Positions 1 to 64,000 of a stretch of 64,000 nt of DNA are shown here, piece after piece. The translations under genes were made by a program, and so were the position numbers. This DNA comes from an uncultured Myxococcales bacterium. GTDB taxonomy: Bacteria > Myxococcota_A > UBA9042. The stretch lies in NCBI GenBank assembly GCA_903883645.1, contig CAISBR010000182.1, positions 1 through 64,000 of the forward strand, given 5' to 3'. Each line of letters opens with the position of its first letter. Position 1 is the stretch's first letter. Under the pieces are notes generated by a model, which saw only the letters and a program-made list of their open reading frames with translations, ran no database searches and was not told the DNA's origin.

Positions 1-1
1 C

Positions 2-1009
2 GAACCTATTGGAATGCTTCCGCAAGCTGCGGAGCGTGTCGACAACCACCTGCCGCCGTTTGCCAGCGAGGTGTGGCTCGATGTCGAGACGCTAAACAAC
101 GACGCGGCGTCGTTTGTGCAGCTCGAAGCTACCGAGAAGGCGGGTGGCGCGTCGGTGTCGCAGCAAATTGTCGATATCATTGCGGTTCGCGGCAAGATGC
201 AGAACCCGGTGACGGGCTCGGGCGGCATGCTGCTGGGTCGCGTCAAGGCGCTGGGTCCGGATTACACGGGGCCGCTGGCGGGTGTGCCGCTGGGAACCCG
301 CGTAGCCACGCTGGTTTCGCTGACGCTGACGCCGCTGCACCTGGAGCGCATTGTCGAGCTGCGGCCGCAGGCGCATCAGGTGGTGGTGCAGGGGCACGCC
401 CTGCTGCCGTCGTCGGCGCCCATTGCGGTGTTGCCGAGCGACTTCCCCGATGCGCTCGCACTGTCGATTCTGGATGTGGCGGGCGCGCCGGCCCTGGTCG
501 ATCGCTGGGCCAAGCACCTGCCCCAGGGCGGCGCGCTGCTGGTGATCGGTGCGGGCAAGGCGGGCATTCTTTCGCTCGCCGCGGCGCGCAAGGCTAGGCC
601 TGACCTGAAGCTTTTTGCCATCGACTACCAGCAGACCTCGGTCGATGCCGTGCTGGCGGCCGGGCTGTGCGATTACGGTCGGGCGCTCGATGCCACCAGT
701 GCCGTCGATGTCCGCGCGCTGGCTCAGGATTGGACCGCCGGCCAGGGCATGGACGCGGTGGTCAATATGGCCAGCCTGCCCGGCACGGAGATGGCGACGA
801 TCTTGGCGTGCAAGCAGCGCGGTCTGTGCCTGTATTTTGGCATGGCCACCTCGTTTACCCGTGTGGCGCTGGGCGCCGAGGGCGTGGGCGCCGATGTCGA
901 CCTGTTGATCGGCAACGGCTACGCCATTGGACACGCTGATTTTGCGCTGGATCTGGTGCGGGCGATGCCGCAAGTGCGCGAGCTGCTCGTGCGGCGGTTT
1001 GCCTCGTAA
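2..1009 (+). CDS. kdd: L-erythro-3,5-diaminohexanoate dehydrogenase-like protein, 5' truncated by window edge
   Basis: Reading frame is open to the window edge; translation EPIGMLPQ...RGKMQNPVTGSGGMLLG...ATLVSLTLTPL...LDVAGAPA...ALGAEGVG resembles the Kdd family of lysine degradation. ATG at 14 is probably internal. Confidence 0.8.
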   Translation, partial: EPIGMLPQAAERVDNHLPPFASEVWLDVETLNNDAASFVQLEATEKAGGASVSQQIVDIIAVRGKMQNPVTGSGGMLLGRVKALGPDYTGPLAGVPLGTRVATLVSLTLTPLHLERIVELRPQAHQVVVQGHALLPSSAPIAVLPSDFPDALALSILDVAGAPALVDRWAKHLPQGGALLVIGAGKAGILSLAAARKARPDLKLFAIDYQQTSVDAVLAAGLCDYGRALDATSAVDVRALAQDWTAGQGMDAVVNMASLPGTEMATILACKQRGLCLYFGMATSFTRVALGAEGVGADVDLLIGNGYAIGHADFALDLVRAMPQVRELLVRRFAS

Positions 1010-1087
1010 CGTAGCTGAACTAGTCTAAAAACGTCGAAGCCGACGACCGCGAGGCCGCCGGCTTCTTCGTATGTACTCGCTTTTTGG

Positions 1088-2260
1088 CTACTTTTCGGGC
1101 GGCAAGAAGTTGAACTCGACGCGGCGGTTCTTCTCCCACGCTTCTTCGGTATGGCCCGGATCGAGCGGCCGCTCTTCGCCAAAACCAATGGGAATCAAGC
1201 GACTGCGCGCAACTCCGCGGCTAACTAGCGCGGCCACCACACTCTCGGCGCGGGCTTGGCTCAGCTTCTTGTTCTTCTTGTCGGCACCGCGCTCGTCGGT
1301 ATGGCCCTCGACCTGCACCTTGACCTCGGTCTTTTCTTTCAGGGCCTGCGAGCACTCGTTCAGAATATCTTCGGATAGTTGCCCCACGATCTTGGCCGAA
1401 TTGGTGGCGAACTGAATCTGCTTCTTGAACACGATGCGGTCCGACTCGACCACAATGTTCTTGAACTCGGGCGGCGGCGGCGGCGCTTCGGGCAGCTTGT
1501 CGGGGCAGCCATCGCTGTCGTCTAGGCCGTTAAACACCTCGGGTTCATTGGGGCAATTGTCCAGCTTCGTCGGAAAATCGTTGATGCCGTCGCCATCGTT
1601 GTCGCAGTCGGGGCAACCGTCGGTATCTTCAAAACCGTCGCGATCTTCGGCGACGTTCGGGCACTTATCCTTCTTGTCGGGGATGCCGTCGGCGTCGTTG
1701 TCGTCTTCGGGGCAGCCGTCTTCGTCGAGGTAACCGTCTTTATCTTCGGCCTGATCGGGGCAGCGATCGAACTGATCATGGATGCCGTCGCCATCGCGGT
1801 CGTATTCGGGGCAGCCGTCTTCGTCTTGATCGTTATCAAAATCTTCGGGATCGTCGGGGCACTTGTCGTCGGCGTTGCAGATCTTGTCGCCATCGTTGTC
1901 GGCGCAGCAGCCCTTTTGGCCTTTCACTGCGAGCACTTTGGTGGTGTGCTCCTTGGCCTGCTCCAAGTGGTAGGCGGCGTTGATCGAGTCGCCGCGCTCT
2001 GTCTCATAGCGGGCGTAGTCCAGATTGGCCTCGGCCAAAGCCAGATCGCGCGGCGCGCAATAGTACGCCGGCTCGCGCACGGAACGCACTTGCTCGGCCA
2101 AGTCGTTGGTTTGCTTTTCAACGTCGGCGCTGGTCACACAGCCCGGCAGGGCCAGCAGCGCGGTCAGCCAAGCCGAAGTGGCTAGGCGCGCACTGCGGCT
2201 CAGCGCCGCTTGGCGGTGGCAGGCTCCCTGGTCGTTCTCGGCTCGCGGCATCCAGGCCAT
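1088..2260 (-). CDS. OmpA-family lipoprotein with thrombospondin type-3-like repeats and C-terminal OmpA/MotB domain
   Basis: Lipobox-like ALPGC; repeated DxDxDGxxDxxDxCPxxxED units; C-terminal GHTDERGADKKNKKLSQARAESV...NRRVEF. Confidence 0.9.
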   Translation of the reverse strand: MAWMPRAENDQGACHRQAALSRSARLATSAWLTALLALPGCVTSADVEKQTNDLAEQVRSVREPAYYCAPRDLALAEANLDYARYETERGDSINAAYHLEQAKEHTTKVLAVKGQKGCCADNDGDKICNADDKCPDDPEDFDNDQDEDGCPEYDRDGDGIHDQFDRCPDQAEDKDGYLDEDGCPEDDNDADGIPDKKDKCPNVAEDRDGFEDTDGCPDCDNDGDGINDFPTKLDNCPNEPEVFNGLDDSDGCPDKLPEAPPPPPEFKNIVVESDRIVFKKQIQFATNSAKIVGQLSEDILNECSQALKEKTEVKVQVEGHTDERGADKKNKKLSQARAESVVAALVSRGVARSRLIPIGFGEERPLDPGHTEEAWEKNRRVEFNFLPPEK

Positions 2261-2309
2261 TGCGTCCTCGTTGCGGTCGCGCTCGTCGCGGTTTGCGCCG
2301 TGGCGCGCC

Positions 2310-2699
2310 TTATTTCTCGTCGGCCGGCACGGCAGGCGCCTTTTCGCGCTCGCCGTTCTTGGGTGCGAACTTTTCGCGGCGGCTGGCCTGGTCTCGCCCA
2401 GCGCGGGCCACTTCTAGCGCTTTTTCGGTGGCGCCCTGGCTGGTGCGCGCGTACTCGGTGGCCACCTGAAACTGCCCCATACCGTTGCACTCCTTGGCCT
2501 TGGCCAAGTACGACTCTGCGCGGGCATAGTAGTAAACAGCGTATTCTGGGGCTTTTTGTGCCTCGGATTCGCGCAGATCGCGGGTCGCATCCGAGATGGC
2601 GGACGATGCCGACACCGAACCGCAGCCTGCGAGCGCCAGCGCAGCTGCAACCCAGCCAAGGCGGCGTGCAACTGTACAAGTAGTTGGGATTGCAAGCAT
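2310..2699 (-). CDS. DUF4398-like lipoprotein
   Basis: LALAGCGS lipobox; 'APEYAVYYYARAESYLAKAKE...' helical pattern typical of DUF4398; next to the TSP3-OmpA gene. Confidence 0.65.
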   Translation of the reverse strand: MLAIPTTCTVARRLGWVAAALALAGCGSVSASSAISDATRDLRESEAQKAPEYAVYYYARAESYLAKAKECNGMGQFQVATEYARTSQGATEKALEVARAGRDQASRREKFAPKNGEREKAPAVPADEK

Positions 2700-2924
2700 C
2701 TCTGGCCTCTCCCGCTTGCGAACCGCTGAGGCGGTCCACGCCTGCCAAGCCCACGTTACACCAAGGGCTGGTGGCGCCTACTGTCGCGCTCGCCCGCAAC
2801 CCTGTCAAGTTGCGGCGACCGCACTTGTGCCCACGCCGCGAACGGGCCAAGATGCAGCGTCGGTGCGCGGTGGGCGTGCAGACCCATGTACACCCGCGGT
2901 GGGCCCCCTGTCGGTCGCGACGGC

Positions 2925-3557
2925 ATGAAAACAGTAGACAGTAAAACATTTGCACGGCCCCAGACCAGCCCCTTGCTGGCGCGGTTGCTCCTGGTCACCT
3001 TGGCGCTGGCGCCGGCTGGCCAGGGCTGCGGCAAAGTTGCGGCCGAGCGCGCCGAAAACCAAGCGTTGGCCCAGGCTGCCGCGGCGATCGAGCATTATTC
3101 GGTGGCTTCGGACCAGGCCAACGCCTCGCACCACTTGGTGATGGTCGCCTTCGCCAAGGCCAATGCGGCAACGAACCTCGCGGACTACAAGGCATTGCTC
3201 CGCGCCGATGTGTTGAACGCCCTCGATGGTTTTGTGGCCAAGCTAGCCGCCATGCCGACCGAAACCAAGGAACTCAAGCTTATCCACGCCAAGCTTGTCG
3301 AAGCCTACAAACACGCACGGGACCGCATCGCGGATTTTGAGCGCGATCTGCAAGATCCAAGCAGTCTCGGTCAGTTCAATGGCATTCGCAAAGACCTGCA
3401 AGATGCCGTGAACGCCTATAAGCTAGAACTGAACCAGTATTATGCCAAGAATAAGCGGCAGTTGCGACTCGATGGTCGCCCGCCCACAGCTGTGGCACCT
3501 GCATCGGCCGCGACGCCGACAACTGCCCCCGCTGCTGTAACGGCCTCTGCGCCGTAA
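2925..3557 (+). CDS. Putative secreted/lipoprotein, helical, unknown function
   Basis: ATG 2925 gives a signal-like N-terminus (LLLVTLALAPAGQGCG); ORF track begins at 2886. Confidence 0.6.
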   Translation: MKTVDSKTFARPQTSPLLARLLLVTLALAPAGQGCGKVAAERAENQALAQAAAAIEHYSVASDQANASHHLVMVAFAKANAATNLADYKALLRADVLNALDGFVAKLAAMPTETKELKLIHAKLVEAYKHARDRIADFERDLQDPSSLGQFNGIRKDLQDAVNAYKLELNQYYAKNKRQLRLDGRPPTAVAPASAATPTTAPAAVTASAP

Positions 3558-3587
3558 CGCTTTGTTATTCAAAGGAACAAGCCCGCT

Positions 3588-4502
3588 TTGACTACCCCGA
3601 CTGCCCGCTTTTCGCCGCGCGTCGCCCTGCGCGCCATGCGCCCGCATCAGTGGGTCAAGAACGCGTTTGTGCTGATTCCTGCTGTGTTTGCCGGTCCGGA
3701 GCTGCTGGCGCAGGGGCAGTGGACGCCGTTGCTTACGGTGCAGGTGGTGCTGGCCGCGCTGGCGTTTAGCCTCGCGTCGAGTGCGACATACTTGCTTAAT
3801 GATATCCATGATATCGAAGCTGATCGCCGCCACCCGGTCAAGTGCAAGCGGCCGATTGCCTCGGGCGAGCTGCCGGTCAAGACCGCCTGGACCCTGTTCG
3901 GCGCGCTGCTGGTCGTCGCGCTGGCCATGGGATTTTGGGTGCGGCCGAGTGTGGCCGGCATCGTCGTCGGCTATTTCTTGGTCAATGTGGCTTATTCCAA
4001 GGGTCTCAAGCGCTTGGCCTATGTCGATGCGCTGATCATCGCGCTCGGCTTCTTGCTGCGGCTGCTGGCGGGCGGCGAGGCGGCGCAGGTGCACCTGTCG
4101 AAGTGGCTGATCACCTGCACGGTGCTGCTGGCGCTGTTCTTGGCCCTGGGCAAGCGCAAGCACGAGGTGCTGACCAGCCATGCCGGGCACCGCAAGTCGC
4201 TCGAGCGCTATCGGGTCGAACACCTGAATTTTGCTCTGGGTATGTTGGCGGCGGCCACGGCGGGTGCATACTTGGCCTACACAGTCGACCCGTCCACCCG
4301 CCTGCGCTTTCATACCGAGAGCTTGCCCCTGACTACGCCGTTTGGGGTATTCGGCCTGCTGCGTTTTTACCAGCTGAGCGACGACCTGAAGGTGGCGTCG
4401 AGCCCCACCGACCGCATGCTTCGCGACCCTGCCTTTGTGATCAACGCGTTGATCGGTGCTGCGGTGATCGTTGGGCTCATCTACGGAGTGGGTGGGCGGT
4501 GA
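3588..4502 (+). CDS. UbiA-family prenyltransferase, decaprenyl-phosphate phosphoribosyltransferase-like
   Basis: RPHQWVKNAFVLIPAVFAG..., NDIHDIEADRRHPVKCKRPIASGELP Asp-rich motif; multiple hydrophobic segments; TTG start. Confidence 0.85.
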   Translation: MTTPTARFSPRVALRAMRPHQWVKNAFVLIPAVFAGPELLAQGQWTPLLTVQVVLAALAFSLASSATYLLNDIHDIEADRRHPVKCKRPIASGELPVKTAWTLFGALLVVALAMGFWVRPSVAGIVVGYFLVNVAYSKGLKRLAYVDALIIALGFLLRLLAGGEAAQVHLSKWLITCTVLLALFLALGKRKHEVLTSHAGHRKSLERYRVEHLNFALGMLAAATAGAYLAYTVDPSTRLRFHTESLPLTTPFGVFGLLRFYQLSDDLKVASSPTDRMLRDPAFVINALIGAAVIVGLIYGVGGR

Positions 4503-4945
4503 GACCGTGGCTAGCCGCAGTGGTGGCGCTTGTGGCACTTGTGGCGTGTGGCGCGGCGGAGGGTAAGCGTGGCTCCGCTAATCCTTTTGCAGATCAGCTA
4601 CTAAGTGACCTGCGGGCCGCGCGCGACAAGCCGATCGTGGCCCGCTGGAACCCGGCGCCGTGTGCCTGCCCGCCCTTTGAGGTGTTGGTGGGGGCGACCT
4701 GGGTGCGCGCTGAATTGTATGCGAGCGACCCCGAGCCGCTGCTCGCTTGGCAGGCCTTCTTGGCGGCGACGCCGACCGAGGCGCTGCCCGTGCCGCTGCA
4801 GGTCGAAGGGCGGCTCGAGCGGCAAGTGTTTCGAACCAGTTACGGGGCCTATGCCGTGCGCGCCGAGATTTCGACCGTGCTGGGGCCGCGCCCGACCCCA
4901 GCTGCAGTTCCCGAGGCTGTGGCCCCCGCAGAAGCACCGAAATAA
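4499..4945 (+). CDS. Small putative lipoprotein
   Basis: GTG at 4499 overlaps the upstream stop (GTGA); MRPWLAAVVALVALVAC signal/lipobox; in frame with listed ORF 3842..4945 whose 5' part is antisense-like noise. Confidence 0.6.
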   Translation: MRPWLAAVVALVALVACGAAEGKRGSANPFADQLLSDLRAARDKPIVARWNPAPCACPPFEVLVGATWVRAELYASDPEPLLAWQAFLAATPTEALPVPLQVEGRLERQVFRTSYGAYAVRAEISTVLGPRPTPAAVPEAVAPAEAPK

Positions 4946-5013
4946 GCGGACTCAGCTAGCGAAAAAGTGGACGGCGCCGCCGCAGCGCGCCATGATCCGT
5001 TGTGGAGGTCTGC

Positions 5014-5841
5014 ATGACTGCACCGATCGCGTTTGTTTCTGGTCACCGAATGGCTGCTTTGGGCCTGTTCGCTCCGCTTGCGCTGGCTGCGCTTGTGGCG
5101 GGTGCCGCGAGTAGTCTAGCCGACGAAGTCAAGCCGAAGGGTGTTGAACTGCTCGTATTCTTGGGGGACAAGTCGGTCGGTACCGAGGTCTACCGCAGCA
5201 GCAAGGGCACCGAGGCGCACTTTTTTTCGACCGAAGCGCAACTGCAAGACAACGTGGGCAAAGGGGCCTGGAAGGCGTTTAAGCAGCGCGCCGCCGTGCA
5301 AACAGCCCCAGACGGCCCGTTGCAGCAGTATGACCGCTGGATCGACGTGACGGGCGCGACACAGCAGAGCAAGCTCTTTAATTTTCAGGGTAAATGGAAA
5401 ATCTCGGTGGCCGATGCGGCCGTGGAAGGCAAGAGGCCGAAGCCCAAAGTCACGGATGTGAAGGCGGCTAGTCCGGTGGTGGTGTTTGACCAGCGCCTGC
5501 TGTCGCTGGTGGTGCTCGCGGCCGAGCGCGCCGCGGGCAAGGGCGAGGTCGAATTCGTACGGGTCGATGATGGGACGTCAGGGAAAGTGCATGTAAATAC
5601 AGAGCACTTGAACGATGCCAAGGGGGTCAAGTTCAGTCGCACCACGCTGAAAGGCGACAAGATCGATGCCTGGGTGCTGCGCGATGGTGGCGGCAATGTC
5701 TTGGCCATCAAGGGTATGGATGCCTGGCGTGCGGTGGCCAAGGGTGCCAAAGTGCCGGCTGAAGGCAGCCTGAAGCCCACCGAAGCGCCCGCCGCCAAGG
5801 CCGCGCCCCTACCGAGCGCCGCGACCCCAGTTGGCCGTTGA
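5014..5841 (+). CDS. Secreted protein of unknown function
   Basis: GGAGG RBS ahead of ATG 5014; hydrophobic signal peptide LALAALVAGAASSLADE. Confidence 0.6.
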   Translation: MTAPIAFVSGHRMAALGLFAPLALAALVAGAASSLADEVKPKGVELLVFLGDKSVGTEVYRSSKGTEAHFFSTEAQLQDNVGKGAWKAFKQRAAVQTAPDGPLQQYDRWIDVTGATQQSKLFNFQGKWKISVADAAVEGKRPKPKVTDVKAASPVVVFDQRLLSLVVLAAERAAGKGEVEFVRVDDGTSGKVHVNTEHLNDAKGVKFSRTTLKGDKIDAWVLRDGGGNVLAIKGMDAWRAVAKGAKVPAEGSLKPTEAPAAKAAPLPSAATPVGR

Positions 5842-5894
5842 ACCCAGCGGCACTTGCCGGCATACTCCGCTTCACAAAAGTATGGAGTCGGGTC

Positions 5895-6383
5895 ATGCGC
5901 AAGGTCGGTCAGAATCTAACTCGTTATTTCCTTCCTAGCTTCGTAGGGTTGATGCTCGTCTCGGCGGCAGGATGCGGCGCGAGCGCGCAGTTTGACCGCG
6001 CCGCCGGTGTCGCCAAGTACAAAGCGCTGCCGGCCAAGACCGCCGTCGAACTCGTCGACACGACGGACCTGCTCGCCCAGCCCGTGATCGTGGTGGGTAT
6101 GCTGCACATCAGCTCGGCCAAGGGTGAGCCCGACCGCCGCGAAGTGATCGCTCAGCTGCAAAAAGAGGCGGCACGCTTCGGTTGCGATGCACTGGTGGCG
6201 CTGCAGGTGGCCGACAAAGTCGATCGCTCGACGCATTGGATCGACAAGCCTGGTCCAGGCGGCAAGCCCGTTCGCCAGCAAGAAGTGGTCGAGAAACATA
6301 CGTGGAATTGGAGCGCCCAGTGCGCGCGGTCGGCCAAGCAGCCGGCTACGCTGCCCGCTCCGACCAAGTCGCCAGCGCGCTAG
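5895..6383 (+). CDS. Putative lipoprotein
   Basis: ATG 5895 gives MRKVGQNLTRYFLPSFVGLMLVSAAGCGAS lipobox; ORF track starts 5838. Confidence 0.6.
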   Translation: MRKVGQNLTRYFLPSFVGLMLVSAAGCGASAQFDRAAGVAKYKALPAKTAVELVDTTDLLAQPVIVVGMLHISSAKGEPDRREVIAQLQKEAARFGCDALVALQVADKVDRSTHWIDKPGPGGKPVRQQEVVEKHTWNWSAQCARSAKQPATLPAPTKSPAR

Positions 6384-6402
6384 CCGCTCCTACCCAGCCA
6401 GC

Positions 6403-7341
6403 CTACAGCTGCGGGCAGAAGTTCTTGTCGCAGCCAGGGCCGGTCTTGGTGCTTTCGTCTTTGGTGCAGACCTGGCAGTAGTACGCGCAGGGCAGCACGT
6501 CGTAGTTGCCAACGGCGCACGGCGCTTGGAACTCCTTGGCTACCTCCATCGTCGAGCACTGCTGCCACTGCTCTTCGGGCGAGACATTGGGGTTGCCGGG
6601 CACCGACAGCAGGCAGCCCCAGCACACATCGACGGGGTACTCCATCGTGCCCGACACCACGGCGCCGCCGGCGGCGGTCTTGCCCTGCAGCTGGAACTTG
6701 AGCACCACCCGCTCAACAGTGCGGGCGCGGTCGGTGAACTGGAAGAAGCGCTGCTGCCACTCGGCGCCAATCGGCTTGCCCGGCGCGGCGAAATCGGGAA
6801 CAAGTTCCATGCCCACCAAGCCCTTGCTGAGCGGCCCAATCGATGCCACCACGGGCACATCCCACGAGGCGATGTTTTGACCGGTCAGCGTCTTGTTGAC
6901 CTTGACGTCCTTGTTCAGAATCGAAAACGGCGAGGTCAGCTTGGTCGACGGCGAGCGCACCATGTCGACGTGCACGCTGGTGATGTTGACCGTATTCGGA
7001 TCGAGGCGCAGCGACGCCGGGCCCGAGCCGTTGATCAGTTGCAGCGACGGCAAGTTGTTCTTGACCGATGCGACGAACTTGAACCTGCGCGACAACGCGA
7101 CGTCCATCACGCCTTCGAGGTAGAAGTTCTGGCCGCCCGAGTACGTGCACTGCAAAATGCCGTTTACAAGGGTCGCTTGCGGCACCACATTGCCTTCTAC
7201 GGCGAGAGATTCGTTGTTGTAAGCCGGGGCGCAGCCCAAGCCTGCGGTCGCAAGGCCGATGGCGGTCAGGCCCATGCACACGCGGTGCACAGCGCGCGTC
7301 GTGCTCGCTCCACCCAGGAGTCTGGCGCTATTAGTCTGCAT
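6403..7341 (-). CDS. Putative lipoprotein, unknown function
   Basis: Start at 7341 (MQTNSARLLGG...TAGLGCAP) with GAGG RBS; overlaps the 3' end of aroKB by 11 bp. Confidence 0.65.
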   Translation of the reverse strand: MQTNSARLLGGASTTRAVHRVCMGLTAIGLATAGLGCAPAYNNESLAVEGNVVPQATLVNGILQCTYSGGQNFYLEGVMDVALSRRFKFVASVKNNLPSLQLINGSGPASLRLDPNTVNITSVHVDMVRSPSTKLTSPFSILNKDVKVNKTLTGQNIASWDVPVVASIGPLSKGLVGMELVPDFAAPGKPIGAEWQQRFFQFTDRARTVERVVLKFQLQGKTAAGGAVVSGTMEYPVDVCWGCLLSVPGNPNVSPEEQWQQCSTMEVAKEFQAPCAVGNYDVLPCAYYCQVCTKDESTKTGPGCDKNFCPQL

Positions 7342-9031
7342 TCTTGCCTCCTCGCTGCTGCGCGAACCCACCCAGCTGCGGCGACGATGCGGCCGGCAGG
7401 GTAGTTCGGACATTGGTCGGCGCCGTTGCGCCCAGTTCGGCCAAGCGGGTTTGCCATGCTGCTGCGTCGACCGCCAGCAGTTCAGCTTGCCCGACGCCAC
7501 GGAGTTGGGGCAACCAAAGCTGCTGCCCGCGGCGCTTCTTGTCGCTCACGATGCGGGCCAGCGTTGCCGCTGTGGCCCATCGTTCCCATTGCGTATCAAA
7601 ACCAAGTGCTTCAAGGCCCAGCCGCACGGCTTGCGCGGTACCTGTAGCCGCCACACCCGTGCTCTCGGCGGCTTCCGCTTCGGCCACCAGTCCCAGGGCT
7701 ACGGCCTCGCCGTGGAGCACTGCAAACTTGCTCTGGGCCTCGATGGCGTGGCCCAGCGTGTGGCCCAGGTTGAGCAGCGCCCGCGCCGAAGCGTGGCCCG
7801 GCCCTTGGCGTTCGAGTGGGTCGGCCGCTACCACCGCTGCCTTGTGGCGCACAGCCGCCCGCAGATGGGGCAGCAGGGCCGCCAGCGAGCGGCGCCGCAG
7901 CGCAGGGCCATCGGCCAGCAGCGCGCGCCACGCACCGGCGTCAAAGCTGACGAAAATTTTGGCAATCTCGGCCAGACCCGCGCGAAATTGCCGCGCCGGC
8001 AGCGTCTGCAGCACCTGCAGCGGCAGCCACACCCACTCGGGGCGGTGGAAGGCGCCGACCAGGTTCTTGCCCTCGGGGGTGTCGATGGCGGTCTTGGCCC
8101 CCACCGACGCGTCGGCCATAGCCAAAACTGTAGTAGGAATAAGGGCTGTGCGCATGCCGCGCTGCCACGTCGCCGCGCAGAAGCCCGCCACATCGGTGGT
8201 CGCGCCGCCGCCAATTGCCACCAGCAAGTCGCTGCGACCCACGCCCGCCGCAGCCAGCGCCGACCAGATGCGGCTCGCGGTGCGCAGATCCTTAGACTTT
8301 TCGCCGCCTGCCACGTCGATGGTCGTCAAGTCGACGCCTCGGGCTTTCAGCATCTCGACCAGTGGTTGCGCCCACTGCGCCACGCCGCGATCGATCACCA
8401 GAGCTATCTTGCTTCCCGCCGCCAGGGCGACCAGGGCCTCGACCGCTTGGGCCGGCGCGCCGCCGTGCAGCCACACCGGATGGGTCGCGCTAGCCAGATC
8501 GTCACTCAGCAGCGACTCGGCGGGATCGAGGGCGCACAACACCGCATTGACTACGTTATTCAGCGGTTGCGAGGCATCCACATGCACATGGGCCTGGGCA
8601 TAGGTCGCTCGCCGCCGCAACTCCAGGTCGACCAACGCCGCCTTGGCGCTCTGGCGCGTGTCACCCAGCAGGGGCCGATCGGTGTCGTCGAGCAGGGCCC
8701 GTTCGCTCAGGACCTCGACCGGCGCATCGAGCCACACCACCTGGGCCTTGGCACGCATCCGCTCGATACCATTGTGGAAACACGGAGCGCCGCCGCCCAC
8801 GGCAATCACCGTCGGCGGGCCGGACAGCACCTGCTCGAGCAGGGCCGCCTCGTGAATGCGAAACACCGTCTCGCCTTCGCGCCGCAGCAGCTCGGCCGCC
8901 GACCGACCATTCTCGGCCTGCAGCAAGGCATCGAGATCCAGGCACGGCAGGGCCACGCGCTCGGCCACTCGGGCCGCGACGACGGTCTTTCCTGCTGCGG
9001 GCATGCCAATGATCACGATGCTTTGCCTCAC
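7331..9031 (-). CDS. aroKB: Bifunctional shikimate kinase / 3-dehydroquinate synthase
   Basis: N-terminal P-loop GMPAAGKT plus IAVGGGAPCF (shikimate kinase); C-terminal GGEKSKDLRT, AIGGGATTDVAGFCAATWQRG, TVLAMADASVGAKTAID, LLNLGHTLGHAIE (AroB). Confidence 0.93.
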   Translation of the reverse strand: MRQSIVIIGMPAAGKTVVAARVAERVALPCLDLDALLQAENGRSAAELLRREGETVFRIHEAALLEQVLSGPPTVIAVGGGAPCFHNGIERMRAKAQVVWLDAPVEVLSERALLDDTDRPLLGDTRQSAKAALVDLELRRRATYAQAHVHVDASQPLNNVVNAVLCALDPAESLLSDDLASATHPVWLHGGAPAQAVEALVALAAGSKIALVIDRGVAQWAQPLVEMLKARGVDLTTIDVAGGEKSKDLRTASRIWSALAAAGVGRSDLLVAIGGGATTDVAGFCAATWQRGMRTALIPTTVLAMADASVGAKTAIDTPEGKNLVGAFHRPEWVWLPLQVLQTLPARQFRAGLAEIAKIFVSFDAGAWRALLADGPALRRRSLAALLPHLRAAVRHKAAVVAADPLERQGPGHASARALLNLGHTLGHAIEAQSKFAVLHGEAVALGLVAEAEAAESTGVAATGTAQAVRLGLEALGFDTQWERWATAATLARIVSDKKRRGQQLWLPQLRGVGQAELLAVDAAAWQTRLAELGATAPTNVRTTLPAASSPQLGGFAQQRGGKNAD

Positions 9032-9048
9032 GATTCAGCCTTGTAACG

Positions 9049-12000
9049 CTACTTGCCCACCGTCAGCGACGAGGAGCGGTTGACGATGCGCGGCGTGATG
9101 AAGATCAAGAGCTCGGTGCGCTTGTCTTCTTCGCGGCGGGTGCGGAACATCGCGCCAATCAGCGGAATGTCGCCAAAGAAAGGCACCTTCTTGGTCGACA
9201 GCGAGGTGTTGCGGGTATAGATACCGCCGATCACCGTAGTCTCGCCGTCGCCCAGCAAGAGCTCAGTATTCGCCTCGCGTTGCGTAATGGTCGGATTGCC
9301 GTCGGCCGCGCGGTTGCTGAAGTCGGGCTCGTTCTTGGTCACGTTCACGGCCAGCTTGACGTTGCCGTCTTGCGTGATGTGCGGCGTAGCCGAGAGCTTG
9401 AGGTCGGCGCTAAAGAAGCGGGTCTGCACGCCTTGCGCCGAAACCACTGAGATTGGAATCGAAATGCCTTGCTTAATGGTCGCCTGGTAGTTGTCGAGCG
9501 TCAGCACCTTGGGGCTCGAGACGATCTTGACCACGCCCTCTTGCTCTGCGGCCGATAGACGCAAGCTCAAGTTGCCAGCGCCGCCTAGCGAACCCAACGT
9601 CAGGCCGATCGCACCACCGGCACCGGTACCCACCGCGGCCGGCAGATTGACCGCGTAGTTTGGAATCGCCGACGACACGCCGTCTTTGTTCGGACCCTGA
9701 CCGTCCGCGCCGCCGCCCACGCCCACTACGCTGGGGAAGGGCAGGCCCGTCTCGTTGCCGTACACCGAGCTCATGGCGTAGTTACCGCCCCACTGGATAC
9801 CCACTTCTTTGCTGAACGCCGAGCTGGCTTCGACCACGCGGGCCTCGATCAGCACCTGCGGCGTCTGCCCGTCGAGCTTGCGGACCATTTCTTCAACAGC
9901 CGCCACGTGATCCTCGGTGTCGGTCACCACCAGCGAGTTGGTGCGCGCGTCCATCGTGACCGAGCCCTTCTTGCTCAGCACCACCTTGGCTTGCGGCACC
10001 AGTTGCTCGGCCTGCGCGTAGTTCACCGGGATGATGCGCACGACCAACTGCTTGACTTCTTCTAGCTTTTGCCGGCGCTCGACCTCTTGGTCAAACTCCT
10101 TCTTCAGCGAGTCGATGGTCGCGACGCGGATCACGCCGGCCTGGCGCACGTAGTCGTAGCCGCGAGCGCGCAAGATGACGTCGAGCGCCAAGTCCCACGG
10201 AATATTCTCTAGGTGGAACGTGACCTTACCTTGGACTTCGGGCCCGGCAATGATGTTCAGCTTGCCTTCTTTGGCCAAGAACGTCAGTACGTGCTGGATA
10301 TCCGCGTCTTTGATGGTCAAATTGATGCGCTTGCCGGTGTAGCGGCGGTTCTTGCGCCACGGCGTCTTGATCTCGCCGCCCATCTCGCCGCCACCGGCAC
10401 CACCGCCACCGCCAGCATCCTCAGGCGCCATAAGGGGTTGCGGAGCAGCTGCCAGCACATCGCCGCCCGACTTGACCGCCCGCGACACACCCTTGGGACC
10501 ATCGGCCACTTCTTGGCGTTCAGCGCCCTCTAAACGGTCGAAATCCCAAGTCAACTGCCCATCGCGCAGCGACACGCGGTCCGCGGCGCGCTCGGTCAGA
10601 TCGACCACCACCCGCACTTCGTCTTGCGACCCCTCGGGGCGGAATACGGTGACGCGCTCGATCGGACCCTGCAGCGACTTGGTGTCGTAGGCGCGTTGCA
10701 GATGCTCGGGCAGGCGCACGCCGTGCACCGCGAGCACCACCCGGTTGGGCTGGCGACTCACCACTTCGGCGCGGGCTAGCTCAGAGCCGCCACCCAGAGC
10801 CAGTTCTACGTGGCCGCGGCGACGCCCTTCGGCGGTAATGTGCACATCGTCGACCCGGCCGAACTCGTCGCCCTTCGTCGTGCGCTCGTTGCGAGCCTTC
10901 TGGCGCTCTTGCTCGGCCTCGCGCCGCAACGCTTGGGCTTGCGCCGTGGCCTGCTCCGCGGCCTGGTCGGCATTGCGGCGCTGCTCCACGTTCTGCGCAT
11001 CGCGGCGGGCACGCTGCAACTCGTCGGCCAGCTTCTGCTTTTCGGCACGCTCGGCAGCCAAGCGCTGCTCTTGATCGACGATGCGGCGCTCGGCGTCGGC
11101 GGTCTGGCGCCCTTCGGCCTCGCGTTCTTGGCGCTCGCGTTCGGCGCGGGCTTCGAGCACAGCGATACGAGCCTGCTGGCGCTGCACATAGTCGCCGCCA
11201 CCCTTGCCCGTAGTGGCCGCGGCTTCGGCCTGCTTGCGCCGGCTCTGCTCGGCTGCCAGCTGCGTCTGCAGATCCTGCTCGCGCTGTACGTACTTCTCTT
11301 CTAGAGCCTTTTCGCGGGCTTGATGCTCGGCCTGCAGCTGCGCCCGCACGGTCGCCAGTTCGCGCTCAATGCGCTCTTGGGTGCGTTTCTGCTGATCGGC
11401 TGCAGTTTTTTCGGCCAGAGCCACCTTGGCACGCACGTCGTCGACGGCTTTTTCGGCGGCGGCAATGCGGGCACGCGACGAGGCGCGGTCACTGCGCATG
11501 GCCTCGAGCTCACCTTCGCGGGCTTGCAGGTTGCGCGACAGATCACCCATCTTGTCTTCGGCTTGCCGGCGCGCCGCTTGCTCGCGCTCGGCCTCGCGGC
11601 GCGCTGCAGCTACTGCCAAGTCGCGGTCGTGCAGCGCTTTCTTGGCACTGTCGGCGTCTTTGCTCAGGCGCTGCGTCTCGCGCTGCGCAGCCTGCACCTC
11701 TTGGTGCCGCCCCGCCGCCGCCGCGGCCTGTTCGCGCCGCTTCGACTCGCCGAGCGCGCGATTCAGGGCATCGATACGCTCCTGAGTCTTCGCCTGCAGG
11801 TTGTGCAATTCGTCTTCGCGTTGCTGCAGCAGCCCTTGCACAGCCTCGGCCTGCTTGTTTGCTGCCACCGCTTTTTGCGATTCTTTGGCGCGAGCTGCTT
11901 CTTTTTCGCGCAGTTGCTCTTCGTACGAACTGCTCAGCGCCTGCTCGCGCCGCGCCAACTCGGCCTTCAACTCAACGCGCACTTGCGCCACGCGGTCTTC

Positions 12001-15000
12001 GGCGTCGCGCTCCATCTTGCGCACATCGGCGTCGCGGGCGGCCATAGCGGCATCGTGTTGCTTGCGCAGCGTGGCGACCTGGGCCTCGGCCTGGGCGACC
12101 ATCTTGCTTTTGTCTTGGCCACCGGCACGCAGCTTTTGTAGCTCGGCCTCGCGACCGGCCAGGGCTTGCTGCAGGCGCTGAGCCTCTTGCTCCGCGGCGG
12201 CGCGGGCTTCAGCCTGCCGCTTTGACTCGCCCACCGCACTCTGCAGCGCCGTTTCGCGCGTCTTCAGGTCTTTTTGCAGTGAACCAAGCGCCGACTCAAG
12301 GCTTTTTCGCTCTTCTTTGGCCTTATCGACCTCGACAGCCCTGCCCTTGGTCTGGGCCTCGCGCTCGCGCTGGCTGGCCTCGTCAAGCTGGGCTTCTAGA
12401 GCCGCTTGGCGCACTTGCATCTCGTCGTGCAGGCGCTGCAGCTCTTGCTCGCGATCCTTTAGCAAACCTTCAACGCGGGCGGCACGCTCTTGGGCCTGCC
12501 GCGCCTGCTCGCCGCGCTCGCTTTGCACGCGGGCCAGCTCGCGGCCGTGGGCTTGCTCCAGCTCCTTGCGCATGGCAACCAAGCGACTATCAAACTGATC
12601 CGCCATGGCTTTTTCGCGGCGGGCCTGGTCGTCTTGCTGGGTCTGCAACCGCTGTCGCGCTTCGGCCACGGCCCGTTGAGCGCCGACAAGTTCGTCTGCT
12701 TTCGCCGACTTGCGCGTCTTCATGCTGCCCAACTCGTGCTCGCGATCGGCCAGAGCCTTTTGCAGGCGCACGGCTTCTTGCTCGGCCTTGTCGCGGGCTT
12801 CAGCTTGTTGCTTGGCATCGCGGCGGGCGGCGGCCACGGCATCCGCTTGGCTCTGCAAGTCTTTGCGCAGCTGGCCTTGCGCGGCCTCGAGTCGCTGGCG
12901 CTCCTGGCGGGCACTCTCTTGATCGGCAAGCCGACCCTCGCGCAGCGCCTTGTCTTCGGCCGCCTTGACCTCGCGCATCTGCGCGGCCAGCTTGTCTTCG
13001 CGCTCGCGCACCGACGCCTTTAGCCCGGCCACTTCGCGTTCACGTTCTGCTAGTTGCTGCTCTACGCCTTGGGCGCGCTGGGCTGCGGCGGTCTTTTCGC
13101 GCTCCAGACTGGCCACGGTCTCGCGGGCCTTCTCAGCGTCGGCAGCCTTCTGGCGCTCCAGACTGGCCACGGTCTCGCGGGCCTTCTCAGCATCGGCCGC
13201 TTTCTGACGCTCTAAATCAGCCATAGCTGCGCGGGCTTTCTCGGCATCGGCCGTTTTTTGCCGCTCTAGATCGGCCATTGCCGCCTTGGCGTGCTGCAGC
13301 TCCGCCTGCGACGAGGCCAACTCCGCCCGCACACCCTGCAACTGCCCCTGCAGCTTTGTTTGCAGTTCAGCGACTTGACGATCCTGGCCGGCCTGCTGCG
13401 CCGTCAGCTGCTGCCGAGCCTTTTGCACTTCGGCCTGAGCAGCGGCGATTTCTTGGTTCGAGGTTGCCTTGCCCTTCGCCAGCTCGGTCAGCGCAGCTTC
13501 GCGTTCTGCCAGAGTATTGCGCAGTTTCTGGGCCTCGGCCTCGGCTTGCACGCGCGCCTTGCTATTGCGCTCCGCTTCGCCGCGGGCGGTGGCCAGTTCG
13601 CGGTCACGTCCGGCCAATTCCTTAGCGATTTCGACCTGTTTAGTCTCAATTTCACTGCGAGCGCGTTGGGCCGCCGCCACTTCGCCTTGCTTGCCCGCGC
13701 GCTTCGCCTCTTCTTCGCGCGCCTTGGCTTGGCTCAACTCTGCACTCAGGTTGGCTTCGCGGTCCTTCAGCGCCGTGCGCAGGTTCTGCAACTCGCGCTC
13801 GCGCTGGACCAGCAGGTCTTGCACCTGCGCCGCACGCTGGGCCGCCGCGGCATTCTCGCGCTGTAGCTCGGCTTTTTCGGCCTTCAGATCGGCCAACTGC
13901 GCCTGTGCCGCGGCCAAATCCTTTTGCACACCTTGCAGCTGACCCTGCAGTTTTTGCTGCAGCGCCGCCAACTGGGCATCGCGCTCGGCTTCTTGGTCGC
14001 GCAACTTGACGCGAGCCGCCGCCACTTCGGCTTCGGCCTTGGCAATTTGCTGCCGGCTCGCCGCCGAACCCTGGCCCAAGGACTGCAGCGCCGCCTCGCG
14101 CTCGGCCAGCGCGGTCTTCAGCTTCTGATTCTCAACCTCGGCTTGGCGCCGCGCTTGGCTCGTCTTGTCCACTTCGCGGCGGGCAGCCTGCAACTCGTCG
14201 TCGCGGCGAGCTAATTCGCGAGCAGCATCCGCCTGACGGCGCTCGATGTCGGCGCGGGACTGGCGCGCCGCCTCGACCTCGGCCTGCTTACCAGCGCGCT
14301 GTGCAGATTGTTCGCGGCGGCGGGCCTCGGCCAGCTCGGTTTGCAGTCCCGACTCCTTGTTCTTGAGCGTCGACCGCAGATTCTGTAGCTCGCGCTCGCG
14401 CTGGGCCAGCAGATCTTGCACCTGTTCGGCACGCGCCGCCGCGGCGGCTTTCTGGCGTTCCAAATCCGCGTTTTGCTTCTTCAGACCGGCGACTTCGGCC
14501 TGTGCCGAGGCCAAATCCTTCTTGACGTCGGCCAGTTGCCCCTGCAACTTTTGCTGCATGGCCTGCAATTGCCGGTCGCGCTCCGCAGCCTGCGCACTCA
14601 GTTGGGCGCGCGCCGCCGCCACTTGGGCCTGAGCCTGTTGAATTTGCTGGGCACTCGCATCCTTGCCCTTGGCCAGCGCCTGCAGCGCCGCTTCGCGCTC
14701 GGCGAGCACACTGCGCAACCGCTCGGCTTCGAGTTCGGCCTGCTTGCGCGCCAGGGCATTGCGCTCAACGTCTTGGCGAGCCGCGGCCAAGTCGGCATCG
14801 CGCTTCGCTAATTCCTTGCTCAATTCGGCTTGACGGGCGCGAATGGTCTCTTGCGCCTGTTGTGCCGCCGCGACTTCCGCCGCCTTGCCGCTTTGCTTGG
14901 CTTGGGCTTCCAGCGACTTGGCCTCGGCCAGTTCGGCAGCCAGCGAAGTCTCGCGATTCTTCAACGCGGCCTGCAGGTTTTGCAGTTCGCGCTCGCGCTG

Positions 15001-16344
15001 AGTCAACAGATCTTGCACTTGGCCAGCGCGCTCGGCAGCCAAAGCTTTTTCGTGCTCAAGATCCGCCTTTTGCTTTTCTAGACCAGCCACTTTGGCTTGG
15101 CTGGCCGCCAGCTTGCGCTCGCTCTCGGCCGCCCGCTCTTCGGCCTGCCGCCACTTGCGCTCGGCCTGCTCGCGCTCGTAGTCGACCTTCTTGGCCTTCT
15201 CTAAGGCGTTCTCGGTGTCTATCAGCCGGCCGCGCGCCGCGGTCAGCTCGCCCGCCAGTTGCTCTTGCTTGCGCTTGGCCTCGGCATCCGAACTGCTGCG
15301 TGCCGCCTGCAGATCCTTGTCTTTTTCGGCCAGGATCTTCTTTAGGTGCTCGACTTCTTCGGCCTGCGCTTGCCGCCGCGACTCGCTGGCCCGCCGCATC
15401 TCGTCGCGCAACTGCTCGGCCTGCTGTTTGGCCCTTTCGAGCTCGCCTTGCAGCACCGCCAGCCGCTCGTCGCGCGCCGTACCCTCTTGCTTTTGCAGAG
15501 CCGCGATCTGCTGACGCAGCAACTCAACGCGCGCTTCTTCCGATTGCCGCTGGGCCACCACCGCTTGCAGCGAGGCGCGCTCTTTGTTCAGTTCGGCGCG
15601 CAGCGTGTCGGCGGCCTTTTGCTCCGTTGCCAACCGCGCCGCCGCCGCTTGGGCGGCCTGTTCTGCTTCGGCCAAGCGCTTTTTCAGGCTCTCTTGGCCC
15701 TGCAAGTCGGTCTTGGCGCGCGCCAGCTCGTCGGCTAGGCGGTTGCGCTCGTTCTGCGCCTGCTTGCTGTCTAGCGCGGCCTGCTCCTCGCGTGCGCGGG
15801 TGGCGCGCAGCTCGTCGCCCAGCTGCTTTTCGCGCGCGGCGGCGGTCTTTACGGCCTGTTCGTTGGCCGCTACCTGTGCGGTCTGCGCTTGGTTCAGCTT
15901 GCGATCGCTACCGTCGACCACCACCACCACAGTGTTGCCGTCCGCCCGCACGTGATAGAGGGCGTCTTGCTCAAATGTAACGACAATTCGACCAACCGGC
16001 GCGCCCGACTTCTTGGTCGCCTGCACTTCGATCGACCGCACCACGCCGTTGCCCACGTACTTGGGCGCTTCGAGCCCCTGCACGTCGCTGCCGGCCACGT
16101 CGATGAACAGCCGCGACGGCTTGTCGAGCCGGAAGGTCGTAAACGTGGGCGCAGCCACACCGCGCACGGTAATTACCGTGGTTTGCGTGGCTTCTTGCAC
16201 GTCGATGGCCGTTAGGGCGTTGCTCGCCTGGCCTTGGCCCTCGGCCGCGAACAGGGGCGTCGCGGGCAGGACCATGGTCGTCGACAAGAACAAGCCCATC
16301 GACGAGCGCAGCAGCCGCTTGGCCATCGTTTGCTTGGTTCTCAT
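9049..16344 (-). CDS. pilQ: Type IV pilus secretin PilQ with very large coiled-coil insertion
   Basis: Signal peptide; N-terminal AMIN-like segment (VRGVAAPTFTTFRLDKPSRLFIDVAG); ~1650 aa of Ala/Gln/Glu/Arg coiled coil; second AMIN-like segment; STN/secretin N domain (INLTIKDADIQHVLTFLAKEG); secretin core (VLIEARVVEASSAFSKEVGIQWGG...ELLIFITPRIV). Last gene of pilMNOPQ. Confidence 0.95.
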   Translation of the reverse strand: MRTKQTMAKRLLRSSMGLFLSTTMVLPATPLFAAEGQGQASNALTAIDVQEATQTTVITVRGVAAPTFTTFRLDKPSRLFIDVAGSDVQGLEAPKYVGNGVVRSIEVQATKKSGAPVGRIVVTFEQDALYHVRADGNTVVVVVDGSDRKLNQAQTAQVAANEQAVKTAAAREKQLGDELRATRAREEQAALDSKQAQNERNRLADELARAKTDLQGQESLKKRLAEAEQAAQAAAARLATEQKAADTLRAELNKERASLQAVVAQRQSEEARVELLRQQIAALQKQEGTARDERLAVLQGELERAKQQAEQLRDEMRRASESRRQAQAEEVEHLKKILAEKDKDLQAARSSSDAEAKRKQEQLAGELTAARGRLIDTENALEKAKKVDYEREQAERKWRQAEERAAESERKLAASQAKVAGLEKQKADLEHEKALAAERAGQVQDLLTQRERELQNLQAALKNRETSLAAELAEAKSLEAQAKQSGKAAEVAAAQQAQETIRARQAELSKELAKRDADLAAARQDVERNALARKQAELEAERLRSVLAEREAALQALAKGKDASAQQIQQAQAQVAAARAQLSAQAAERDRQLQAMQQKLQGQLADVKKDLASAQAEVAGLKKQNADLERQKAAAAARAEQVQDLLAQRERELQNLRSTLKNKESGLQTELAEARRREQSAQRAGKQAEVEAARQSRADIERRQADAARELARRDDELQAARREVDKTSQARRQAEVENQKLKTALAEREAALQSLGQGSAASRQQIAKAEAEVAAARVKLRDQEAERDAQLAALQQKLQGQLQGVQKDLAAAQAQLADLKAEKAELQRENAAAAQRAAQVQDLLVQRERELQNLRTALKDREANLSAELSQAKAREEEAKRAGKQGEVAAAQRARSEIETKQVEIAKELAGRDRELATARGEAERNSKARVQAEAEAQKLRNTLAEREAALTELAKGKATSNQEIAAAQAEVQKARQQLTAQQAGQDRQVAELQTKLQGQLQGVRAELASSQAELQHAKAAMADLERQKTADAEKARAAMADLERQKAADAEKARETVASLERQKAADAEKARETVASLEREKTAAAQRAQGVEQQLAEREREVAGLKASVREREDKLAAQMREVKAAEDKALREGRLADQESARQERQRLEAAQGQLRKDLQSQADAVAAARRDAKQQAEARDKAEQEAVRLQKALADREHELGSMKTRKSAKADELVGAQRAVAEARQRLQTQQDDQARREKAMADQFDSRLVAMRKELEQAHGRELARVQSERGEQARQAQERAARVEGLLKDREQELQRLHDEMQVRQAALEAQLDEASQREREAQTKGRAVEVDKAKEERKSLESALGSLQKDLKTRETALQSAVGESKRQAEARAAAEQEAQRLQQALAGREAELQKLRAGGQDKSKMVAQAEAQVATLRKQHDAAMAARDADVRKMERDAEDRVAQVRVELKAELARREQALSSSYEEQLREKEAARAKESQKAVAANKQAEAVQGLLQQREDELHNLQAKTQERIDALNRALGESKRREQAAAAAGRHQEVQAAQRETQRLSKDADSAKKALHDRDLAVAAARREAEREQAARRQAEDKMGDLSRNLQAREGELEAMRSDRASSRARIAAAEKAVDDVRAKVALAEKTAADQQKRTQERIERELATVRAQLQAEHQAREKALEEKYVQREQDLQTQLAAEQSRRKQAEAAATTGKGGGDYVQRQQARIAVLEARAERERQEREAEGRQTADAERRIVDQEQRLAAERAEKQKLADELQRARRDAQNVEQRRNADQAAEQATAQAQALRREAEQERQKARNERTTKGDEFGRVDDVHITAEGRRRGHVELALGGGSELARAEVVSRQPNRVVLAVHGVRLPEHLQRAYDTKSLQGPIERVTVFRPEGSQDEVRVVVDLTERAADRVSLRDGQLTWDFDRLEGAERQEVADGPKGVSRAVKSGGDVLAAAPQPLMAPEDAGGGGGAGGGEMGGEIKTPWRKNRRYTGKRINLTIKDADIQHVLTFLAKEGKLNIIAGPEVQGKVTFHLENIPWDLALDVILRARGYDYVRQAGVIRVATIDSLKKEFDQEVERRQKLEEVKQLVVRIIPVNYAQAEQLVPQAKVVLSKKGSVTMDARTNSLVVTDTEDHVAAVEEMVRKLDGQTPQVLIEARVVEASSAFSKEVGIQWGGNYAMSSVYGNETGLPFPSVVGVGGGADGQGPNKDGVSSAIPNYAVNLPAAVGTGAGGAIGLTLGSLGGAGNLSLRLSAAEQEGVVKIVSSPKVLTLDNYQATIKQGISIPISVVSAQGVQTRFFSADLKLSATPHITQDGNVKLAVNVTKNEPDFSNRAADGNPTITQREANTELLLGDGETTVIGGIYTRNTSLSTKKVPFFGDIPLIGAMFRTRREEDKRTELLIFITPRIVNRSSSLTVGK
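11830..15018 (-). repeat. Six diverged ~197-253-aa repeats in the PilQ coiled coil
   Basis: Anchor motif RAxQVQDLLxQRERELQNL and derivatives (VEQQL, VEGLL, VQGLL) at 15007, 14410, 13813, 13054, 12463, 11830; spacings 199, 199, 253, 197, 211 codons. Confidence 0.8.
13099..13314 (-). repeat. Four 54-bp tandem repeats (18-aa unit) within pilQ
   Basis: GCGCTCCAGACTGGCCACGGTCTCGCGGGCCTTCTCAGC at 13099 and 13153, diverged copies at 13207 and 13261; exact 54-bp period. Confidence 0.9.
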
Positions 16345-16404
16345 TGCGGTTCTCCTCGCTGGTCTCGCAGGGCGGCGGTCACGCTAGTGCCGCGCATCGC
16401 GGGG

Positions 16405-17079
16405 TCAGGGTACATCACCAAGTTCTTCAGCACCGGGATCGCCCACCGAAATGGGCGGCGCCAGCGACAGGGTCAGCGGTTTCTCTTTGCCGGGCACCGA
16501 GACGATCACCTTGTATTGGGTAATCGCGGTCACGCGCGCACCGTCGTTGCCTAGGGCATCGCCGCGCACCACGTCGCAGCGCCCGCCGTCGGGGTCCGTA
16601 AATACGGCCTTGGGTTGCGCCACGCCCGTCATGATCATGAACAGGGTGTAGCGCTCGATCGGCCCCTTGGTCGCGCAGGTATCGGGCAGGTCGGCGGGCC
16701 GCTCGTCGGTGCCGCCATTTTCTTCGACCACGGCCTGCTCGGGCACCTTGGGCCACTCGACTACCTTGGTAGTGTTGTCGAGCGACCAGTTCACCACGCC
16801 GTCGATCGGCTCCTTGGTGTAGTGATCGAACAGGCCCTTGATCGGCCTCCACTTCGCGTTTTCGCCCAGCACCACGTAGCCATCGACCAGCCCGCCACCC
16901 GCCTTGGCCGCGTCACCGCCCGCCAGCTGGTTTAGCGCCTGCTCGGCGTTCTTGGGCGGCGGCTTCTTGGTCTCGCCACCGCCGCCACCGCCGCAGGCCG
17001 CTTGGCTGAGCACGGCGAGCGCCAGCAGCGCGTGAGTCGCTAGCTTTAGCAAATTGTTCAGGACGGCTGATTGCAGCAT
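16405..17079 (-). CDS. pilP: Type IV pilus assembly lipoprotein PilP
   Basis: Lipobox SQAACGGG; position between pilO and pilQ; start overlaps pilO stop (TGATG). Confidence 0.85.
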   Translation of the reverse strand: MLQSAVLNNLLKLATHALLALAVLSQAACGGGGGGETKKPPPKNAEQALNQLAGGDAAKAGGGLVDGYVVLGENAKWRPIKGLFDHYTKEPIDGVVNWSLDNTTKVVEWPKVPEQAVVEENGGTDERPADLPDTCATKGPIERYTLFMIMTGVAQPKAVFTDPDGGRCDVVRGDALGNDGARVTAITQYKVIVSVPGKEKPLTLSLAPPISVGDPGAEELGDVP

Positions 17080-17825
17080 CAGGTCCTCTTCTTCTTCGGC
17101 TTGTCGCGCCGAGCCATGCCTTCTTTGAGCTCGGCGGGTTTGCCCGTCCAGACAAAGGCGTAGGCGGTAAAGGTCGCCCGAATCGTGGTGCGGTCGCGCG
17201 ACATGTCGGCCAGCTCAAATTTCTCGTACAGGGCCGCTTCGGGGCTTTTGTTGGTCTCGTGCTTCTTCTCGCCTTCGACCGGCTTGTGCGCGGCATCGTA
17301 GGCAGTGCGGATCAGGCCGGCGTCGGGCACCAGTGTCTCGATCGTCAGCCCGCGGATGTTGATTAGACGTCGCCCCATGCCTGCATACAAGCGCAAGAAT
17401 TCGATGAGTTGCTGCACCGAGCCTTCCAGCGTCACCTTGATCGGGATGGCGTTGTACAGGTCCTCGCTCTCTTCTTGCAGACGATCGAAGCGCTTGATCA
17501 TCAAGTGGATGTTAGCCGCATCGGCCTGCACCGCATCGATGAACTTGGGGATCTCGTCGGCAGACGGGAAGCCGGCGCGACGCTTCTTGTCTTCTTCGAC
17601 CAGCTCGTCTTTTTCTTTGCGCAGCTTGTCAGCGGCTTCGGCGCTGGCCGAGCTCTTGAGCGTCTTGACGTCGTTGTCGAGCTTCTTGAGCTGGGCGCGC
17701 GCCTGATCGGCCTTGCCAAGCTCGGGATCGACCAGGCCAAAGTACAGGCCCAGCGCCAAAACCACCAAGATGCCCGCGAACACCGCTGCCTTCTGGGCGG
17801 GCGGCAGCTTCATGAATTGGTCCAT
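17079..17825 (-). CDS. pilO: Type IV pilus inner-membrane protein PilO
   Basis: N-terminal TM (AVFAGILVVLALGLYFGLV), coiled coil, PilO-like C-domain; operon position. Confidence 0.9.
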   Translation of the reverse strand: MDQFMKLPPAQKAAVFAGILVVLALGLYFGLVDPELGKADQARAQLKKLDNDVKTLKSSASAEAADKLRKEKDELVEEDKKRRAGFPSADEIPKFIDAVQADAANIHLMIKRFDRLQEESEDLYNAIPIKVTLEGSVQQLIEFLRLYAGMGRRLINIRGLTIETLVPDAGLIRTAYDAAHKPVEGEKKHETNKSPEAALYEKFELADMSRDRTTIRATFTAYAFVWTGKPAELKEGMARRDKPKKKRT

Positions 17826-17843
17826 GATTCCTCCTCCCTTCGG

Positions 17844-18917
17844 TTATTCGGCCGCCGGCATTTTGTCGGCCGGTGCAGCTGCTGGTGGGGGTTCGGCGGC
17901 CTGATGGGCTCCGGGCATCGGAGCTTTGCCGTCGTCTTTGGGCAAGTCGCTGCCCGCTTCGGCCTTGGCCGGTTCCGCCTTGGCGGGCTCGGGCTTCGGG
18001 GCTGGGCGAACGTCTTCGGCACTAGCGTCGGTCGCCGAGCCCTTCGCGTTATTATCACCTTGAGTATCGGGCGCTTGCTCGCTATCGTCGGCCGCATCGC
18101 CGGTTGCAGCGCCGGGCAGCGGCAGGGCCAGCTTGGTGCCAATCACGGCCGCGTCGTCGCCCGCCGAGCCACCCGTATCGGCGCCAGCATCGGTCGAACC
18201 CGCATCCGCTCCGGCTGCCGCTGCGGCTTTGTCGTCCGGCTTTTCTGGATTCACCGGCTCAATCAAGTAAATCAATGTGGCCCGAATCGAGAATTCGACA
18301 TACGTCATGCCGATTTGCTCGTCGCGCTTCTTCTCTTGGTACACCAGCTTCGGCTCGCGGAAGTACGGGCTCGACTCCAAGCGCCACTGCAGCTCGGCGA
18401 CGTCTTCGTGCCCCAGCGCCCGGCCTTGGATCGTCACTTCGCCACCATTTTCGTGGTACGAGGTGATCCAAGCGCGGCGTGCATCCCAGCCCACATGCCA
18501 GCCCGCCGCCTCGAACGCGACCAAATCGGCCGTCGGCGTCTCGTGCTGCTGGCGCGGTTGCAAGATGAACGAGAAGTACTGCAACGCCCCGGCCGGGCCG
18601 TCTTTTTCGGCAAAGAGCTCATCGAGCACCGTTTTTTGCTCGCGGAGCTTCTTGATCTCTTCGGTCGCCTGGGCGATCACCTTCTTGTTTTCTTCAAGCT
18701 TTGTCAGTTCAAGCTTGCGCCGTTCGAGCTGTGACTTGGCGCGCGTGGCCTCTTCTGAGGCGGTGTTCATCCACATGTAGAACACAGCCGCTTCCATCAC
18801 GACGAAAAGCACGAACAGCAAGATGCCGACGTTGGGGATGTCGGGCAGGCGCAAGCCCGCTCCGCCCTTACGACTTTTTTGGCCGGCGCCGCCGCCGATC
18901 AGGTTGATGCGAATCAT
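17844..18917 (-). CDS. pilN: Type IV pilus assembly protein PilN with long acidic/Ala-Pro C-terminal extension
   Basis: MIRINLI start typical of PilN, single TM, coiled coil, operon position. Confidence 0.9.
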   Translation of the reverse strand: MIRINLIGGGAGQKSRKGGAGLRLPDIPNVGILLFVLFVVMEAAVFYMWMNTASEEATRAKSQLERRKLELTKLEENKKVIAQATEEIKKLREQKTVLDELFAEKDGPAGALQYFSFILQPRQQHETPTADLVAFEAAGWHVGWDARRAWITSYHENGGEVTIQGRALGHEDVAELQWRLESSPYFREPKLVYQEKKRDEQIGMTYVEFSIRATLIYLIEPVNPEKPDDKAAAAAGADAGSTDAGADTGGSAGDDAAVIGTKLALPLPGAATGDAADDSEQAPDTQGDNNAKGSATDASAEDVRPAPKPEPAKAEPAKAEAGSDLPKDDGKAPMPGAHQAAEPPPAAAPADKMPAAE

Positions 18918-18925
18918 AGTTGCAC

Positions 18926-19981
18926 CTACCGATCTCCCAGCCGGCGCATCGCCAGACCCACCGCCACACCCGCCACGGGCGCCATGCGCTGCAGCATCTG
19001 GGCGTCAAACTTCTTGGGATCGACGACGACGTTGTTGAAAGGATTGAGCGCCCGCACCGTTGTGCCCAGGCGACGTTCGATACCCTCGATGAGGCCCGCT
19101 TGCACCGCTGCGCCGCCACACAAGTAGATCGCGGCGATGTCAGAATTCATTGCGGTGGCCGCAAAAAAGTCGAGCGAGCGCTGGATCTCGTTGATGAGCA
19201 CTTCAGACACGCGACCCGAGATGCGCTGCACTTCGCGCAACACACCCGACATCGACAGCGTAGTCTCTGAAGTGGTCTTCATGTGCTCCGCTTCTTCCCA
19301 CGGCACAGCGAATTGTTTGGCAATTTCGTCTGTGAGCAAATTGCCGCCTACGGTGATGTCGCGGGTGAACGAGGTGGTGCCGTCACTGACGACGTTGATA
19401 TTGATCGTCGAGGCGCCCACGTTAACGAGTGCGACGGTCTCATGGGTCGGAACAGCGAAGTTCAACTCGAAGGCATTGTAGAGCGCAAAACAATCGACGT
19501 CGACCACAACCGGCTCAAGCTTGCAGGCCCGCACCACGTCGAGCATCTCTTCGATCACCGCCTTCTTGGCCGCTACAAGCAGCACATCCATCTGGCCTTG
19601 GCCGGCATGGGGGTTGATGATCTGGTAATCGACGTTTACATCTTTGATATCAAAGGGAATGTACTGCTCCGCTTCCCACTGAATCTGCTCGTTGAGCTCG
19701 TCTGCGGTCATCTCGGGCAGCGAGATCTTCTTGATGATCACCGAGTGACCCGACAGGGACACGGCCACGCGGCGCTCGCGCACTTTGTTCGCCGCAAACA
19801 ACTCGCCGACCCGCTGGGCCAGCAGAGGCGCGTTGAGAATGACCCCGTCTTTGATGGTGTCGGGCGGCAGCATCATGGTGTCAAATGCGAGCAATTGCGC
19901 ACCCTTCGACGTCTCTTTGACGTGGGCGAGCTTGATCGACGACGAGCCTATGTCCAAGCCGACGGCATTTCTGGTCGCCAT
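18926..19981 (-). CDS. pilM: Type IV pilus assembly ATPase-like protein PilM
   Basis: VGLDIGSSSIKLAHVKE actin-like fold motif; AAGGAG RBS ahead of ATG at 19981. Confidence 0.93.
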   Translation of the reverse strand: MATRNAVGLDIGSSSIKLAHVKETSKGAQLLAFDTMMLPPDTIKDGVILNAPLLAQRVGELFAANKVRERRVAVSLSGHSVIIKKISLPEMTADELNEQIQWEAEQYIPFDIKDVNVDYQIINPHAGQGQMDVLLVAAKKAVIEEMLDVVRACKLEPVVVDVDCFALYNAFELNFAVPTHETVALVNVGASTININVVSDGTTSFTRDITVGGNLLTDEIAKQFAVPWEEAEHMKTTSETTLSMSGVLREVQRISGRVSEVLINEIQRSLDFFAATAMNSDIAAIYLCGGAAVQAGLIEGIERRLGTTVRALNPFNNVVVDPKKFDAQMLQRMAPVAGVAVGLAMRRLGDR

Positions 19982-20306
19982 GCTCGCGCTGCTCCTTCGC
20001 AGGCCGTTGCGGCCCAAACCCAGCTAGGCATCAGGTATGCCTTGGCTGTTTGAGGTGTGGCGCGCCCAAGCCCACCACACTCCAAGGGGCAAGGCTAGAA
20101 GGGGTGGCGCAAGCCGTCAAGAAAAGGGCCAGAACAGACGGCGTGGGCATCGCAAATCGGTGCGGTGTGGGCACCTTGCGCGGCGATGTGTGCAAATCAC
20201 TTGTGCTTGTCCGATCTTCCACGAAGTCGTGACGCCGCCAATCGACCTCTTATGGCAGGTGCCGCGGCGGCGCGCTATGCTACTCGCCCGGCGCCGGTGC
20301 GCGCCG

Positions 20307-21653
20307 ATGGCCACTACTATGCCGAATGCTGCTGCATTTTCGGGTGCTGCTACTGCCAGTCAACCCGCTGAAGGTATTGCTAAAGATCGCGATTTGGCGC
20401 CGCTGCGTCCGCCCGTGCTCGCCGATGCCGAGGTGTTTGCACTGGCGCAGCGCTATTTGACGCCCAACTACAAGAATTCGTCGATCGTTTTCAGTCATGG
20501 CGACGGCCCGTGGAACATTGCGACCGATGGCCGCCGTTACCTCGACATGAGTGCGGGGGTGGCGGTCAATGCCTTGGGCCATGGCCACCCCGACTTGGTC
20601 GCCGCGATCGCTGAGCAATCGGCCCGCTTGGTGCACCAGTCGAACTATTGGCACAACCAGCACGCCGCCGTGCTCGCCGCCGATCTGTGCCAGCGCTTTG
20701 AAACGGCGGTGCTCAATACCACCGGCAAGACCGAACAAAGTCGGGTTTTCTTTTGTAATTCCGGCGCAGAGGGCACCGAAGCAACCGTCAAGACTGCCCG
20801 CCGCTACCACGCGCGCATCCTGGGCAAGGCCCGCCCCGGCATCGTAACTGTGCAAGGCAGCTTCCACGGCCGCACCTATGCCGCCATGACGGCTACCGCC
20901 CAGCCCAAGTACCAAGACGGTTTTGAGCCGCTGGTGCCCGGCTTTCGCTATGCCAAGTTTGGCGACCTGGCGAGCATCGCCGCGCAGATCGACGACACGG
21001 TGGGCGCGGTGCTGATCGAGGTGGTGCAAGGCGAGGGCGGGGTGTGCGTGGCTCCGCCTGGATTCTTTAAGGAACTCAGGCAGTTGTGCGACGATCGCGG
21101 CGTACTGCTGTGCCTTGACGAGGTGCAAACCGGCATTGGCCGCACCGGGACGTTCTTTGCCTTTGAGCAAGAGGGCATCGCCCCCGACATCGTGTGGCTG
21201 GCCAAGGCCCTGGGCGGCGGCATTCCGGTGGGCGCGATGATCGCCCGCGAGGCGGTGGCGCAGGCCCTGCAACCCGGCACGCACGCTACGACATTTGGTG
21301 CCAACGCCCTGTGCATGTACGTGGGTCGGGTGGTGCTCGGCGTGATCGATCGCGACGATCTGGTCGGCAATGCTCGCCGGATGGGCGATCTGCTTTTGCG
21401 CGAGCTAAAGACCGCGTTTGCCGGCAAGGCCTATGTCGTCGATATCCGCGGTCGCGGCCTGATGTGCGGTGTACAGATTCGCGGCGACGTCAAAGCGGTG
21501 ATCGAGGTCGCGCGCAGCAAGGGCCTTTTGGTCTCGCTGGCCGGTAGCGATGTGGTTCGGTTGACGCCACCGCTTGTGATTGGCCGCGAGCACGTCGAGT
21601 TTGCGGTGTCCCATCTGCTGGCCGCGGCCGAGCAAGTGCTCGCTAACGCTTGA
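20307..21653 (+). CDS. argD: Acetylornithine/succinyldiaminopimelate-type class III aminotransferase
   Basis: LDMSAGVAVNALGHGHPDLV, FFCNSGAEGTEATVKTAR, SFHGRTYAAMTAT, CLDEVQTGIGRTG, LAKALGGGIPVGAM (PLP lysine). Confidence 0.88.
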   Translation: MATTMPNAAAFSGAATASQPAEGIAKDRDLAPLRPPVLADAEVFALAQRYLTPNYKNSSIVFSHGDGPWNIATDGRRYLDMSAGVAVNALGHGHPDLVAAIAEQSARLVHQSNYWHNQHAAVLAADLCQRFETAVLNTTGKTEQSRVFFCNSGAEGTEATVKTARRYHARILGKARPGIVTVQGSFHGRTYAAMTATAQPKYQDGFEPLVPGFRYAKFGDLASIAAQIDDTVGAVLIEVVQGEGGVCVAPPGFFKELRQLCDDRGVLLCLDEVQTGIGRTGTFFAFEQEGIAPDIVWLAKALGGGIPVGAMIAREAVAQALQPGTHATTFGANALCMYVGRVVLGVIDRDDLVGNARRMGDLLLRELKTAFAGKAYVVDIRGRGLMCGVQIRGDVKAVIEVARSKGLLVSLAGSDVVRLTPPLVIGREHVEFAVSHLLAAAEQVLANA

Positions 21654-21725
21654 ACCCTGTGACTAGTCTGGTACCCTAATTGCCTCGCCCCGGTGCCGCT
21701 CCGTGCACCGTTTTCTGGAGTGTCT

Positions 21726-22622
21726 ATGCGTATCCGTCTTCTGACCCCGTTTGTGGTGGCTGTTTCGTCTCTTGTTCTAGCTAGCTGCGCCAACACGTCG
21801 AGCGGCGGAGGCGTCGCCGCCGGAACCGAGGCCGACACTACGACCAGCAGCGGCAAAGACACCACGACCAGCACCGGCGGCGACACCGGCACGACCGCCA
21901 AGACCGATACCACGTCGCAGTCGGGCACCGAGAAGTCGATCGTCGATATCCAAAAGGCCTCGGCGGCCTGCACAGGCGATCCGGCCAGCTTTGGCGACGT
22001 CGCCGGCCTCACCATCCGCAATGCGGTGGTCGCCTCGCCGGCGCGCAAGCAGACCACCGACGGCAGCTTGGTCGGCATCTACGTGCAGCAAAAGGGCGGC
22101 GGCCAGTGGTCGGGCATCTACGTGATTGGCAAGAAAGACAGCGAGATTGGTCAAGTGGCCCCCGGCGACGTCATCACCATCACCGGCGACGTCAAGGACT
22201 ACTACTGCTTTACCGAAATGAACAACAAGTTCGCGGTCATCGAGTCGCAGGGCCAAGAAATGCCCATGCCGGTGACAGTGACCACCGCCGATATCGGCGA
22301 GATCGCTGGAAAAGACAAGACCGAGCCCTACGAAGGCGTGCTGGTGCAGTTGCACGATGTGGTGGTCGGCGACGACGCGCTGGGTAGCGACGGCAAGCCC
22401 CACGGCGAGCAGTATGTGGGCAAGACGGCAGACGAAAAGGCGTTGCGCATCGGCTCGTCGTTCTTTGGCGTCTATCTGAGCGACAAGAACGCCGACGGTA
22501 CCTACAGCGAGAAGTACCCGAAGGGCACCAAGCTCGGCACGCTGACCGGTGTGTTGCAGTACAGCTTTGGCGCGTTCACCTTGGTGATCACCAAGGACCC
22601 CGAGAACGTGGTCAAGCCGTAA
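21726..22622 (+). CDS. Putative lipoprotein, possible OB-fold-like domain
   Basis: MRIRLLTPFVVAVSSLVLASCANTSSGG lipobox, Thr/Gly/Ser linker, beta-rich body. Confidence 0.65.
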   Translation: MRIRLLTPFVVAVSSLVLASCANTSSGGGVAAGTEADTTTSSGKDTTTSTGGDTGTTAKTDTTSQSGTEKSIVDIQKASAACTGDPASFGDVAGLTIRNAVVASPARKQTTDGSLVGIYVQQKGGGQWSGIYVIGKKDSEIGQVAPGDVITITGDVKDYYCFTEMNNKFAVIESQGQEMPMPVTVTTADIGEIAGKDKTEPYEGVLVQLHDVVVGDDALGSDGKPHGEQYVGKTADEKALRIGSSFFGVYLSDKNADGTYSEKYPKGTKLGTLTGVLQYSFGAFTLVITKDPENVVKP

Positions 22623-22661
22623 GCAAAGCCCGGATTTTGTGAAAAGTAACAGAGGAAATTC

Positions 22662-23639
22662 ATGGACAAGAGTAATCTTTATGCCATTGCCGCGGTAGTT
22701 GGCGTGGTGGGCTTTGCTATCGGTCGTTACGATGCCCACGGTCGGGGTGCTCCTGCCGCCGCGCCCGCGATCGCCCAGCCTGGCGCCGCGCCAGCGCCCG
22801 AAGCGCCCAAGTCGGCTGAGAATAAGCCTAGCGAGTCTGCGCAGGTACAGGCCGTGGCTGCGGCAGTTCGGCCCAGCGAGCCCAGCAAGCCCAGCGAATC
22901 GGCCAAGGCGGAGTCGGCCAAGCCCAGCCTGCTCGACACGCAGAGCGACGAAGGTGCAGGCAAGGGCGTCGACGTTACGAAACTGGGCGTATCTCCTCAG
23001 GGAATGGCCAGTCCGTTCATGGGCCCCAAAGACGCTCTGGTCGTGGTCAACGTGTACTCGGACTTCCAGTGCCCGGTGTGCAAGCGCTCGGCCGATCCGA
23101 TCAAGCAACTGGCCGCCGACTTCCCCGGCAAGGTCAAGGTGTATTTCCGCAACAATGCGCTGGCGATGCACGGGCGCAGCAAGCCGGCGGCGCTGGCGGC
23201 GTGGGCGGCAAAGAACCAAGGTAAGTTCTGGCAATACCACGATAAGCTGTTCGCGACGGGACAGCTCGACGACAGCAGCTTGGAGCAAGTGGCCAAGGAC
23301 CTGGGCCTCGACATCGCCAAGTGGAAGGCCGACATGGCCGATCCCAAGTCGGGCGAGCGCCTGGACCAAGAGGCCAAGTGGGCCGAGAGCATGGGCGCGA
23401 CCGGTACGCCCGGCTTCTTTGTCAATGGTGTTCGGCAGGTGGGCTGGGGTTCGTACCTAGCGCTCAAGTCGATGGTGCAGCGCGAAATCGACAAGGCCGA
23501 CGAGCTGATCGCCCAGGGGACGCCGAAGAACCAGGTGATCGCCAAGCGAATTGCCGCGATGGCGACGCAGAATACCAAGGGCGAGGGCGAGACCGCGATC
23601 AATGGCGAGCTTTGGGCCAAGCAGCTGGCGGCGGACTAG
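22662..23639 (+). CDS. DsbA-like thioredoxin-fold oxidoreductase
   Basis: VVVNVYSDFQCPVCKRSADPIKQL (CPVC), ATGTPGFFVNG cis-Pro motif; N-terminal TM and Pro/Ala linker. Confidence 0.88.
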   Translation: MDKSNLYAIAAVVGVVGFAIGRYDAHGRGAPAAAPAIAQPGAAPAPEAPKSAENKPSESAQVQAVAAAVRPSEPSKPSESAKAESAKPSLLDTQSDEGAGKGVDVTKLGVSPQGMASPFMGPKDALVVVNVYSDFQCPVCKRSADPIKQLAADFPGKVKVYFRNNALAMHGRSKPAALAAWAAKNQGKFWQYHDKLFATGQLDDSSLEQVAKDLGLDIAKWKADMADPKSGERLDQEAKWAESMGATGTPGFFVNGVRQVGWGSYLALKSMVQREIDKADELIAQGTPKNQVIAKRIAAMATQNTKGEGETAINGELWAKQLAAD

Positions 23640-23651
23640 CAGAGGAGCGAC

Positions 23652-24083
23652 ATGCGTTATACTTTGATGATCCTTACTCTTTTGTGGTCATCGAACGCAT
23701 GGGCTGGCGACGGCGCCGACTCGCCCGAGCAGATCGACAAGTACACGCGGCAGCTGGCGCAGATCAAGAAATGCGTGCTGCAGAGCGGCGAGATCAAGTT
23801 CTTGCCGGTGCCGTGCAAGGCCAAGCCGACGAAGCAAAAAGCTAGCAACGGCGCCACGCTTTGGCAGTTTACCTACAGCGGCAAAGGCCAGAAGCTGGCG
23901 GGTACGCTGGCGCCTGAGAACGGCAAGCTCACCTTTGCCGGCACTTCGACCTGCAGTGGCGACGAAACCACCGCGTACAACGGCGTCTTGTTTCGCAATG
24001 GTCCCACAAGCTGGTCGGGCGCGCTGAAGCCCAAGGTGCCGTCGTCACTGTGCGGCCCGTTCGACATGACGCTTAATAAGTAG
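23652..24083 (+). CDS. Small secreted protein of unknown function
   Basis: Signal peptide MRYTLMILTLLWSSNAWA; RBS GAGG upstream. Confidence 0.6.
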   Translation: MRYTLMILTLLWSSNAWAGDGADSPEQIDKYTRQLAQIKKCVLQSGEIKFLPVPCKAKPTKQKASNGATLWQFTYSGKGQKLAGTLAPENGKLTFAGTSTCSGDETTAYNGVLFRNGPTSWSGALKPKVPSSLCGPFDMTLNK

Positions 24084-24095
24084 CTGAATTTATAT

Positions 24096-26684
24096 CTAGC
24101 TAGCGTTCGGCGCGAGAATTACCTCGACGCAATGCTGCGGGTCCAAGAAGTGCTGCGCGGCGGCTTGCACATCAGCGGCAGTCACGGCCAAAAGCGCTTC
24201 GATCTGCCCGCGATAGGCCAGGCGGCCCAGACCGTATAGCTCGTTGAGGCACAGCGTTGCGGCCCGCGACGAGCGGCGCTGCAGGCCAATGGCAAACGCG
24301 CCGACCATCGACTGGCGTGCCCGGTGCAACTCTTCGGGACCAATCGGGTTTTGCCGCAAGCGATCCAGCTGATGGTACAGCCCGGCCAGGCCCTGATCGA
24401 TCTTGTCGGCACCGGTGCCCAAATACACAGCAAAGTAGCCCTCGTCTAGGCCCTCGACATGCATCGCGCTGACCGCGTAACCCAGCGATTGCCGGTCGCG
24501 CAGCTCGATAAACAGCCGGCCGGACTGGCCCGACAGCACGGTGGCCAAAATGTCGAGAGCGTAGCGCGCCGGGTCGTCGAGGCGGGCACCCACAAAGCCG
24601 AGCGCCAGGTGCGCCTGTTGCTTGTCGGTGCGGCTGCGGACCTGGATGGGCTCGCGGGGCCGGGCCACAGGTTGCGAGGGCGGCGGCGGCTCGGCGGGAG
24701 CAGCGGCGGGCGACTGAGCGACGATGGTGGCGGCCAGCTCGTCGGCGTCGATATCGCCCGAGGCGGCGTAGACCAGCCGACCTGGCGTCAAGCGGCGGCG
24801 CAGGTAGGTGCGCAGATCCGCCGACTGCAAACGGCCGACGGCAGGAATATTGCCCAATAGATCTAGGGAGTACGGGTGCTGTCCATACAGCGTGGTCGCC
24901 AGCAGCCGCAGGGTCTGCCGCGCCGGCGCGTCGCTTTGGTGGCGCAGATCTTCGAGCTGCACGGCGCGCTCTTGCTCAAGGTCGCCGCTGGGCAGCTCCG
25001 AGGCGAATAGGCAGTCGAAAAACACGTCGAGCAGCCGGTCGCGACCCGAGGCCAGACCCGTGGCCATGAGCCCGAGCGAATTGCGGCCCGCAAAACCAGC
25101 CAGGCCAGCTGCTAATGTCTCGACTTCTTTGGCAATATCCCCAGAAGATCGCGTCGCCGTACCCCGCGTAAGCATCTGCCCACACAGGTAAGCGCGGCCG
25201 TTGACGTCGGGATTCTCGTCGCGCAGACCGCCGTGCGCCGCCACCCGCAGACCAATCAGCGGCACCGAGCGGTCGTGTTGCACAATCAGAATGTCGCCCG
25301 TGGGCAGCACCAGCCGCTCTAGGCCATCGACCAGGTCGCGCTCGCGCCGTTCGCGGTGGGTCGGCCCGAGTCGAAGTTGTTGCTGCAAATTCAGCCATGT
25401 AGCAGGGGCATCGACCTCGGCCGCACCGTCCTCGCCCGGCAGCTCGACCCACGACAGCGTCTCGGGCGCCAAGTAGCGGCGCGCCACCCGCTGCACATCG
25501 GCGGGCCGCAGCTGACTCACGGCGTGCACGTAATGGCGGTCCCAGTGCGGATCGCCGGTGGCGGTGGCAAAGTAACCCAGCGAATGCGCGAGGCCTTGCA
25601 CCGTCTCTTGCTTGTAGACCGCGTCGGCCAGCACGTTGTGGCGGGCCTTGTCGAGTTCGCCGCTGTCGACACCATTGCTGCGTAAGTTCTGAATTTCGTG
25701 AATGATTGCTTGACGCGCCTCCGCCAGTCGTTCGGCTGAGGTCAGCGCCGTGACCGAAAACAGCCCGCCGCGCAGGGGCGTCCACGACGAGGCGCCAATG
25801 TCGTTGACCAGCCCGGACTTGCGCTGCACCCGCTGCACCAGCCGCGACGAGTCGCCTTGCCCCAGCACGATCGCTAGCACATCCAGCGCCGGCACATCGC
25901 GGTGATCGAGCTGCGGAATTGGCCATGCCAGAATCAGGCGCGACTCTGAAAATGCCGTACGTTCATAGTGGTAGCCTGCACCTGGTTTGCCCGGCTCCTG
26001 CTTGGGCGTGGGCTGCGGCGGCTGGGCGGGCAGGTCGGCAAAAGCGTTGGCAATGGCTGCTAAGGTCTCGTCAACATTCAGATCGCCCGCCGCCGTAACG
26101 GTCAGGTTGCTGGCCACATAGTGCTGGCGGTAAAAGCGCCGCATGGCCTCGCGAGTCATGGATCGCACACTGTTTTCGGTGCCCAGCACGGGTCGACCGT
26201 AGGGGTGCTCGCCATAAGCGCAGGCAAACAGGCGTCGCCACGCCACTTGCCCCGGACTGTCGTTGGCGCGGTGGATTTCTTCGACCACCACATCGATTTC
26301 GCGCGTCAATTCATCGGTATCAAAGACACTGTGGCACACCGCATCGGCGAGCGTATCCAGCCCTTCGCGCCACGAGCTAGTGGGCATAACAACGTGGAAA
26401 CACGTGTGATCTGTGTTAGTCCAGGCGTTAATCTGGCCGCCAGCGCGCTCGACGGACGCGGCAATCTCGCCCACGCCGCGCCGCGCGGTGCCCTTGAAAA
26501 GCATGTGCTCGTGCAGGTGCGCCAGGCCGTGCTGCCCGGGTTGCTCGTGAAAACTACCTACGCCCACCCATACTTGCAGGGCCACCACCGGCGCACCAGG
26601 CACCGCCTGTACCACCGCGCGCAGGCCAGAGGGCAGGTGCACATCGCGAACATCGTCGTGGCCCGGCGGCTGGGCCCGGCTCAC
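24096..26684 (-). CDS. M16 family zinc metallopeptidase (two-repeat, pitrilysin/PqqL-like)
   Basis: HLHEHMLFKGT (HxxEH) in the N-terminal half, degenerate second M16 half; GTG start overlaps the mtnA stop. Confidence 0.9.
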   Translation of the reverse strand: MSRAQPPGHDDVRDVHLPSGLRAVVQAVPGAPVVALQVWVGVGSFHEQPGQHGLAHLHEHMLFKGTARRGVGEIAASVERAGGQINAWTNTDHTCFHVVMPTSSWREGLDTLADAVCHSVFDTDELTREIDVVVEEIHRANDSPGQVAWRRLFACAYGEHPYGRPVLGTENSVRSMTREAMRRFYRQHYVASNLTVTAAGDLNVDETLAAIANAFADLPAQPPQPTPKQEPGKPGAGYHYERTAFSESRLILAWPIPQLDHRDVPALDVLAIVLGQGDSSRLVQRVQRKSGLVNDIGASSWTPLRGGLFSVTALTSAERLAEARQAIIHEIQNLRSNGVDSGELDKARHNVLADAVYKQETVQGLAHSLGYFATATGDPHWDRHYVHAVSQLRPADVQRVARRYLAPETLSWVELPGEDGAAEVDAPATWLNLQQQLRLGPTHRERRERDLVDGLERLVLPTGDILIVQHDRSVPLIGLRVAAHGGLRDENPDVNGRAYLCGQMLTRGTATRSSGDIAKEVETLAAGLAGFAGRNSLGLMATGLASGRDRLLDVFFDCLFASELPSGDLEQERAVQLEDLRHQSDAPARQTLRLLATTLYGQHPYSLDLLGNIPAVGRLQSADLRTYLRRRLTPGRLVYAASGDIDADELAATIVAQSPAAAPAEPPPPSQPVARPREPIQVRSRTDKQQAHLALGFVGARLDDPARYALDILATVLSGQSGRLFIELRDRQSLGYAVSAMHVEGLDEGYFAVYLGTGADKIDQGLAGLYHQLDRLRQNPIGPEELHRARQSMVGAFAIGLQRRSSRAATLCLNELYGLGRLAYRGQIEALLAVTAADVQAAAQHFLDPQHCVEVILAPNAS

Positions 26685-27796
26685 AGGTGTCCCGCCCGCC
26701 GCCGTTGGGCTTGGGCTACAAAGCGTTTGAGATCACTGGCAAAAGGTGCGCGCGCCACGCCCTCTTCGGTAATAATTGCGGCGATCAGCTCGGCTGGTGC
26801 CACATCGAAGGCGGGGTTGAAGACGCCCACGCCACTTGCCGCAAATTGCACGCCGCGCGGCGTAGTTACCTCATCGGGGCTGCGCTCTTCGATGGGGATT
26901 TGTTCGCCGGTCGGGCAGTCGAGGTCGATCGTCGAAGTGGGCGCCGCCACGTAGAACGGAATGTTGTGGCGAGCGCAGAGCACAGCGACGCTGTACGTAC
27001 CGATTTTGTTGGCGGAGTCGCCGTTGGCCGCGATACGATCCGCGCCGACGATGGCGGCTTGCACCTTGCCCAACTTCATGACCCAGCCGGCCATGTTGTC
27101 GCAGATAAGCGTAGAAGGGATGCCATCTTGCGCGCACTCCCAAGCGGTTAGGCGCGAACCTTGCAGTAGCGGGCGGGTCTCGTCGATCCATACGTGCAGG
27201 TCTTTGCCCAGGGCCAGCGCGCTGCGCACTACACCCAGGCCCGTGCCGTGGCCGCCGGTGGCTAAACCGCCGGTGTTGCAGTGGGTTAGCACCCCGCCGC
27301 GGTCGGGCAGCAGCGGTGCGCCGTGGCGGCCCATGTCCAGGCAGCATTGCACATCGTCAAAGTGGATAGCGCTTGCCTGATCGACCAAGTCTTGGACCCG
27401 CGTCGCCATCGGCTGCCCCGCGCTCGCTTGGCCGTGCGCACGCATCCGCTCGATCGCCCAGAACAAATTCACCGCGGTCGGCCGCGTGGCGGCGTAGTCG
27501 GCGCAGCTTTTGGCCAGCACGTCGTCGAATTGCCCGGCCGTCATGCCCGCTTGCAGGGCCAGCAGCAGCTCTTGGGCAATACCATACGCGGCCGTCACGC
27601 CGATGGCTGGAGCCCCGCGCACCGCAAGCGTGCGAATGGCCTGGCGAACCGTGTCGCCGTCGCGGCAGTCTTGGTAGACAGTCTCGGTCGGCAAGCGCGT
27701 CTGATCGAGCAACCGCACCACGGGGCGGCCATCCTCGAGCAGCCATTGCATGGTCGCAAAGTGTTGATTGGCAGGGATAGGGAGAGCAAAGGACAT
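26681..27796 (-). CDS. mtnA: S-methyl-5-thioribose-1-phosphate isomerase
   Basis: RLLDQTRLPTETVYQDC, LAVRGAPAIGVTAAYG, LTHCNTGGLATGGHGTGLGVVR, IVGADRIAANGDSANKIGTY; start at 27796 (MSFALPIP). Confidence 0.92.
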   Translation of the reverse strand: MSFALPIPANQHFATMQWLLEDGRPVVRLLDQTRLPTETVYQDCRDGDTVRQAIRTLAVRGAPAIGVTAAYGIAQELLLALQAGMTAGQFDDVLAKSCADYAATRPTAVNLFWAIERMRAHGQASAGQPMATRVQDLVDQASAIHFDDVQCCLDMGRHGAPLLPDRGGVLTHCNTGGLATGGHGTGLGVVRSALALGKDLHVWIDETRPLLQGSRLTAWECAQDGIPSTLICDNMAGWVMKLGKVQAAIVGADRIAANGDSANKIGTYSVAVLCARHNIPFYVAAPTSTIDLDCPTGEQIPIEERSPDEVTTPRGVQFAASGVGVFNPAFDVAPAELIAAIITEEGVARAPFASDLKRFVAQAQRRRAGHL

Positions 27797-27813
27797 CAAA
27801 ACTCGCTTTCGAT

Positions 27814-30800
27814 TTAGCGCACTTGCAAGTGGCCGATGGTGACGCGATTGTCGCCGTGCTTGATCACCCCGGGCCCAGTGGCCGACAGGAGTGGCAGTCG
27901 CGTATCGCTCGACGGATTGTACCAGCCCAAGATGATTTCGTTCGGACCGGCGTTGGTGCCCAGGGGCACCTCTTGTTCGAAATAGTCGGCGATCACGTCG
28001 CCCGGTAGCCAGTGATTGGTCTGAAAGCAGCCGTTGCAAGGCTTGTTTTCGTCCTCGCTGGGATCGGGCTCGGTCAGCGGCCAGCGGTCGAGGTGCAGCG
28101 GATGCGGGTGCATAAACAGCTTCCACGACACGTTGGTACCCTTGGCCACCTTCCAATACAGCGTCATCTTGTACTTTTGCGAGCGCGACACCGCGTTATC
28201 CACCAGCTTGTAGCCAATCAGGTGAATCGCGTTGTCAAAGTTGGCGAACATCTTGTGGTAGCCCTTTTGCTGGACGACCTCGGCCTCGGTAATCAGGGAT
28301 TTTTTCAGCCAGTTCTGGTCCGGCTGGGTGGGCAGCAAGAAGTTGGCGGCGAGCACGAGCCGCGACGAGCTGTCGTCGAGCAATGCGATCTGCTGGCCCG
28401 CGTGGGCCTGGCGGAACACGTGGTTGAGGTCCGAGAAGCCATCGCGCGGCAAAATCACGAAGCGCTGCACGGCTTTGTCAGCCGCGTGCTTCCAGTCGTT
28501 CTCGCCCTTGGCTTTGTCCAAAATGATCCAGCTTTTGGCGCTATCTTCGCTTGTCAGATTCAAGGGTTGCGAAAGAGTTAGCTCGTCTTTGCCGTTGTCG
28601 ACCACCGTGGCGGTCTGGCCCGCCGGCGCGTAGACCGCGGCGCCCGTCCACTGCCCAGGCTGCCATTGTGCTTTGGTTAGCTGCACATGCGTGCCCTCGG
28701 CCTTGCTGACCAGCCCAAAATACGCGGGCACATCGCGCTGGCCGTTGTGGTCGGCGTCGAGCGTCGCTTCCCAGCCAGGCAGCGCCGCCAGTCGCGAAGT
28801 GCCGCCGCTAGCGTTGTCGACCACCCGCGCCGTCACGTTGTCGCCACCCAGCAGCGAGAGCACGGTCTGGCGGTCTTCGATAATCGGCAGCGACTGCATG
28901 TAGAAGTTGTTGTCGCCACCGCTCTGGCCGCCGTGGGCGAAAGTGCGCGGTTCGCCTTGGGTATCGGGCCCCTGACCGCCCGCGTCGGCAATGCGCTGCA
29001 GCAGATGTTTTTGCGAGAAGTGCAGCGATAGCCCCGGCAGCAGGGTGTAGGCATAGCCCGTAGCAAAGCAAATGCCGGCTGCCATCAGCGCCGCCATCGC
29101 CCAGCGCGGCTGCTCAAGCTTGCCCGCCAGTGCCACAAGGCGGTCGAGCAGGACCAGCCAGCGCTCGCGCCCCGCCGCCCATCGGTTCAGGGCCACCGCC
29201 GCCGCCAGCACCAGCCATAGCGCGCTGTCGGGCGCGGCGATCAAGACCCGCACCAAGTACAAATAGGCATCGGAAGTAGGCTGCGTTTCTTGGATATAGC
29301 GCCCTGTGAGCGGTCCGAACAGCACCAGCATCGCCATGGCGCCGGCGGCCACTGTGGGCCACGCCGTCATCCCCGCCGCTCCCTGCGCGGTCCCCACCGC
29401 CACCAGTACGCCGAGTAGGGCCAGCCACCAGCAGCCGACGAGGTAAAGCGGAAAGCTCCATGTTCCAGAGGCTTGTGAGGCGCCTATGCCGATACCGGCC
29501 ACGGCCATTAGCCCGAGCAAACCCAGTGCGACCAGAGCATGGTCGCGTGTCCAGCGGGCGAGCGGGCTCCACAGCGAATCGCGGTCGTCGGCCGGGAGCA
29601 GCAGACGGGCCAGCGCCGCCAAAATCACCAGCGCCACAGGCGCCAAGAAGGCCGACCCGCCCAGACCTGCGGTCAGCGCGCCGCCCATGCCCAAGTCGGC
29701 GTGCAGCTGGGTAAACTTGGTCAGACCGCTCAACAGCACCATTACGGCGCCCACGGCGCCCAGGCTCAGCGCTACCGCCGGCCGCGCCACAAACTGCGCG
29801 AACCGTCCGAGCGGCCGTACAAAACGCCGCCAGCTTGCCTCGGGGTCGCCAACGCTGGCCGTCAAGGTCACCAGCACGAGCAGACCCGTCGCCGCCGCTG
29901 CCGCCATCACCTCGGGCCGGGTGTCTTGGATGGTGACCCACAGGCGGTCATAGGCATAACCAGTAGTCTGCGCTTGGGTTTTTAGCAGCACATCGAGCTT
30001 GGTGCCCAGCGAGACCAGCGCGTCGACCGCCCAGCCCAGGCCTAGCAGACCCAGCGTCCAGCCCGCCGCTTGGGCGCTCCGCAGCCGCACCACGGTCGCC
30101 TGAATGGCGGAGAATGGCTGACCCAGACCCACCGCAAAGGCCATGACCGCCAAAAGTGTCAGCATGTGCAAGGGTTTAGGTAGCGCGAGCCCCTCGGGCC
30201 ATACCAAGTTGCCAGTGCCGCCGGGGGGCTGTAGCGGCGGGTCAAACGCCAAGAAGCGCGTCACCGCGTCGGCGCCGTGGCTGATCTCGTGGTGCAGCAG
30301 CAGGCTCGCCAGTGCAATAAAGACGGCAGCGGTGCGACCTTTGATGCGGCCATCGAGCAGATCGCCGAGCATCGCCGCCGCCGCTAGCACCATCACGCCG
30401 GTGGCCGGCAGCACAAAGTGGTGGAACGAGCGGATCAGAACTGCAACCACCGCGTAAGGTATTACCAATGCGAGTAAAAGTGCGGCTCCGGCCTGCCAAC
30501 GCTGTGGTGCGGCCTCGCGATCGCTCGCCAACAAGCCGCCCAGACCCACAGCGACTGCGGGGCCCCACGGGAAGCTGGCAAAGCCAAGTTGCCCAACAAA
30601 CCACGCAAAATCGCGGTGATATTGATCTGGGCCCGCCGAGAACGGCGACTGCGTAAAGCGCAGACCGCGCAGCAGCCACGATTCTTGATCGCCCAGCACG
30701 GTGGCCAGCGCAACGGCAAAAAAGGCGCTCGCGCCAATCGCCACTGCCCAATACGACAACCGCCGCTGCGGAGCCACGGCCAACCACGCTACGGCCAAGG

Positions 30801-31935
30801 TGGCGGCCACCACAGCGCCGGCAAGTCCCTGACCCAGCAGCAAAATGGCCGCACCCAGCGCGTACCACACCCACCACAGCTGCGCCGCGCCCGCGGCACC
30901 CAGGGCCAGCGCGCCGGCGACCAGGGCCGTACCGAGCACAGGCGCCGTCTCAAAAGTTAGAATTCGCGCAAAACCCAACGTGCTAGGTAGTGTCGCCATG
31001 GCCAGCAGCGCCAGCCAGCCACCGCGCCGACCCCACAGACGCCGACCCACCGCCACACACCACAGGCCAGTCAGCAGGATCAGCAGGGCGGAAGGTAGCC
31101 GCGCCGCGGTCTCGGTCGGGCCTAGAGCACGCAAGCTGGCGCCGGTCAGGGCGGCGTCGAGCCATGGTACGGCTTGCAACTGGCCGTCGCGCTTATGGAC
31201 TGGCCAAGTCCACGGCGAGGGCACCTGCTTGCCCAACACGTCGCCTAGCTGCGCACGAGTGCTCGTCGCCTCGGACCCGGCCAGCAGCGGCCACAGCGCC
31301 TCGGCGTCGGTGTCTTTGTCGAGCCAACCGGCGGTGCCCGGCCCGCGCCACGTCGGCCCCAGCGCCCGCGCCCGCGCCTTGGCCAGCGCCGTCGCCAGCT
31401 CGGTCGGACTGCCGCTGCCCGTCAGTATCACCGCCAAGCCCTTGTTTTGCGACTCAATCAATGCCAGCGCCGTCGCCGCCTCGACCAAATTGCTCCCGGG
31501 CTGGGCGAGCGCGTCGGTATCGACGATCACCGCATGGGCGACTTCGCGCGTCAGCCTCTGCGCCGCCTGCTGCAACGCGGCCACCGCAGTGGCATCGGCG
31601 CGGTTCGCCCCTCGCGAAAACTGATAGCTGGTACCGTATTTCTGCTCGAGTTCGCTCAGCAAAGTGCCGCTCGGGCCCTCGATCACCACCACTCGCGGCG
31701 CCATTGCCATCCGCCGCGCCACCGCCGCGCGATCCATTTCCCACGGGTCGAGCAGACCGGCACGCCCTAGACCGGGCAAGAGCACGGCCGCCAGCACCGC
31801 GATCGCGATCGCCCATTGCCAAGCGTTCAGACGCGCCAACCAGCCGTCCTGCTTGGCGATCGTTGCGTGCGTCGCGCCGGGCGGATTCGCCGCATCTTGG
31901 TCAACTGTGCTATTTTCGAGGGGTTCCGACATCAA
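27814..31935 (-). CDS. Large multi-TM glycosyltransferase family 39 / ArnT-like protein with extended soluble regions
   Basis: First TM followed by GRAGLLDPWE (D-x-x-E-type catalytic loop of GT-C enzymes); many TM helices; ~400-aa hydrophilic C-terminus. Confidence 0.7.
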   Translation of the reverse strand: MMSEPLENSTVDQDAANPPGATHATIAKQDGWLARLNAWQWAIAIAVLAAVLLPGLGRAGLLDPWEMDRAAVARRMAMAPRVVVIEGPSGTLLSELEQKYGTSYQFSRGANRADATAVAALQQAAQRLTREVAHAVIVDTDALAQPGSNLVEAATALALIESQNKGLAVILTGSGSPTELATALAKARARALGPTWRGPGTAGWLDKDTDAEALWPLLAGSEATSTRAQLGDVLGKQVPSPWTWPVHKRDGQLQAVPWLDAALTGASLRALGPTETAARLPSALLILLTGLWCVAVGRRLWGRRGGWLALLAMATLPSTLGFARILTFETAPVLGTALVAGALALGAAGAAQLWWVWYALGAAILLLGQGLAGAVVAATLAVAWLAVAPQRRLSYWAVAIGASAFFAVALATVLGDQESWLLRGLRFTQSPFSAGPDQYHRDFAWFVGQLGFASFPWGPAVAVGLGGLLASDREAAPQRWQAGAALLLALVIPYAVVAVLIRSFHHFVLPATGVMVLAAAAMLGDLLDGRIKGRTAAVFIALASLLLHHEISHGADAVTRFLAFDPPLQPPGGTGNLVWPEGLALPKPLHMLTLLAVMAFAVGLGQPFSAIQATVVRLRSAQAAGWTLGLLGLGWAVDALVSLGTKLDVLLKTQAQTTGYAYDRLWVTIQDTRPEVMAAAAATGLLVLVTLTASVGDPEASWRRFVRPLGRFAQFVARPAVALSLGAVGAVMVLLSGLTKFTQLHADLGMGGALTAGLGGSAFLAPVALVILAALARLLLPADDRDSLWSPLARWTRDHALVALGLLGLMAVAGIGIGASQASGTWSFPLYLVGCWWLALLGVLVAVGTAQGAAGMTAWPTVAAGAMAMLVLFGPLTGRYIQETQPTSDAYLYLVRVLIAAPDSALWLVLAAAVALNRWAAGRERWLVLLDRLVALAGKLEQPRWAMAALMAAGICFATGYAYTLLPGLSLHFSQKHLLQRIADAGGQGPDTQGEPRTFAHGGQSGGDNNFYMQSLPIIEDRQTVLSLLGGDNVTARVVDNASGGTSRLAALPGWEATLDADHNGQRDVPAYFGLVSKAEGTHVQLTKAQWQPGQWTGAAVYAPAGQTATVVDNGKDELTLSQPLNLTSEDSAKSWIILDKAKGENDWKHAADKAVQRFVILPRDGFSDLNHVFRQAHAGQQIALLDDSSSRLVLAANFLLPTQPDQNWLKKSLITEAEVVQQKGYHKMFANFDNAIHLIGYKLVDNAVSRSQKYKMTLYWKVAKGTNVSWKLFMHPHPLHLDRWPLTEPDPSEDENKPCNGCFQTNHWLPGDVIADYFEQEVPLGTNAGPNEIILGWYNPSSDTRLPLLSATGPGVIKHGDNRVTIGHLQVR

Positions 31936-32657
31936 GCGCCTCGTGCTGGCGGTGCGTCTGGCCAGCAGCCAAGCCGCGAAGTCTAGGCGCGGACGCGCAA
32001 ATTGGCAAACGGCTTGGCATTCAGTAGACGTGATCGCCGTACCGGCGCTGGCCGTGGCGGCCTCGGCCCCCTTGACAGAGCGGCGGGCGCGGCCATACTA
32101 GTTGGTCGCGTTCTTGGGCAACTGTCTAGCAACGCACTACAATTTGGAATCCCGCAACGGCCAGCCCCGGTTGGCCGAAAATCTCAGATTTTACCCTGAG
32201 TTGGTTACCCAGGTCGGTGCTTGACGGCCCGACCTAGCCAGCACCCGCTGGCCGCTGCTGAAACTGCTCCCTTTCTAAGGGGCCCCCTCATCTCGCACGC
32301 GAGCGCCCTACGTGGTTTTCGGTTGTGTGGGGCGCGGAAGGCTTCTGTGTTTGGGTGTTTGCGGCGCACCTTCCCTCTGCTCGCCCGACCCTGCCGCGCT
32401 GTGGCGCCGGGGTTCACTGTGGGTTGCAGTCGGCATGTCAAGAAGCTCGCAAGGGGTTGTGGCGCTAGCGGCGCGACCCTGCTCGAGTCTCGGTCCTGGT
32501 TCTGCACGCTGCTGGCCCCGCCGTGGGTCACTCGCTCTTGGATGGGCGCGATCGCCCTGCGAGCGGTCGGTGCAAGCGATCGAGGCGGCAGCGAGCGGTC
32601 AAGTTGGGTGCGATCGACAAGCGTGGTTCAGTCCGAACGGCAAGGCGGAGTCAGTTG

Positions 32658-34550
32658 GTGGCGGGACGCATTCCAGAAAACCAGATTCGCGAAGTAGTCG
32701 AGCGCAGCGACATGCTGCAGATCGTCGGCGACGTGGTCGAATTGCGTCGCGCCGGCACAAGTTACAAGGGCCTGTGTCCGTTTCACACCGAAAAAACGCC
32801 TAGTTTTCATGTGAATCCCGGCCTGAAGCTGTACCATTGCTATGGCTGCGGCGCGGGTGGCGATTCCATTCGCTTTGTGCGCGAGACTCGCGGGCTGACC
32901 TTTGTCGAAGCCGTTGAATTTTTGGCCGATCGCGCTGGGCTAACCCTCGAGCGTGAAGCGGACGACCCTGCCCAGGCTCGGCAGCGGGCCAGCGAGCGCA
33001 GTGAACGACAGCGGCTGCTTGAACTGGCGCGTATTGTTCAGCAATTCTTTCGATCGCGCTTCGATATGCCCGCGGGTCTGGCGGCGCGCCGCTATTCCGA
33101 TAACCGCCGCTTGGGTCCCGAGACCGCCGCCCGCTACGGCCTGGGCGCCTCGGGCACCGGCTGGAGCGAACTGTGCGACCACTGCAAGCGCCTCGGCTGG
33201 TCTGATCGCGACCTGTTGCAGCTGGGCGTCGCCAGCACGCGCGAGTCGGGGGGCGCGTACGACCGCTTTCGCAACCGCTTGATGTTCCCCATCTTCAATG
33301 CCCAGGGCGACTTGGTGGGCTTTGGCGGGCGCACCGTGGCGGACCCGCCGGACGACGCCAAGTACATCAACTCGCCAGAAGTGACCTTGGGTTCCGAGCA
33401 AGAGGGCAGCCGTTTCAAGTTCTTTTACAAAAAGGGCGACACGGTCTTTGGCCTCTGGCAGGCGCGCGAGGCGATTCGTCTGACGGGCTATGCGATTTTG
33501 GTCGAGGGCAACCTCGATGTGATGACACTCGCCCAAGCTGGCCTGCGCAATGCGGTTTGCGCGATGGGCACGGCTCTGACCGAGCAGCAAGTGGCGGCGC
33601 TGCGGCGCTTTACCGAGCGGATCGTGCTGATCTACGACGGCGACAAGGCCGGGCGGGCGGCGGCGATGAAGGCTGCTCCCCTGCTGATCGCCACGGGTTT
33701 TGACGGCAAGCTGGTGCTGATGCCCGACGGCGAGGACCCCGACAGTCTGGTGCGCGACCACGGCCCCGCGGCCATGCAAGAGCGTATCGATAAGGCGGCC
33801 CCGCTGCTCAATGCCTATCTCGATAACCTGCTGGGCGCGTGGGACGGCTCGATCCAGGGCCGCGTCAAGATCTTGCAGGCGGCTGGGCCACTGCTGGCGG
33901 CGATGAGCGGTCGCGACCCCACAGCTCGCGATCTGGCCTACGATTACCTAGTTGGGCGCTTAGGTGGCGGTCGACTCGAAGAGGCGCGCGCGCAATATGG
34001 CCGCTATCTCGATCGCTCGATGCAGGCGGCGCCGGCCCAGGCCCCCGAGGCGCCGCTACCCGACCCCAGCTATGGCGAGCCGGTGGCGGCGACGCGCGAC
34101 CAGCAACTCCTCGAAATCCTGATTTGGTACCCGGTGTTTCTGCCCCAAGCTGAGCAGAACGGTGTACTCGACTTCATCGACAGCAGCACCGTGCGATTGG
34201 CGCTGCGCGACCTGTGTGCGTACGGCCGCGATCACCACCTTGAACTCGACGAAGTGAGCCGCTGGGCTCAGCAATTGCCCGATGGGGCGATGCGGCGGCT
34301 GGTACTCGATCGGCTGATGGCCACGGTGACGGTGCCAGCGGCGGCGGCGGCGCAGGAGTTTGAGCGACGAGCGGCCCTTGTCATGACCGAGAACCTTAAA
34401 GATCAGTTCGACGAGGCTACGCAGGCCTTGCAGGCGACTCCGCAGACAGCGGCGCACTGGCCCGAACTGTATGGACGATGGCAGAAGCTCAGCGCCGAGA
34501 TGCGCCGGGTGCAAAAAGGGCGCACTCAGGGCGCCGCGCGATCGGCCTAA
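32658..34550 (+). CDS. dnaG: DNA primase
   Basis: IREVVERSDMLQIVGDVVELRRAGTSYKGLCPFHTEKTPSFHVNPGLKLYHCYGCGAGGD (zinc-binding domain), TOPRIM VEGNLDVMTLAQAG; likely GTG start at 32658. Confidence 0.93.
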   Translation: MAGRIPENQIREVVERSDMLQIVGDVVELRRAGTSYKGLCPFHTEKTPSFHVNPGLKLYHCYGCGAGGDSIRFVRETRGLTFVEAVEFLADRAGLTLEREADDPAQARQRASERSERQRLLELARIVQQFFRSRFDMPAGLAARRYSDNRRLGPETAARYGLGASGTGWSELCDHCKRLGWSDRDLLQLGVASTRESGGAYDRFRNRLMFPIFNAQGDLVGFGGRTVADPPDDAKYINSPEVTLGSEQEGSRFKFFYKKGDTVFGLWQAREAIRLTGYAILVEGNLDVMTLAQAGLRNAVCAMGTALTEQQVAALRRFTERIVLIYDGDKAGRAAAMKAAPLLIATGFDGKLVLMPDGEDPDSLVRDHGPAAMQERIDKAAPLLNAYLDNLLGAWDGSIQGRVKILQAAGPLLAAMSGRDPTARDLAYDYLVGRLGGGRLEEARAQYGRYLDRSMQAAPAQAPEAPLPDPSYGEPVAATRDQQLLEILIWYPVFLPQAEQNGVLDFIDSSTVRLALRDLCAYGRDHHLELDEVSRWAQQLPDGAMRRLVLDRLMATVTVPAAAAAQEFERRAALVMTENLKDQFDEATQALQATPQTAAHWPELYGRWQKLSAEMRRVQKGRTQGAARSA

Positions 34551-34641
34551 GTGCCGGGCGCCTTGCATTTGCCGAGCAAGCAGGGTGTAAACTAGCAGAC
34601 GTCAAGCCCTTTGGGGGCGCAAGACGGAAAGGATCGAAGCG

Positions 34642-37356
<2,715 letters not shown>

Positions 37357-37465
37357 CGAATGTGTGGCCCCTCGCGCATCCTCACGCGCCGCGGTGCCTG
37401 CCTCTAGGCTTGCCCGCGCGGTCGGTCTTCGCGACGGACCGGGCTCTCCGCAGCCGGCGGATTCG

Positions 37466-37538
37466 GGGCCCATAGCTCAATGGTCAGAGCTGCCGGCTCA
37501 TAACCGGCTGGTTCCTGGTTCGAATCCAGGTGGGCCCA
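37466..37538 (+). tRNA. tRNA with CAU anticodon, probably tRNA-Ile2 (lysidine-modified)
   Basis: Cloverleaf GGGCCCA-TA-GCTC-AATGGTCA-GAGC-T-GCCGG-CTCATAA-CCGGC-TGGTT-CCTGG-TTCGAAT-CCAGG-TGGGCCC-A; 7-bp acceptor stem; CCA not encoded. GGCTCATAACC anticodon arm resembles bacterial Ile2 rather than Met. Confidence 0.93.
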
Positions 37539-37579
37539 CTGCTCGTCCGCGCCCCGCGCGCTAGACATTAGAGGTCAAC

Positions 37580-38347
37580 ATGCAAGCCAATCCTTCGCCG
37601 ACCGCTACCACACCCCGCGAGATCATCGATGAGTTGCGCAGGTTGCAGAACCTCGACGACGAGATCCGCGAGATCCGCGAACGCCGGGCGGCTCGCCAAG
37701 AGCAGCTCGACAAACTGCGCAAGGTTATTGTTCACCTCGAGCGCGAGATCGACGACAAGCGCGGCAAGCTGACCGAAGCCGAGCAATGGCACCGCACCAA
37801 GACCCTTGAGCTGACCATCGAGCGCGATCGCTCCACCAAGTCGAAGGGCAAGCTGTCGGGCGTGACGCGTTCGCGCGAATACGTGGCCGTCAACAAAGAG
37901 CTCGACGCCATCCGCAAGAACATCACCAAGGGCGAAGACGAGGTCGAAAAGCTCGATAAGGCTATTGCCGATTTCCGCGCAGCGATCACCAAAGAGCAAG
38001 AGAAACTGGCCGATTGGCGTGCCGAGAGCGATCAAGTCGAGCGCGAAAACCAAGCCAAGCTGGCCGCGATGGACGTCAAGATCGCCGAAGTCGATGTGCG
38101 CCGCAAAGTCATCACAGACCGCTTGGACCGCGCCATCGTCCGCCGCTACGAAAAGATTGCCGAGGCCCGCGCCGGCGCCGGGGTGGTCGAAGTGGTCGCC
38201 GAGGCTTGCACTGGCTGCAACATGAGCCTGCAACCGCGCTTTGTCGAAATGGTTCTGCGGGCTTCGAGCCTGGTGCAGTGCCCGCATTGCAACCGCTACC
38301 TGTTCGGCGAGGCCGAGCGCGCCACCGCCGCACCCCTGCCGCAGTAA
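37580..38347 (+). CDS. CdsZ/DUF164-like coiled-coil protein with C4-type zinc ribbon
   Basis: Long N-terminal coiled coil, C-terminal CTGCNMSLQPRFVEMVLRASSLVQCPHCNRYLF. Confidence 0.88.
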   Translation: MQANPSPTATTPREIIDELRRLQNLDDEIREIRERRAARQEQLDKLRKVIVHLEREIDDKRGKLTEAEQWHRTKTLELTIERDRSTKSKGKLSGVTRSREYVAVNKELDAIRKNITKGEDEVEKLDKAIADFRAAITKEQEKLADWRAESDQVERENQAKLAAMDVKIAEVDVRRKVITDRLDRAIVRRYEKIAEARAGAGVVEVVAEACTGCNMSLQPRFVEMVLRASSLVQCPHCNRYLFGEAERATAAPLPQ

Positions 38348-38486
38348 GAGCCTGTCCAAAAACAACTTGGACAACTTCGGGCTTCTGGGTGGGTCGCAAG
38401 CTCGCGTCTAGACAGCCGACTCGCCGCTCCGCTGTTGGAACTCCCCATTTGAGCTATTTAAGGAAGGGGCCCAAGGCTAGGCTCTG

Positions 38487-39275
38487 CTAGCGCTTGAGCG
38501 ACCGCAGCCCCTTGGTGGCCAGCGCATCGGCGTACTCGTTCCAGCGGCTGCCGTCGTGGGCCTTGATCCACTGCACCGTCACGCCGGGATGCTCGCGGAA
38601 CACCTCGTAAGCATGGATAACTAGGTCTAAGTTGGCGATCGGTGCGCCACCTTTGCGCGTCCAGCCCTTGGCCTTCCAGCCTTTGGCCCACTCGGTCAGC
38701 GTCTTCACACACAGATCGCTGTCGGAGTGAACCGTCACTTCGGAATCGCGGGGCAAAAACTCGAGCGCGCGAATTAGCGCTGTCATTTCCATGCGATTGT
38801 TGGTGGTGTCGCGGTCGCCGCCGCAGGCCTCGTGCACAATTTCGCCGTGGCTGACATGGACAAAGCCCCAGCCGCCTGGACCTGGGTTCGGCTCGCAACC
38901 ACCGTCCGTAAAGATGCCGTGCTGCGGGCCCGCCGTGTATTTTTCGAGCACTTCGTCGGTCGTCAGCACTTCGCGTTCGGGTCGGCCGTGGCCAAACGTG
39001 CGCGAACCGTAGGCATGGCCCGGAGGCAGCCGCCGCGGCACTACCGGTCCGGGGGGCGCCGCAGGTGCGGCAGGTGTGGCAGGTGCGGCGGCTTCGCCCG
39101 CTGCGGCACTCGTCGGCGCGGCGGCGGGGCTCGGTCGGCGCGAAAACCCGCTGCTTTTCTTGCCGGAGTCGCGGTGCTGCATGCAGAAGCGCGGCGTCCA
39201 GTTGGGGTACTTTTTCAGGGTTTCTTCCGCAATCTCAAACTTCTTATTGCAGACACCACAGGTAAACTCGGCCAT
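38487..39275 (-). CDS. rnhA: Ribonuclease HI with N-terminal Cys-containing domain
   Basis: IFTDGGCEPNPGPGGWGFVHVSHGE...NNRMEMTALIRALEFLPRDSEVTVHSDSDLC...VQWIKAHDGSRWNEYADALA; N-terminus MAEFTCGVCNKKF...RFCMQHRD. Confidence 0.92.
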   Translation of the reverse strand: MAEFTCGVCNKKFEIAEETLKKYPNWTPRFCMQHRDSGKKSSGFSRRPSPAAAPTSAAAGEAAAPATPAAPAAPPGPVVPRRLPPGHAYGSRTFGHGRPEREVLTTDEVLEKYTAGPQHGIFTDGGCEPNPGPGGWGFVHVSHGEIVHEACGGDRDTTNNRMEMTALIRALEFLPRDSEVTVHSDSDLCVKTLTEWAKGWKAKGWTRKGGAPIANLDLVIHAYEVFREHPGVTVQWIKAHDGSRWNEYADALATKGLRSLKR

Positions 39276-39304
39276 TCGATCTCCAGGCGGGGCAGTAGCA
39301 AGAA

Positions 39305-40792
39305 CTAATTCTGGCGGGCACGGGCAATCTCGGCCATGCGGGTCTTCAGCGCCTTCAGGGTGCGCAGGGTGGCGCCCAGGCCGCCGCTGCGCTGGCGATC
39401 CACCACGGTCTTCATCAACTCGACCATCGCAGGTCCATACGGGTACCACCAGGCTTCAAGCGCGCTGGCGCGGTCGATGACCAGCAAGTGCGGGCGCGTC
39501 AAGTGTTCTAGCGCCTCGGGCGAGTTGGTGACGCCCGTGCCCGAGTCGCCCAAGCCCACCCAAGGCAGGTCGGGCACGGCCCCGGTAAAGCTATGGTTGT
39601 TGACCCACACCATGCCCGAGCGCACTTGCCGAGCGACTTGCTCGGCGCGCTTGAGGTCGCCGCCCCACACCGAGGCGCCCAGGCCGTAGCGGCTGTCGTT
39701 CGCCAGCGCAACCAGCGCCGCGTCGTCGTTGGCTACGATCAAGACTGCAACTGGGCCAAAACTTTCGTCTTTCCAAGCGGGCGCGTCGCGATCGACATCG
39801 GTAAGCAGCAGCGGCGGCAGTGGTTGCTCAGGCGGCGTGAGCTCGCCCGTCAGCAGCTTGGCGCCCCGGTCCAGGGCGTCGCGCACGTGGCTCTCGACCA
39901 GGTGGCGTTGCGCGGGAGTCACCAGCTCGGGCACATCGGCCGCCGCCCGCTGCAGCTCGCGCACTAGCGCCGGCACGAACTTGCCAGCGACCGCGGCATG
40001 CACTGCAACACGCTCGATCCCCGAGCAATTCTGCCCCGCATTGGTCACAATGCCCCAGGCTATACCGGCGGCCGTGCGCTCTACCGCGGCGTCGTCGAGC
40101 ACAATCGCACAGTCTTTGCCGCCCAATTCCAGATCGCATGGAATGCCGCGCTCGGCACACGCCACTGCCACTTTGCGGCCGGTGCGCGTCGAGCCGGTAA
40201 ACACGACCTGATCGGGTCCAGCCTCGACCAGAGCGGCGCCCATCTCGCCATCGCCGTCGGCCACCCCAATCACATCGCCTAGTACCGTATGCATCGCATC
40301 GACCAGCCAGCGACCCGTTCCCGGCGTGATCTCGCTCGGCTTGAGCACCACGGCATTGCCCGCGAGCAGCGCCGGCACAATCGTACGCATCGGCAGTGAT
40401 ATCGGGTAGTTCCATGGCGAGATGCACACTACTACGCCGCGGGGTAGCCGCTCGACCCAGGCCGTCTTGCCCGGCATTTCGAGCGACGGCACCTTACCTT
40501 TGCGCGGCCGCAGTAGCCCCGGCCCGTACTTGCACCAATAGGCAAATAGATCTGCCACGCCAAGCACTTCTGAGCTGTACGACTCGGCCAGAGGCTTCTT
40601 GGTCTCCGCGCCAATTAGCTCGGCCAGCTCGGCTGCGCGCGCCAAAATCGCCTGTTGTGCTTGCCGCAGCATCGCCGCGCGTTGTTCGGGGGTTTTGGCG
40701 GCCCATGGTTGTTGAGCAGCGCGGGCGCGCGCCACCAGGTCTGTGGCCCGGCTCGCGACCGAGCTGGTAGGTTCGCTTTGCACGGTTGACAT
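39305..40792 (-). CDS. Aldehyde dehydrogenase family protein
   Basis: PWNYPISLPMRTIVPALLAGNAVVLKPSEITP, FTGSTRTGRKVA, LELGGKDCAIVLDDA, NAGQNCSGIERV (catalytic Cys). Confidence 0.93.
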   Translation of the reverse strand: MSTVQSEPTSSVASRATDLVARARAAQQPWAAKTPEQRAAMLRQAQQAILARAAELAELIGAETKKPLAESYSSEVLGVADLFAYWCKYGPGLLRPRKGKVPSLEMPGKTAWVERLPRGVVVCISPWNYPISLPMRTIVPALLAGNAVVLKPSEITPGTGRWLVDAMHTVLGDVIGVADGDGEMGAALVEAGPDQVVFTGSTRTGRKVAVACAERGIPCDLELGGKDCAIVLDDAAVERTAAGIAWGIVTNAGQNCSGIERVAVHAAVAGKFVPALVRELQRAAADVPELVTPAQRHLVESHVRDALDRGAKLLTGELTPPEQPLPPLLLTDVDRDAPAWKDESFGPVAVLIVANDDAALVALANDSRYGLGASVWGGDLKRAEQVARQVRSGMVWVNNHSFTGAVPDLPWVGLGDSGTGVTNSPEALEHLTRPHLLVIDRASALEAWWYPYGPAMVELMKTVVDRQRSGGLGATLRTLKALKTRMAEIARARQN

Positions 40793-40975
40793 CGCTTGCA
40801 ACTCCCCCGACAGTGCGGTCGGCCCGCAGCGCTGGAATACGACAATCCGCGTGCTTGCGCCAGTGGCCAGCCCGACAGTTCGGAGGCAAACAGTAGCTTG
40901 GGCTGCTCGTCTTTGCACCCCCCTGCCGGCCTTTGCAGCGCCTCCGCCCGCCCCGGCGGCGCGACGAGGTAATCG

Positions 40976-41398
40976 ATGGGCACCGCGCTGGTATGTTCAG
41001 CCCTGCGTTGCATTTTTGTGTCGACGTCGGACCTGCCGGGTCTTGATCGCGTCGACCCGCGCCCCGCCGTTAGGGCGCTGCTCCTCGATGCGCCGCCTGC
41101 GATGTGGTGGGGCACGGTCGGTTCGGCCTTCTTGTTTCAGATCATGCCGCTGCTGCTCATTGGCGTGCCGTTGCCGGCGTCGTGGCTCCCGGCTCGCAGC
41201 CGCGACCGCTACGCCCAAGCGATGGCCACGAGCAGCATCTATCTGGCGCGCATGGCGATGATGATGCTCAAAACTGTCGGCGGCCTGGTCTGGGGCCAGA
41301 TTCCCGAGGTTCGCACCCGGCTTTCTCTGCCCCTGCGGCCCGACGACCCGGGCACTTGGCGCGGCGACCAGTTCGAAACCCGCAGTGGCCGCACCTGA
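40976..41398 (+). CDS. Small putative protein with one hydrophobic segment, upstream of GMC oxidoreductase
   Basis: ORF with hydrophobic stretch FLFQIMPLLLIGVPLP; immediately upstream of a likely co-transcribed CDS. Confidence 0.5.
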   Translation: MGTALVCSALRCIFVSTSDLPGLDRVDPRPAVRALLLDAPPAMWWGTVGSAFLFQIMPLLLIGVPLPASWLPARSRDRYAQAMATSSIYLARMAMMMLKTVGGLVWGQIPEVRTRLSLPLRPDDPGTWRGDQFETRSGRT

Positions 41399-41417
41399 GC
41401 GACCGGTGGAGTACAGC

Positions 41418-42935
41418 ATGACAAGCGGAAATCACCACGCGTTCGTCAGCGGCCCCAAGCGCGAATTTGAATGCGATTTTGCGGTAATCGGCAGCGGTGC
41501 CGGCGGGGCTTCAGCGGCGATCACCTTGGCCCGCGCTGGCTTTCGCGTGCTCGTGGCCGAGGCCGGCGCCTGGCGCGCCCCCGAAGATTACCCCTGGAGC
41601 ATGACCGGCACGATGCGCGACATGTTCCACGATTGGGGCACTCTCGTCGCCACTGGCGATTCGATCATTCCGATTGTGCAGGCCAGCGTGGTCGGCGGCA
41701 CCCCGGTCATCAACAGCGCCATCGTGGTGCGCACCCCCGGCGACGTGCTGGCTAGTTGGCGCGACGAGCACGGCATGGGCGATGTGTTTTCCGAGGCCGC
41801 GATCGGCAAGGCGCAAGACGAAATCGAGGTCGAGCTACAGATTCAAGAGACCGATTGGAGCGTTGTTGGCCCCACTGCCGACGATATGCTCAAGGGTTTC
41901 AAGATTCTGAACCGCGAAGTGCACCCGATTATCCGCAACGTCGCCCACTGCAAGGGCGAGATGCAGTGCCTGCAAGGCTGCAAACAGAAAAGCAAACAGA
42001 CCGCCAATAACCTGTGGCTGCCCGAGCTGATCCAGCAGCACGGCGGTACAATCCTGTCGTGCGCTCAGGTCGATCGCGTGCAGCTCGATGGGGGGCACGC
42101 CACGGGTTTGCATGGCTATTTCCGCCATCCAACGACTCGCAAGCGCGGCGCGGACTTTAAGGTCGTGGCCCGCCTCGGCGTGCTGGTGGCCGCTTCTGCT
42201 ACCGGTTCCGCGCCGTTGCTCGAGCGGAGCGGTCTGCGCTCGCCAGCATTAGGTAAGGGGTTTCGCGGCCATCCGGGTGCCGGCGTGGTCGGCGTGTACG
42301 ACCGCCCGGTCGACATGCATATCGGCCCCAGCCAGGCCACGGCGTCGATGCACCATCGCCTCGACCACGGCATTAAGCTTGAACACCTGTCGCTGCCCCT
42401 CGAATTGTTTGCGGCTCGGGTCGGCGGCGCCGGTCAGGCCCTAATGAGCAAGCTCGATCACTACCGCCAGTGCGCCATGTGGGTGACCGCGGTGCGCGCC
42501 GAAGCGGTGGGCGAGGTGCACCAGACCTGGTGGGGCGGCCGCTCCGTCACCTACATACCAACTCAGCGCGATCTCGAGCGGCTGCGCTACGGCAGCAAGT
42601 TGTTGGCGCAGGCCCATGTGGCGATGGGGGCGCGGGCGATTTGGCCCGGCGTCGCCGGTATGCCCGCAGAGCTGAGCGCAGACCAACTCGACCTGTTCGA
42701 CTCCGCGCCCCTCGACAACAAGGCCTGGACTTGGGTTTTGTCGCACCTGTTCGGCGGCTGCGTGTTTGGTGCTGACCCACAGCGCGCCGTGGTGGGCCCC
42801 GACCTGCATGTCCATGGCGTGCGGGGCCTGCACGTGGTCGATGCGTCGGCCCTGCCGACTACGCTCGGGGTCAATCCGCAGCACACCATTATGGCGGTCG
42901 CGCGCGTTACGGCCGAGCGACTTGCGAACGCTTAA
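41418..42935 (+). CDS. GMC-family FAD-dependent oxidoreductase
   Basis: FAVIGSGAGGASAAITLARAGFRVLVAEAGA (Rossmann), C-terminal GVRGLHVVDASALPTTLGVNPQHTIMAVA. Confidence 0.9.
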   Translation: MTSGNHHAFVSGPKREFECDFAVIGSGAGGASAAITLARAGFRVLVAEAGAWRAPEDYPWSMTGTMRDMFHDWGTLVATGDSIIPIVQASVVGGTPVINSAIVVRTPGDVLASWRDEHGMGDVFSEAAIGKAQDEIEVELQIQETDWSVVGPTADDMLKGFKILNREVHPIIRNVAHCKGEMQCLQGCKQKSKQTANNLWLPELIQQHGGTILSCAQVDRVQLDGGHATGLHGYFRHPTTRKRGADFKVVARLGVLVAASATGSAPLLERSGLRSPALGKGFRGHPGAGVVGVYDRPVDMHIGPSQATASMHHRLDHGIKLEHLSLPLELFAARVGGAGQALMSKLDHYRQCAMWVTAVRAEAVGEVHQTWWGGRSVTYIPTQRDLERLRYGSKLLAQAHVAMGARAIWPGVAGMPAELSADQLDLFDSAPLDNKAWTWVLSHLFGGCVFGADPQRAVVGPDLHVHGVRGLHVVDASALPTTLGVNPQHTIMAVARVTAERLANA

Positions 42936-43065
42936 CGGCAGCCGTGTTGCGCTCCCAACCGCGGCCAAGGCCGCAACCTGTCCTTGCAGCCGGCCCGGCG
43001 GTTGTGCCACACTCGGCCTCTAGAGTCGCATCCGCGCTGAACCCGCACTGTACTGGAGCTGCACC

Positions 43066-46000
43066 ATGGCACGCTACAACCTAAGTTCTATAAATCCGAT
43101 TTGTGTCAAAGGGTTGATCGGTCGCTGGCTGCTCGTGGCCGTCGTGCCGTTGGCGCTGGCGAGCGGGTGCGGCGGCGACCAGACCGTCTCTGGCACGGCA
43201 GGAACCACGGACGTGTCGAGCGATGTGGACGCCTCCCTACTCGGCGACGCTGCCGATGTGCTCGAGGGAACCGACGCATCTACCATCGACCTGGGCGGCA
43301 GCGATGCTTCATCGGTATGCCCCGGCGGTGCAGGCTGTACCTGCGGTCAGGCCAACCAATGCGACTCGGGCTATTGCATCCCCACCGCTAAGGGCCAAGT
43401 CTGCGCCAAGAAATGCGAAATCAGCGACTGCCCCGCCGACCAGAAGTGCGTGCAGGCCGGCGGCGCGGACCTCATCAACATCTGCGTACCCAAGACGCCG
43501 TTCCTGTGCGATCCGTGCTCGGCCAACAGCCAGTGCCAAAATCAGGCCAACCCCGACGCCAAGTGTGTCGACTCCGGCGCCGGCGGCAGCTATTGCGGCA
43601 CCGCCTGTTCGGCCGAGTCAGACTGCCTAGATGGTTATACTTGTTCTGAGATCAAGGATGTAACGGGCACGCCCGGCAAGCAGTGCGTTCCGAAGGGCAC
43701 GGCCTGCGGTTGCAGCGAGTACGCGATTGCCCAGCAACTCTCGACCAAGTGCTATGTGCCCACTGGCGACGGCAAGTGCGAGGGCAAGCGGACTTGCCTG
43801 CCTGCCGGCGCCACTGGCGCCCCTACCGGCGGCGGACTCAGCGCGTGCATGGCCGGCGACCCCAAGCCCGAGGTCTGCGACGGATCGGACAACGACTGCG
43901 ACGGCCAGACCGACGAAGGCACCTGCGGCGACAGCAATCCTTGCACGGACGACAAGTGCGGCGGCGCCGTGGGCTGCAGCAATCCCAACAACACCCTAGA
44001 GTGCGATGCCGACGGCTCCGTCTGCACGGCGATCGACAAGTGCGCCGACGGCAAGTGCATCCCCGGCGCCGCGCCCGACTGCGACGACAAGAATCCTTGT
44101 ACCAAAGATACTTGTGATGCCAAGCTGGGTTGCCAGCACAGCCCCGACGACGGTGCCTCGTGCAATGCGGACGACAACCCCTGCACCCAGGGCGACGCCT
44201 GCAAGGCCAGCAAGTGCGAAGCCGGCGCGCCCAAGGCGTGCGCCAACGACGACCCCTGCCTGGTGGGCAAGTGCGGAATCGCCGACGGCATCTGCAAGTA
44301 CACGTTCCAAGAGGCTAGCCCGTGCAACGACGGCAATCCGTGCACCGACCAAGAGACTTGCCAGACCGACACTTGCAAAGGCAAAGCGGCTACCTGCGAC
44401 GACGCCAACGCCTGCACTTCGGATAGCTGCGACCCCAAGACGGGCTGCGCCCACGCCGGGGTCAGCGGCGGCTGCGACGACGGCAACAAGTGCACGGACA
44501 AAGACGCCTGCGCCGACAGCAAGTGCGTGGGCATCGCGCTCGACGTCACGGGCACTTGCGACGACAAGAATCCATGCACGCAAGAGGGTTGCGACCCGCT
44601 CAAGGGCTGCACCGCCACCCCCAGCACCGGCGGCACCTGCGACGACGGCAACCCGTGCACCGAGGGCGACACCTGCAAAGACGGCAAGTGCGCGTCCGAC
44701 GTCAATAACTGCGCCTGTCAGGCCGATGCCGACTGCGTCGCGCAAGAAGATGGCAACGCTTGCAACGGCACGCTTTTCTGTGACAAATCGGCCCAGCCGT
44801 TCAACTGCAAGGTCAAGGACTCGACCATCATCAAGTGCGATATCACCTTGAACAGCGCGTGCCAGACCAACACCTGCGACGCGGCCACCGGCAAGTGCGC
44901 CCTGCAAAAGAAGCCCGACAACCTGTCGTGCAACGCCGACGACAACATCTGCACTTTGGGCGACGTCTGCAAAGCCGGCACCTGCACCCCCGGCGCGGTA
45001 CAGACCTGCGACGATAAGAACCCATGTACCGACGACGTTTGCGACCCCAAAGAGGGTTGCCAGTTCAAGCCGAACACCGCGCCGTGCAACGCCGACGACA
45101 ACAGCTGCACCGAAAACGACGCCTGCCAGCAAGGCGCTTGCGTGGCCGGCAAGACCAAGTCGTGCGACTCGGGCGACGCCTGCATCGTGGGCAAGTGCTC
45201 GGTGCTCAGCGGAGCCTGCACTTACAATCCCAACGACGGCGCACCCTGCAACGATGCCAACGCCTGCACCATCGGCGACACCTGTGCCAAAGACCTGTGC
45301 AAGGGCTCAGCCGCTAGCTGCGACGATGGCAACGTTTGTACGGCTGATTCATGCGTACCCTCAACAGGTTGTGTTCATGCGCCCGCCGCCGGCAGCTGCG
45401 ACGACGGCGACGCTTGCACGGCCGGCGACACCTGTGCGGGCAGCAAGTGCGTCGGCACGCCGATCGACGTGGCGAAGATCTGCGACGACAGCAACGTCTG
45501 CAGTACCGACAGCTGCGACCCCAAGGTTGGCTGCGCCCACGCCGACGTCAGCGGCAACTGCGACGACGGCAACGCCTGCACCACTGGCGACGCCTGCGCC
45601 GGCGGCAAGTGTGTCTCGGGCACTACCACCTGCAGCTGCCAGAAAGACGCAGACTGCCCTGATAACGGCAATTTGTGCGACGGCGCCCCGTTCTGCGACA
45701 AGTCGGCGATGCCGTTTACGTGCAAGACCAACCCGGTCACCATCACCGTCTGCACCGACCCGGCCGACCCGCAGTGCGCCCAGGTGGCCTGCGAAAAAAC
45801 CACGGGCAAGTGCGTGACCACAAACGCCAGCGACGGCACACTTTGCGACGCCGACAAGAGCGCCTGCACCGCGCCCGACAAGTGCAGTGGCGGCGTGTGC
45901 GCCAAGGGGCCCACGGTCGACTGCGACGACAAGAACCCCTGCACGACAGATAGTTGCGACCCCGGCTCGGGCTGCAAGCACAGCAACAATACCGACCCCT

Positions 46001-46686
46001 GCGACGCCGACGGCAACGCCTGCACCAAGAACGATGTGTGCGCTTCGGGCTCGTGCACGCCGGGCCCTTTGCAGAAGTGCGACGACAACGAGCCTTGCAC
46101 CCAAGACAGCTGCAATCCCGCGGACGGCAAGTGCATCTACAAGCCCATTGCGACCACCTGCTCCGACAACAATATCTGCACGGTGGGCGACACCTGCGGC
46201 ACCGACCCCAGCTCGCAGGCCTACACCTGCCTGCCCGGCAAGACTGTCAGCTGCGACGATAATAACCCTTGCACCATCAACACTTGCGACAAGGACAAGG
46301 GCTGCCAGTACCCCGTTGACCAGACCGCGACCGTCACCTGCTACGACGGCGCCAACGGCACCTTGGGCAAAGGCGTCTGCAAGTCGGGCAAGAAGACCTG
46401 CGACGCCAGCGGCAACCTAAGCGCGTGCACCGGCCAAGTCATTCCCGCTACTAAGGAATTGTGCAACAGCCTCGACGACACCTGCGACGGCACCACCGAC
46501 GAAGGCTGCGCACCGACCTCGTTCGTCGCCCGCGTCGGCAACGCTACGCTCACCGGCACCAGTGGCAACCTGACCGCCCGCATCGGCGTAGGCTTGTCGC
46601 AGGCCTCGGGCACCGCCTCTGGCAGCGGCTCGGTCAGCGCCAACGTGGGCTTCTACGCCTGGATTCGCAAGATCATCGGCCTGTAG
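43066..46686 (+). CDS. Cys-rich repeat lipoprotein (CDDxNPCTxDxCDxxxGC repeats)
   Basis: LALASGCGG lipobox; at least 20 repeats of CDDxNxCTxxxxC; flanking MopE-like motifs CDGSDNDCDGQTDEGTC and CDGTTDEGC; C-terminal GFYAWIRKIIGL*. Confidence 0.85.
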   Translation: MARYNLSSINPICVKGLIGRWLLVAVVPLALASGCGGDQTVSGTAGTTDVSSDVDASLLGDAADVLEGTDASTIDLGGSDASSVCPGGAGCTCGQANQCDSGYCIPTAKGQVCAKKCEISDCPADQKCVQAGGADLINICVPKTPFLCDPCSANSQCQNQANPDAKCVDSGAGGSYCGTACSAESDCLDGYTCSEIKDVTGTPGKQCVPKGTACGCSEYAIAQQLSTKCYVPTGDGKCEGKRTCLPAGATGAPTGGGLSACMAGDPKPEVCDGSDNDCDGQTDEGTCGDSNPCTDDKCGGAVGCSNPNNTLECDADGSVCTAIDKCADGKCIPGAAPDCDDKNPCTKDTCDAKLGCQHSPDDGASCNADDNPCTQGDACKASKCEAGAPKACANDDPCLVGKCGIADGICKYTFQEASPCNDGNPCTDQETCQTDTCKGKAATCDDANACTSDSCDPKTGCAHAGVSGGCDDGNKCTDKDACADSKCVGIALDVTGTCDDKNPCTQEGCDPLKGCTATPSTGGTCDDGNPCTEGDTCKDGKCASDVNNCACQADADCVAQEDGNACNGTLFCDKSAQPFNCKVKDSTIIKCDITLNSACQTNTCDAATGKCALQKKPDNLSCNADDNICTLGDVCKAGTCTPGAVQTCDDKNPCTDDVCDPKEGCQFKPNTAPCNADDNSCTENDACQQGACVAGKTKSCDSGDACIVGKCSVLSGACTYNPNDGAPCNDANACTIGDTCAKDLCKGSAASCDDGNVCTADSCVPSTGCVHAPAAGSCDDGDACTAGDTCAGSKCVGTPIDVAKICDDSNVCSTDSCDPKVGCAHADVSGNCDDGNACTTGDACAGGKCVSGTTTCSCQKDADCPDNGNLCDGAPFCDKSAMPFTCKTNPVTITVCTDPADPQCAQVACEKTTGKCVTTNASDGTLCDADKSACTAPDKCSGGVCAKGPTVDCDDKNPCTTDSCDPGSGCKHSNNTDPCDADGNACTKNDVCASGSCTPGPLQKCDDNEPCTQDSCNPADGKCIYKPIATTCSDNNICTVGDTCGTDPSSQAYTCLPGKTVSCDDNNPCTINTCDKDKGCQYPVDQTATVTCYDGANGTLGKGVCKSGKKTCDASGNLSACTGQVIPATKELCNSLDDTCDGTTDEGCAPTSFVARVGNATLTGTSGNLTARIGVGLSQASGTASGSGSVSANVGFYAWIRKIIGL
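43930..46330 (+). repeat. Coding tandem repeats, ~25-45 aa Cys-rich units
   Basis: Reiterated tgcgacgacaagaaYCCYTGYACC-like DNA encoding CDDKNPCT...; seen directly. Confidence 0.85.
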
Positions 46687-46924
46687 CCACCGTATGCAGT
46701 TGCAGCCATCGCAGGGCCCGGCGGCCTGCCCGGCGAGCCAGCGTCCGTGGCCTCGCGTCAGGGCCCTTTGTGCTCTTGTCTCGCAGCGGTACAAGGTAAT
46801 CGTTCCGGCCCGTCGTGCCGCCCGCACGCCGTGGACTAAGCCCCACGATCGGCGGGCGACATGTTTGATTCCGCAATCTTGTCGCAAGTTGCCCCGCGGT
46901 GTGGGCAAAAATCGCGCGAAGGTG

Positions 46925-46952
46925 TTGCCAAACCTGCAGGACCGAGGATAAT
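46925..46952 (+). promoter_or_regulatory. Candidate sigma-70 promoter upstream of second Cys-rich gene
   Basis: TTGCCA (46925-46930) - 16 bp - GATAAT (46947-46952); 5/6 matches in both boxes; predicted leader ~285 nt. Confidence 0.5.
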
Positions 46953-47245
46953 GGGTCTGCTGTAACCGCGGCACACGCAGTGGGGGTTGGCGGCAGCAAG
47001 CTGCTGCTGATCCAAAAAACGATGAAGGTAACGGCTGTACAGTCTTCTCGAAGGGGTAGAATGTGCGTTGCGGGCTCTGGCCTTCATTCTCCCAGCAGCG
47101 ACTTTGATGGTCGCTTCCTGGGCCAGCGGCGGCTCTGATGGTTGCTGTTCTGGGTGGGTAGAGTCAGTTTGCGGGCCAATAAGCTCGACGGCGGGCCCCA
47201 AAAGGCGCCAGCGGTACACGACAGATCAACGAGGGGGAACCTGAG

Positions 47246-50023
47246 ATGCGCAAGCAAGCGAATCGGCTCGAACTGAACGGCATTTGCAGTCTGTTTGGGC
47301 GTGTGGCCCTGGCGGTCACGCTGGCAGTGGCGCTGGCGGCCTGCGGTGGCGGCGACACCACGGCAACCGGCACGCCCGGAGCCAAGACCGACACCTCGAC
47401 CGACCTCGGCACTGGGGATCTCGGAGGTACCGACCAAGACGTTATCGGCCTTGACGAAAACGGCTCCAGTGACGTTGCGGGCCAAGACGGCGACACCAGC
47501 GGCTCCGACATCGCGACGCCCGACGGCACCGACACGGACGCCAGCGACGCCGGCGACACGGGCTCGATCTGCCCCGGCGGCGCGGGCTGCCCCTGCCAGA
47601 CCAAGAACGACTGCACCGAGTCGGGCCAGTGCATCCAGACCCCCAAGGGCCAGGTGTGCGCCAAGCTGTGCATCAAGTCGGAAGACTGCGGCGCTGGCGA
47701 AGGCTGCGTGCAGGGCCTGGGCGGCATCGACGCCCCGTTCATCTGCAAGCCCAAGTGGGCCTCGATCTGCAACCCCTGCAATAGCAACGACCTGTGCCTG
47801 CAACTCGACGCCTCGGCCAAGTGCATCGACGGCGGCGACAAGGGCGCCTTCTGCGGCTCGGGCTGCTCGGTCGATACCGACTGCCCCGGCGGCTACGAGT
47901 GCAAGAACAGCAAAGACGTGAGCGGCGCCGAGAGCCTGCAGTGCGTCGTCAAGGGTGCGGCTGCCTGCACTTGCAGCGAATACGCGGTGTCGAACAAGCT
48001 CCAGACCACCTGCTTTGTCACTGCCGGCGAGGCCAAGTGCAAGGGCAACCGCATCTGCACCCCCAGTGGCCTGACCGGCTGCCAAGCGGCTGACCCCAAG
48101 CCCGAGGAATGCAACGGCGCGGACGACGACTGCAACGGCCAGACCGACGAAGGCACCTGCGACGACAAGCTCGCCTGCACCGACAACATCTGCAAGGGCA
48201 ACGCCGGCTGCGAAAACCCCGCCAAGAACGGCACATGCGACGCGGACGGCACCGTCTGCACCAAGGACGACACCTGCGTGGGCGGCAAGTGCATCGCCGG
48301 CCAAGTGGTCAACTGCGACGACAAGAACGACTGCACCCTCGACAGCTGCGACATGGCCAAGGGCTGCACCTACACGTTCGACGACGGCAAGTTCTGCAAC
48401 TCGGACGACAACCCGTGCACCGAAAACGACGCCTGCAAGTCGGGCAAGTGCGAGCCCGGTGCGGCCAAGGCCTGCCAGGCGAGCGACCAGTGCACCACCG
48501 GCAAGTGCAATACCCTCGACGGCAAGTGCAAGTACTCGTTCCAAGACGCCTTCCCCTGCAACGACGGCAACGCCTGCACCGACAAGGACAAATGCGATCT
48601 GACCAAGGGCGATTGCTTCGGCAGCAGCGTTTCGTGCGACGACCTGAACCCGTGCACCGCCGATAGCTGCAACCCGACCGCGGGCTGCACCCACGACAAG
48701 ACCATCACCACCTCGTGCGACGACGGCGATGCCTGCACGGCCAAAGATGTCTGCTCGCAAGGTGCCTGCGGCGGCGCCGCCATCGACCCCAGCAAGCCCA
48801 AGGACATTGGCGGCTGCAACGACGGCAACCCCTGCACCGACGACGGCTGCAATCCGGCCATCGGCTGCACCAACAAGCCCAACACGGGCAACACGTGCGA
48901 CGACGGCAACCCCTGCACCTCGGGCGACATCTGCGAAGTGGGTACCTGCAAGTCGGGCACCAACGTCTGCGCCTGCACCGCCGACAGCGACTGCGCCAAG
49001 AAGGAAGACGGCAACCTGTGCAACGGCACGCTGTACTGTGACAAGACCAGCGCCCCGTACCAGTGCAAGGTGAACCCGATCACCATCGTCGATTGCGCCC
49101 CGATCGCCGCCAACGATGGCCAGTGCAAGTCGACCACCTGCAACACCCAGAACGGCAAGTGCGACACGGCGCTCAAGTCGGACAACCTGGATTGCGACGC
49201 CGACGGCAGTTTCTGCACCGATAAGGACTCGTGCCAGAGCGGCACCTGCACGCCGGGCGCCAAGCTGGTTTGCGACGACAAGAACCCCTGCACCACCGAC
49301 GCTTGCGACCCCAAGAAGGTCGGCGGCTGCGTGTTCGACTACAACACCCTGCCGTGCGACGCGGACCAGAACGCCTGCACCGTGGGCGACGTCTGCCAGG
49401 CGGGCAACTGCATCGCCGGTGCCAAGAAGAACTGCGACGACAACGAGCCGTGCACGCAAGACGGCTGCGACAAGACCGGCGGCAACTGCACCTACACCAA
49501 CCTGACCGTGTCGTGCGAAGACGGCAACAACTGCACGATCGGCGACAAGTGCGGCGGCGGCGCCTGCATCCCGGGCCCCGGCCCGAACTGCGACGACAAC
49601 AACCCCTGCACCGACGACACCTGCGACAGCAAGTCGGGCTGCAAGAACGCCATCAACAGCAACACCATCGTCAAGGGCTGCTACTCGGGCGACCCGGCGA
49701 CCAAGGGCGTGGGCACGTGCAAGGTGGGTGCGCAGCAGTGCGACATCCAAGGCAAGCTGGGCGCCTGCACCGGCGACGTGCTGCCGGCTACCAAAGAAGC
49801 CTGCGACGGCGCCGACGACAACTGCAACGGCGTCACCGACGAAGGCTGCAAGCCCACGGCGTTTGTCGCCCGCATGAGCACTGCGGTGGTCTCGGGCACC
49901 GGCGCCAAGTACGGCGCCAAGGCCATGGTCGGCGGTAACTCGGTGGTCGGCGAATCGGCCGGCGCCAAGAACACCGCCCGCTTCGGCTTTATGACCTGGG
50001 TCAAAGCCCTGCTCGGCCTGTAG
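47246..50023 (+). CDS. Cys-rich repeat lipoprotein, tandem paralog of the upstream gene
   Basis: LAACGGGD lipobox; N-terminal ICPGGAGCPCQTKNDC...PKGQVCAKLC aligns with paralog; CDDKNPCT repeats; C-terminal FGFMTWVKALLGL*. Confidence 0.88.
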   Translation: MRKQANRLELNGICSLFGRVALAVTLAVALAACGGGDTTATGTPGAKTDTSTDLGTGDLGGTDQDVIGLDENGSSDVAGQDGDTSGSDIATPDGTDTDASDAGDTGSICPGGAGCPCQTKNDCTESGQCIQTPKGQVCAKLCIKSEDCGAGEGCVQGLGGIDAPFICKPKWASICNPCNSNDLCLQLDASAKCIDGGDKGAFCGSGCSVDTDCPGGYECKNSKDVSGAESLQCVVKGAAACTCSEYAVSNKLQTTCFVTAGEAKCKGNRICTPSGLTGCQAADPKPEECNGADDDCNGQTDEGTCDDKLACTDNICKGNAGCENPAKNGTCDADGTVCTKDDTCVGGKCIAGQVVNCDDKNDCTLDSCDMAKGCTYTFDDGKFCNSDDNPCTENDACKSGKCEPGAAKACQASDQCTTGKCNTLDGKCKYSFQDAFPCNDGNACTDKDKCDLTKGDCFGSSVSCDDLNPCTADSCNPTAGCTHDKTITTSCDDGDACTAKDVCSQGACGGAAIDPSKPKDIGGCNDGNPCTDDGCNPAIGCTNKPNTGNTCDDGNPCTSGDICEVGTCKSGTNVCACTADSDCAKKEDGNLCNGTLYCDKTSAPYQCKVNPITIVDCAPIAANDGQCKSTTCNTQNGKCDTALKSDNLDCDADGSFCTDKDSCQSGTCTPGAKLVCDDKNPCTTDACDPKKVGGCVFDYNTLPCDADQNACTVGDVCQAGNCIAGAKKNCDDNEPCTQDGCDKTGGNCTYTNLTVSCEDGNNCTIGDKCGGGACIPGPGPNCDDNNPCTDDTCDSKSGCKNAINSNTIVKGCYSGDPATKGVGTCKVGAQQCDIQGKLGACTGDVLPATKEACDGADDNCNGVTDEGCKPTAFVARMSTAVVSGTGAKYGAKAMVGGNSVVGESAGAKNTARFGFMTWVKALLGL

Positions 50024-50049
50024 TCGCTCTCGACCCTCATGAGGTCACG

Positions 50050-50095
50050 CACCGGCCGCCGATGGGTTGCAACTCACGGCGGCCGGTGTCTTTTT
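50050..50095 (+). terminator. Rho-independent terminator after second Cys-rich gene
   Basis: Perfect 12-bp stem CACCGGCCGCCG...CGGCGGCCGGTG followed by TCTTTTT. Confidence 0.9.
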
Positions 50096-50139
50096 GGGCT
50101 GACGTCACTCCGCAAATGCACATATCGAAGGGGGGAACC

Positions 50140-51747
50140 ATGAGGCGTAGCGCTCGCACATTGCTGACGCTGGCGTTGGGGCTGCTGGGCGCGCTGACGC
50201 CAGTGGCGGGCCAAGCCGCAGTGCCGTCGACCCTAGACGCGACGGGTACGCTGACTTCGGCGTTGGGTACCCCTGCGGCGGATGGTAACTACACGGCGAA
50301 CTTTACCCTGTATGGCGGGCCGGTGGGCGGCAGCGCGCTGTGGTACGAGGGTGGGGTCCAGCTTACTGTAAAGAATGGAGCTTTTAACTACACCTTGGGC
50401 GCCAAGACGCCGCTGACGCCGACGCTCTTGGCCTCTGGCGCTGTGTGGCTGGGGGTGCAAATCGGTCAAGAGCCCGAACTGACGCGGCGGCAACTGCAGA
50501 CGGTGCCGTACGCCCTGCGCGCCAGCGTGGCCGAAGGCGTGGATTGCTCGGGGTGTGTGGCGATCGGCGCGCTGAGTAGCGAGGTGCAGAGCACGTTTGC
50601 CAAGAAGCTGGATCTGCCGGCGGTCGCCAGCACGGGTAGTTACAAAGACTTGAAAGACTTGCCGAAGCTGGCCGATGTGGCCATGAGCGGCGCCTACGGC
50701 GACTTGATCAACGCCCCGGTGCTAGCCAAGCTCGGCACAAACTGCGGCACGGGCCTTGTGCTTCGCGGCTTCAAGGCCGATGGCAGCGTGGACTGCGCCG
50801 TGGCCAGCCTGCCGGTCGATGGCTTGGCGACCGTGTCGAACGGCTTGCTGACCAACCAGTTTGTTAGCACCACGCCGGGCAAGACCAACGTGGCTATCCC
50901 CGACGGTATCGGCGCGGGTGTTACGGATACCATCAGCTTCCCCGATGTGGGCGTGGCGCAAAAGCTTTGGATTCAGGTTGATCTGACCAGTAGCAACGTG
51001 GCGAACCTGTCGATCGAGCTTTTCGGCCCCAGCCAGACCAGCCCCTATGTGCTGTACAAAGGCACGAAGACCGGCACGAGCTTGTCGACCAAGTTCAATC
51101 TCGACACGCCGATTGCCACGGGCGATATCAACGCGGACTGGAGCGGCAAGAACCCTGCCGGCGTCTGGTCGATTGTGGTCAAGGACCCCAAGTCGGACGG
51201 GTTGAGCAGCGATGGCAAATTCAGCTGGTCGCTGGCGGTGCAGACAGTGTCGTCGCAGAAGGTCGAGGTGACGGGCAACCTGGTTCTCGACAAGGACCTG
51301 GATGTGGCCGGCAACCTGCGCCAGGGCGGGCAGCCGCTGGTGGGTAACTTCAAGTACGCCAAGATCGCCTTTGATTACCGTAATAATAACGCCGCAGCCG
51401 GCTGGGTCGATATCCCGCAACGCACGCTTACCTATACGAAGGTGCGCGCGGACTCGCTGCTCCGCGTCAGCTACCAAGACACGCTGGGCACCCTGGGTAC
51501 GAGCTACGCCCAGTGCATGTGGCGGTTTATGGTTGACAGTACGGTGCTGGGCGCGTTCTCGGCGGCCGACCTCTCGTACGGCGCGCAATGGCGCATGCAG
51601 TCGGCCCTCAACTCGACCATTGTGCCGAGCATTACGGCGGGCAGCCACACCATCAAGGTGCAGAGCTTGAATCAGGGCGCGACCGAGTGCCTGATGGGCT
51701 GGAACACGGGCATCAGCTACTTGTCGGTCGAAGAGGTGGGGCCATGA
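50140..51747 (+). CDS. Secreted protein with proprotein-convertase P-domain and CTHRC1-like C-terminal domain
   Basis: AAGGGGGG RBS before ATG 50140; signal peptide; YALRASVAEGVDCSGC segment; P-domain (FPDVGVAQKLWIQVDLTSSNVANLSIELFGP...GVWSIVVKDPKSDGLSSDGKFSWSLAVQT); C-terminal ...TECLMGWNTGISYLSVEEVGP. Confidence 0.78.
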   Translation: MRRSARTLLTLALGLLGALTPVAGQAAVPSTLDATGTLTSALGTPAADGNYTANFTLYGGPVGGSALWYEGGVQLTVKNGAFNYTLGAKTPLTPTLLASGAVWLGVQIGQEPELTRRQLQTVPYALRASVAEGVDCSGCVAIGALSSEVQSTFAKKLDLPAVASTGSYKDLKDLPKLADVAMSGAYGDLINAPVLAKLGTNCGTGLVLRGFKADGSVDCAVASLPVDGLATVSNGLLTNQFVSTTPGKTNVAIPDGIGAGVTDTISFPDVGVAQKLWIQVDLTSSNVANLSIELFGPSQTSPYVLYKGTKTGTSLSTKFNLDTPIATGDINADWSGKNPAGVWSIVVKDPKSDGLSSDGKFSWSLAVQTVSSQKVEVTGNLVLDKDLDVAGNLRQGGQPLVGNFKYAKIAFDYRNNNAAAGWVDIPQRTLTYTKVRADSLLRVSYQDTLGTLGTSYAQCMWRFMVDSTVLGAFSAADLSYGAQWRMQSALNSTIVPSITAGSHTIKVQSLNQGATECLMGWNTGISYLSVEEVGP

Positions 51748-53723
51748 TGCGTTCGCTACTGATTGCAGTTGGTTTGCTGGTGGCTGGCACGGCGCTGGCG
51801 GCGGTTCCCACCATTGCCCCGGTCGAGGGTGTGCTACAGGCCGCGGGTGGCACAGCGGCGGCAGATGGCGCGTATGACCTGAAGTTTGCGCTGTATTTGG
51901 CCGATGTGGGCGGCGCGGCGCAGTGGACCGAGGGGCCTGCGCAGATCGTGGTCAAAGCCGGCAGCTTTTCGTGGCAACTTGGGTCCAAGGCGGCGATTCC
52001 GCAAACGGTTTTGGCGCAAGGAAGTCTGTGGCTGGGTGTGACCGTGGGCGGCGATCCCGAGCTGCCGCGGCGGCCGCTTGGTGCCAGCTTGTTTGCGAAC
52101 CGCGCTGCATTGGCCGAAGGGCTCGACTGCTCGGGCTGCATTCAGGGCAGTCAGCTGGCCGGGACAGTGCTGCAACCCTATGCCAAGTCTACAGATCTTG
52201 CTGGCTACGCCAAGGCGACCGACTTGGGGGCCTATGCGAAGTCTTCGGACTTGGCCGATTACGTCAAGGCTGCGGCCCTGTCGAAGGTGGCCGGCACGGG
52301 CGCGTATGGCGACTTGAGTGGTGCGCCCCAGCTTGCCGATGTGGCGACTACGGGTAATTACGGTGACTTAAAGGGCCTGCCCATCCAAGCCAAGGTTGGC
52401 GGCAGCTGCGGCACCGGTCTGGTGATGAAGGGCATCAAGGCCGACGGCTCGTACGAGTGCGTACAGGGCTTCGACGTCAGCCTGTTGCCCCCCGACGGCA
52501 TCGACGAGATCAGCAACGGTCTTATTTTTAATCAGTTCATCGACATGGCCAGTGGCACGCCCGACGTGAGCATCCCCGACGGCCTGGGCGCCGGCAATAC
52601 CGACAGCCTGACCTTCCCAGACATCGGCGTGGCGCAGAAGATCTGGGTGCAGGTCGACGTGGCGAGCAGCGATATAAGTAAAGTAAAAATCGAGGCTTAC
52701 GGTCCCGCTATCGTGACGCCCTACGTCTTGTACGACGGCGGCAAGACGGGCACGACGCTGTCGGCTAAATTCAACCTCGACACGGCCATCGTCAGCGGCA
52801 ACTTGAGCGGCGACTGGGTCAGCAAGAATCCCAAGGGCTTGTGGTCGATCATGGTGCGCGACTCGCTCAAAAACCAGGCCACGCCCAGCGACGGCAAGTT
52901 CAACTGGTCGATCGGCATCCAGACCTTGTCGAGCAAGAAGGTTCAGGTCAAGGGTAACTTGCTCGTCGATGGCAGTGTAACGGTGGGTAAAGACTCCGCA
53001 ATCTGCGATGCCGGCAAGGCCGGCGCAATCCGCTGGACGGGCAGCATCTTGCAGCTGTGCAACGGCTCGGCCTGGTCGAGCTTGCTAGGTGCCGACGGCT
53101 CGTCGCAGGCCGCAGCGGCAGCGTCGTGCGCGGCGTTGACCAAGGCCAGCCCCGGCGCGGTCTCGGGACTGTATTGGCTCGACCCCAACGCGGGCTCGAC
53201 GAACGATGCCGTACAGGCGTACTGCGACTTTGCCAACAAGGGCGGCGGCTGGACGAAGGTCAGCGAGTTCGCCGAGACGGCCTACGACAACATGGCGGCA
53301 GCTCAGCGCAACGCACTGCCCTACACCGAAGTAATGATTCTGGAATATGAATACGCGAGCTTGCCAGCGTCGTACAGCACGTTCGTCGGTCAGTTTACCT
53401 GCTACAACACGCCCAAGACTGGATTTCAGACGAACGGCACAAGCGGCGCCAACTGCGATTCGGGCTGGCAAGTGCGCATCGGCGGCACGGGCGGCTCGTG
53501 TGGCGACGCCGAAGACGGCTGTTTCGGCATGTACTCCGGAGCCACCACGTTTGGCTCGGGCCTAGGCTGCAACTGGAGCTGCTCGTCGGGGGCTGTCACC
53601 ATCTACGGCAAGGGCTTCAACTGCAACTCGTGCCGCTGCCGCAATGGCCCGCAGACCACCACGGCCGGCTGTGGCAACGCGGGGGGCTGGGGCACCAAGA
53701 AGTACTGGATGTTTGTGCGCTGA
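51744..53723 (+). CDS. Secreted protein with P-domain and fibrinogen-like C-terminal domain, paralog of upstream gene
   Basis: ATGA overlap with upstream stop; P-domain (FPDIGVAQKIWVQVDVASSDISKVKIEAYGP); SGLYWLDPNAGSTNDAVQAYCDFANKGGGWTKV fibrinogen-C-like motif, Cys-rich end. Confidence 0.78.
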   Translation: MMRSLLIAVGLLVAGTALAAVPTIAPVEGVLQAAGGTAAADGAYDLKFALYLADVGGAAQWTEGPAQIVVKAGSFSWQLGSKAAIPQTVLAQGSLWLGVTVGGDPELPRRPLGASLFANRAALAEGLDCSGCIQGSQLAGTVLQPYAKSTDLAGYAKATDLGAYAKSSDLADYVKAAALSKVAGTGAYGDLSGAPQLADVATTGNYGDLKGLPIQAKVGGSCGTGLVMKGIKADGSYECVQGFDVSLLPPDGIDEISNGLIFNQFIDMASGTPDVSIPDGLGAGNTDSLTFPDIGVAQKIWVQVDVASSDISKVKIEAYGPAIVTPYVLYDGGKTGTTLSAKFNLDTAIVSGNLSGDWVSKNPKGLWSIMVRDSLKNQATPSDGKFNWSIGIQTLSSKKVQVKGNLLVDGSVTVGKDSAICDAGKAGAIRWTGSILQLCNGSAWSSLLGADGSSQAAAAASCAALTKASPGAVSGLYWLDPNAGSTNDAVQAYCDFANKGGGWTKVSEFAETAYDNMAAAQRNALPYTEVMILEYEYASLPASYSTFVGQFTCYNTPKTGFQTNGTSGANCDSGWQVRIGGTGGSCGDAEDGCFGMYSGATTFGSGLGCNWSCSSGAVTIYGKGFNCNSCRCRNGPQTTTAGCGNAGGWGTKKYWMFVR

Positions 53724-54466
53724 TGGCTGCACGGCAACAAGTAGTCTGTGGCTGGCACGCGGTGCTGGCAGCGTTGCAGCAGCGGCCTCGTCAACTGCGG
53801 CGCTTCTACCTGCATCGCGATCGCTCGGCGGAGCTGGCCGAGACGCTGCGGCAGCTGGCGCGGGCGCGCGTGCCCTATCACATTGTACCAGCTGAGGATT
53901 TAGAGCGGCTTTGCGCCTCGCGGGCCCATCAAGGGGTGGCAGCGGTGTTTGACCCGCCGGTCTTGCCTCATCTGAATGCCGCGGCGGTGAGGCTGCAAGC
54001 GCAGCAGCCGGGGGTATGGCTGGCGCTCGATGGGGTGGGTAATCCGCATAACTTGGGGGCGATTGCGCGTACTGCAGCGTTCTTGGGGGTGCGTGGTCTG
54101 TGGCTTGATGCCCGGGACGCCGCGCCGATTGCGAGCACGGCGGCACTGCGGACAGCAGAGGGCGCGCTTGAGCACCTCGATGTGGCGCTAGTCGACGACC
54201 TTGCTGCGGCGCTGGCCGACTTTGCCCGGGGCGGCGGGGCGACGGCGGCGCTGTGTCTAGACCAGGCGATCAGCTGGAACCAGTGGCAGCCAAGTCGCCA
54301 GCGCGGCGTAGTGGTGGTCGCGGGTGCCGAAGAGAGCGGCGTGCGTGCCGACGTGCGAGCGGCGTGCCAGACGGCGGTGCGCATCGACGGCACGGGCGCG
54401 GTCGAGAGCCTAAACGTCGGCGTGGCCGTGGGCATGGTGCTGTCCCGGCTGCTGGCTATGAACTAG
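53723..54466 (+). CDS. SpoU/TrmH-family RNA 2'-O-methyltransferase
   Basis: VCGWHAVLAAL..., LDGVGNPHNLGAIARTAAFLGV, VVAGAEESGV, GAVESLNVGVAVGMVLSRL; TGATG overlap with upstream gene. Confidence 0.92.
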   Translation: MAARQQVVCGWHAVLAALQQRPRQLRRFYLHRDRSAELAETLRQLARARVPYHIVPAEDLERLCASRAHQGVAAVFDPPVLPHLNAAAVRLQAQQPGVWLALDGVGNPHNLGAIARTAAFLGVRGLWLDARDAAPIASTAALRTAEGALEHLDVALVDDLAAALADFARGGGATAALCLDQAISWNQWQPSRQRGVVVVAGAEESGVRADVRAACQTAVRIDGTGAVESLNVGVAVGMVLSRLLAMN

Positions 54467-54483
54467 ACGATTTTGCTTGCGAG

Positions 54484-55005
<522 letters not shown>

Positions 55006-55140
55006 TGCAGCCTCGCGATAGCAGCCCGCCTTGCGGACTCGGCCGTGCTTGTAGCATTGTTGGCGACGCCTGACCAGACGCCGCTTGCAAACCTCTGACA
55101 CAAGCCAGCTAGTACACGAGCGCGTCTTCCGCTGGCGCAC

Positions 55141-56184
55141 CTAGTCCGGCACAATCCACGGTCCTGGCATCAATGCCAGCATGGTGCGCGGCACCGGCGC
55201 TGTCCAGCGCATTGGCTGCTGGGTGATCGGGTGTGGCATCACAATCCTATAGAAATGCAGCGCAATTTGGCCGCGCGGCACGCCGTTGCCATCCAGGTGC
55301 TTGCCCGGGATATCGATCAGCGCGTCGATCGGAACTTCGCCGACGTTGCGGCCGTGGAGCCGGTCGCCCACTACGGGGTGGCCAATCGCGGCAAGGTGGA
55401 TGCGGGCTTGGTGGCAACGGCCCGACTTCAAGGTTAATTCAAGGCGCGACATACCACGAGCGCGCGAGAGGAGCTTCCACTCGGTGATGGCAGACCGGCC
55501 CCCCTCTTCGACGGTCAAGGTCTTGTGGCGCAGGCCCGTGCTCGTGGCAACCGCTCCGATAGCGTGGCTAATGCGGCCTGCGGTGCCCTGAATATCGCCT
55601 TGTACTACAGTCATGTACGTGCGCACGCACAGCGACGAACGCCAGTTCCAGCGCAGGGCCTTGGCGGCGGCAGCCGAGCGCGAGAACAGCACGAGTCCGC
55701 TGGCCTCGGCATCGAGCAAGTTGATCGGAAACACGGGATCAAAGCCCTGCGCGTGCAATGACCGCACCACCGAGCGTTGGGCAAATGCACCACCAGGGTT
55801 GACCGGAAATCCTGCGGTCTTGTCGACCACCACCATGTCGTCGTCGGAGAAGAGCACCCGGCAGATGTCGGTGGGGTTCAGAGTTGGCTCGTCGAGAAGA
55901 CGTTTGCGCCGTTGGCGGGGCACCGCTGCCACTTGCTTGCGGGCGGCGCGCACCTCGACGCGCTCCGCGTCAATCCGCAACTCCTCCTCGGCGACATGGC
56001 TCGTACCCGGCTTGGCGATAGGGTCGGCAGTTCGCTTGGGCTTGGGTGGCGGCGGGAACAGCTCGGGCTTGGGCGGTGGGCCAAAAGGCGTAAGCGGCAT
56101 AGCAGCTTGCGAGTGCTGCGGTCGCCGCGGCGGAGGTCCGCCTTGGCCTGGGCGCGGGCGGTCGTGAGGGGGGCGGCGTTCCAT
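55141..56184 (-). CDS. RluA-family pseudouridine synthase
   Basis: DDDMVVVDKTAGFPVNPG, INLLDAEASGLVLFSRS (catalytic Asp context), LELTLKSGRCHQARIHLAAIGHPVVGD. Confidence 0.88.
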   Translation of the reverse strand: MERRPPHDRPRPGQGGPPPRRPQHSQAAMPLTPFGPPPKPELFPPPPKPKRTADPIAKPGTSHVAEEELRIDAERVEVRAARKQVAAVPRQRRKRLLDEPTLNPTDICRVLFSDDDMVVVDKTAGFPVNPGGAFAQRSVVRSLHAQGFDPVFPINLLDAEASGLVLFSRSAAAAKALRWNWRSSLCVRTYMTVVQGDIQGTAGRISHAIGAVATSTGLRHKTLTVEEGGRSAITEWKLLSRARGMSRLELTLKSGRCHQARIHLAAIGHPVVGDRLHGRNVGEVPIDALIDIPGKHLDGNGVPRGQIALHFYRIVMPHPITQQPMRWTAPVPRTMLALMPGPWIVPD

Positions 56185-56258
56185 GGGGGGGGCCTCGCTG
56201 CGTGGATCGAGCTCGCTAGCAGCGATGCGGGCTGGCGTCGCGCTGGTGAAAGGGGAGC

Positions 56259-59200
56259 CTAGGGGCAGGACTCGTCAGTGGCACCGTCGCAGTCATTGTC
56301 TTTGTTGTCGCCGCAGGACGCGCCAGTTTCTGTGCCGGACTGGTACATCGAGATCGCAGTGTAGGTGCATGCCCAGCCCGAGAGGCCGCTGCAACTGGCC
56401 GCAGCGCTGACGGTGGCGGTCTTGCACACGCCCTTGGTCCAGTCCACGCCGGGGCAATCGGCGTTAACAGGGGTGACGCCTTCGTCGGTCGAGCTGTTGC
56501 AGTCGTCGTCGACACCGTTGCACACCTCGGAGGCGGTGGGGTGGACGCTACCTACCGCGTCGTTGCAGTCGTTGCCCGGCCCGCTGACGGCGCCGTTGTT
56601 GGTCTTGCTGCAGGTGTTTGGCTTGCCGACAACGGTCATGTTCGCGTCGCAGTAGTCGTCGTTGTCGTCGTCGCAGCTTTCGTCGGTGCCTAGCTTGCAG
56701 TTGTTGTCGATGTCGTCGCAGATCTCGATGGCGCCGAGGTTGACGGCCAACTTGCTGTCATCGCAGTCGTCGCCCTTGCCGCCCACCGCAACAGACTTGC
56801 TGCAAGTGGTCGCCGAAGTCAGCGTCATGGTGGCGTCGCAATAGTCGTCATTGTCGTCGTCGCAGCCCTCGTCGGTGCTTGCGCTGCAGTTGTTGTCCAC
56901 GTTGTCGCAGATCTCGCTCGCGCCGGGATTGATGGTCGACTTGGAGTCGTCGCAGTCGTTGCCGGGGGAGCCCGCGCCACCGCCGCCATCGGTCTTGGTG
57001 CACGTGGCGGGCTTGCCTACGACGGTTTTGGTGGCGTCGCAGTAGTCGTCGTTGTCGACATCGCAGCCTTCGTCGGTGCCGCTGGCGCAGTTGTCGTCGA
57101 TATCGTTGCAGATCTCGGTGCGCAAGGGGTTGACGGTGGTCTTGGTGTCGTCGCAGTCGTCGCCCTTGCCGCCCAGTGCTACCGAGCTTTTGCAGGTGGT
57201 GGCAGAGGTTAGCAGCATCGTCGCGTCGCAGTAATCGTCGTTGTCGTCGTCGCAGCCCTCGTCGGTTGCGCCGCTGCAGTTGTCGTCGGTGTTGTTGCAC
57301 GCCTCGGCTGCGCCAGGATTCACCGCGACCTTGGTGTCGTCGCAGTCGTTGCCAAGCGCGCCGCCCGCGCCGCCGTCCGTCTTGCTGCAAGTGGTGGGTT
57401 TGCCGATGACGGTCTTCGTCGAGCTGCAATAGTCGTCGTTGTCGTCGTCACAGCCTTCGTCGGTGCCGCTGCTGCAATTGTCGTCGATATTATTACAGAT
57501 ATCGGATTTCGACGGATTTACAGCCGAGGAGGCATCGTTGCAGTCTTGGCCGAGCGCGCCTGCGTTGCCGCCGCTGGTGTTGCTTAGGCAGACCTTGGGC
57601 ACGTTGATGACGGTCATGCTGCTGTCGCAATAGCCGTCTTTGTCATCGTCGCAGCCCTCGTCGGTGATACCGCTGCAGTTGTCGTCGAGGTCATTGCACT
57701 GCTCGCCCTTGCCGGGGTTGAACGAAGGCCCAGTGCCGACGGTATCGTCGCAGTCGTCGCCCTTGCCGCCTATGGGCTTGGTGTTGGGGCACACTGTCGG
57801 GCTGCCGGTCACCACCATGGTGTTGTCGCAGTACTTGTCGCCGTCGTCGTCACACTTTTCGTCGATCTTGCTGTCGCAGTTATCGTCGAAGTTGTTGCAG
57901 ATTTCGGCCTTGCCGGGGTTGAAGTCCCAACCATTCACGCCGGGATCGTCGACGCAGTCGTTGCCCTTGGCACCGGTGGTGCCGCCGTTGGTGTTCGGGC
58001 AGACCTTGGGCGTGTTGTAGACGGTAAAGGCGGCGTCGCAGTACTTGTCGCCGTCATCGTCGCAGCCCTCGTCGGTGGCGCCGTTGCAGTTTTCGTCGAC
58101 GTCGTTGCAGGTTTCAGGCTTGCCCGGGTAAATCGCGCTGCCATTCTGCGCTGGGTCGTCGTTGCAGTCGTCGCCCTTGCCGCCCACTGCCGTCGAGTTG
58201 GGGCAGACCGTGACTGTGCCCTTGGCGCCCACTAGGCCCAGCGCAGCATCGCAGTACTTGTCGCCGTCGTCGTCGCAGCCTTCGTCGGTGCCGCCGGCAC
58301 AGTTGTCGTCGATGTTGTTGCACATCTCGGTCTTGCTGGGGTTTACGGCCGCGCTGCCGTCGTTGCAGTCGCCGCTCACTTTGGCCGTGTACTTGCTGGC
58401 GCCGTCGGCGATGCAGAAGCACTTGCTGGCCGCGGCGCCGTAGCTGTCCGCATCGGCATCGAGGTAGAACGTCGCACAACCTGTGGCATTTTCGTTGTTC
58501 AGGTTGCCATCGCAGTTCTCGTCGACGGACGGAGTGCTGCACTGCTCAGCGGCGCCCGGGTTAATGCCCTTGTCGACGTCGTTGCAGTCGCCAGAGACAA
58601 GCGTGGTAAAGCCCGTGACCGTGGCGGTGTTGCACAGGCACTTCGCGCTGCCGGTACCATAGCCGTCTTTGTCGCTGTCGAAAAAGTAGCTATTGCAGTT
58701 GATTGCACTCTCTTCGTCGGTTGCGCCGTTGCAGTTTTCGTCGATCTTGCCGTCGCACACCTCGGACTTGCCGGGGTTGATGAGCGCGCCGTTGGCGGTC
58801 GGATCATCGTTGCAGTCGTCGCCCTTGCCGCTCTTGATGGTGGTCTTGCTGCAAGCCGTGGTGTTCACGACGCTCATGGCAGAGTCGCAGTACTTGTCGC
58901 CGTCGTCGTCGCAGCCCTCGTCGGTGCCGCCGGCGCACTGGTTGTCGATGCCGTCGCAAACTTCGATGGCGGCTGGGTTTACCGGAGCGGCATTGTCGTT
59001 GCAGTCGTCGCCCTTGCCGCCGATGGCCACCGTCTTGGTGCAGGTGCTGGGCTTGCCCACGATGGCGATGCCCGCGTCGCAGTAGTCGTCGTTGTCGTCG
59101 TCGCAGCCCTCGTCGGTGCCGGTCTTGCAGTTGTTGTCGATGTCGTCGCAGATCTCGGCGGCCACGGGGTTGATCGCGGAAGCGCCGTCGTTGCAGTCGT

Positions 59201-62200
59201 CGCCCTTGCCGCCGGTCGCGGTCGAACTGGGGCAGGCTTTGACGGCGCCGACCATGGCCATGCTGGCGTCGCAGTAGCCATCCTTGTCATCGTCGCAGCC
59301 CTCGTCGGTGCCGATGATGCAGTTGTTGTCAATGTTGTCGCAGGCTTCAGCGATCGACGGATTGATGGTCACCACCGCGTCGTTGCAGTCGTCGCCCTTG
59401 CCGGCGATGGCGGTCGACTTGGGGCACGCGCTTGAGGTGGACAGGCCCATGCTCGCGTCGCAGAAGTCGTCGTTGTCGTCGTCGCAGCCCTCATCGGTGC
59501 CGGCAGCGCAGTTGTTGTCGACGTTGTCGCAGATCTCGGTAGCGGCGGGGTTGACCGCACCTGCACCGTCGTCGCAGTCGTCGCCCTTGCCGAACAGGGG
59601 CTTGCTCTTGGGGCACACGGCGGGCGCGGGGGTGGCAACGTCTTTCTTGATGTCGCAGTAGCCGTCGCCGTCTTTGTCGCACTGTTCGTCTGTGGCGCCC
59701 GAGCAGTTGTTGTCCTTGTCGTCGCAGGCCTCGATAATGCCGGGATTAAAGTACTTGCCGTCCTTGTTCGGGTCGTCGTTGCAGTCGTCGCCCGCCGCGC
59801 CGTCGCTGCCCACTACCGTGAGCGGGCACACCGCGGGCTTGCCGTACACCTTCATGCCCACATCGCAGTACTTGTCGCCGTCGTCGTCGCAGCCCTCGTC
59901 GACCACGCCGTTGCAGTTGTTGTCTTTGCCGTCGCAGACTTCGGTTTGCGGTTGGTAGCCGGGGCAGACCGCCTCGAGCTTGCTGTTTGCGCAAACCACG
60001 CTGCTTTTGGCGGTGGCGCACTCGCCTAGGCCGCAGCCCTCGCCCACGCCGAGCGAGGTGCCGTTGGGTTCTTTGTACTTGAAGATCTCGTCGGTTGTGC
60101 CGCTGCAGTTGTTGTCGATGCTATCGCAGAGCTCGCTGGCGGCGGGGTTGATCAGGCCGGCCGTCGCGTCTTTGCTGGGGTCGTCGTTGCAGTCGCCGCC
60201 GCCTTTGGGGCAACTCAGTGGCTTGCCGGCGGTGAACATAGTCGCCGTGCAGAACTGGTCCTTGTCTAGGTCGCAGCCTTCGTCGGTCAGGCCGTTGCAG
60301 TTGTCGTCGTAGTCGTTGCAAATCTCAGTAGTATTAGCGGGTTTGCTGCCATTCGGGTCGGTCGAGCAGGTGGCCTCGTCCGTCTTGCCCTTGGTGCACT
60401 CGACCATGCCAATGCCGCATTGACCAATGCCGTCGCAGGCTTGCGTGGTGCCGATTTTCGCGCCCCCCTCTTGGCCATAGAAGAATAGTTCGTCGGTCTT
60501 GCCGTTGCAGTCGTCGTCGAGCGTATTGCAGACCTCGGTCTTTTTATTGACCAAGTTGTTGCAGATCAAGCCCTTTTTGTCGCTTGTGCATACAGTCTTG
60601 CCGCCGGCGCACAGGCCGGTGCCGCAGCCATCGCCCACGTGGCGGATGCTGCTGTCGAAGTCAGCAAATTCAAAGTCTTCGTCGGTCTTGCCGTCGCAGT
60701 CGTTGTCCAAGCCGTCGCAGCTAATTTCTTTGCCATTTTCAAAGCTTGGCACGCCGCTGTAGTCGCATAGCCACTTGCCGGCGGGGCAGCTGTAGCCCAC
60801 ATTGTTGGGGTTGCACACGCCGACCAGCCAGCACGTCGAGTCGGTGATGGGCATGTTGCTCAGCTCATCGGTCTGACCGTCGCAGTCATCGTCGATACTA
60901 TTGCACTTTTCTTTGCTGGCCTTGGGCAGGCTGTCGCAGTCGAGCTTGCCGTTGCCATTGCCGCCGCCTTGGCAGATGACCTTGCCGTTCAAGCAGGCGC
61001 CCGTGCCACAAACTTGGGTAATCTTAAGTAGTTTTCCGTCCCAGTCGGCAAAATCAAAGTCCTCGTCTGTCTGGCCGTCGCAGTCGTTGTCTTCGCCGTC
61101 GCAGCTGGTCTCGACCATGGCGTAGCAGCTGGGCGAAGTGCCGGTGGTGGCGTCGCATTGGCACGACGGGCTGCCTTCGGCGCAGCTTTGCGTCTTCTTG
61201 AACTCGACCTTGGGCACCTTGCTGTAGTCGCAGCGCCAGATGCCGCTTACGCAAATGGTTGAAATGCCTCCAAGATCAGCGCCGCACACGCCCACCTTCT
61301 CGCACTTGCTGTCTTGCACGCTGGTCAGGCTTTCGTCGGTCTTGCCGTTGCAGTTGTCGTCTTGGTTGTTGCAGGTCTCGGCCTTGCTCTGGTCTTTCTT
61401 GCCGCCCGGGTCGGTCGAGCAGATCGCCTTGGCCAGCGTGGTACACTGCACTGTGCCGGTGCCGCAAGTGCCTACGCCGTCGCAGCTTTCGCCCCAGAGC
61501 TTGGTCTTGCTCGTGCCCTCTTCTAGGTACGGAAAGTCCTCGTCGGTCTGGCCATCGCAGTCCTGATCGTGATCGTCGCAGGTCTCTTTCTTGGGCCGGT
61601 AGTCGCCATAACAGCCTACGCAGACACCGATTTTGCCGTCGCCCAGGGGCGCGTAGGCCGCTTTGCCGCAGTCGAGGTCGTCGGGCTTGAAGTCGCTGGT
61701 CTTGGCTACAAAGTGCTTGCAGACCAAGTTGCCCTTCTGCAAGCCGCAGTCGCCGTTGGTATTGCCGCACTCTTTGTCCTCGGCGTCGGGGTTGCCTTCG
61801 TCGATTAGGCCATCGCAGTCATCGTCTTTGCCGTTGCACACTTCGACGGCGAAGGGGTGGATGTTGGGGTCGCCGTTGTCGCAATCGACATCGCCGTTGT
61901 ACTTGTCGCCATCTTTGTCGTCGCTGCACGGCACATCGCCGTCGGCCGGGCATGGGCCTTTGCCGTCGCCGCACATCTGCTTGGCACCTACATAAATCAG
62001 CGGATCGTTGGGTGCGCAGTCGAGTGCGCCCGTCTTGCCGTCGCCGTCGGGATCTTCGGCCGAACAGGGGGTGACGATGCCGTCGCAGTTAAAGTCCCAC
62101 AAGCCCGAGGCTGGCGAGCAATCCTGGTCGGGCGGGCAGCACTTCTCTTCTTCTTTCTTGATGTTGGGATTGTATTCGCTGTGGAATGCCGCAAACTTGT

Positions 62201-63353
62201 ACGCACAAGCTGCTTCCGCTTTGTTCGAAGCGCCGTCGCCATCTAGGTCGTCGGCTTCGCAGCCTTCGTCGGTCTGGCCGTTGCAGTCGTCGTCGACCTT
62301 ATTGGCGCATTCTTCTGGCTTTTTCTGGCTGGCGGTCGAGCAGACCAAGTTCTTTTGATCGCTGCTGCACACCACTGCGCCGGGCTTGCCGTCGGCGTCG
62401 GTCGAGCAGGCGCCCAGGCCGCACTTGTCGCCTTTGATCAGCCCGGTCTTGGTGCTGCCGTCGCCGTCGATAAAGGCCATGCCCTCGTCGACCTTGCCAT
62501 CGCAGTTATTGTCAATGCCATCGCAGAGTTCGATGGCTCCGTGGAAGACGGCGGGGTTCTGTTCGGGCGGGAGGTTGCCCACGGTCGGACACTGCTTTTG
62601 CTCAATACAATCAGGATCTTTGTCGCCATCGGTGTCGACCGCCACCGCATCGCCGCCCTGGCAGTCTTCGTCGATGCCGTTGTTGGCGTCGAGGCAGATA
62701 TCTTCGACTAAGAAGGGGCTCGACCGAGCGCCTTTGGGCGTGCCGCCATGGGCCGGGTCGGGGGTCGGATCGTCGTCGCAGTCGCACAAGGGTTTTGCGG
62801 TCTTGCATTCGGCCGTGCACGCGGGCACGCCGTCGCCGTCTTGATCGCAGTTGTTGTGGGTGGCCACCGAGACTAGGCGAATGGCCATCTCGGCCTTGGT
62901 GCTGGTGTTGATGATGCCGAACCAGGTGGCGCGGATGCCGCCGTTGCTATCGCGGCCCAAAATGCGCAGGGTTACGGGGCCTGTCCAGTCGGGCGAAGGG
63001 CTCATTTGTACGCGGAACGCCGTGCTCGCCAGCAGCCAGCCCGCGGGCAATGTGACCTGGAACTTGCCCTCGCCACTGGCTTTTGGCTTCACAATAGCGT
63101 TCGTGTCGGTCGGCGACACCTTGGCGACATCGAAGTCGAGCAAGGTCACCAGCGGGTCGGTCTTCTCGGAGGTGATCGACAAGTACAGGTTGTCGTAGTC
63201 GGTGATCGTCTTGCCGCAGGCCGCCGCCCACATCGACATGGCCACCGCCAGAACCACCCCCAACCAGCGCCGGCTTGAGCGGAGCAACCGCGCTTGGCGC
63301 TTGGATTCTGCCTGGTCGAGCATGGGCTTGACGGACCGTTGGGGCTGCAACAT
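56259..63353 (-). CDS. Giant MopE-type putative metal-binding repeat lipoprotein
   Basis: Start at 63353 (AAGGAG RBS) or 63323; lipobox MWAAACGK; many CDxxDNNCxGxTDEGCDDDxDxYCD units and GDDCND...NPGxxE units. Confidence 0.88.
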   Translation of the reverse strand: MLQPQRSVKPMLDQAESKRQARLLRSSRRWLGVVLAVAMSMWAAACGKTITDYDNLYLSITSEKTDPLVTLLDFDVAKVSPTDTNAIVKPKASGEGKFQVTLPAGWLLASTAFRVQMSPSPDWTGPVTLRILGRDSNGGIRATWFGIINTSTKAEMAIRLVSVATHNNCDQDGDGVPACTAECKTAKPLCDCDDDPTPDPAHGGTPKGARSSPFLVEDICLDANNGIDEDCQGGDAVAVDTDGDKDPDCIEQKQCPTVGNLPPEQNPAVFHGAIELCDGIDNNCDGKVDEGMAFIDGDGSTKTGLIKGDKCGLGACSTDADGKPGAVVCSSDQKNLVCSTASQKKPEECANKVDDDCNGQTDEGCEADDLDGDGASNKAEAACAYKFAAFHSEYNPNIKKEEEKCCPPDQDCSPASGLWDFNCDGIVTPCSAEDPDGDGKTGALDCAPNDPLIYVGAKQMCGDGKGPCPADGDVPCSDDKDGDKYNGDVDCDNGDPNIHPFAVEVCNGKDDDCDGLIDEGNPDAEDKECGNTNGDCGLQKGNLVCKHFVAKTSDFKPDDLDCGKAAYAPLGDGKIGVCVGCYGDYRPKKETCDDHDQDCDGQTDEDFPYLEEGTSKTKLWGESCDGVGTCGTGTVQCTTLAKAICSTDPGGKKDQSKAETCNNQDDNCNGKTDESLTSVQDSKCEKVGVCGADLGGISTICVSGIWRCDYSKVPKVEFKKTQSCAEGSPSCQCDATTGTSPSCYAMVETSCDGEDNDCDGQTDEDFDFADWDGKLLKITQVCGTGACLNGKVICQGGGNGNGKLDCDSLPKASKEKCNSIDDDCDGQTDELSNMPITDSTCWLVGVCNPNNVGYSCPAGKWLCDYSGVPSFENGKEISCDGLDNDCDGKTDEDFEFADFDSSIRHVGDGCGTGLCAGGKTVCTSDKKGLICNNLVNKKTEVCNTLDDDCNGKTDELFFYGQEGGAKIGTTQACDGIGQCGIGMVECTKGKTDEATCSTDPNGSKPANTTEICNDYDDNCNGLTDEGCDLDKDQFCTATMFTAGKPLSCPKGGGDCNDDPSKDATAGLINPAASELCDSIDNNCSGTTDEIFKYKEPNGTSLGVGEGCGLGECATAKSSVVCANSKLEAVCPGYQPQTEVCDGKDNNCNGVVDEGCDDDGDKYCDVGMKVYGKPAVCPLTVVGSDGAAGDDCNDDPNKDGKYFNPGIIEACDDKDNNCSGATDEQCDKDGDGYCDIKKDVATPAPAVCPKSKPLFGKGDDCDDGAGAVNPAATEICDNVDNNCAAGTDEGCDDDNDDFCDASMGLSTSSACPKSTAIAGKGDDCNDAVVTINPSIAEACDNIDNNCIIGTDEGCDDDKDGYCDASMAMVGAVKACPSSTATGGKGDDCNDGASAINPVAAEICDDIDNNCKTGTDEGCDDDNDDYCDAGIAIVGKPSTCTKTVAIGGKGDDCNDNAAPVNPAAIEVCDGIDNQCAGGTDEGCDDDGDKYCDSAMSVVNTTACSKTTIKSGKGDDCNDDPTANGALINPGKSEVCDGKIDENCNGATDEESAINCNSYFFDSDKDGYGTGSAKCLCNTATVTGFTTLVSGDCNDVDKGINPGAAEQCSTPSVDENCDGNLNNENATGCATFYLDADADSYGAAASKCFCIADGASKYTAKVSGDCNDGSAAVNPSKTEMCNNIDDNCAGGTDEGCDDDGDKYCDAALGLVGAKGTVTVCPNSTAVGGKGDDCNDDPAQNGSAIYPGKPETCNDVDENCNGATDEGCDDDGDKYCDAAFTVYNTPKVCPNTNGGTTGAKGNDCVDDPGVNGWDFNPGKAEICNNFDDNCDSKIDEKCDDDGDKYCDNTMVVTGSPTVCPNTKPIGGKGDDCDDTVGTGPSFNPGKGEQCNDLDDNCSGITDEGCDDDKDGYCDSSMTVINVPKVCLSNTSGGNAGALGQDCNDASSAVNPSKSDICNNIDDNCSSGTDEGCDDDNDDYCSSTKTVIGKPTTCSKTDGGAGGALGNDCDDTKVAVNPGAAEACNNTDDNCSGATDEGCDDDNDDYCDATMLLTSATTCKSSVALGGKGDDCDDTKTTVNPLRTEICNDIDDNCASGTDEGCDVDNDDYCDATKTVVGKPATCTKTDGGGGAGSPGNDCDDSKSTINPGASEICDNVDNNCSASTDEGCDDDNDDYCDATMTLTSATTCSKSVAVGGKGDDCDDSKLAVNLGAIEICDDIDNNCKLGTDESCDDDNDDYCDANMTVVGKPNTCSKTNNGAVSGPGNDCNDAVGSVHPTASEVCNGVDDDCNSSTDEGVTPVNADCPGVDWTKGVCKTATVSAAASCSGLSGWACTYTAISMYQSGTETGASCGDNKDNDCDGATDESCP
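56480..60330 (-). repeat. Coding tandem repeats, ~63-67 aa (~190-200 bp) MopE-like units
   Basis: At least 16 TDEGCDDDxDxYCD units; adjacent units spaced 189-201 bp. Confidence 0.88.
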
Positions 63354-63437
63354 GAACGGGCTCCTTGCGCAGGACATGATGGGTGCGCCCCACCAACTCG
63401 GTGCCACGACTGCGGTGCGGCCGAGCCTGATCTGTCT

Positions 63438-63466
63438 AGCATACCAACGTGCGGCCCGGCTGCCAA
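63438..63466 (-). promoter_or_regulatory. Candidate sigma-70 promoter for the MopE-type gene
   Basis: Reverse strand TTGGCA (63466-63461) - 17 bp - TATGCT (63443-63438), ~80 bp upstream of start. Confidence 0.5.
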
Positions 63467-63505
63467 AGGGTCTAAGGGCAAAAATGCGCGACGCTGGTGC
63501 GCGAC

Positions 63506-64000
63506 TTAGGGAGTGAGCCCTGGGCACAAGGCTGTCCAACTTGGGTCGTTTGCGGGGCTTGCCGGCCAGCTGCTGCACCAATCGGTCCGCCACTGCGGCC
63601 CAGCCATTCGTGCCGTTTGTTCGACCATGGGCTGCAGTTGCCCGGCCGCCGTGGCAAGCGCGAGCCGAATCTCCTCTTGCCCGCCCGCCAGCACGTCGGC
63701 CAAGTTGTTGCGCAGTGCGGTGGTGCGCAGCTCAACGAGGCCCTGCGGGTCGCCAATATCGCTTGGATCAAGGTGGATACGCGGTGCATCGCGGCGTGTC
63801 AGCATCACGACTGCCGCTCGGCGCAGCAGCCGATTGTCGGACTGCACCGCCAAACGCTGCAGGATAGCGGTCGCCCGCTGCAACCCCGACGCCCGGAGCG
63901 CCCACACCACCGCCAAATGGCGCGGCACATCTACGCTTCCCCACAGCAGCCGCTCCCCCCGTTCGAGCAACAACGCCCGGGCCGGCGCCAAGCTTGGGTC
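63506..64000 (-). CDS. Hypothetical helical protein (possible HEAT-like), truncated by right window edge
   Basis: Frame open to the window edge; Leu/Ala-rich helical pattern; only C-terminal part visible. Confidence 0.5.
   Translation of the reverse strand, partial: DPSLAPARALLLERGERLLWGSVDVPRHLAVVWALRASGLQRATAILQRLAVQSDNRLLRRAAVVMLTRRDAPRIHLDPSDIGDPQGLVELRTTALRNNLADVLAGGQEEIRLALATAAGQLQPMVEQTARMAGPQWRTDWCSSWPASPANDPSWTALCPGLTP

Follow-up and report, generated by a model that had tools for sequence, protein, structure and literature searches.

A giant PilQ secretin of Myxococcota with a tandem-repeat helical insert between its two AMIN domains

The usual picture of a secretin is a compact ring with short tails that bind peptidoglycan. 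What, then, is to be made of a secretin gene whose product carries about 1,680 residues between two AMIN domains? The gene lies in a 64,000-nucleotide stretch of DNA from an uncultured Myxococcales bacterium (contig CAISBR010000182.1, positions 1 to 64,000; hereafter the window), and it raises the questions of whether the protein is a genuine PilQ, how its insert is folded and what such an insert might do.

The list of open reading frames (ORFs) and the PilQ model TIGR02515 place pilQ, encoding a giant type IVa pilus secretin of 2,431 aa, at 9049..16344 on the minus strand, as are all features described below unless noted. The gene is one unbroken frame of 2,431 codons from an ATG, with an AGGAG Shine-Dalgarno sequence close 5' of the start. 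TIGR02515 scores 413.8 bits (cut-off 284.35) over residues 2004-2422, and Pfam matches follow in the order STN/N0 (PF07660, E 1e-6), Secretin_N (PF03958, E 1.5e-14) and Secretin (PF00263, E 7e-48). AMIN exceeds its cut-off twice, at 15922-16209 and 10588-10818, both N-terminal to N0, and a scan of the genome with the AMIN profile returned exactly two matches, both within this protein; the genome's other secretin genes sit on other contigs. Moreover, pilQ is the final gene of pilMNOPQ, its coding strand continuous with pilM (18926..20017, profile matches), pilN (17844..18917, Pfam), pilO (17079..17825, Pfam; 248 aa) and pilP (16405..17079; 224 aa), and an aroK-aroB fusion (7331..9031, Pfam; shikimate kinase and 3-dehydroquinate synthase in a single ORF) adjoins it directly downstream. 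PilM, PilN and PilO pass their Pfam cut-offs, and PilP was assigned from operon position together with a weak match to PF04351 below its cut-off; PilO and PilP are of ordinary size, and the pilMNOP arrangement upstream of pilQ is kept in relatives. The TIGR02515 match, the order of the secretin domains, the position of AMIN before N0 and pilMNOP upstream in the operon firmly identify the protein as a PilQ. A sequence-only reading of the window had proposed this identity, two AMIN domains with a coil between them, and a single frame free of stops or frameshifts, all of which are borne out here.

Several neighboring features are also recorded. PilN has an ordinary core followed by a low-complexity C-terminal tail of ~130 aa, rich in Ala, Asp and Pro; PilN is 340-390 aa long in family members, compared to ~220-270 aa in other families. 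Elsewhere in the window, a 2,444-aa ORF (56259-63593, minus strand) matches Cu-binding_MopE motifs in 20 stretches and contains long tandem arrays of 190/390 bp, two large ORFs on the plus strand (43066-46686 and 47246-50023) contain multiple Dicty_CTDC Cys-rich repeats, and a 711-aa ORF (51588-53723, plus strand) matches the fibrillar collagen C-terminal domain (E 6e-11), which is unusual in bacteria.

The PilQ protein begins with a predicted signal peptide (residues ~1-34; 16243..16344), read from its basic N-region, hydrophobic core and AxA-like end, followed by AMIN1 (residues ~37-150; 15895..16236), delimited by the AMIN profile and domain mapping. The inter-AMIN insert then extends over residues 151-1826. 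Beyond it lie AMIN2 (residues ~1827-1935; 10540..10866; Pfam and AMIN profile), which is a beta-sandwich in an AlphaFold2 (AF2) model, and N0/STN (residues 2011-2074; 10123..10314; Pfam and AF2), preceded by a disordered Gly-rich linker. Secretin_N (N1; residues 2102-2163; 9856..10041; Pfam) and the secretin barrel domain (residues 2265-2421; 9082..9552; Pfam and a secretin scan) complete the protein, which is without any Cys. The insert is composed of 22% A, 13% E, 13% Q, 12% R and 9.5% L. The longest proline-free run of the protein, 1,749 residues, starts at residue 117, and the large hydrophobic residues of the insert are spaced ~3.5-3.6 residues apart (~3.56), as in coiled coils. Together with the helix predicted for the modelled parts, these properties are those of a coiled-coil or alpha-helical region.

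Comparison of the protein with itself revealed an internal period, with identity reaching 24% at a lag of 199 residues and 21% at 398 (mean 12%, SD 1.3%), and alignment resolved six tandem repeats of ~199 aa. These follow an N-terminal coil in which no repeat is recognisable (residues 151-415; 15100..15894), delimited by composition and the repeat alignment. R1 (residues 416-614; 14503..15099; invariant Gly486) is defined by repeat alignment and Gly conservation; R2 (residues 615-813; 13906..14502; Gly685) and R3 (residues 814-1006; 13327..13905; Gly884) by these and AF2; and R4 (residues 1066-1263; 12556..13149; Gly1137), R5 (residues 1264-1474; 11923..12555; Gly1334) and R6 (residues 1475-1667; 11344..11922; Gly1545) by repeat alignment and AF2, the named glycine being invariant in each case. 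Between R3 and R4, repeat spacing and tandem-repeat finding (TRF) place an extra segment of ~54 aa (13150..13326) made of 18-aa sub-repeats, encoded by a 54-bp tandem array at 13100-13278, which lengthens one long helix. After R6 and a Gly-rich break comes a block found by family comparison, DYxxRQQARIAVLExRAERERQ (DYVQRQQARIAVLEARAERERQ; residues ~1718-1739; 11128..11193), that is nearly invariant across the family, absent elsewhere and far better conserved family-wide than the 199-aa repeats. A search of the genome found no copy of the 199-aa repeat outside PilQ, and an HMM of the window's repeat did not find it in other families of the class. The weak matches of the repeat profile to Sec2, to GreA/Gfh1 hairpins and to lamins were rejected as generic coiled-coil similarity rather than homology. 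The repeat architecture is firm. The insert had previously been described as an uninterrupted coiled coil, and while the lack of proline and the coil periodicity agree with that description, it overlooked the repeat structure and its regular predicted turns.

AF2 modelling of two consecutive repeats, using 35 homologous pairs, gave a mean pLDDT of 90.3, a value to be read with the caution that coiled-coil models are readily over-confident. Helices were predicted at residues 2-70, 73-144, 150-269, 272-343 and 349-391 of the model, that is, 72-residue helices at 73-144 and 272-343 on either side of a 120-residue helix at 150-269. A further model, covering residues 1060-2100 and built with 13 orthologues, was weaker overall (pLDDT 74.6, pTM 0.31) and placed the breaks of R4-R6 at the same positions, with a 72-residue short helix in each of the three units and long helices of 118 and 134 residues; C-terminally it showed a final pair of helices, then the beta-sandwich of AMIN2, a disordered linker of ~60 residues and N0. 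Both models are of monomers, without PAE, and are compatible with antiparallel packing either within or between chains. Sequence conservation, a line of evidence separate from AF2, was assessed in 87 repeats, not independent of one another, from 17 PilQ sequences (16 relatives and the window). The glycine at the first helix break occurs in 86 of 86 repeats, and in 84 of 86 it lies at a constant ~70-71 residues from a conserved Leu (column 141); insertions concentrate at positions 145-148, which correspond to the second break. Because the modelled breaks coincide with the invariant glycine and the indel hotspot, the insert is likely a zigzag of antiparallel helices with a spectrin- or BAR-like topology, rather than a 240-nm rod, and in the simplest reading of the models the long helix is common to two neighboring units, as in spectrin. 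These predicted turns, two per 199-aa repeat and present in every modelled repeat, support the earlier argument that the insert must fold back and speak against the single extended helix of ~240 nm from which that argument started. If the helices are collinear and antiparallel, Gly486 to Gly1545 would span ~45 nm (666 residues forward and 360 back, 0.149 nm each). By estimates from helix lengths, not coordinates, an ordinary folded unit would measure ~7 nm and the whole insert at most ~113 nm if its flanks are straight, compared to ~248 nm as one extended helix. A Foldseek search of the PDB gave no significant match for the coil, the nearest helical structures being BAR domains, with three antiparallel helices, and coiled-coil proteins of axonemal doublets.

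We also asked whether this architecture extends beyond the window. PilQ is present in 32 of the 36 nearest genomes, with frames uncut by contig ends ranging from 1,156 to 2,830 aa. Genomes of the same genus and family share the window's fused frame, and among the family's full-length PilQs, whose frames span 2,100-2,830 aa, the repeat profile detects 4, 5, 6 or 7 units per protein. The last three units align position by position across species. Of five species compared, four have exactly 600 aa in this segment, and the remaining one has 599 aa. N-terminal units are often more alike within one species, as in one relative in which R1-R3 are 74-79% identical to one another. These patterns indicate that the array extends by duplication near its AMIN1 side. 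The insert is under purifying selection: among close relatives, dN/dS is 0.08-0.13 in the last three repeats, compared to 0.06-0.08 in the secretin domain. An assembly artefact or gene fusion is ruled out, since the frame recurs in independent metagenome-assembled genomes (MAGs) of the family, and purifying selection on the insert argues likewise. Nothing indicated separate translation of coil and secretin: there is one Shine-Dalgarno-preceded start and no stop, and the frame is fused in all relatives with long enough contigs.

Proteins of the order AMIN, coil, AMIN, for which the earlier reading had advised a search, recur across the phylum by domain mapping, with coils of 250-1,900 aa: 250-500 residues in a family with single-contig genomes that is probably Bradymonadia, 370-740 in other families and as many as ~1,900 in that of the window. 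Long inserts are retained in nearly all full-length PilQs of the window's class. Outside that class, PilQ frames among the matches listed in 284 genomes of the phylum range from ~440 to 1,560 aa. Inter-AMIN linkers are only ~10-40 residues in large myxobacterial genomes, Thermodesulfobacteriota and Proteobacteria. Two further phyla, entered via Thermodesulfobacteriota and Chromatiaceae loci, have PilQ in 71 of 99 and 62 of 100 genomes with longest frames of 1,047 and 1,027 aa, so that none of their 133 PilQ-bearing genomes has a PilQ above 1,050 aa. The open-licence literature that we searched contains no description of such a PilQ; the architecture was in this sense not already well described, although it is itself widespread in the phylum. 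The coils of several other families of the class have tandem periods of their own (50/100/206 aa in L038, 94 in L048, 210 in L061 and 21/42 in L090), and these unrelated periods suggest that the coil was elongated repeatedly and independently. As a separate observation, a MAG labelled, doubtfully, as Akkermansia (L117; CAMAWP010000030.1, G287:C30) has a secretin ORF of ~3,800 aa whose N-terminal part reads mostly as many tandem Secretin_N-like domains, which would make it giant by repetition of ring domains and not by coiled coil.

What might such an arm do? AMIN domains of Myxococcus xanthus PilQ, which sit on flexible linkers, are thought to bind septal and polar peptidoglycan and are required for polar recruitment and multimerization (PMC10653833). 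By homology, AMIN1 of the window's PilQ may bind peptidoglycan too. Given the flexible linker between AMIN2 and N0 and the ordinary lengths of PilN, PilO and PilP, the insert is unlikely to set the spacing between inner and outer membrane, which speaks against an axial form of the periplasmic spacer entertained earlier; it would instead move AMIN1 away. Our preferred reading, to which we give about an even chance, is that the insert is a giant folded leash that holds AMIN1 on peptidoglycan far from the pore and shares load. The linker between two peptidoglycan-binding AMIN domains would have grown into a folded helical arm of tandem ~199-aa units, each contributing one ~120-residue and one 72-residue helix, with AMIN2 near the ring on a flexible linker and AMIN1 carried to the far end. 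Known PilQ rings have 12-15 subunits; assuming that number here, 12-15 arms may extend along the cell wall and fasten the ring to a broad area of peptidoglycan, sharing, and perhaps cushioning, the pull of pilus retraction. Type IV pili retract with forces above 100 pN, and tens of pN suffice to unfold spectrin repeats, so that elastic buffering is physically plausible. We raise tentatively, as a possibility that is rather doubtful, that the array is a spectrin-like elastic force buffer as well as a length module, with 12-15 springs radiating from secretin to peptidoglycan; each unit would contribute ~7 nm folded and more by unfolding or sliding under retraction, and copy number would be tuned by lineage.

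The main rival to a tether is that the insert serves mainly localization or assembly and not force, either by letting AMIN1 reach septal or polar peptidoglycan within a wider capture radius or as a hub where envelope partners dock. The dependence of polar recruitment on AMIN domains in M. xanthus (PMC10653833) favors this, as does the family-wide conservation of the block at the coil end, much stronger than that of the repeats, which would make the block the obvious candidate for a binding site. However, this explanation leaves the multiplication of near-constant 199-aa folded units to 4-7 copies unaccounted for, and we consider it unlikely. Less probable still is that the arms bundle around the secretin and AMIN rings as a cage or collar that stiffens a tall periplasmic vestibule. 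Long helices bundle readily, and a ring with 12-15 helical arms of ~180 kDa would have much mass concentrated in one place, but PilM, PilN, PilO and PilP are of normal size, the disordered segment of ~60 residues between AMIN2 and N0 would uncouple arm from ring, and a closed cage would poorly tolerate a copy number that varies freely among close relatives. It is also improbable, and slightly more so, that the array is largely neutral tandem duplication in a tolerant linker whose length is not needed. The lineage-specific amplification of R1-R3, the unrelated repeats of different lengths in other families and the 18-aa tandem array would all fit such a history; a dN/dS of ~0.1, the fixed length of the last three repeats, the invariant glycine with its constant 72-residue helix, and the retention of long inserts by almost every full-length PilQ of the class, with none in the two other phyla, would not. 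Finally, a single helix or parallel coiled coil extended throughout (~240 nm contour) and lying along the envelope, which the proline-free run and hydrophobic periodicity might suggest, is highly improbable given the turns predicted at the invariant glycine and indel hotspot, grounds on which we reject a continuous single helix.

These results imply that a class of Myxococcota builds PilQ with an inter-AMIN arm several-fold heavier than the pore, the number of repeats varying by species. If the arm acts as a tether, with the lateral spread, anchoring and force-sharing that we infer, it would bear on how hard-pulling pilus machines are anchored without tearing the envelope. Annotation pipelines may split such PilQs or discard them as SMC-like coiled coils.

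Among known systems, spectrin repeats and BAR domains resemble the predicted zigzag, with a long helix common to adjacent units, as an analogy of topology only; the window's unit is twice as long, there is no significant structural match, and the spectrin family is absent from the Pfam matches up to E 1. SlpA of Deinococcus radiodurans connects the outer membrane, in which it resides, to peptidoglycan, which it likewise binds through an N-terminal domain carried on a long coiled-coil arm (PMC9388160). It differs in having a trimeric parallel coiled coil of ~28 nm, an SLH domain and a porin-type barrel, with no secretin and no 199-aa repeats, whereas the window's protein has AMIN and secretin domains. 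The PilQ of M. xanthus shares with it a secretin domain, N0/N1, several peptidoglycan-binding AMIN domains and the pilMNOPQ order, and at 901 aa is exceeded ~2.7 times in size by the window's PilQ. Its AMIN domains are on flexible linkers (PMC10653833), in contrast with ~1,680 residues of helical repeat between those of the window. The Bradymonadia-like PilQs (L125, L127 and others, from single-contig genomes; the class name is inferred) have the same order of AMIN, coil, AMIN and secretin but coils of only ~250-500 residues in proteins of 1,012-1,226 aa. Together with the series of 4 to 7 units, these shorter coils provide a ready comparative system.
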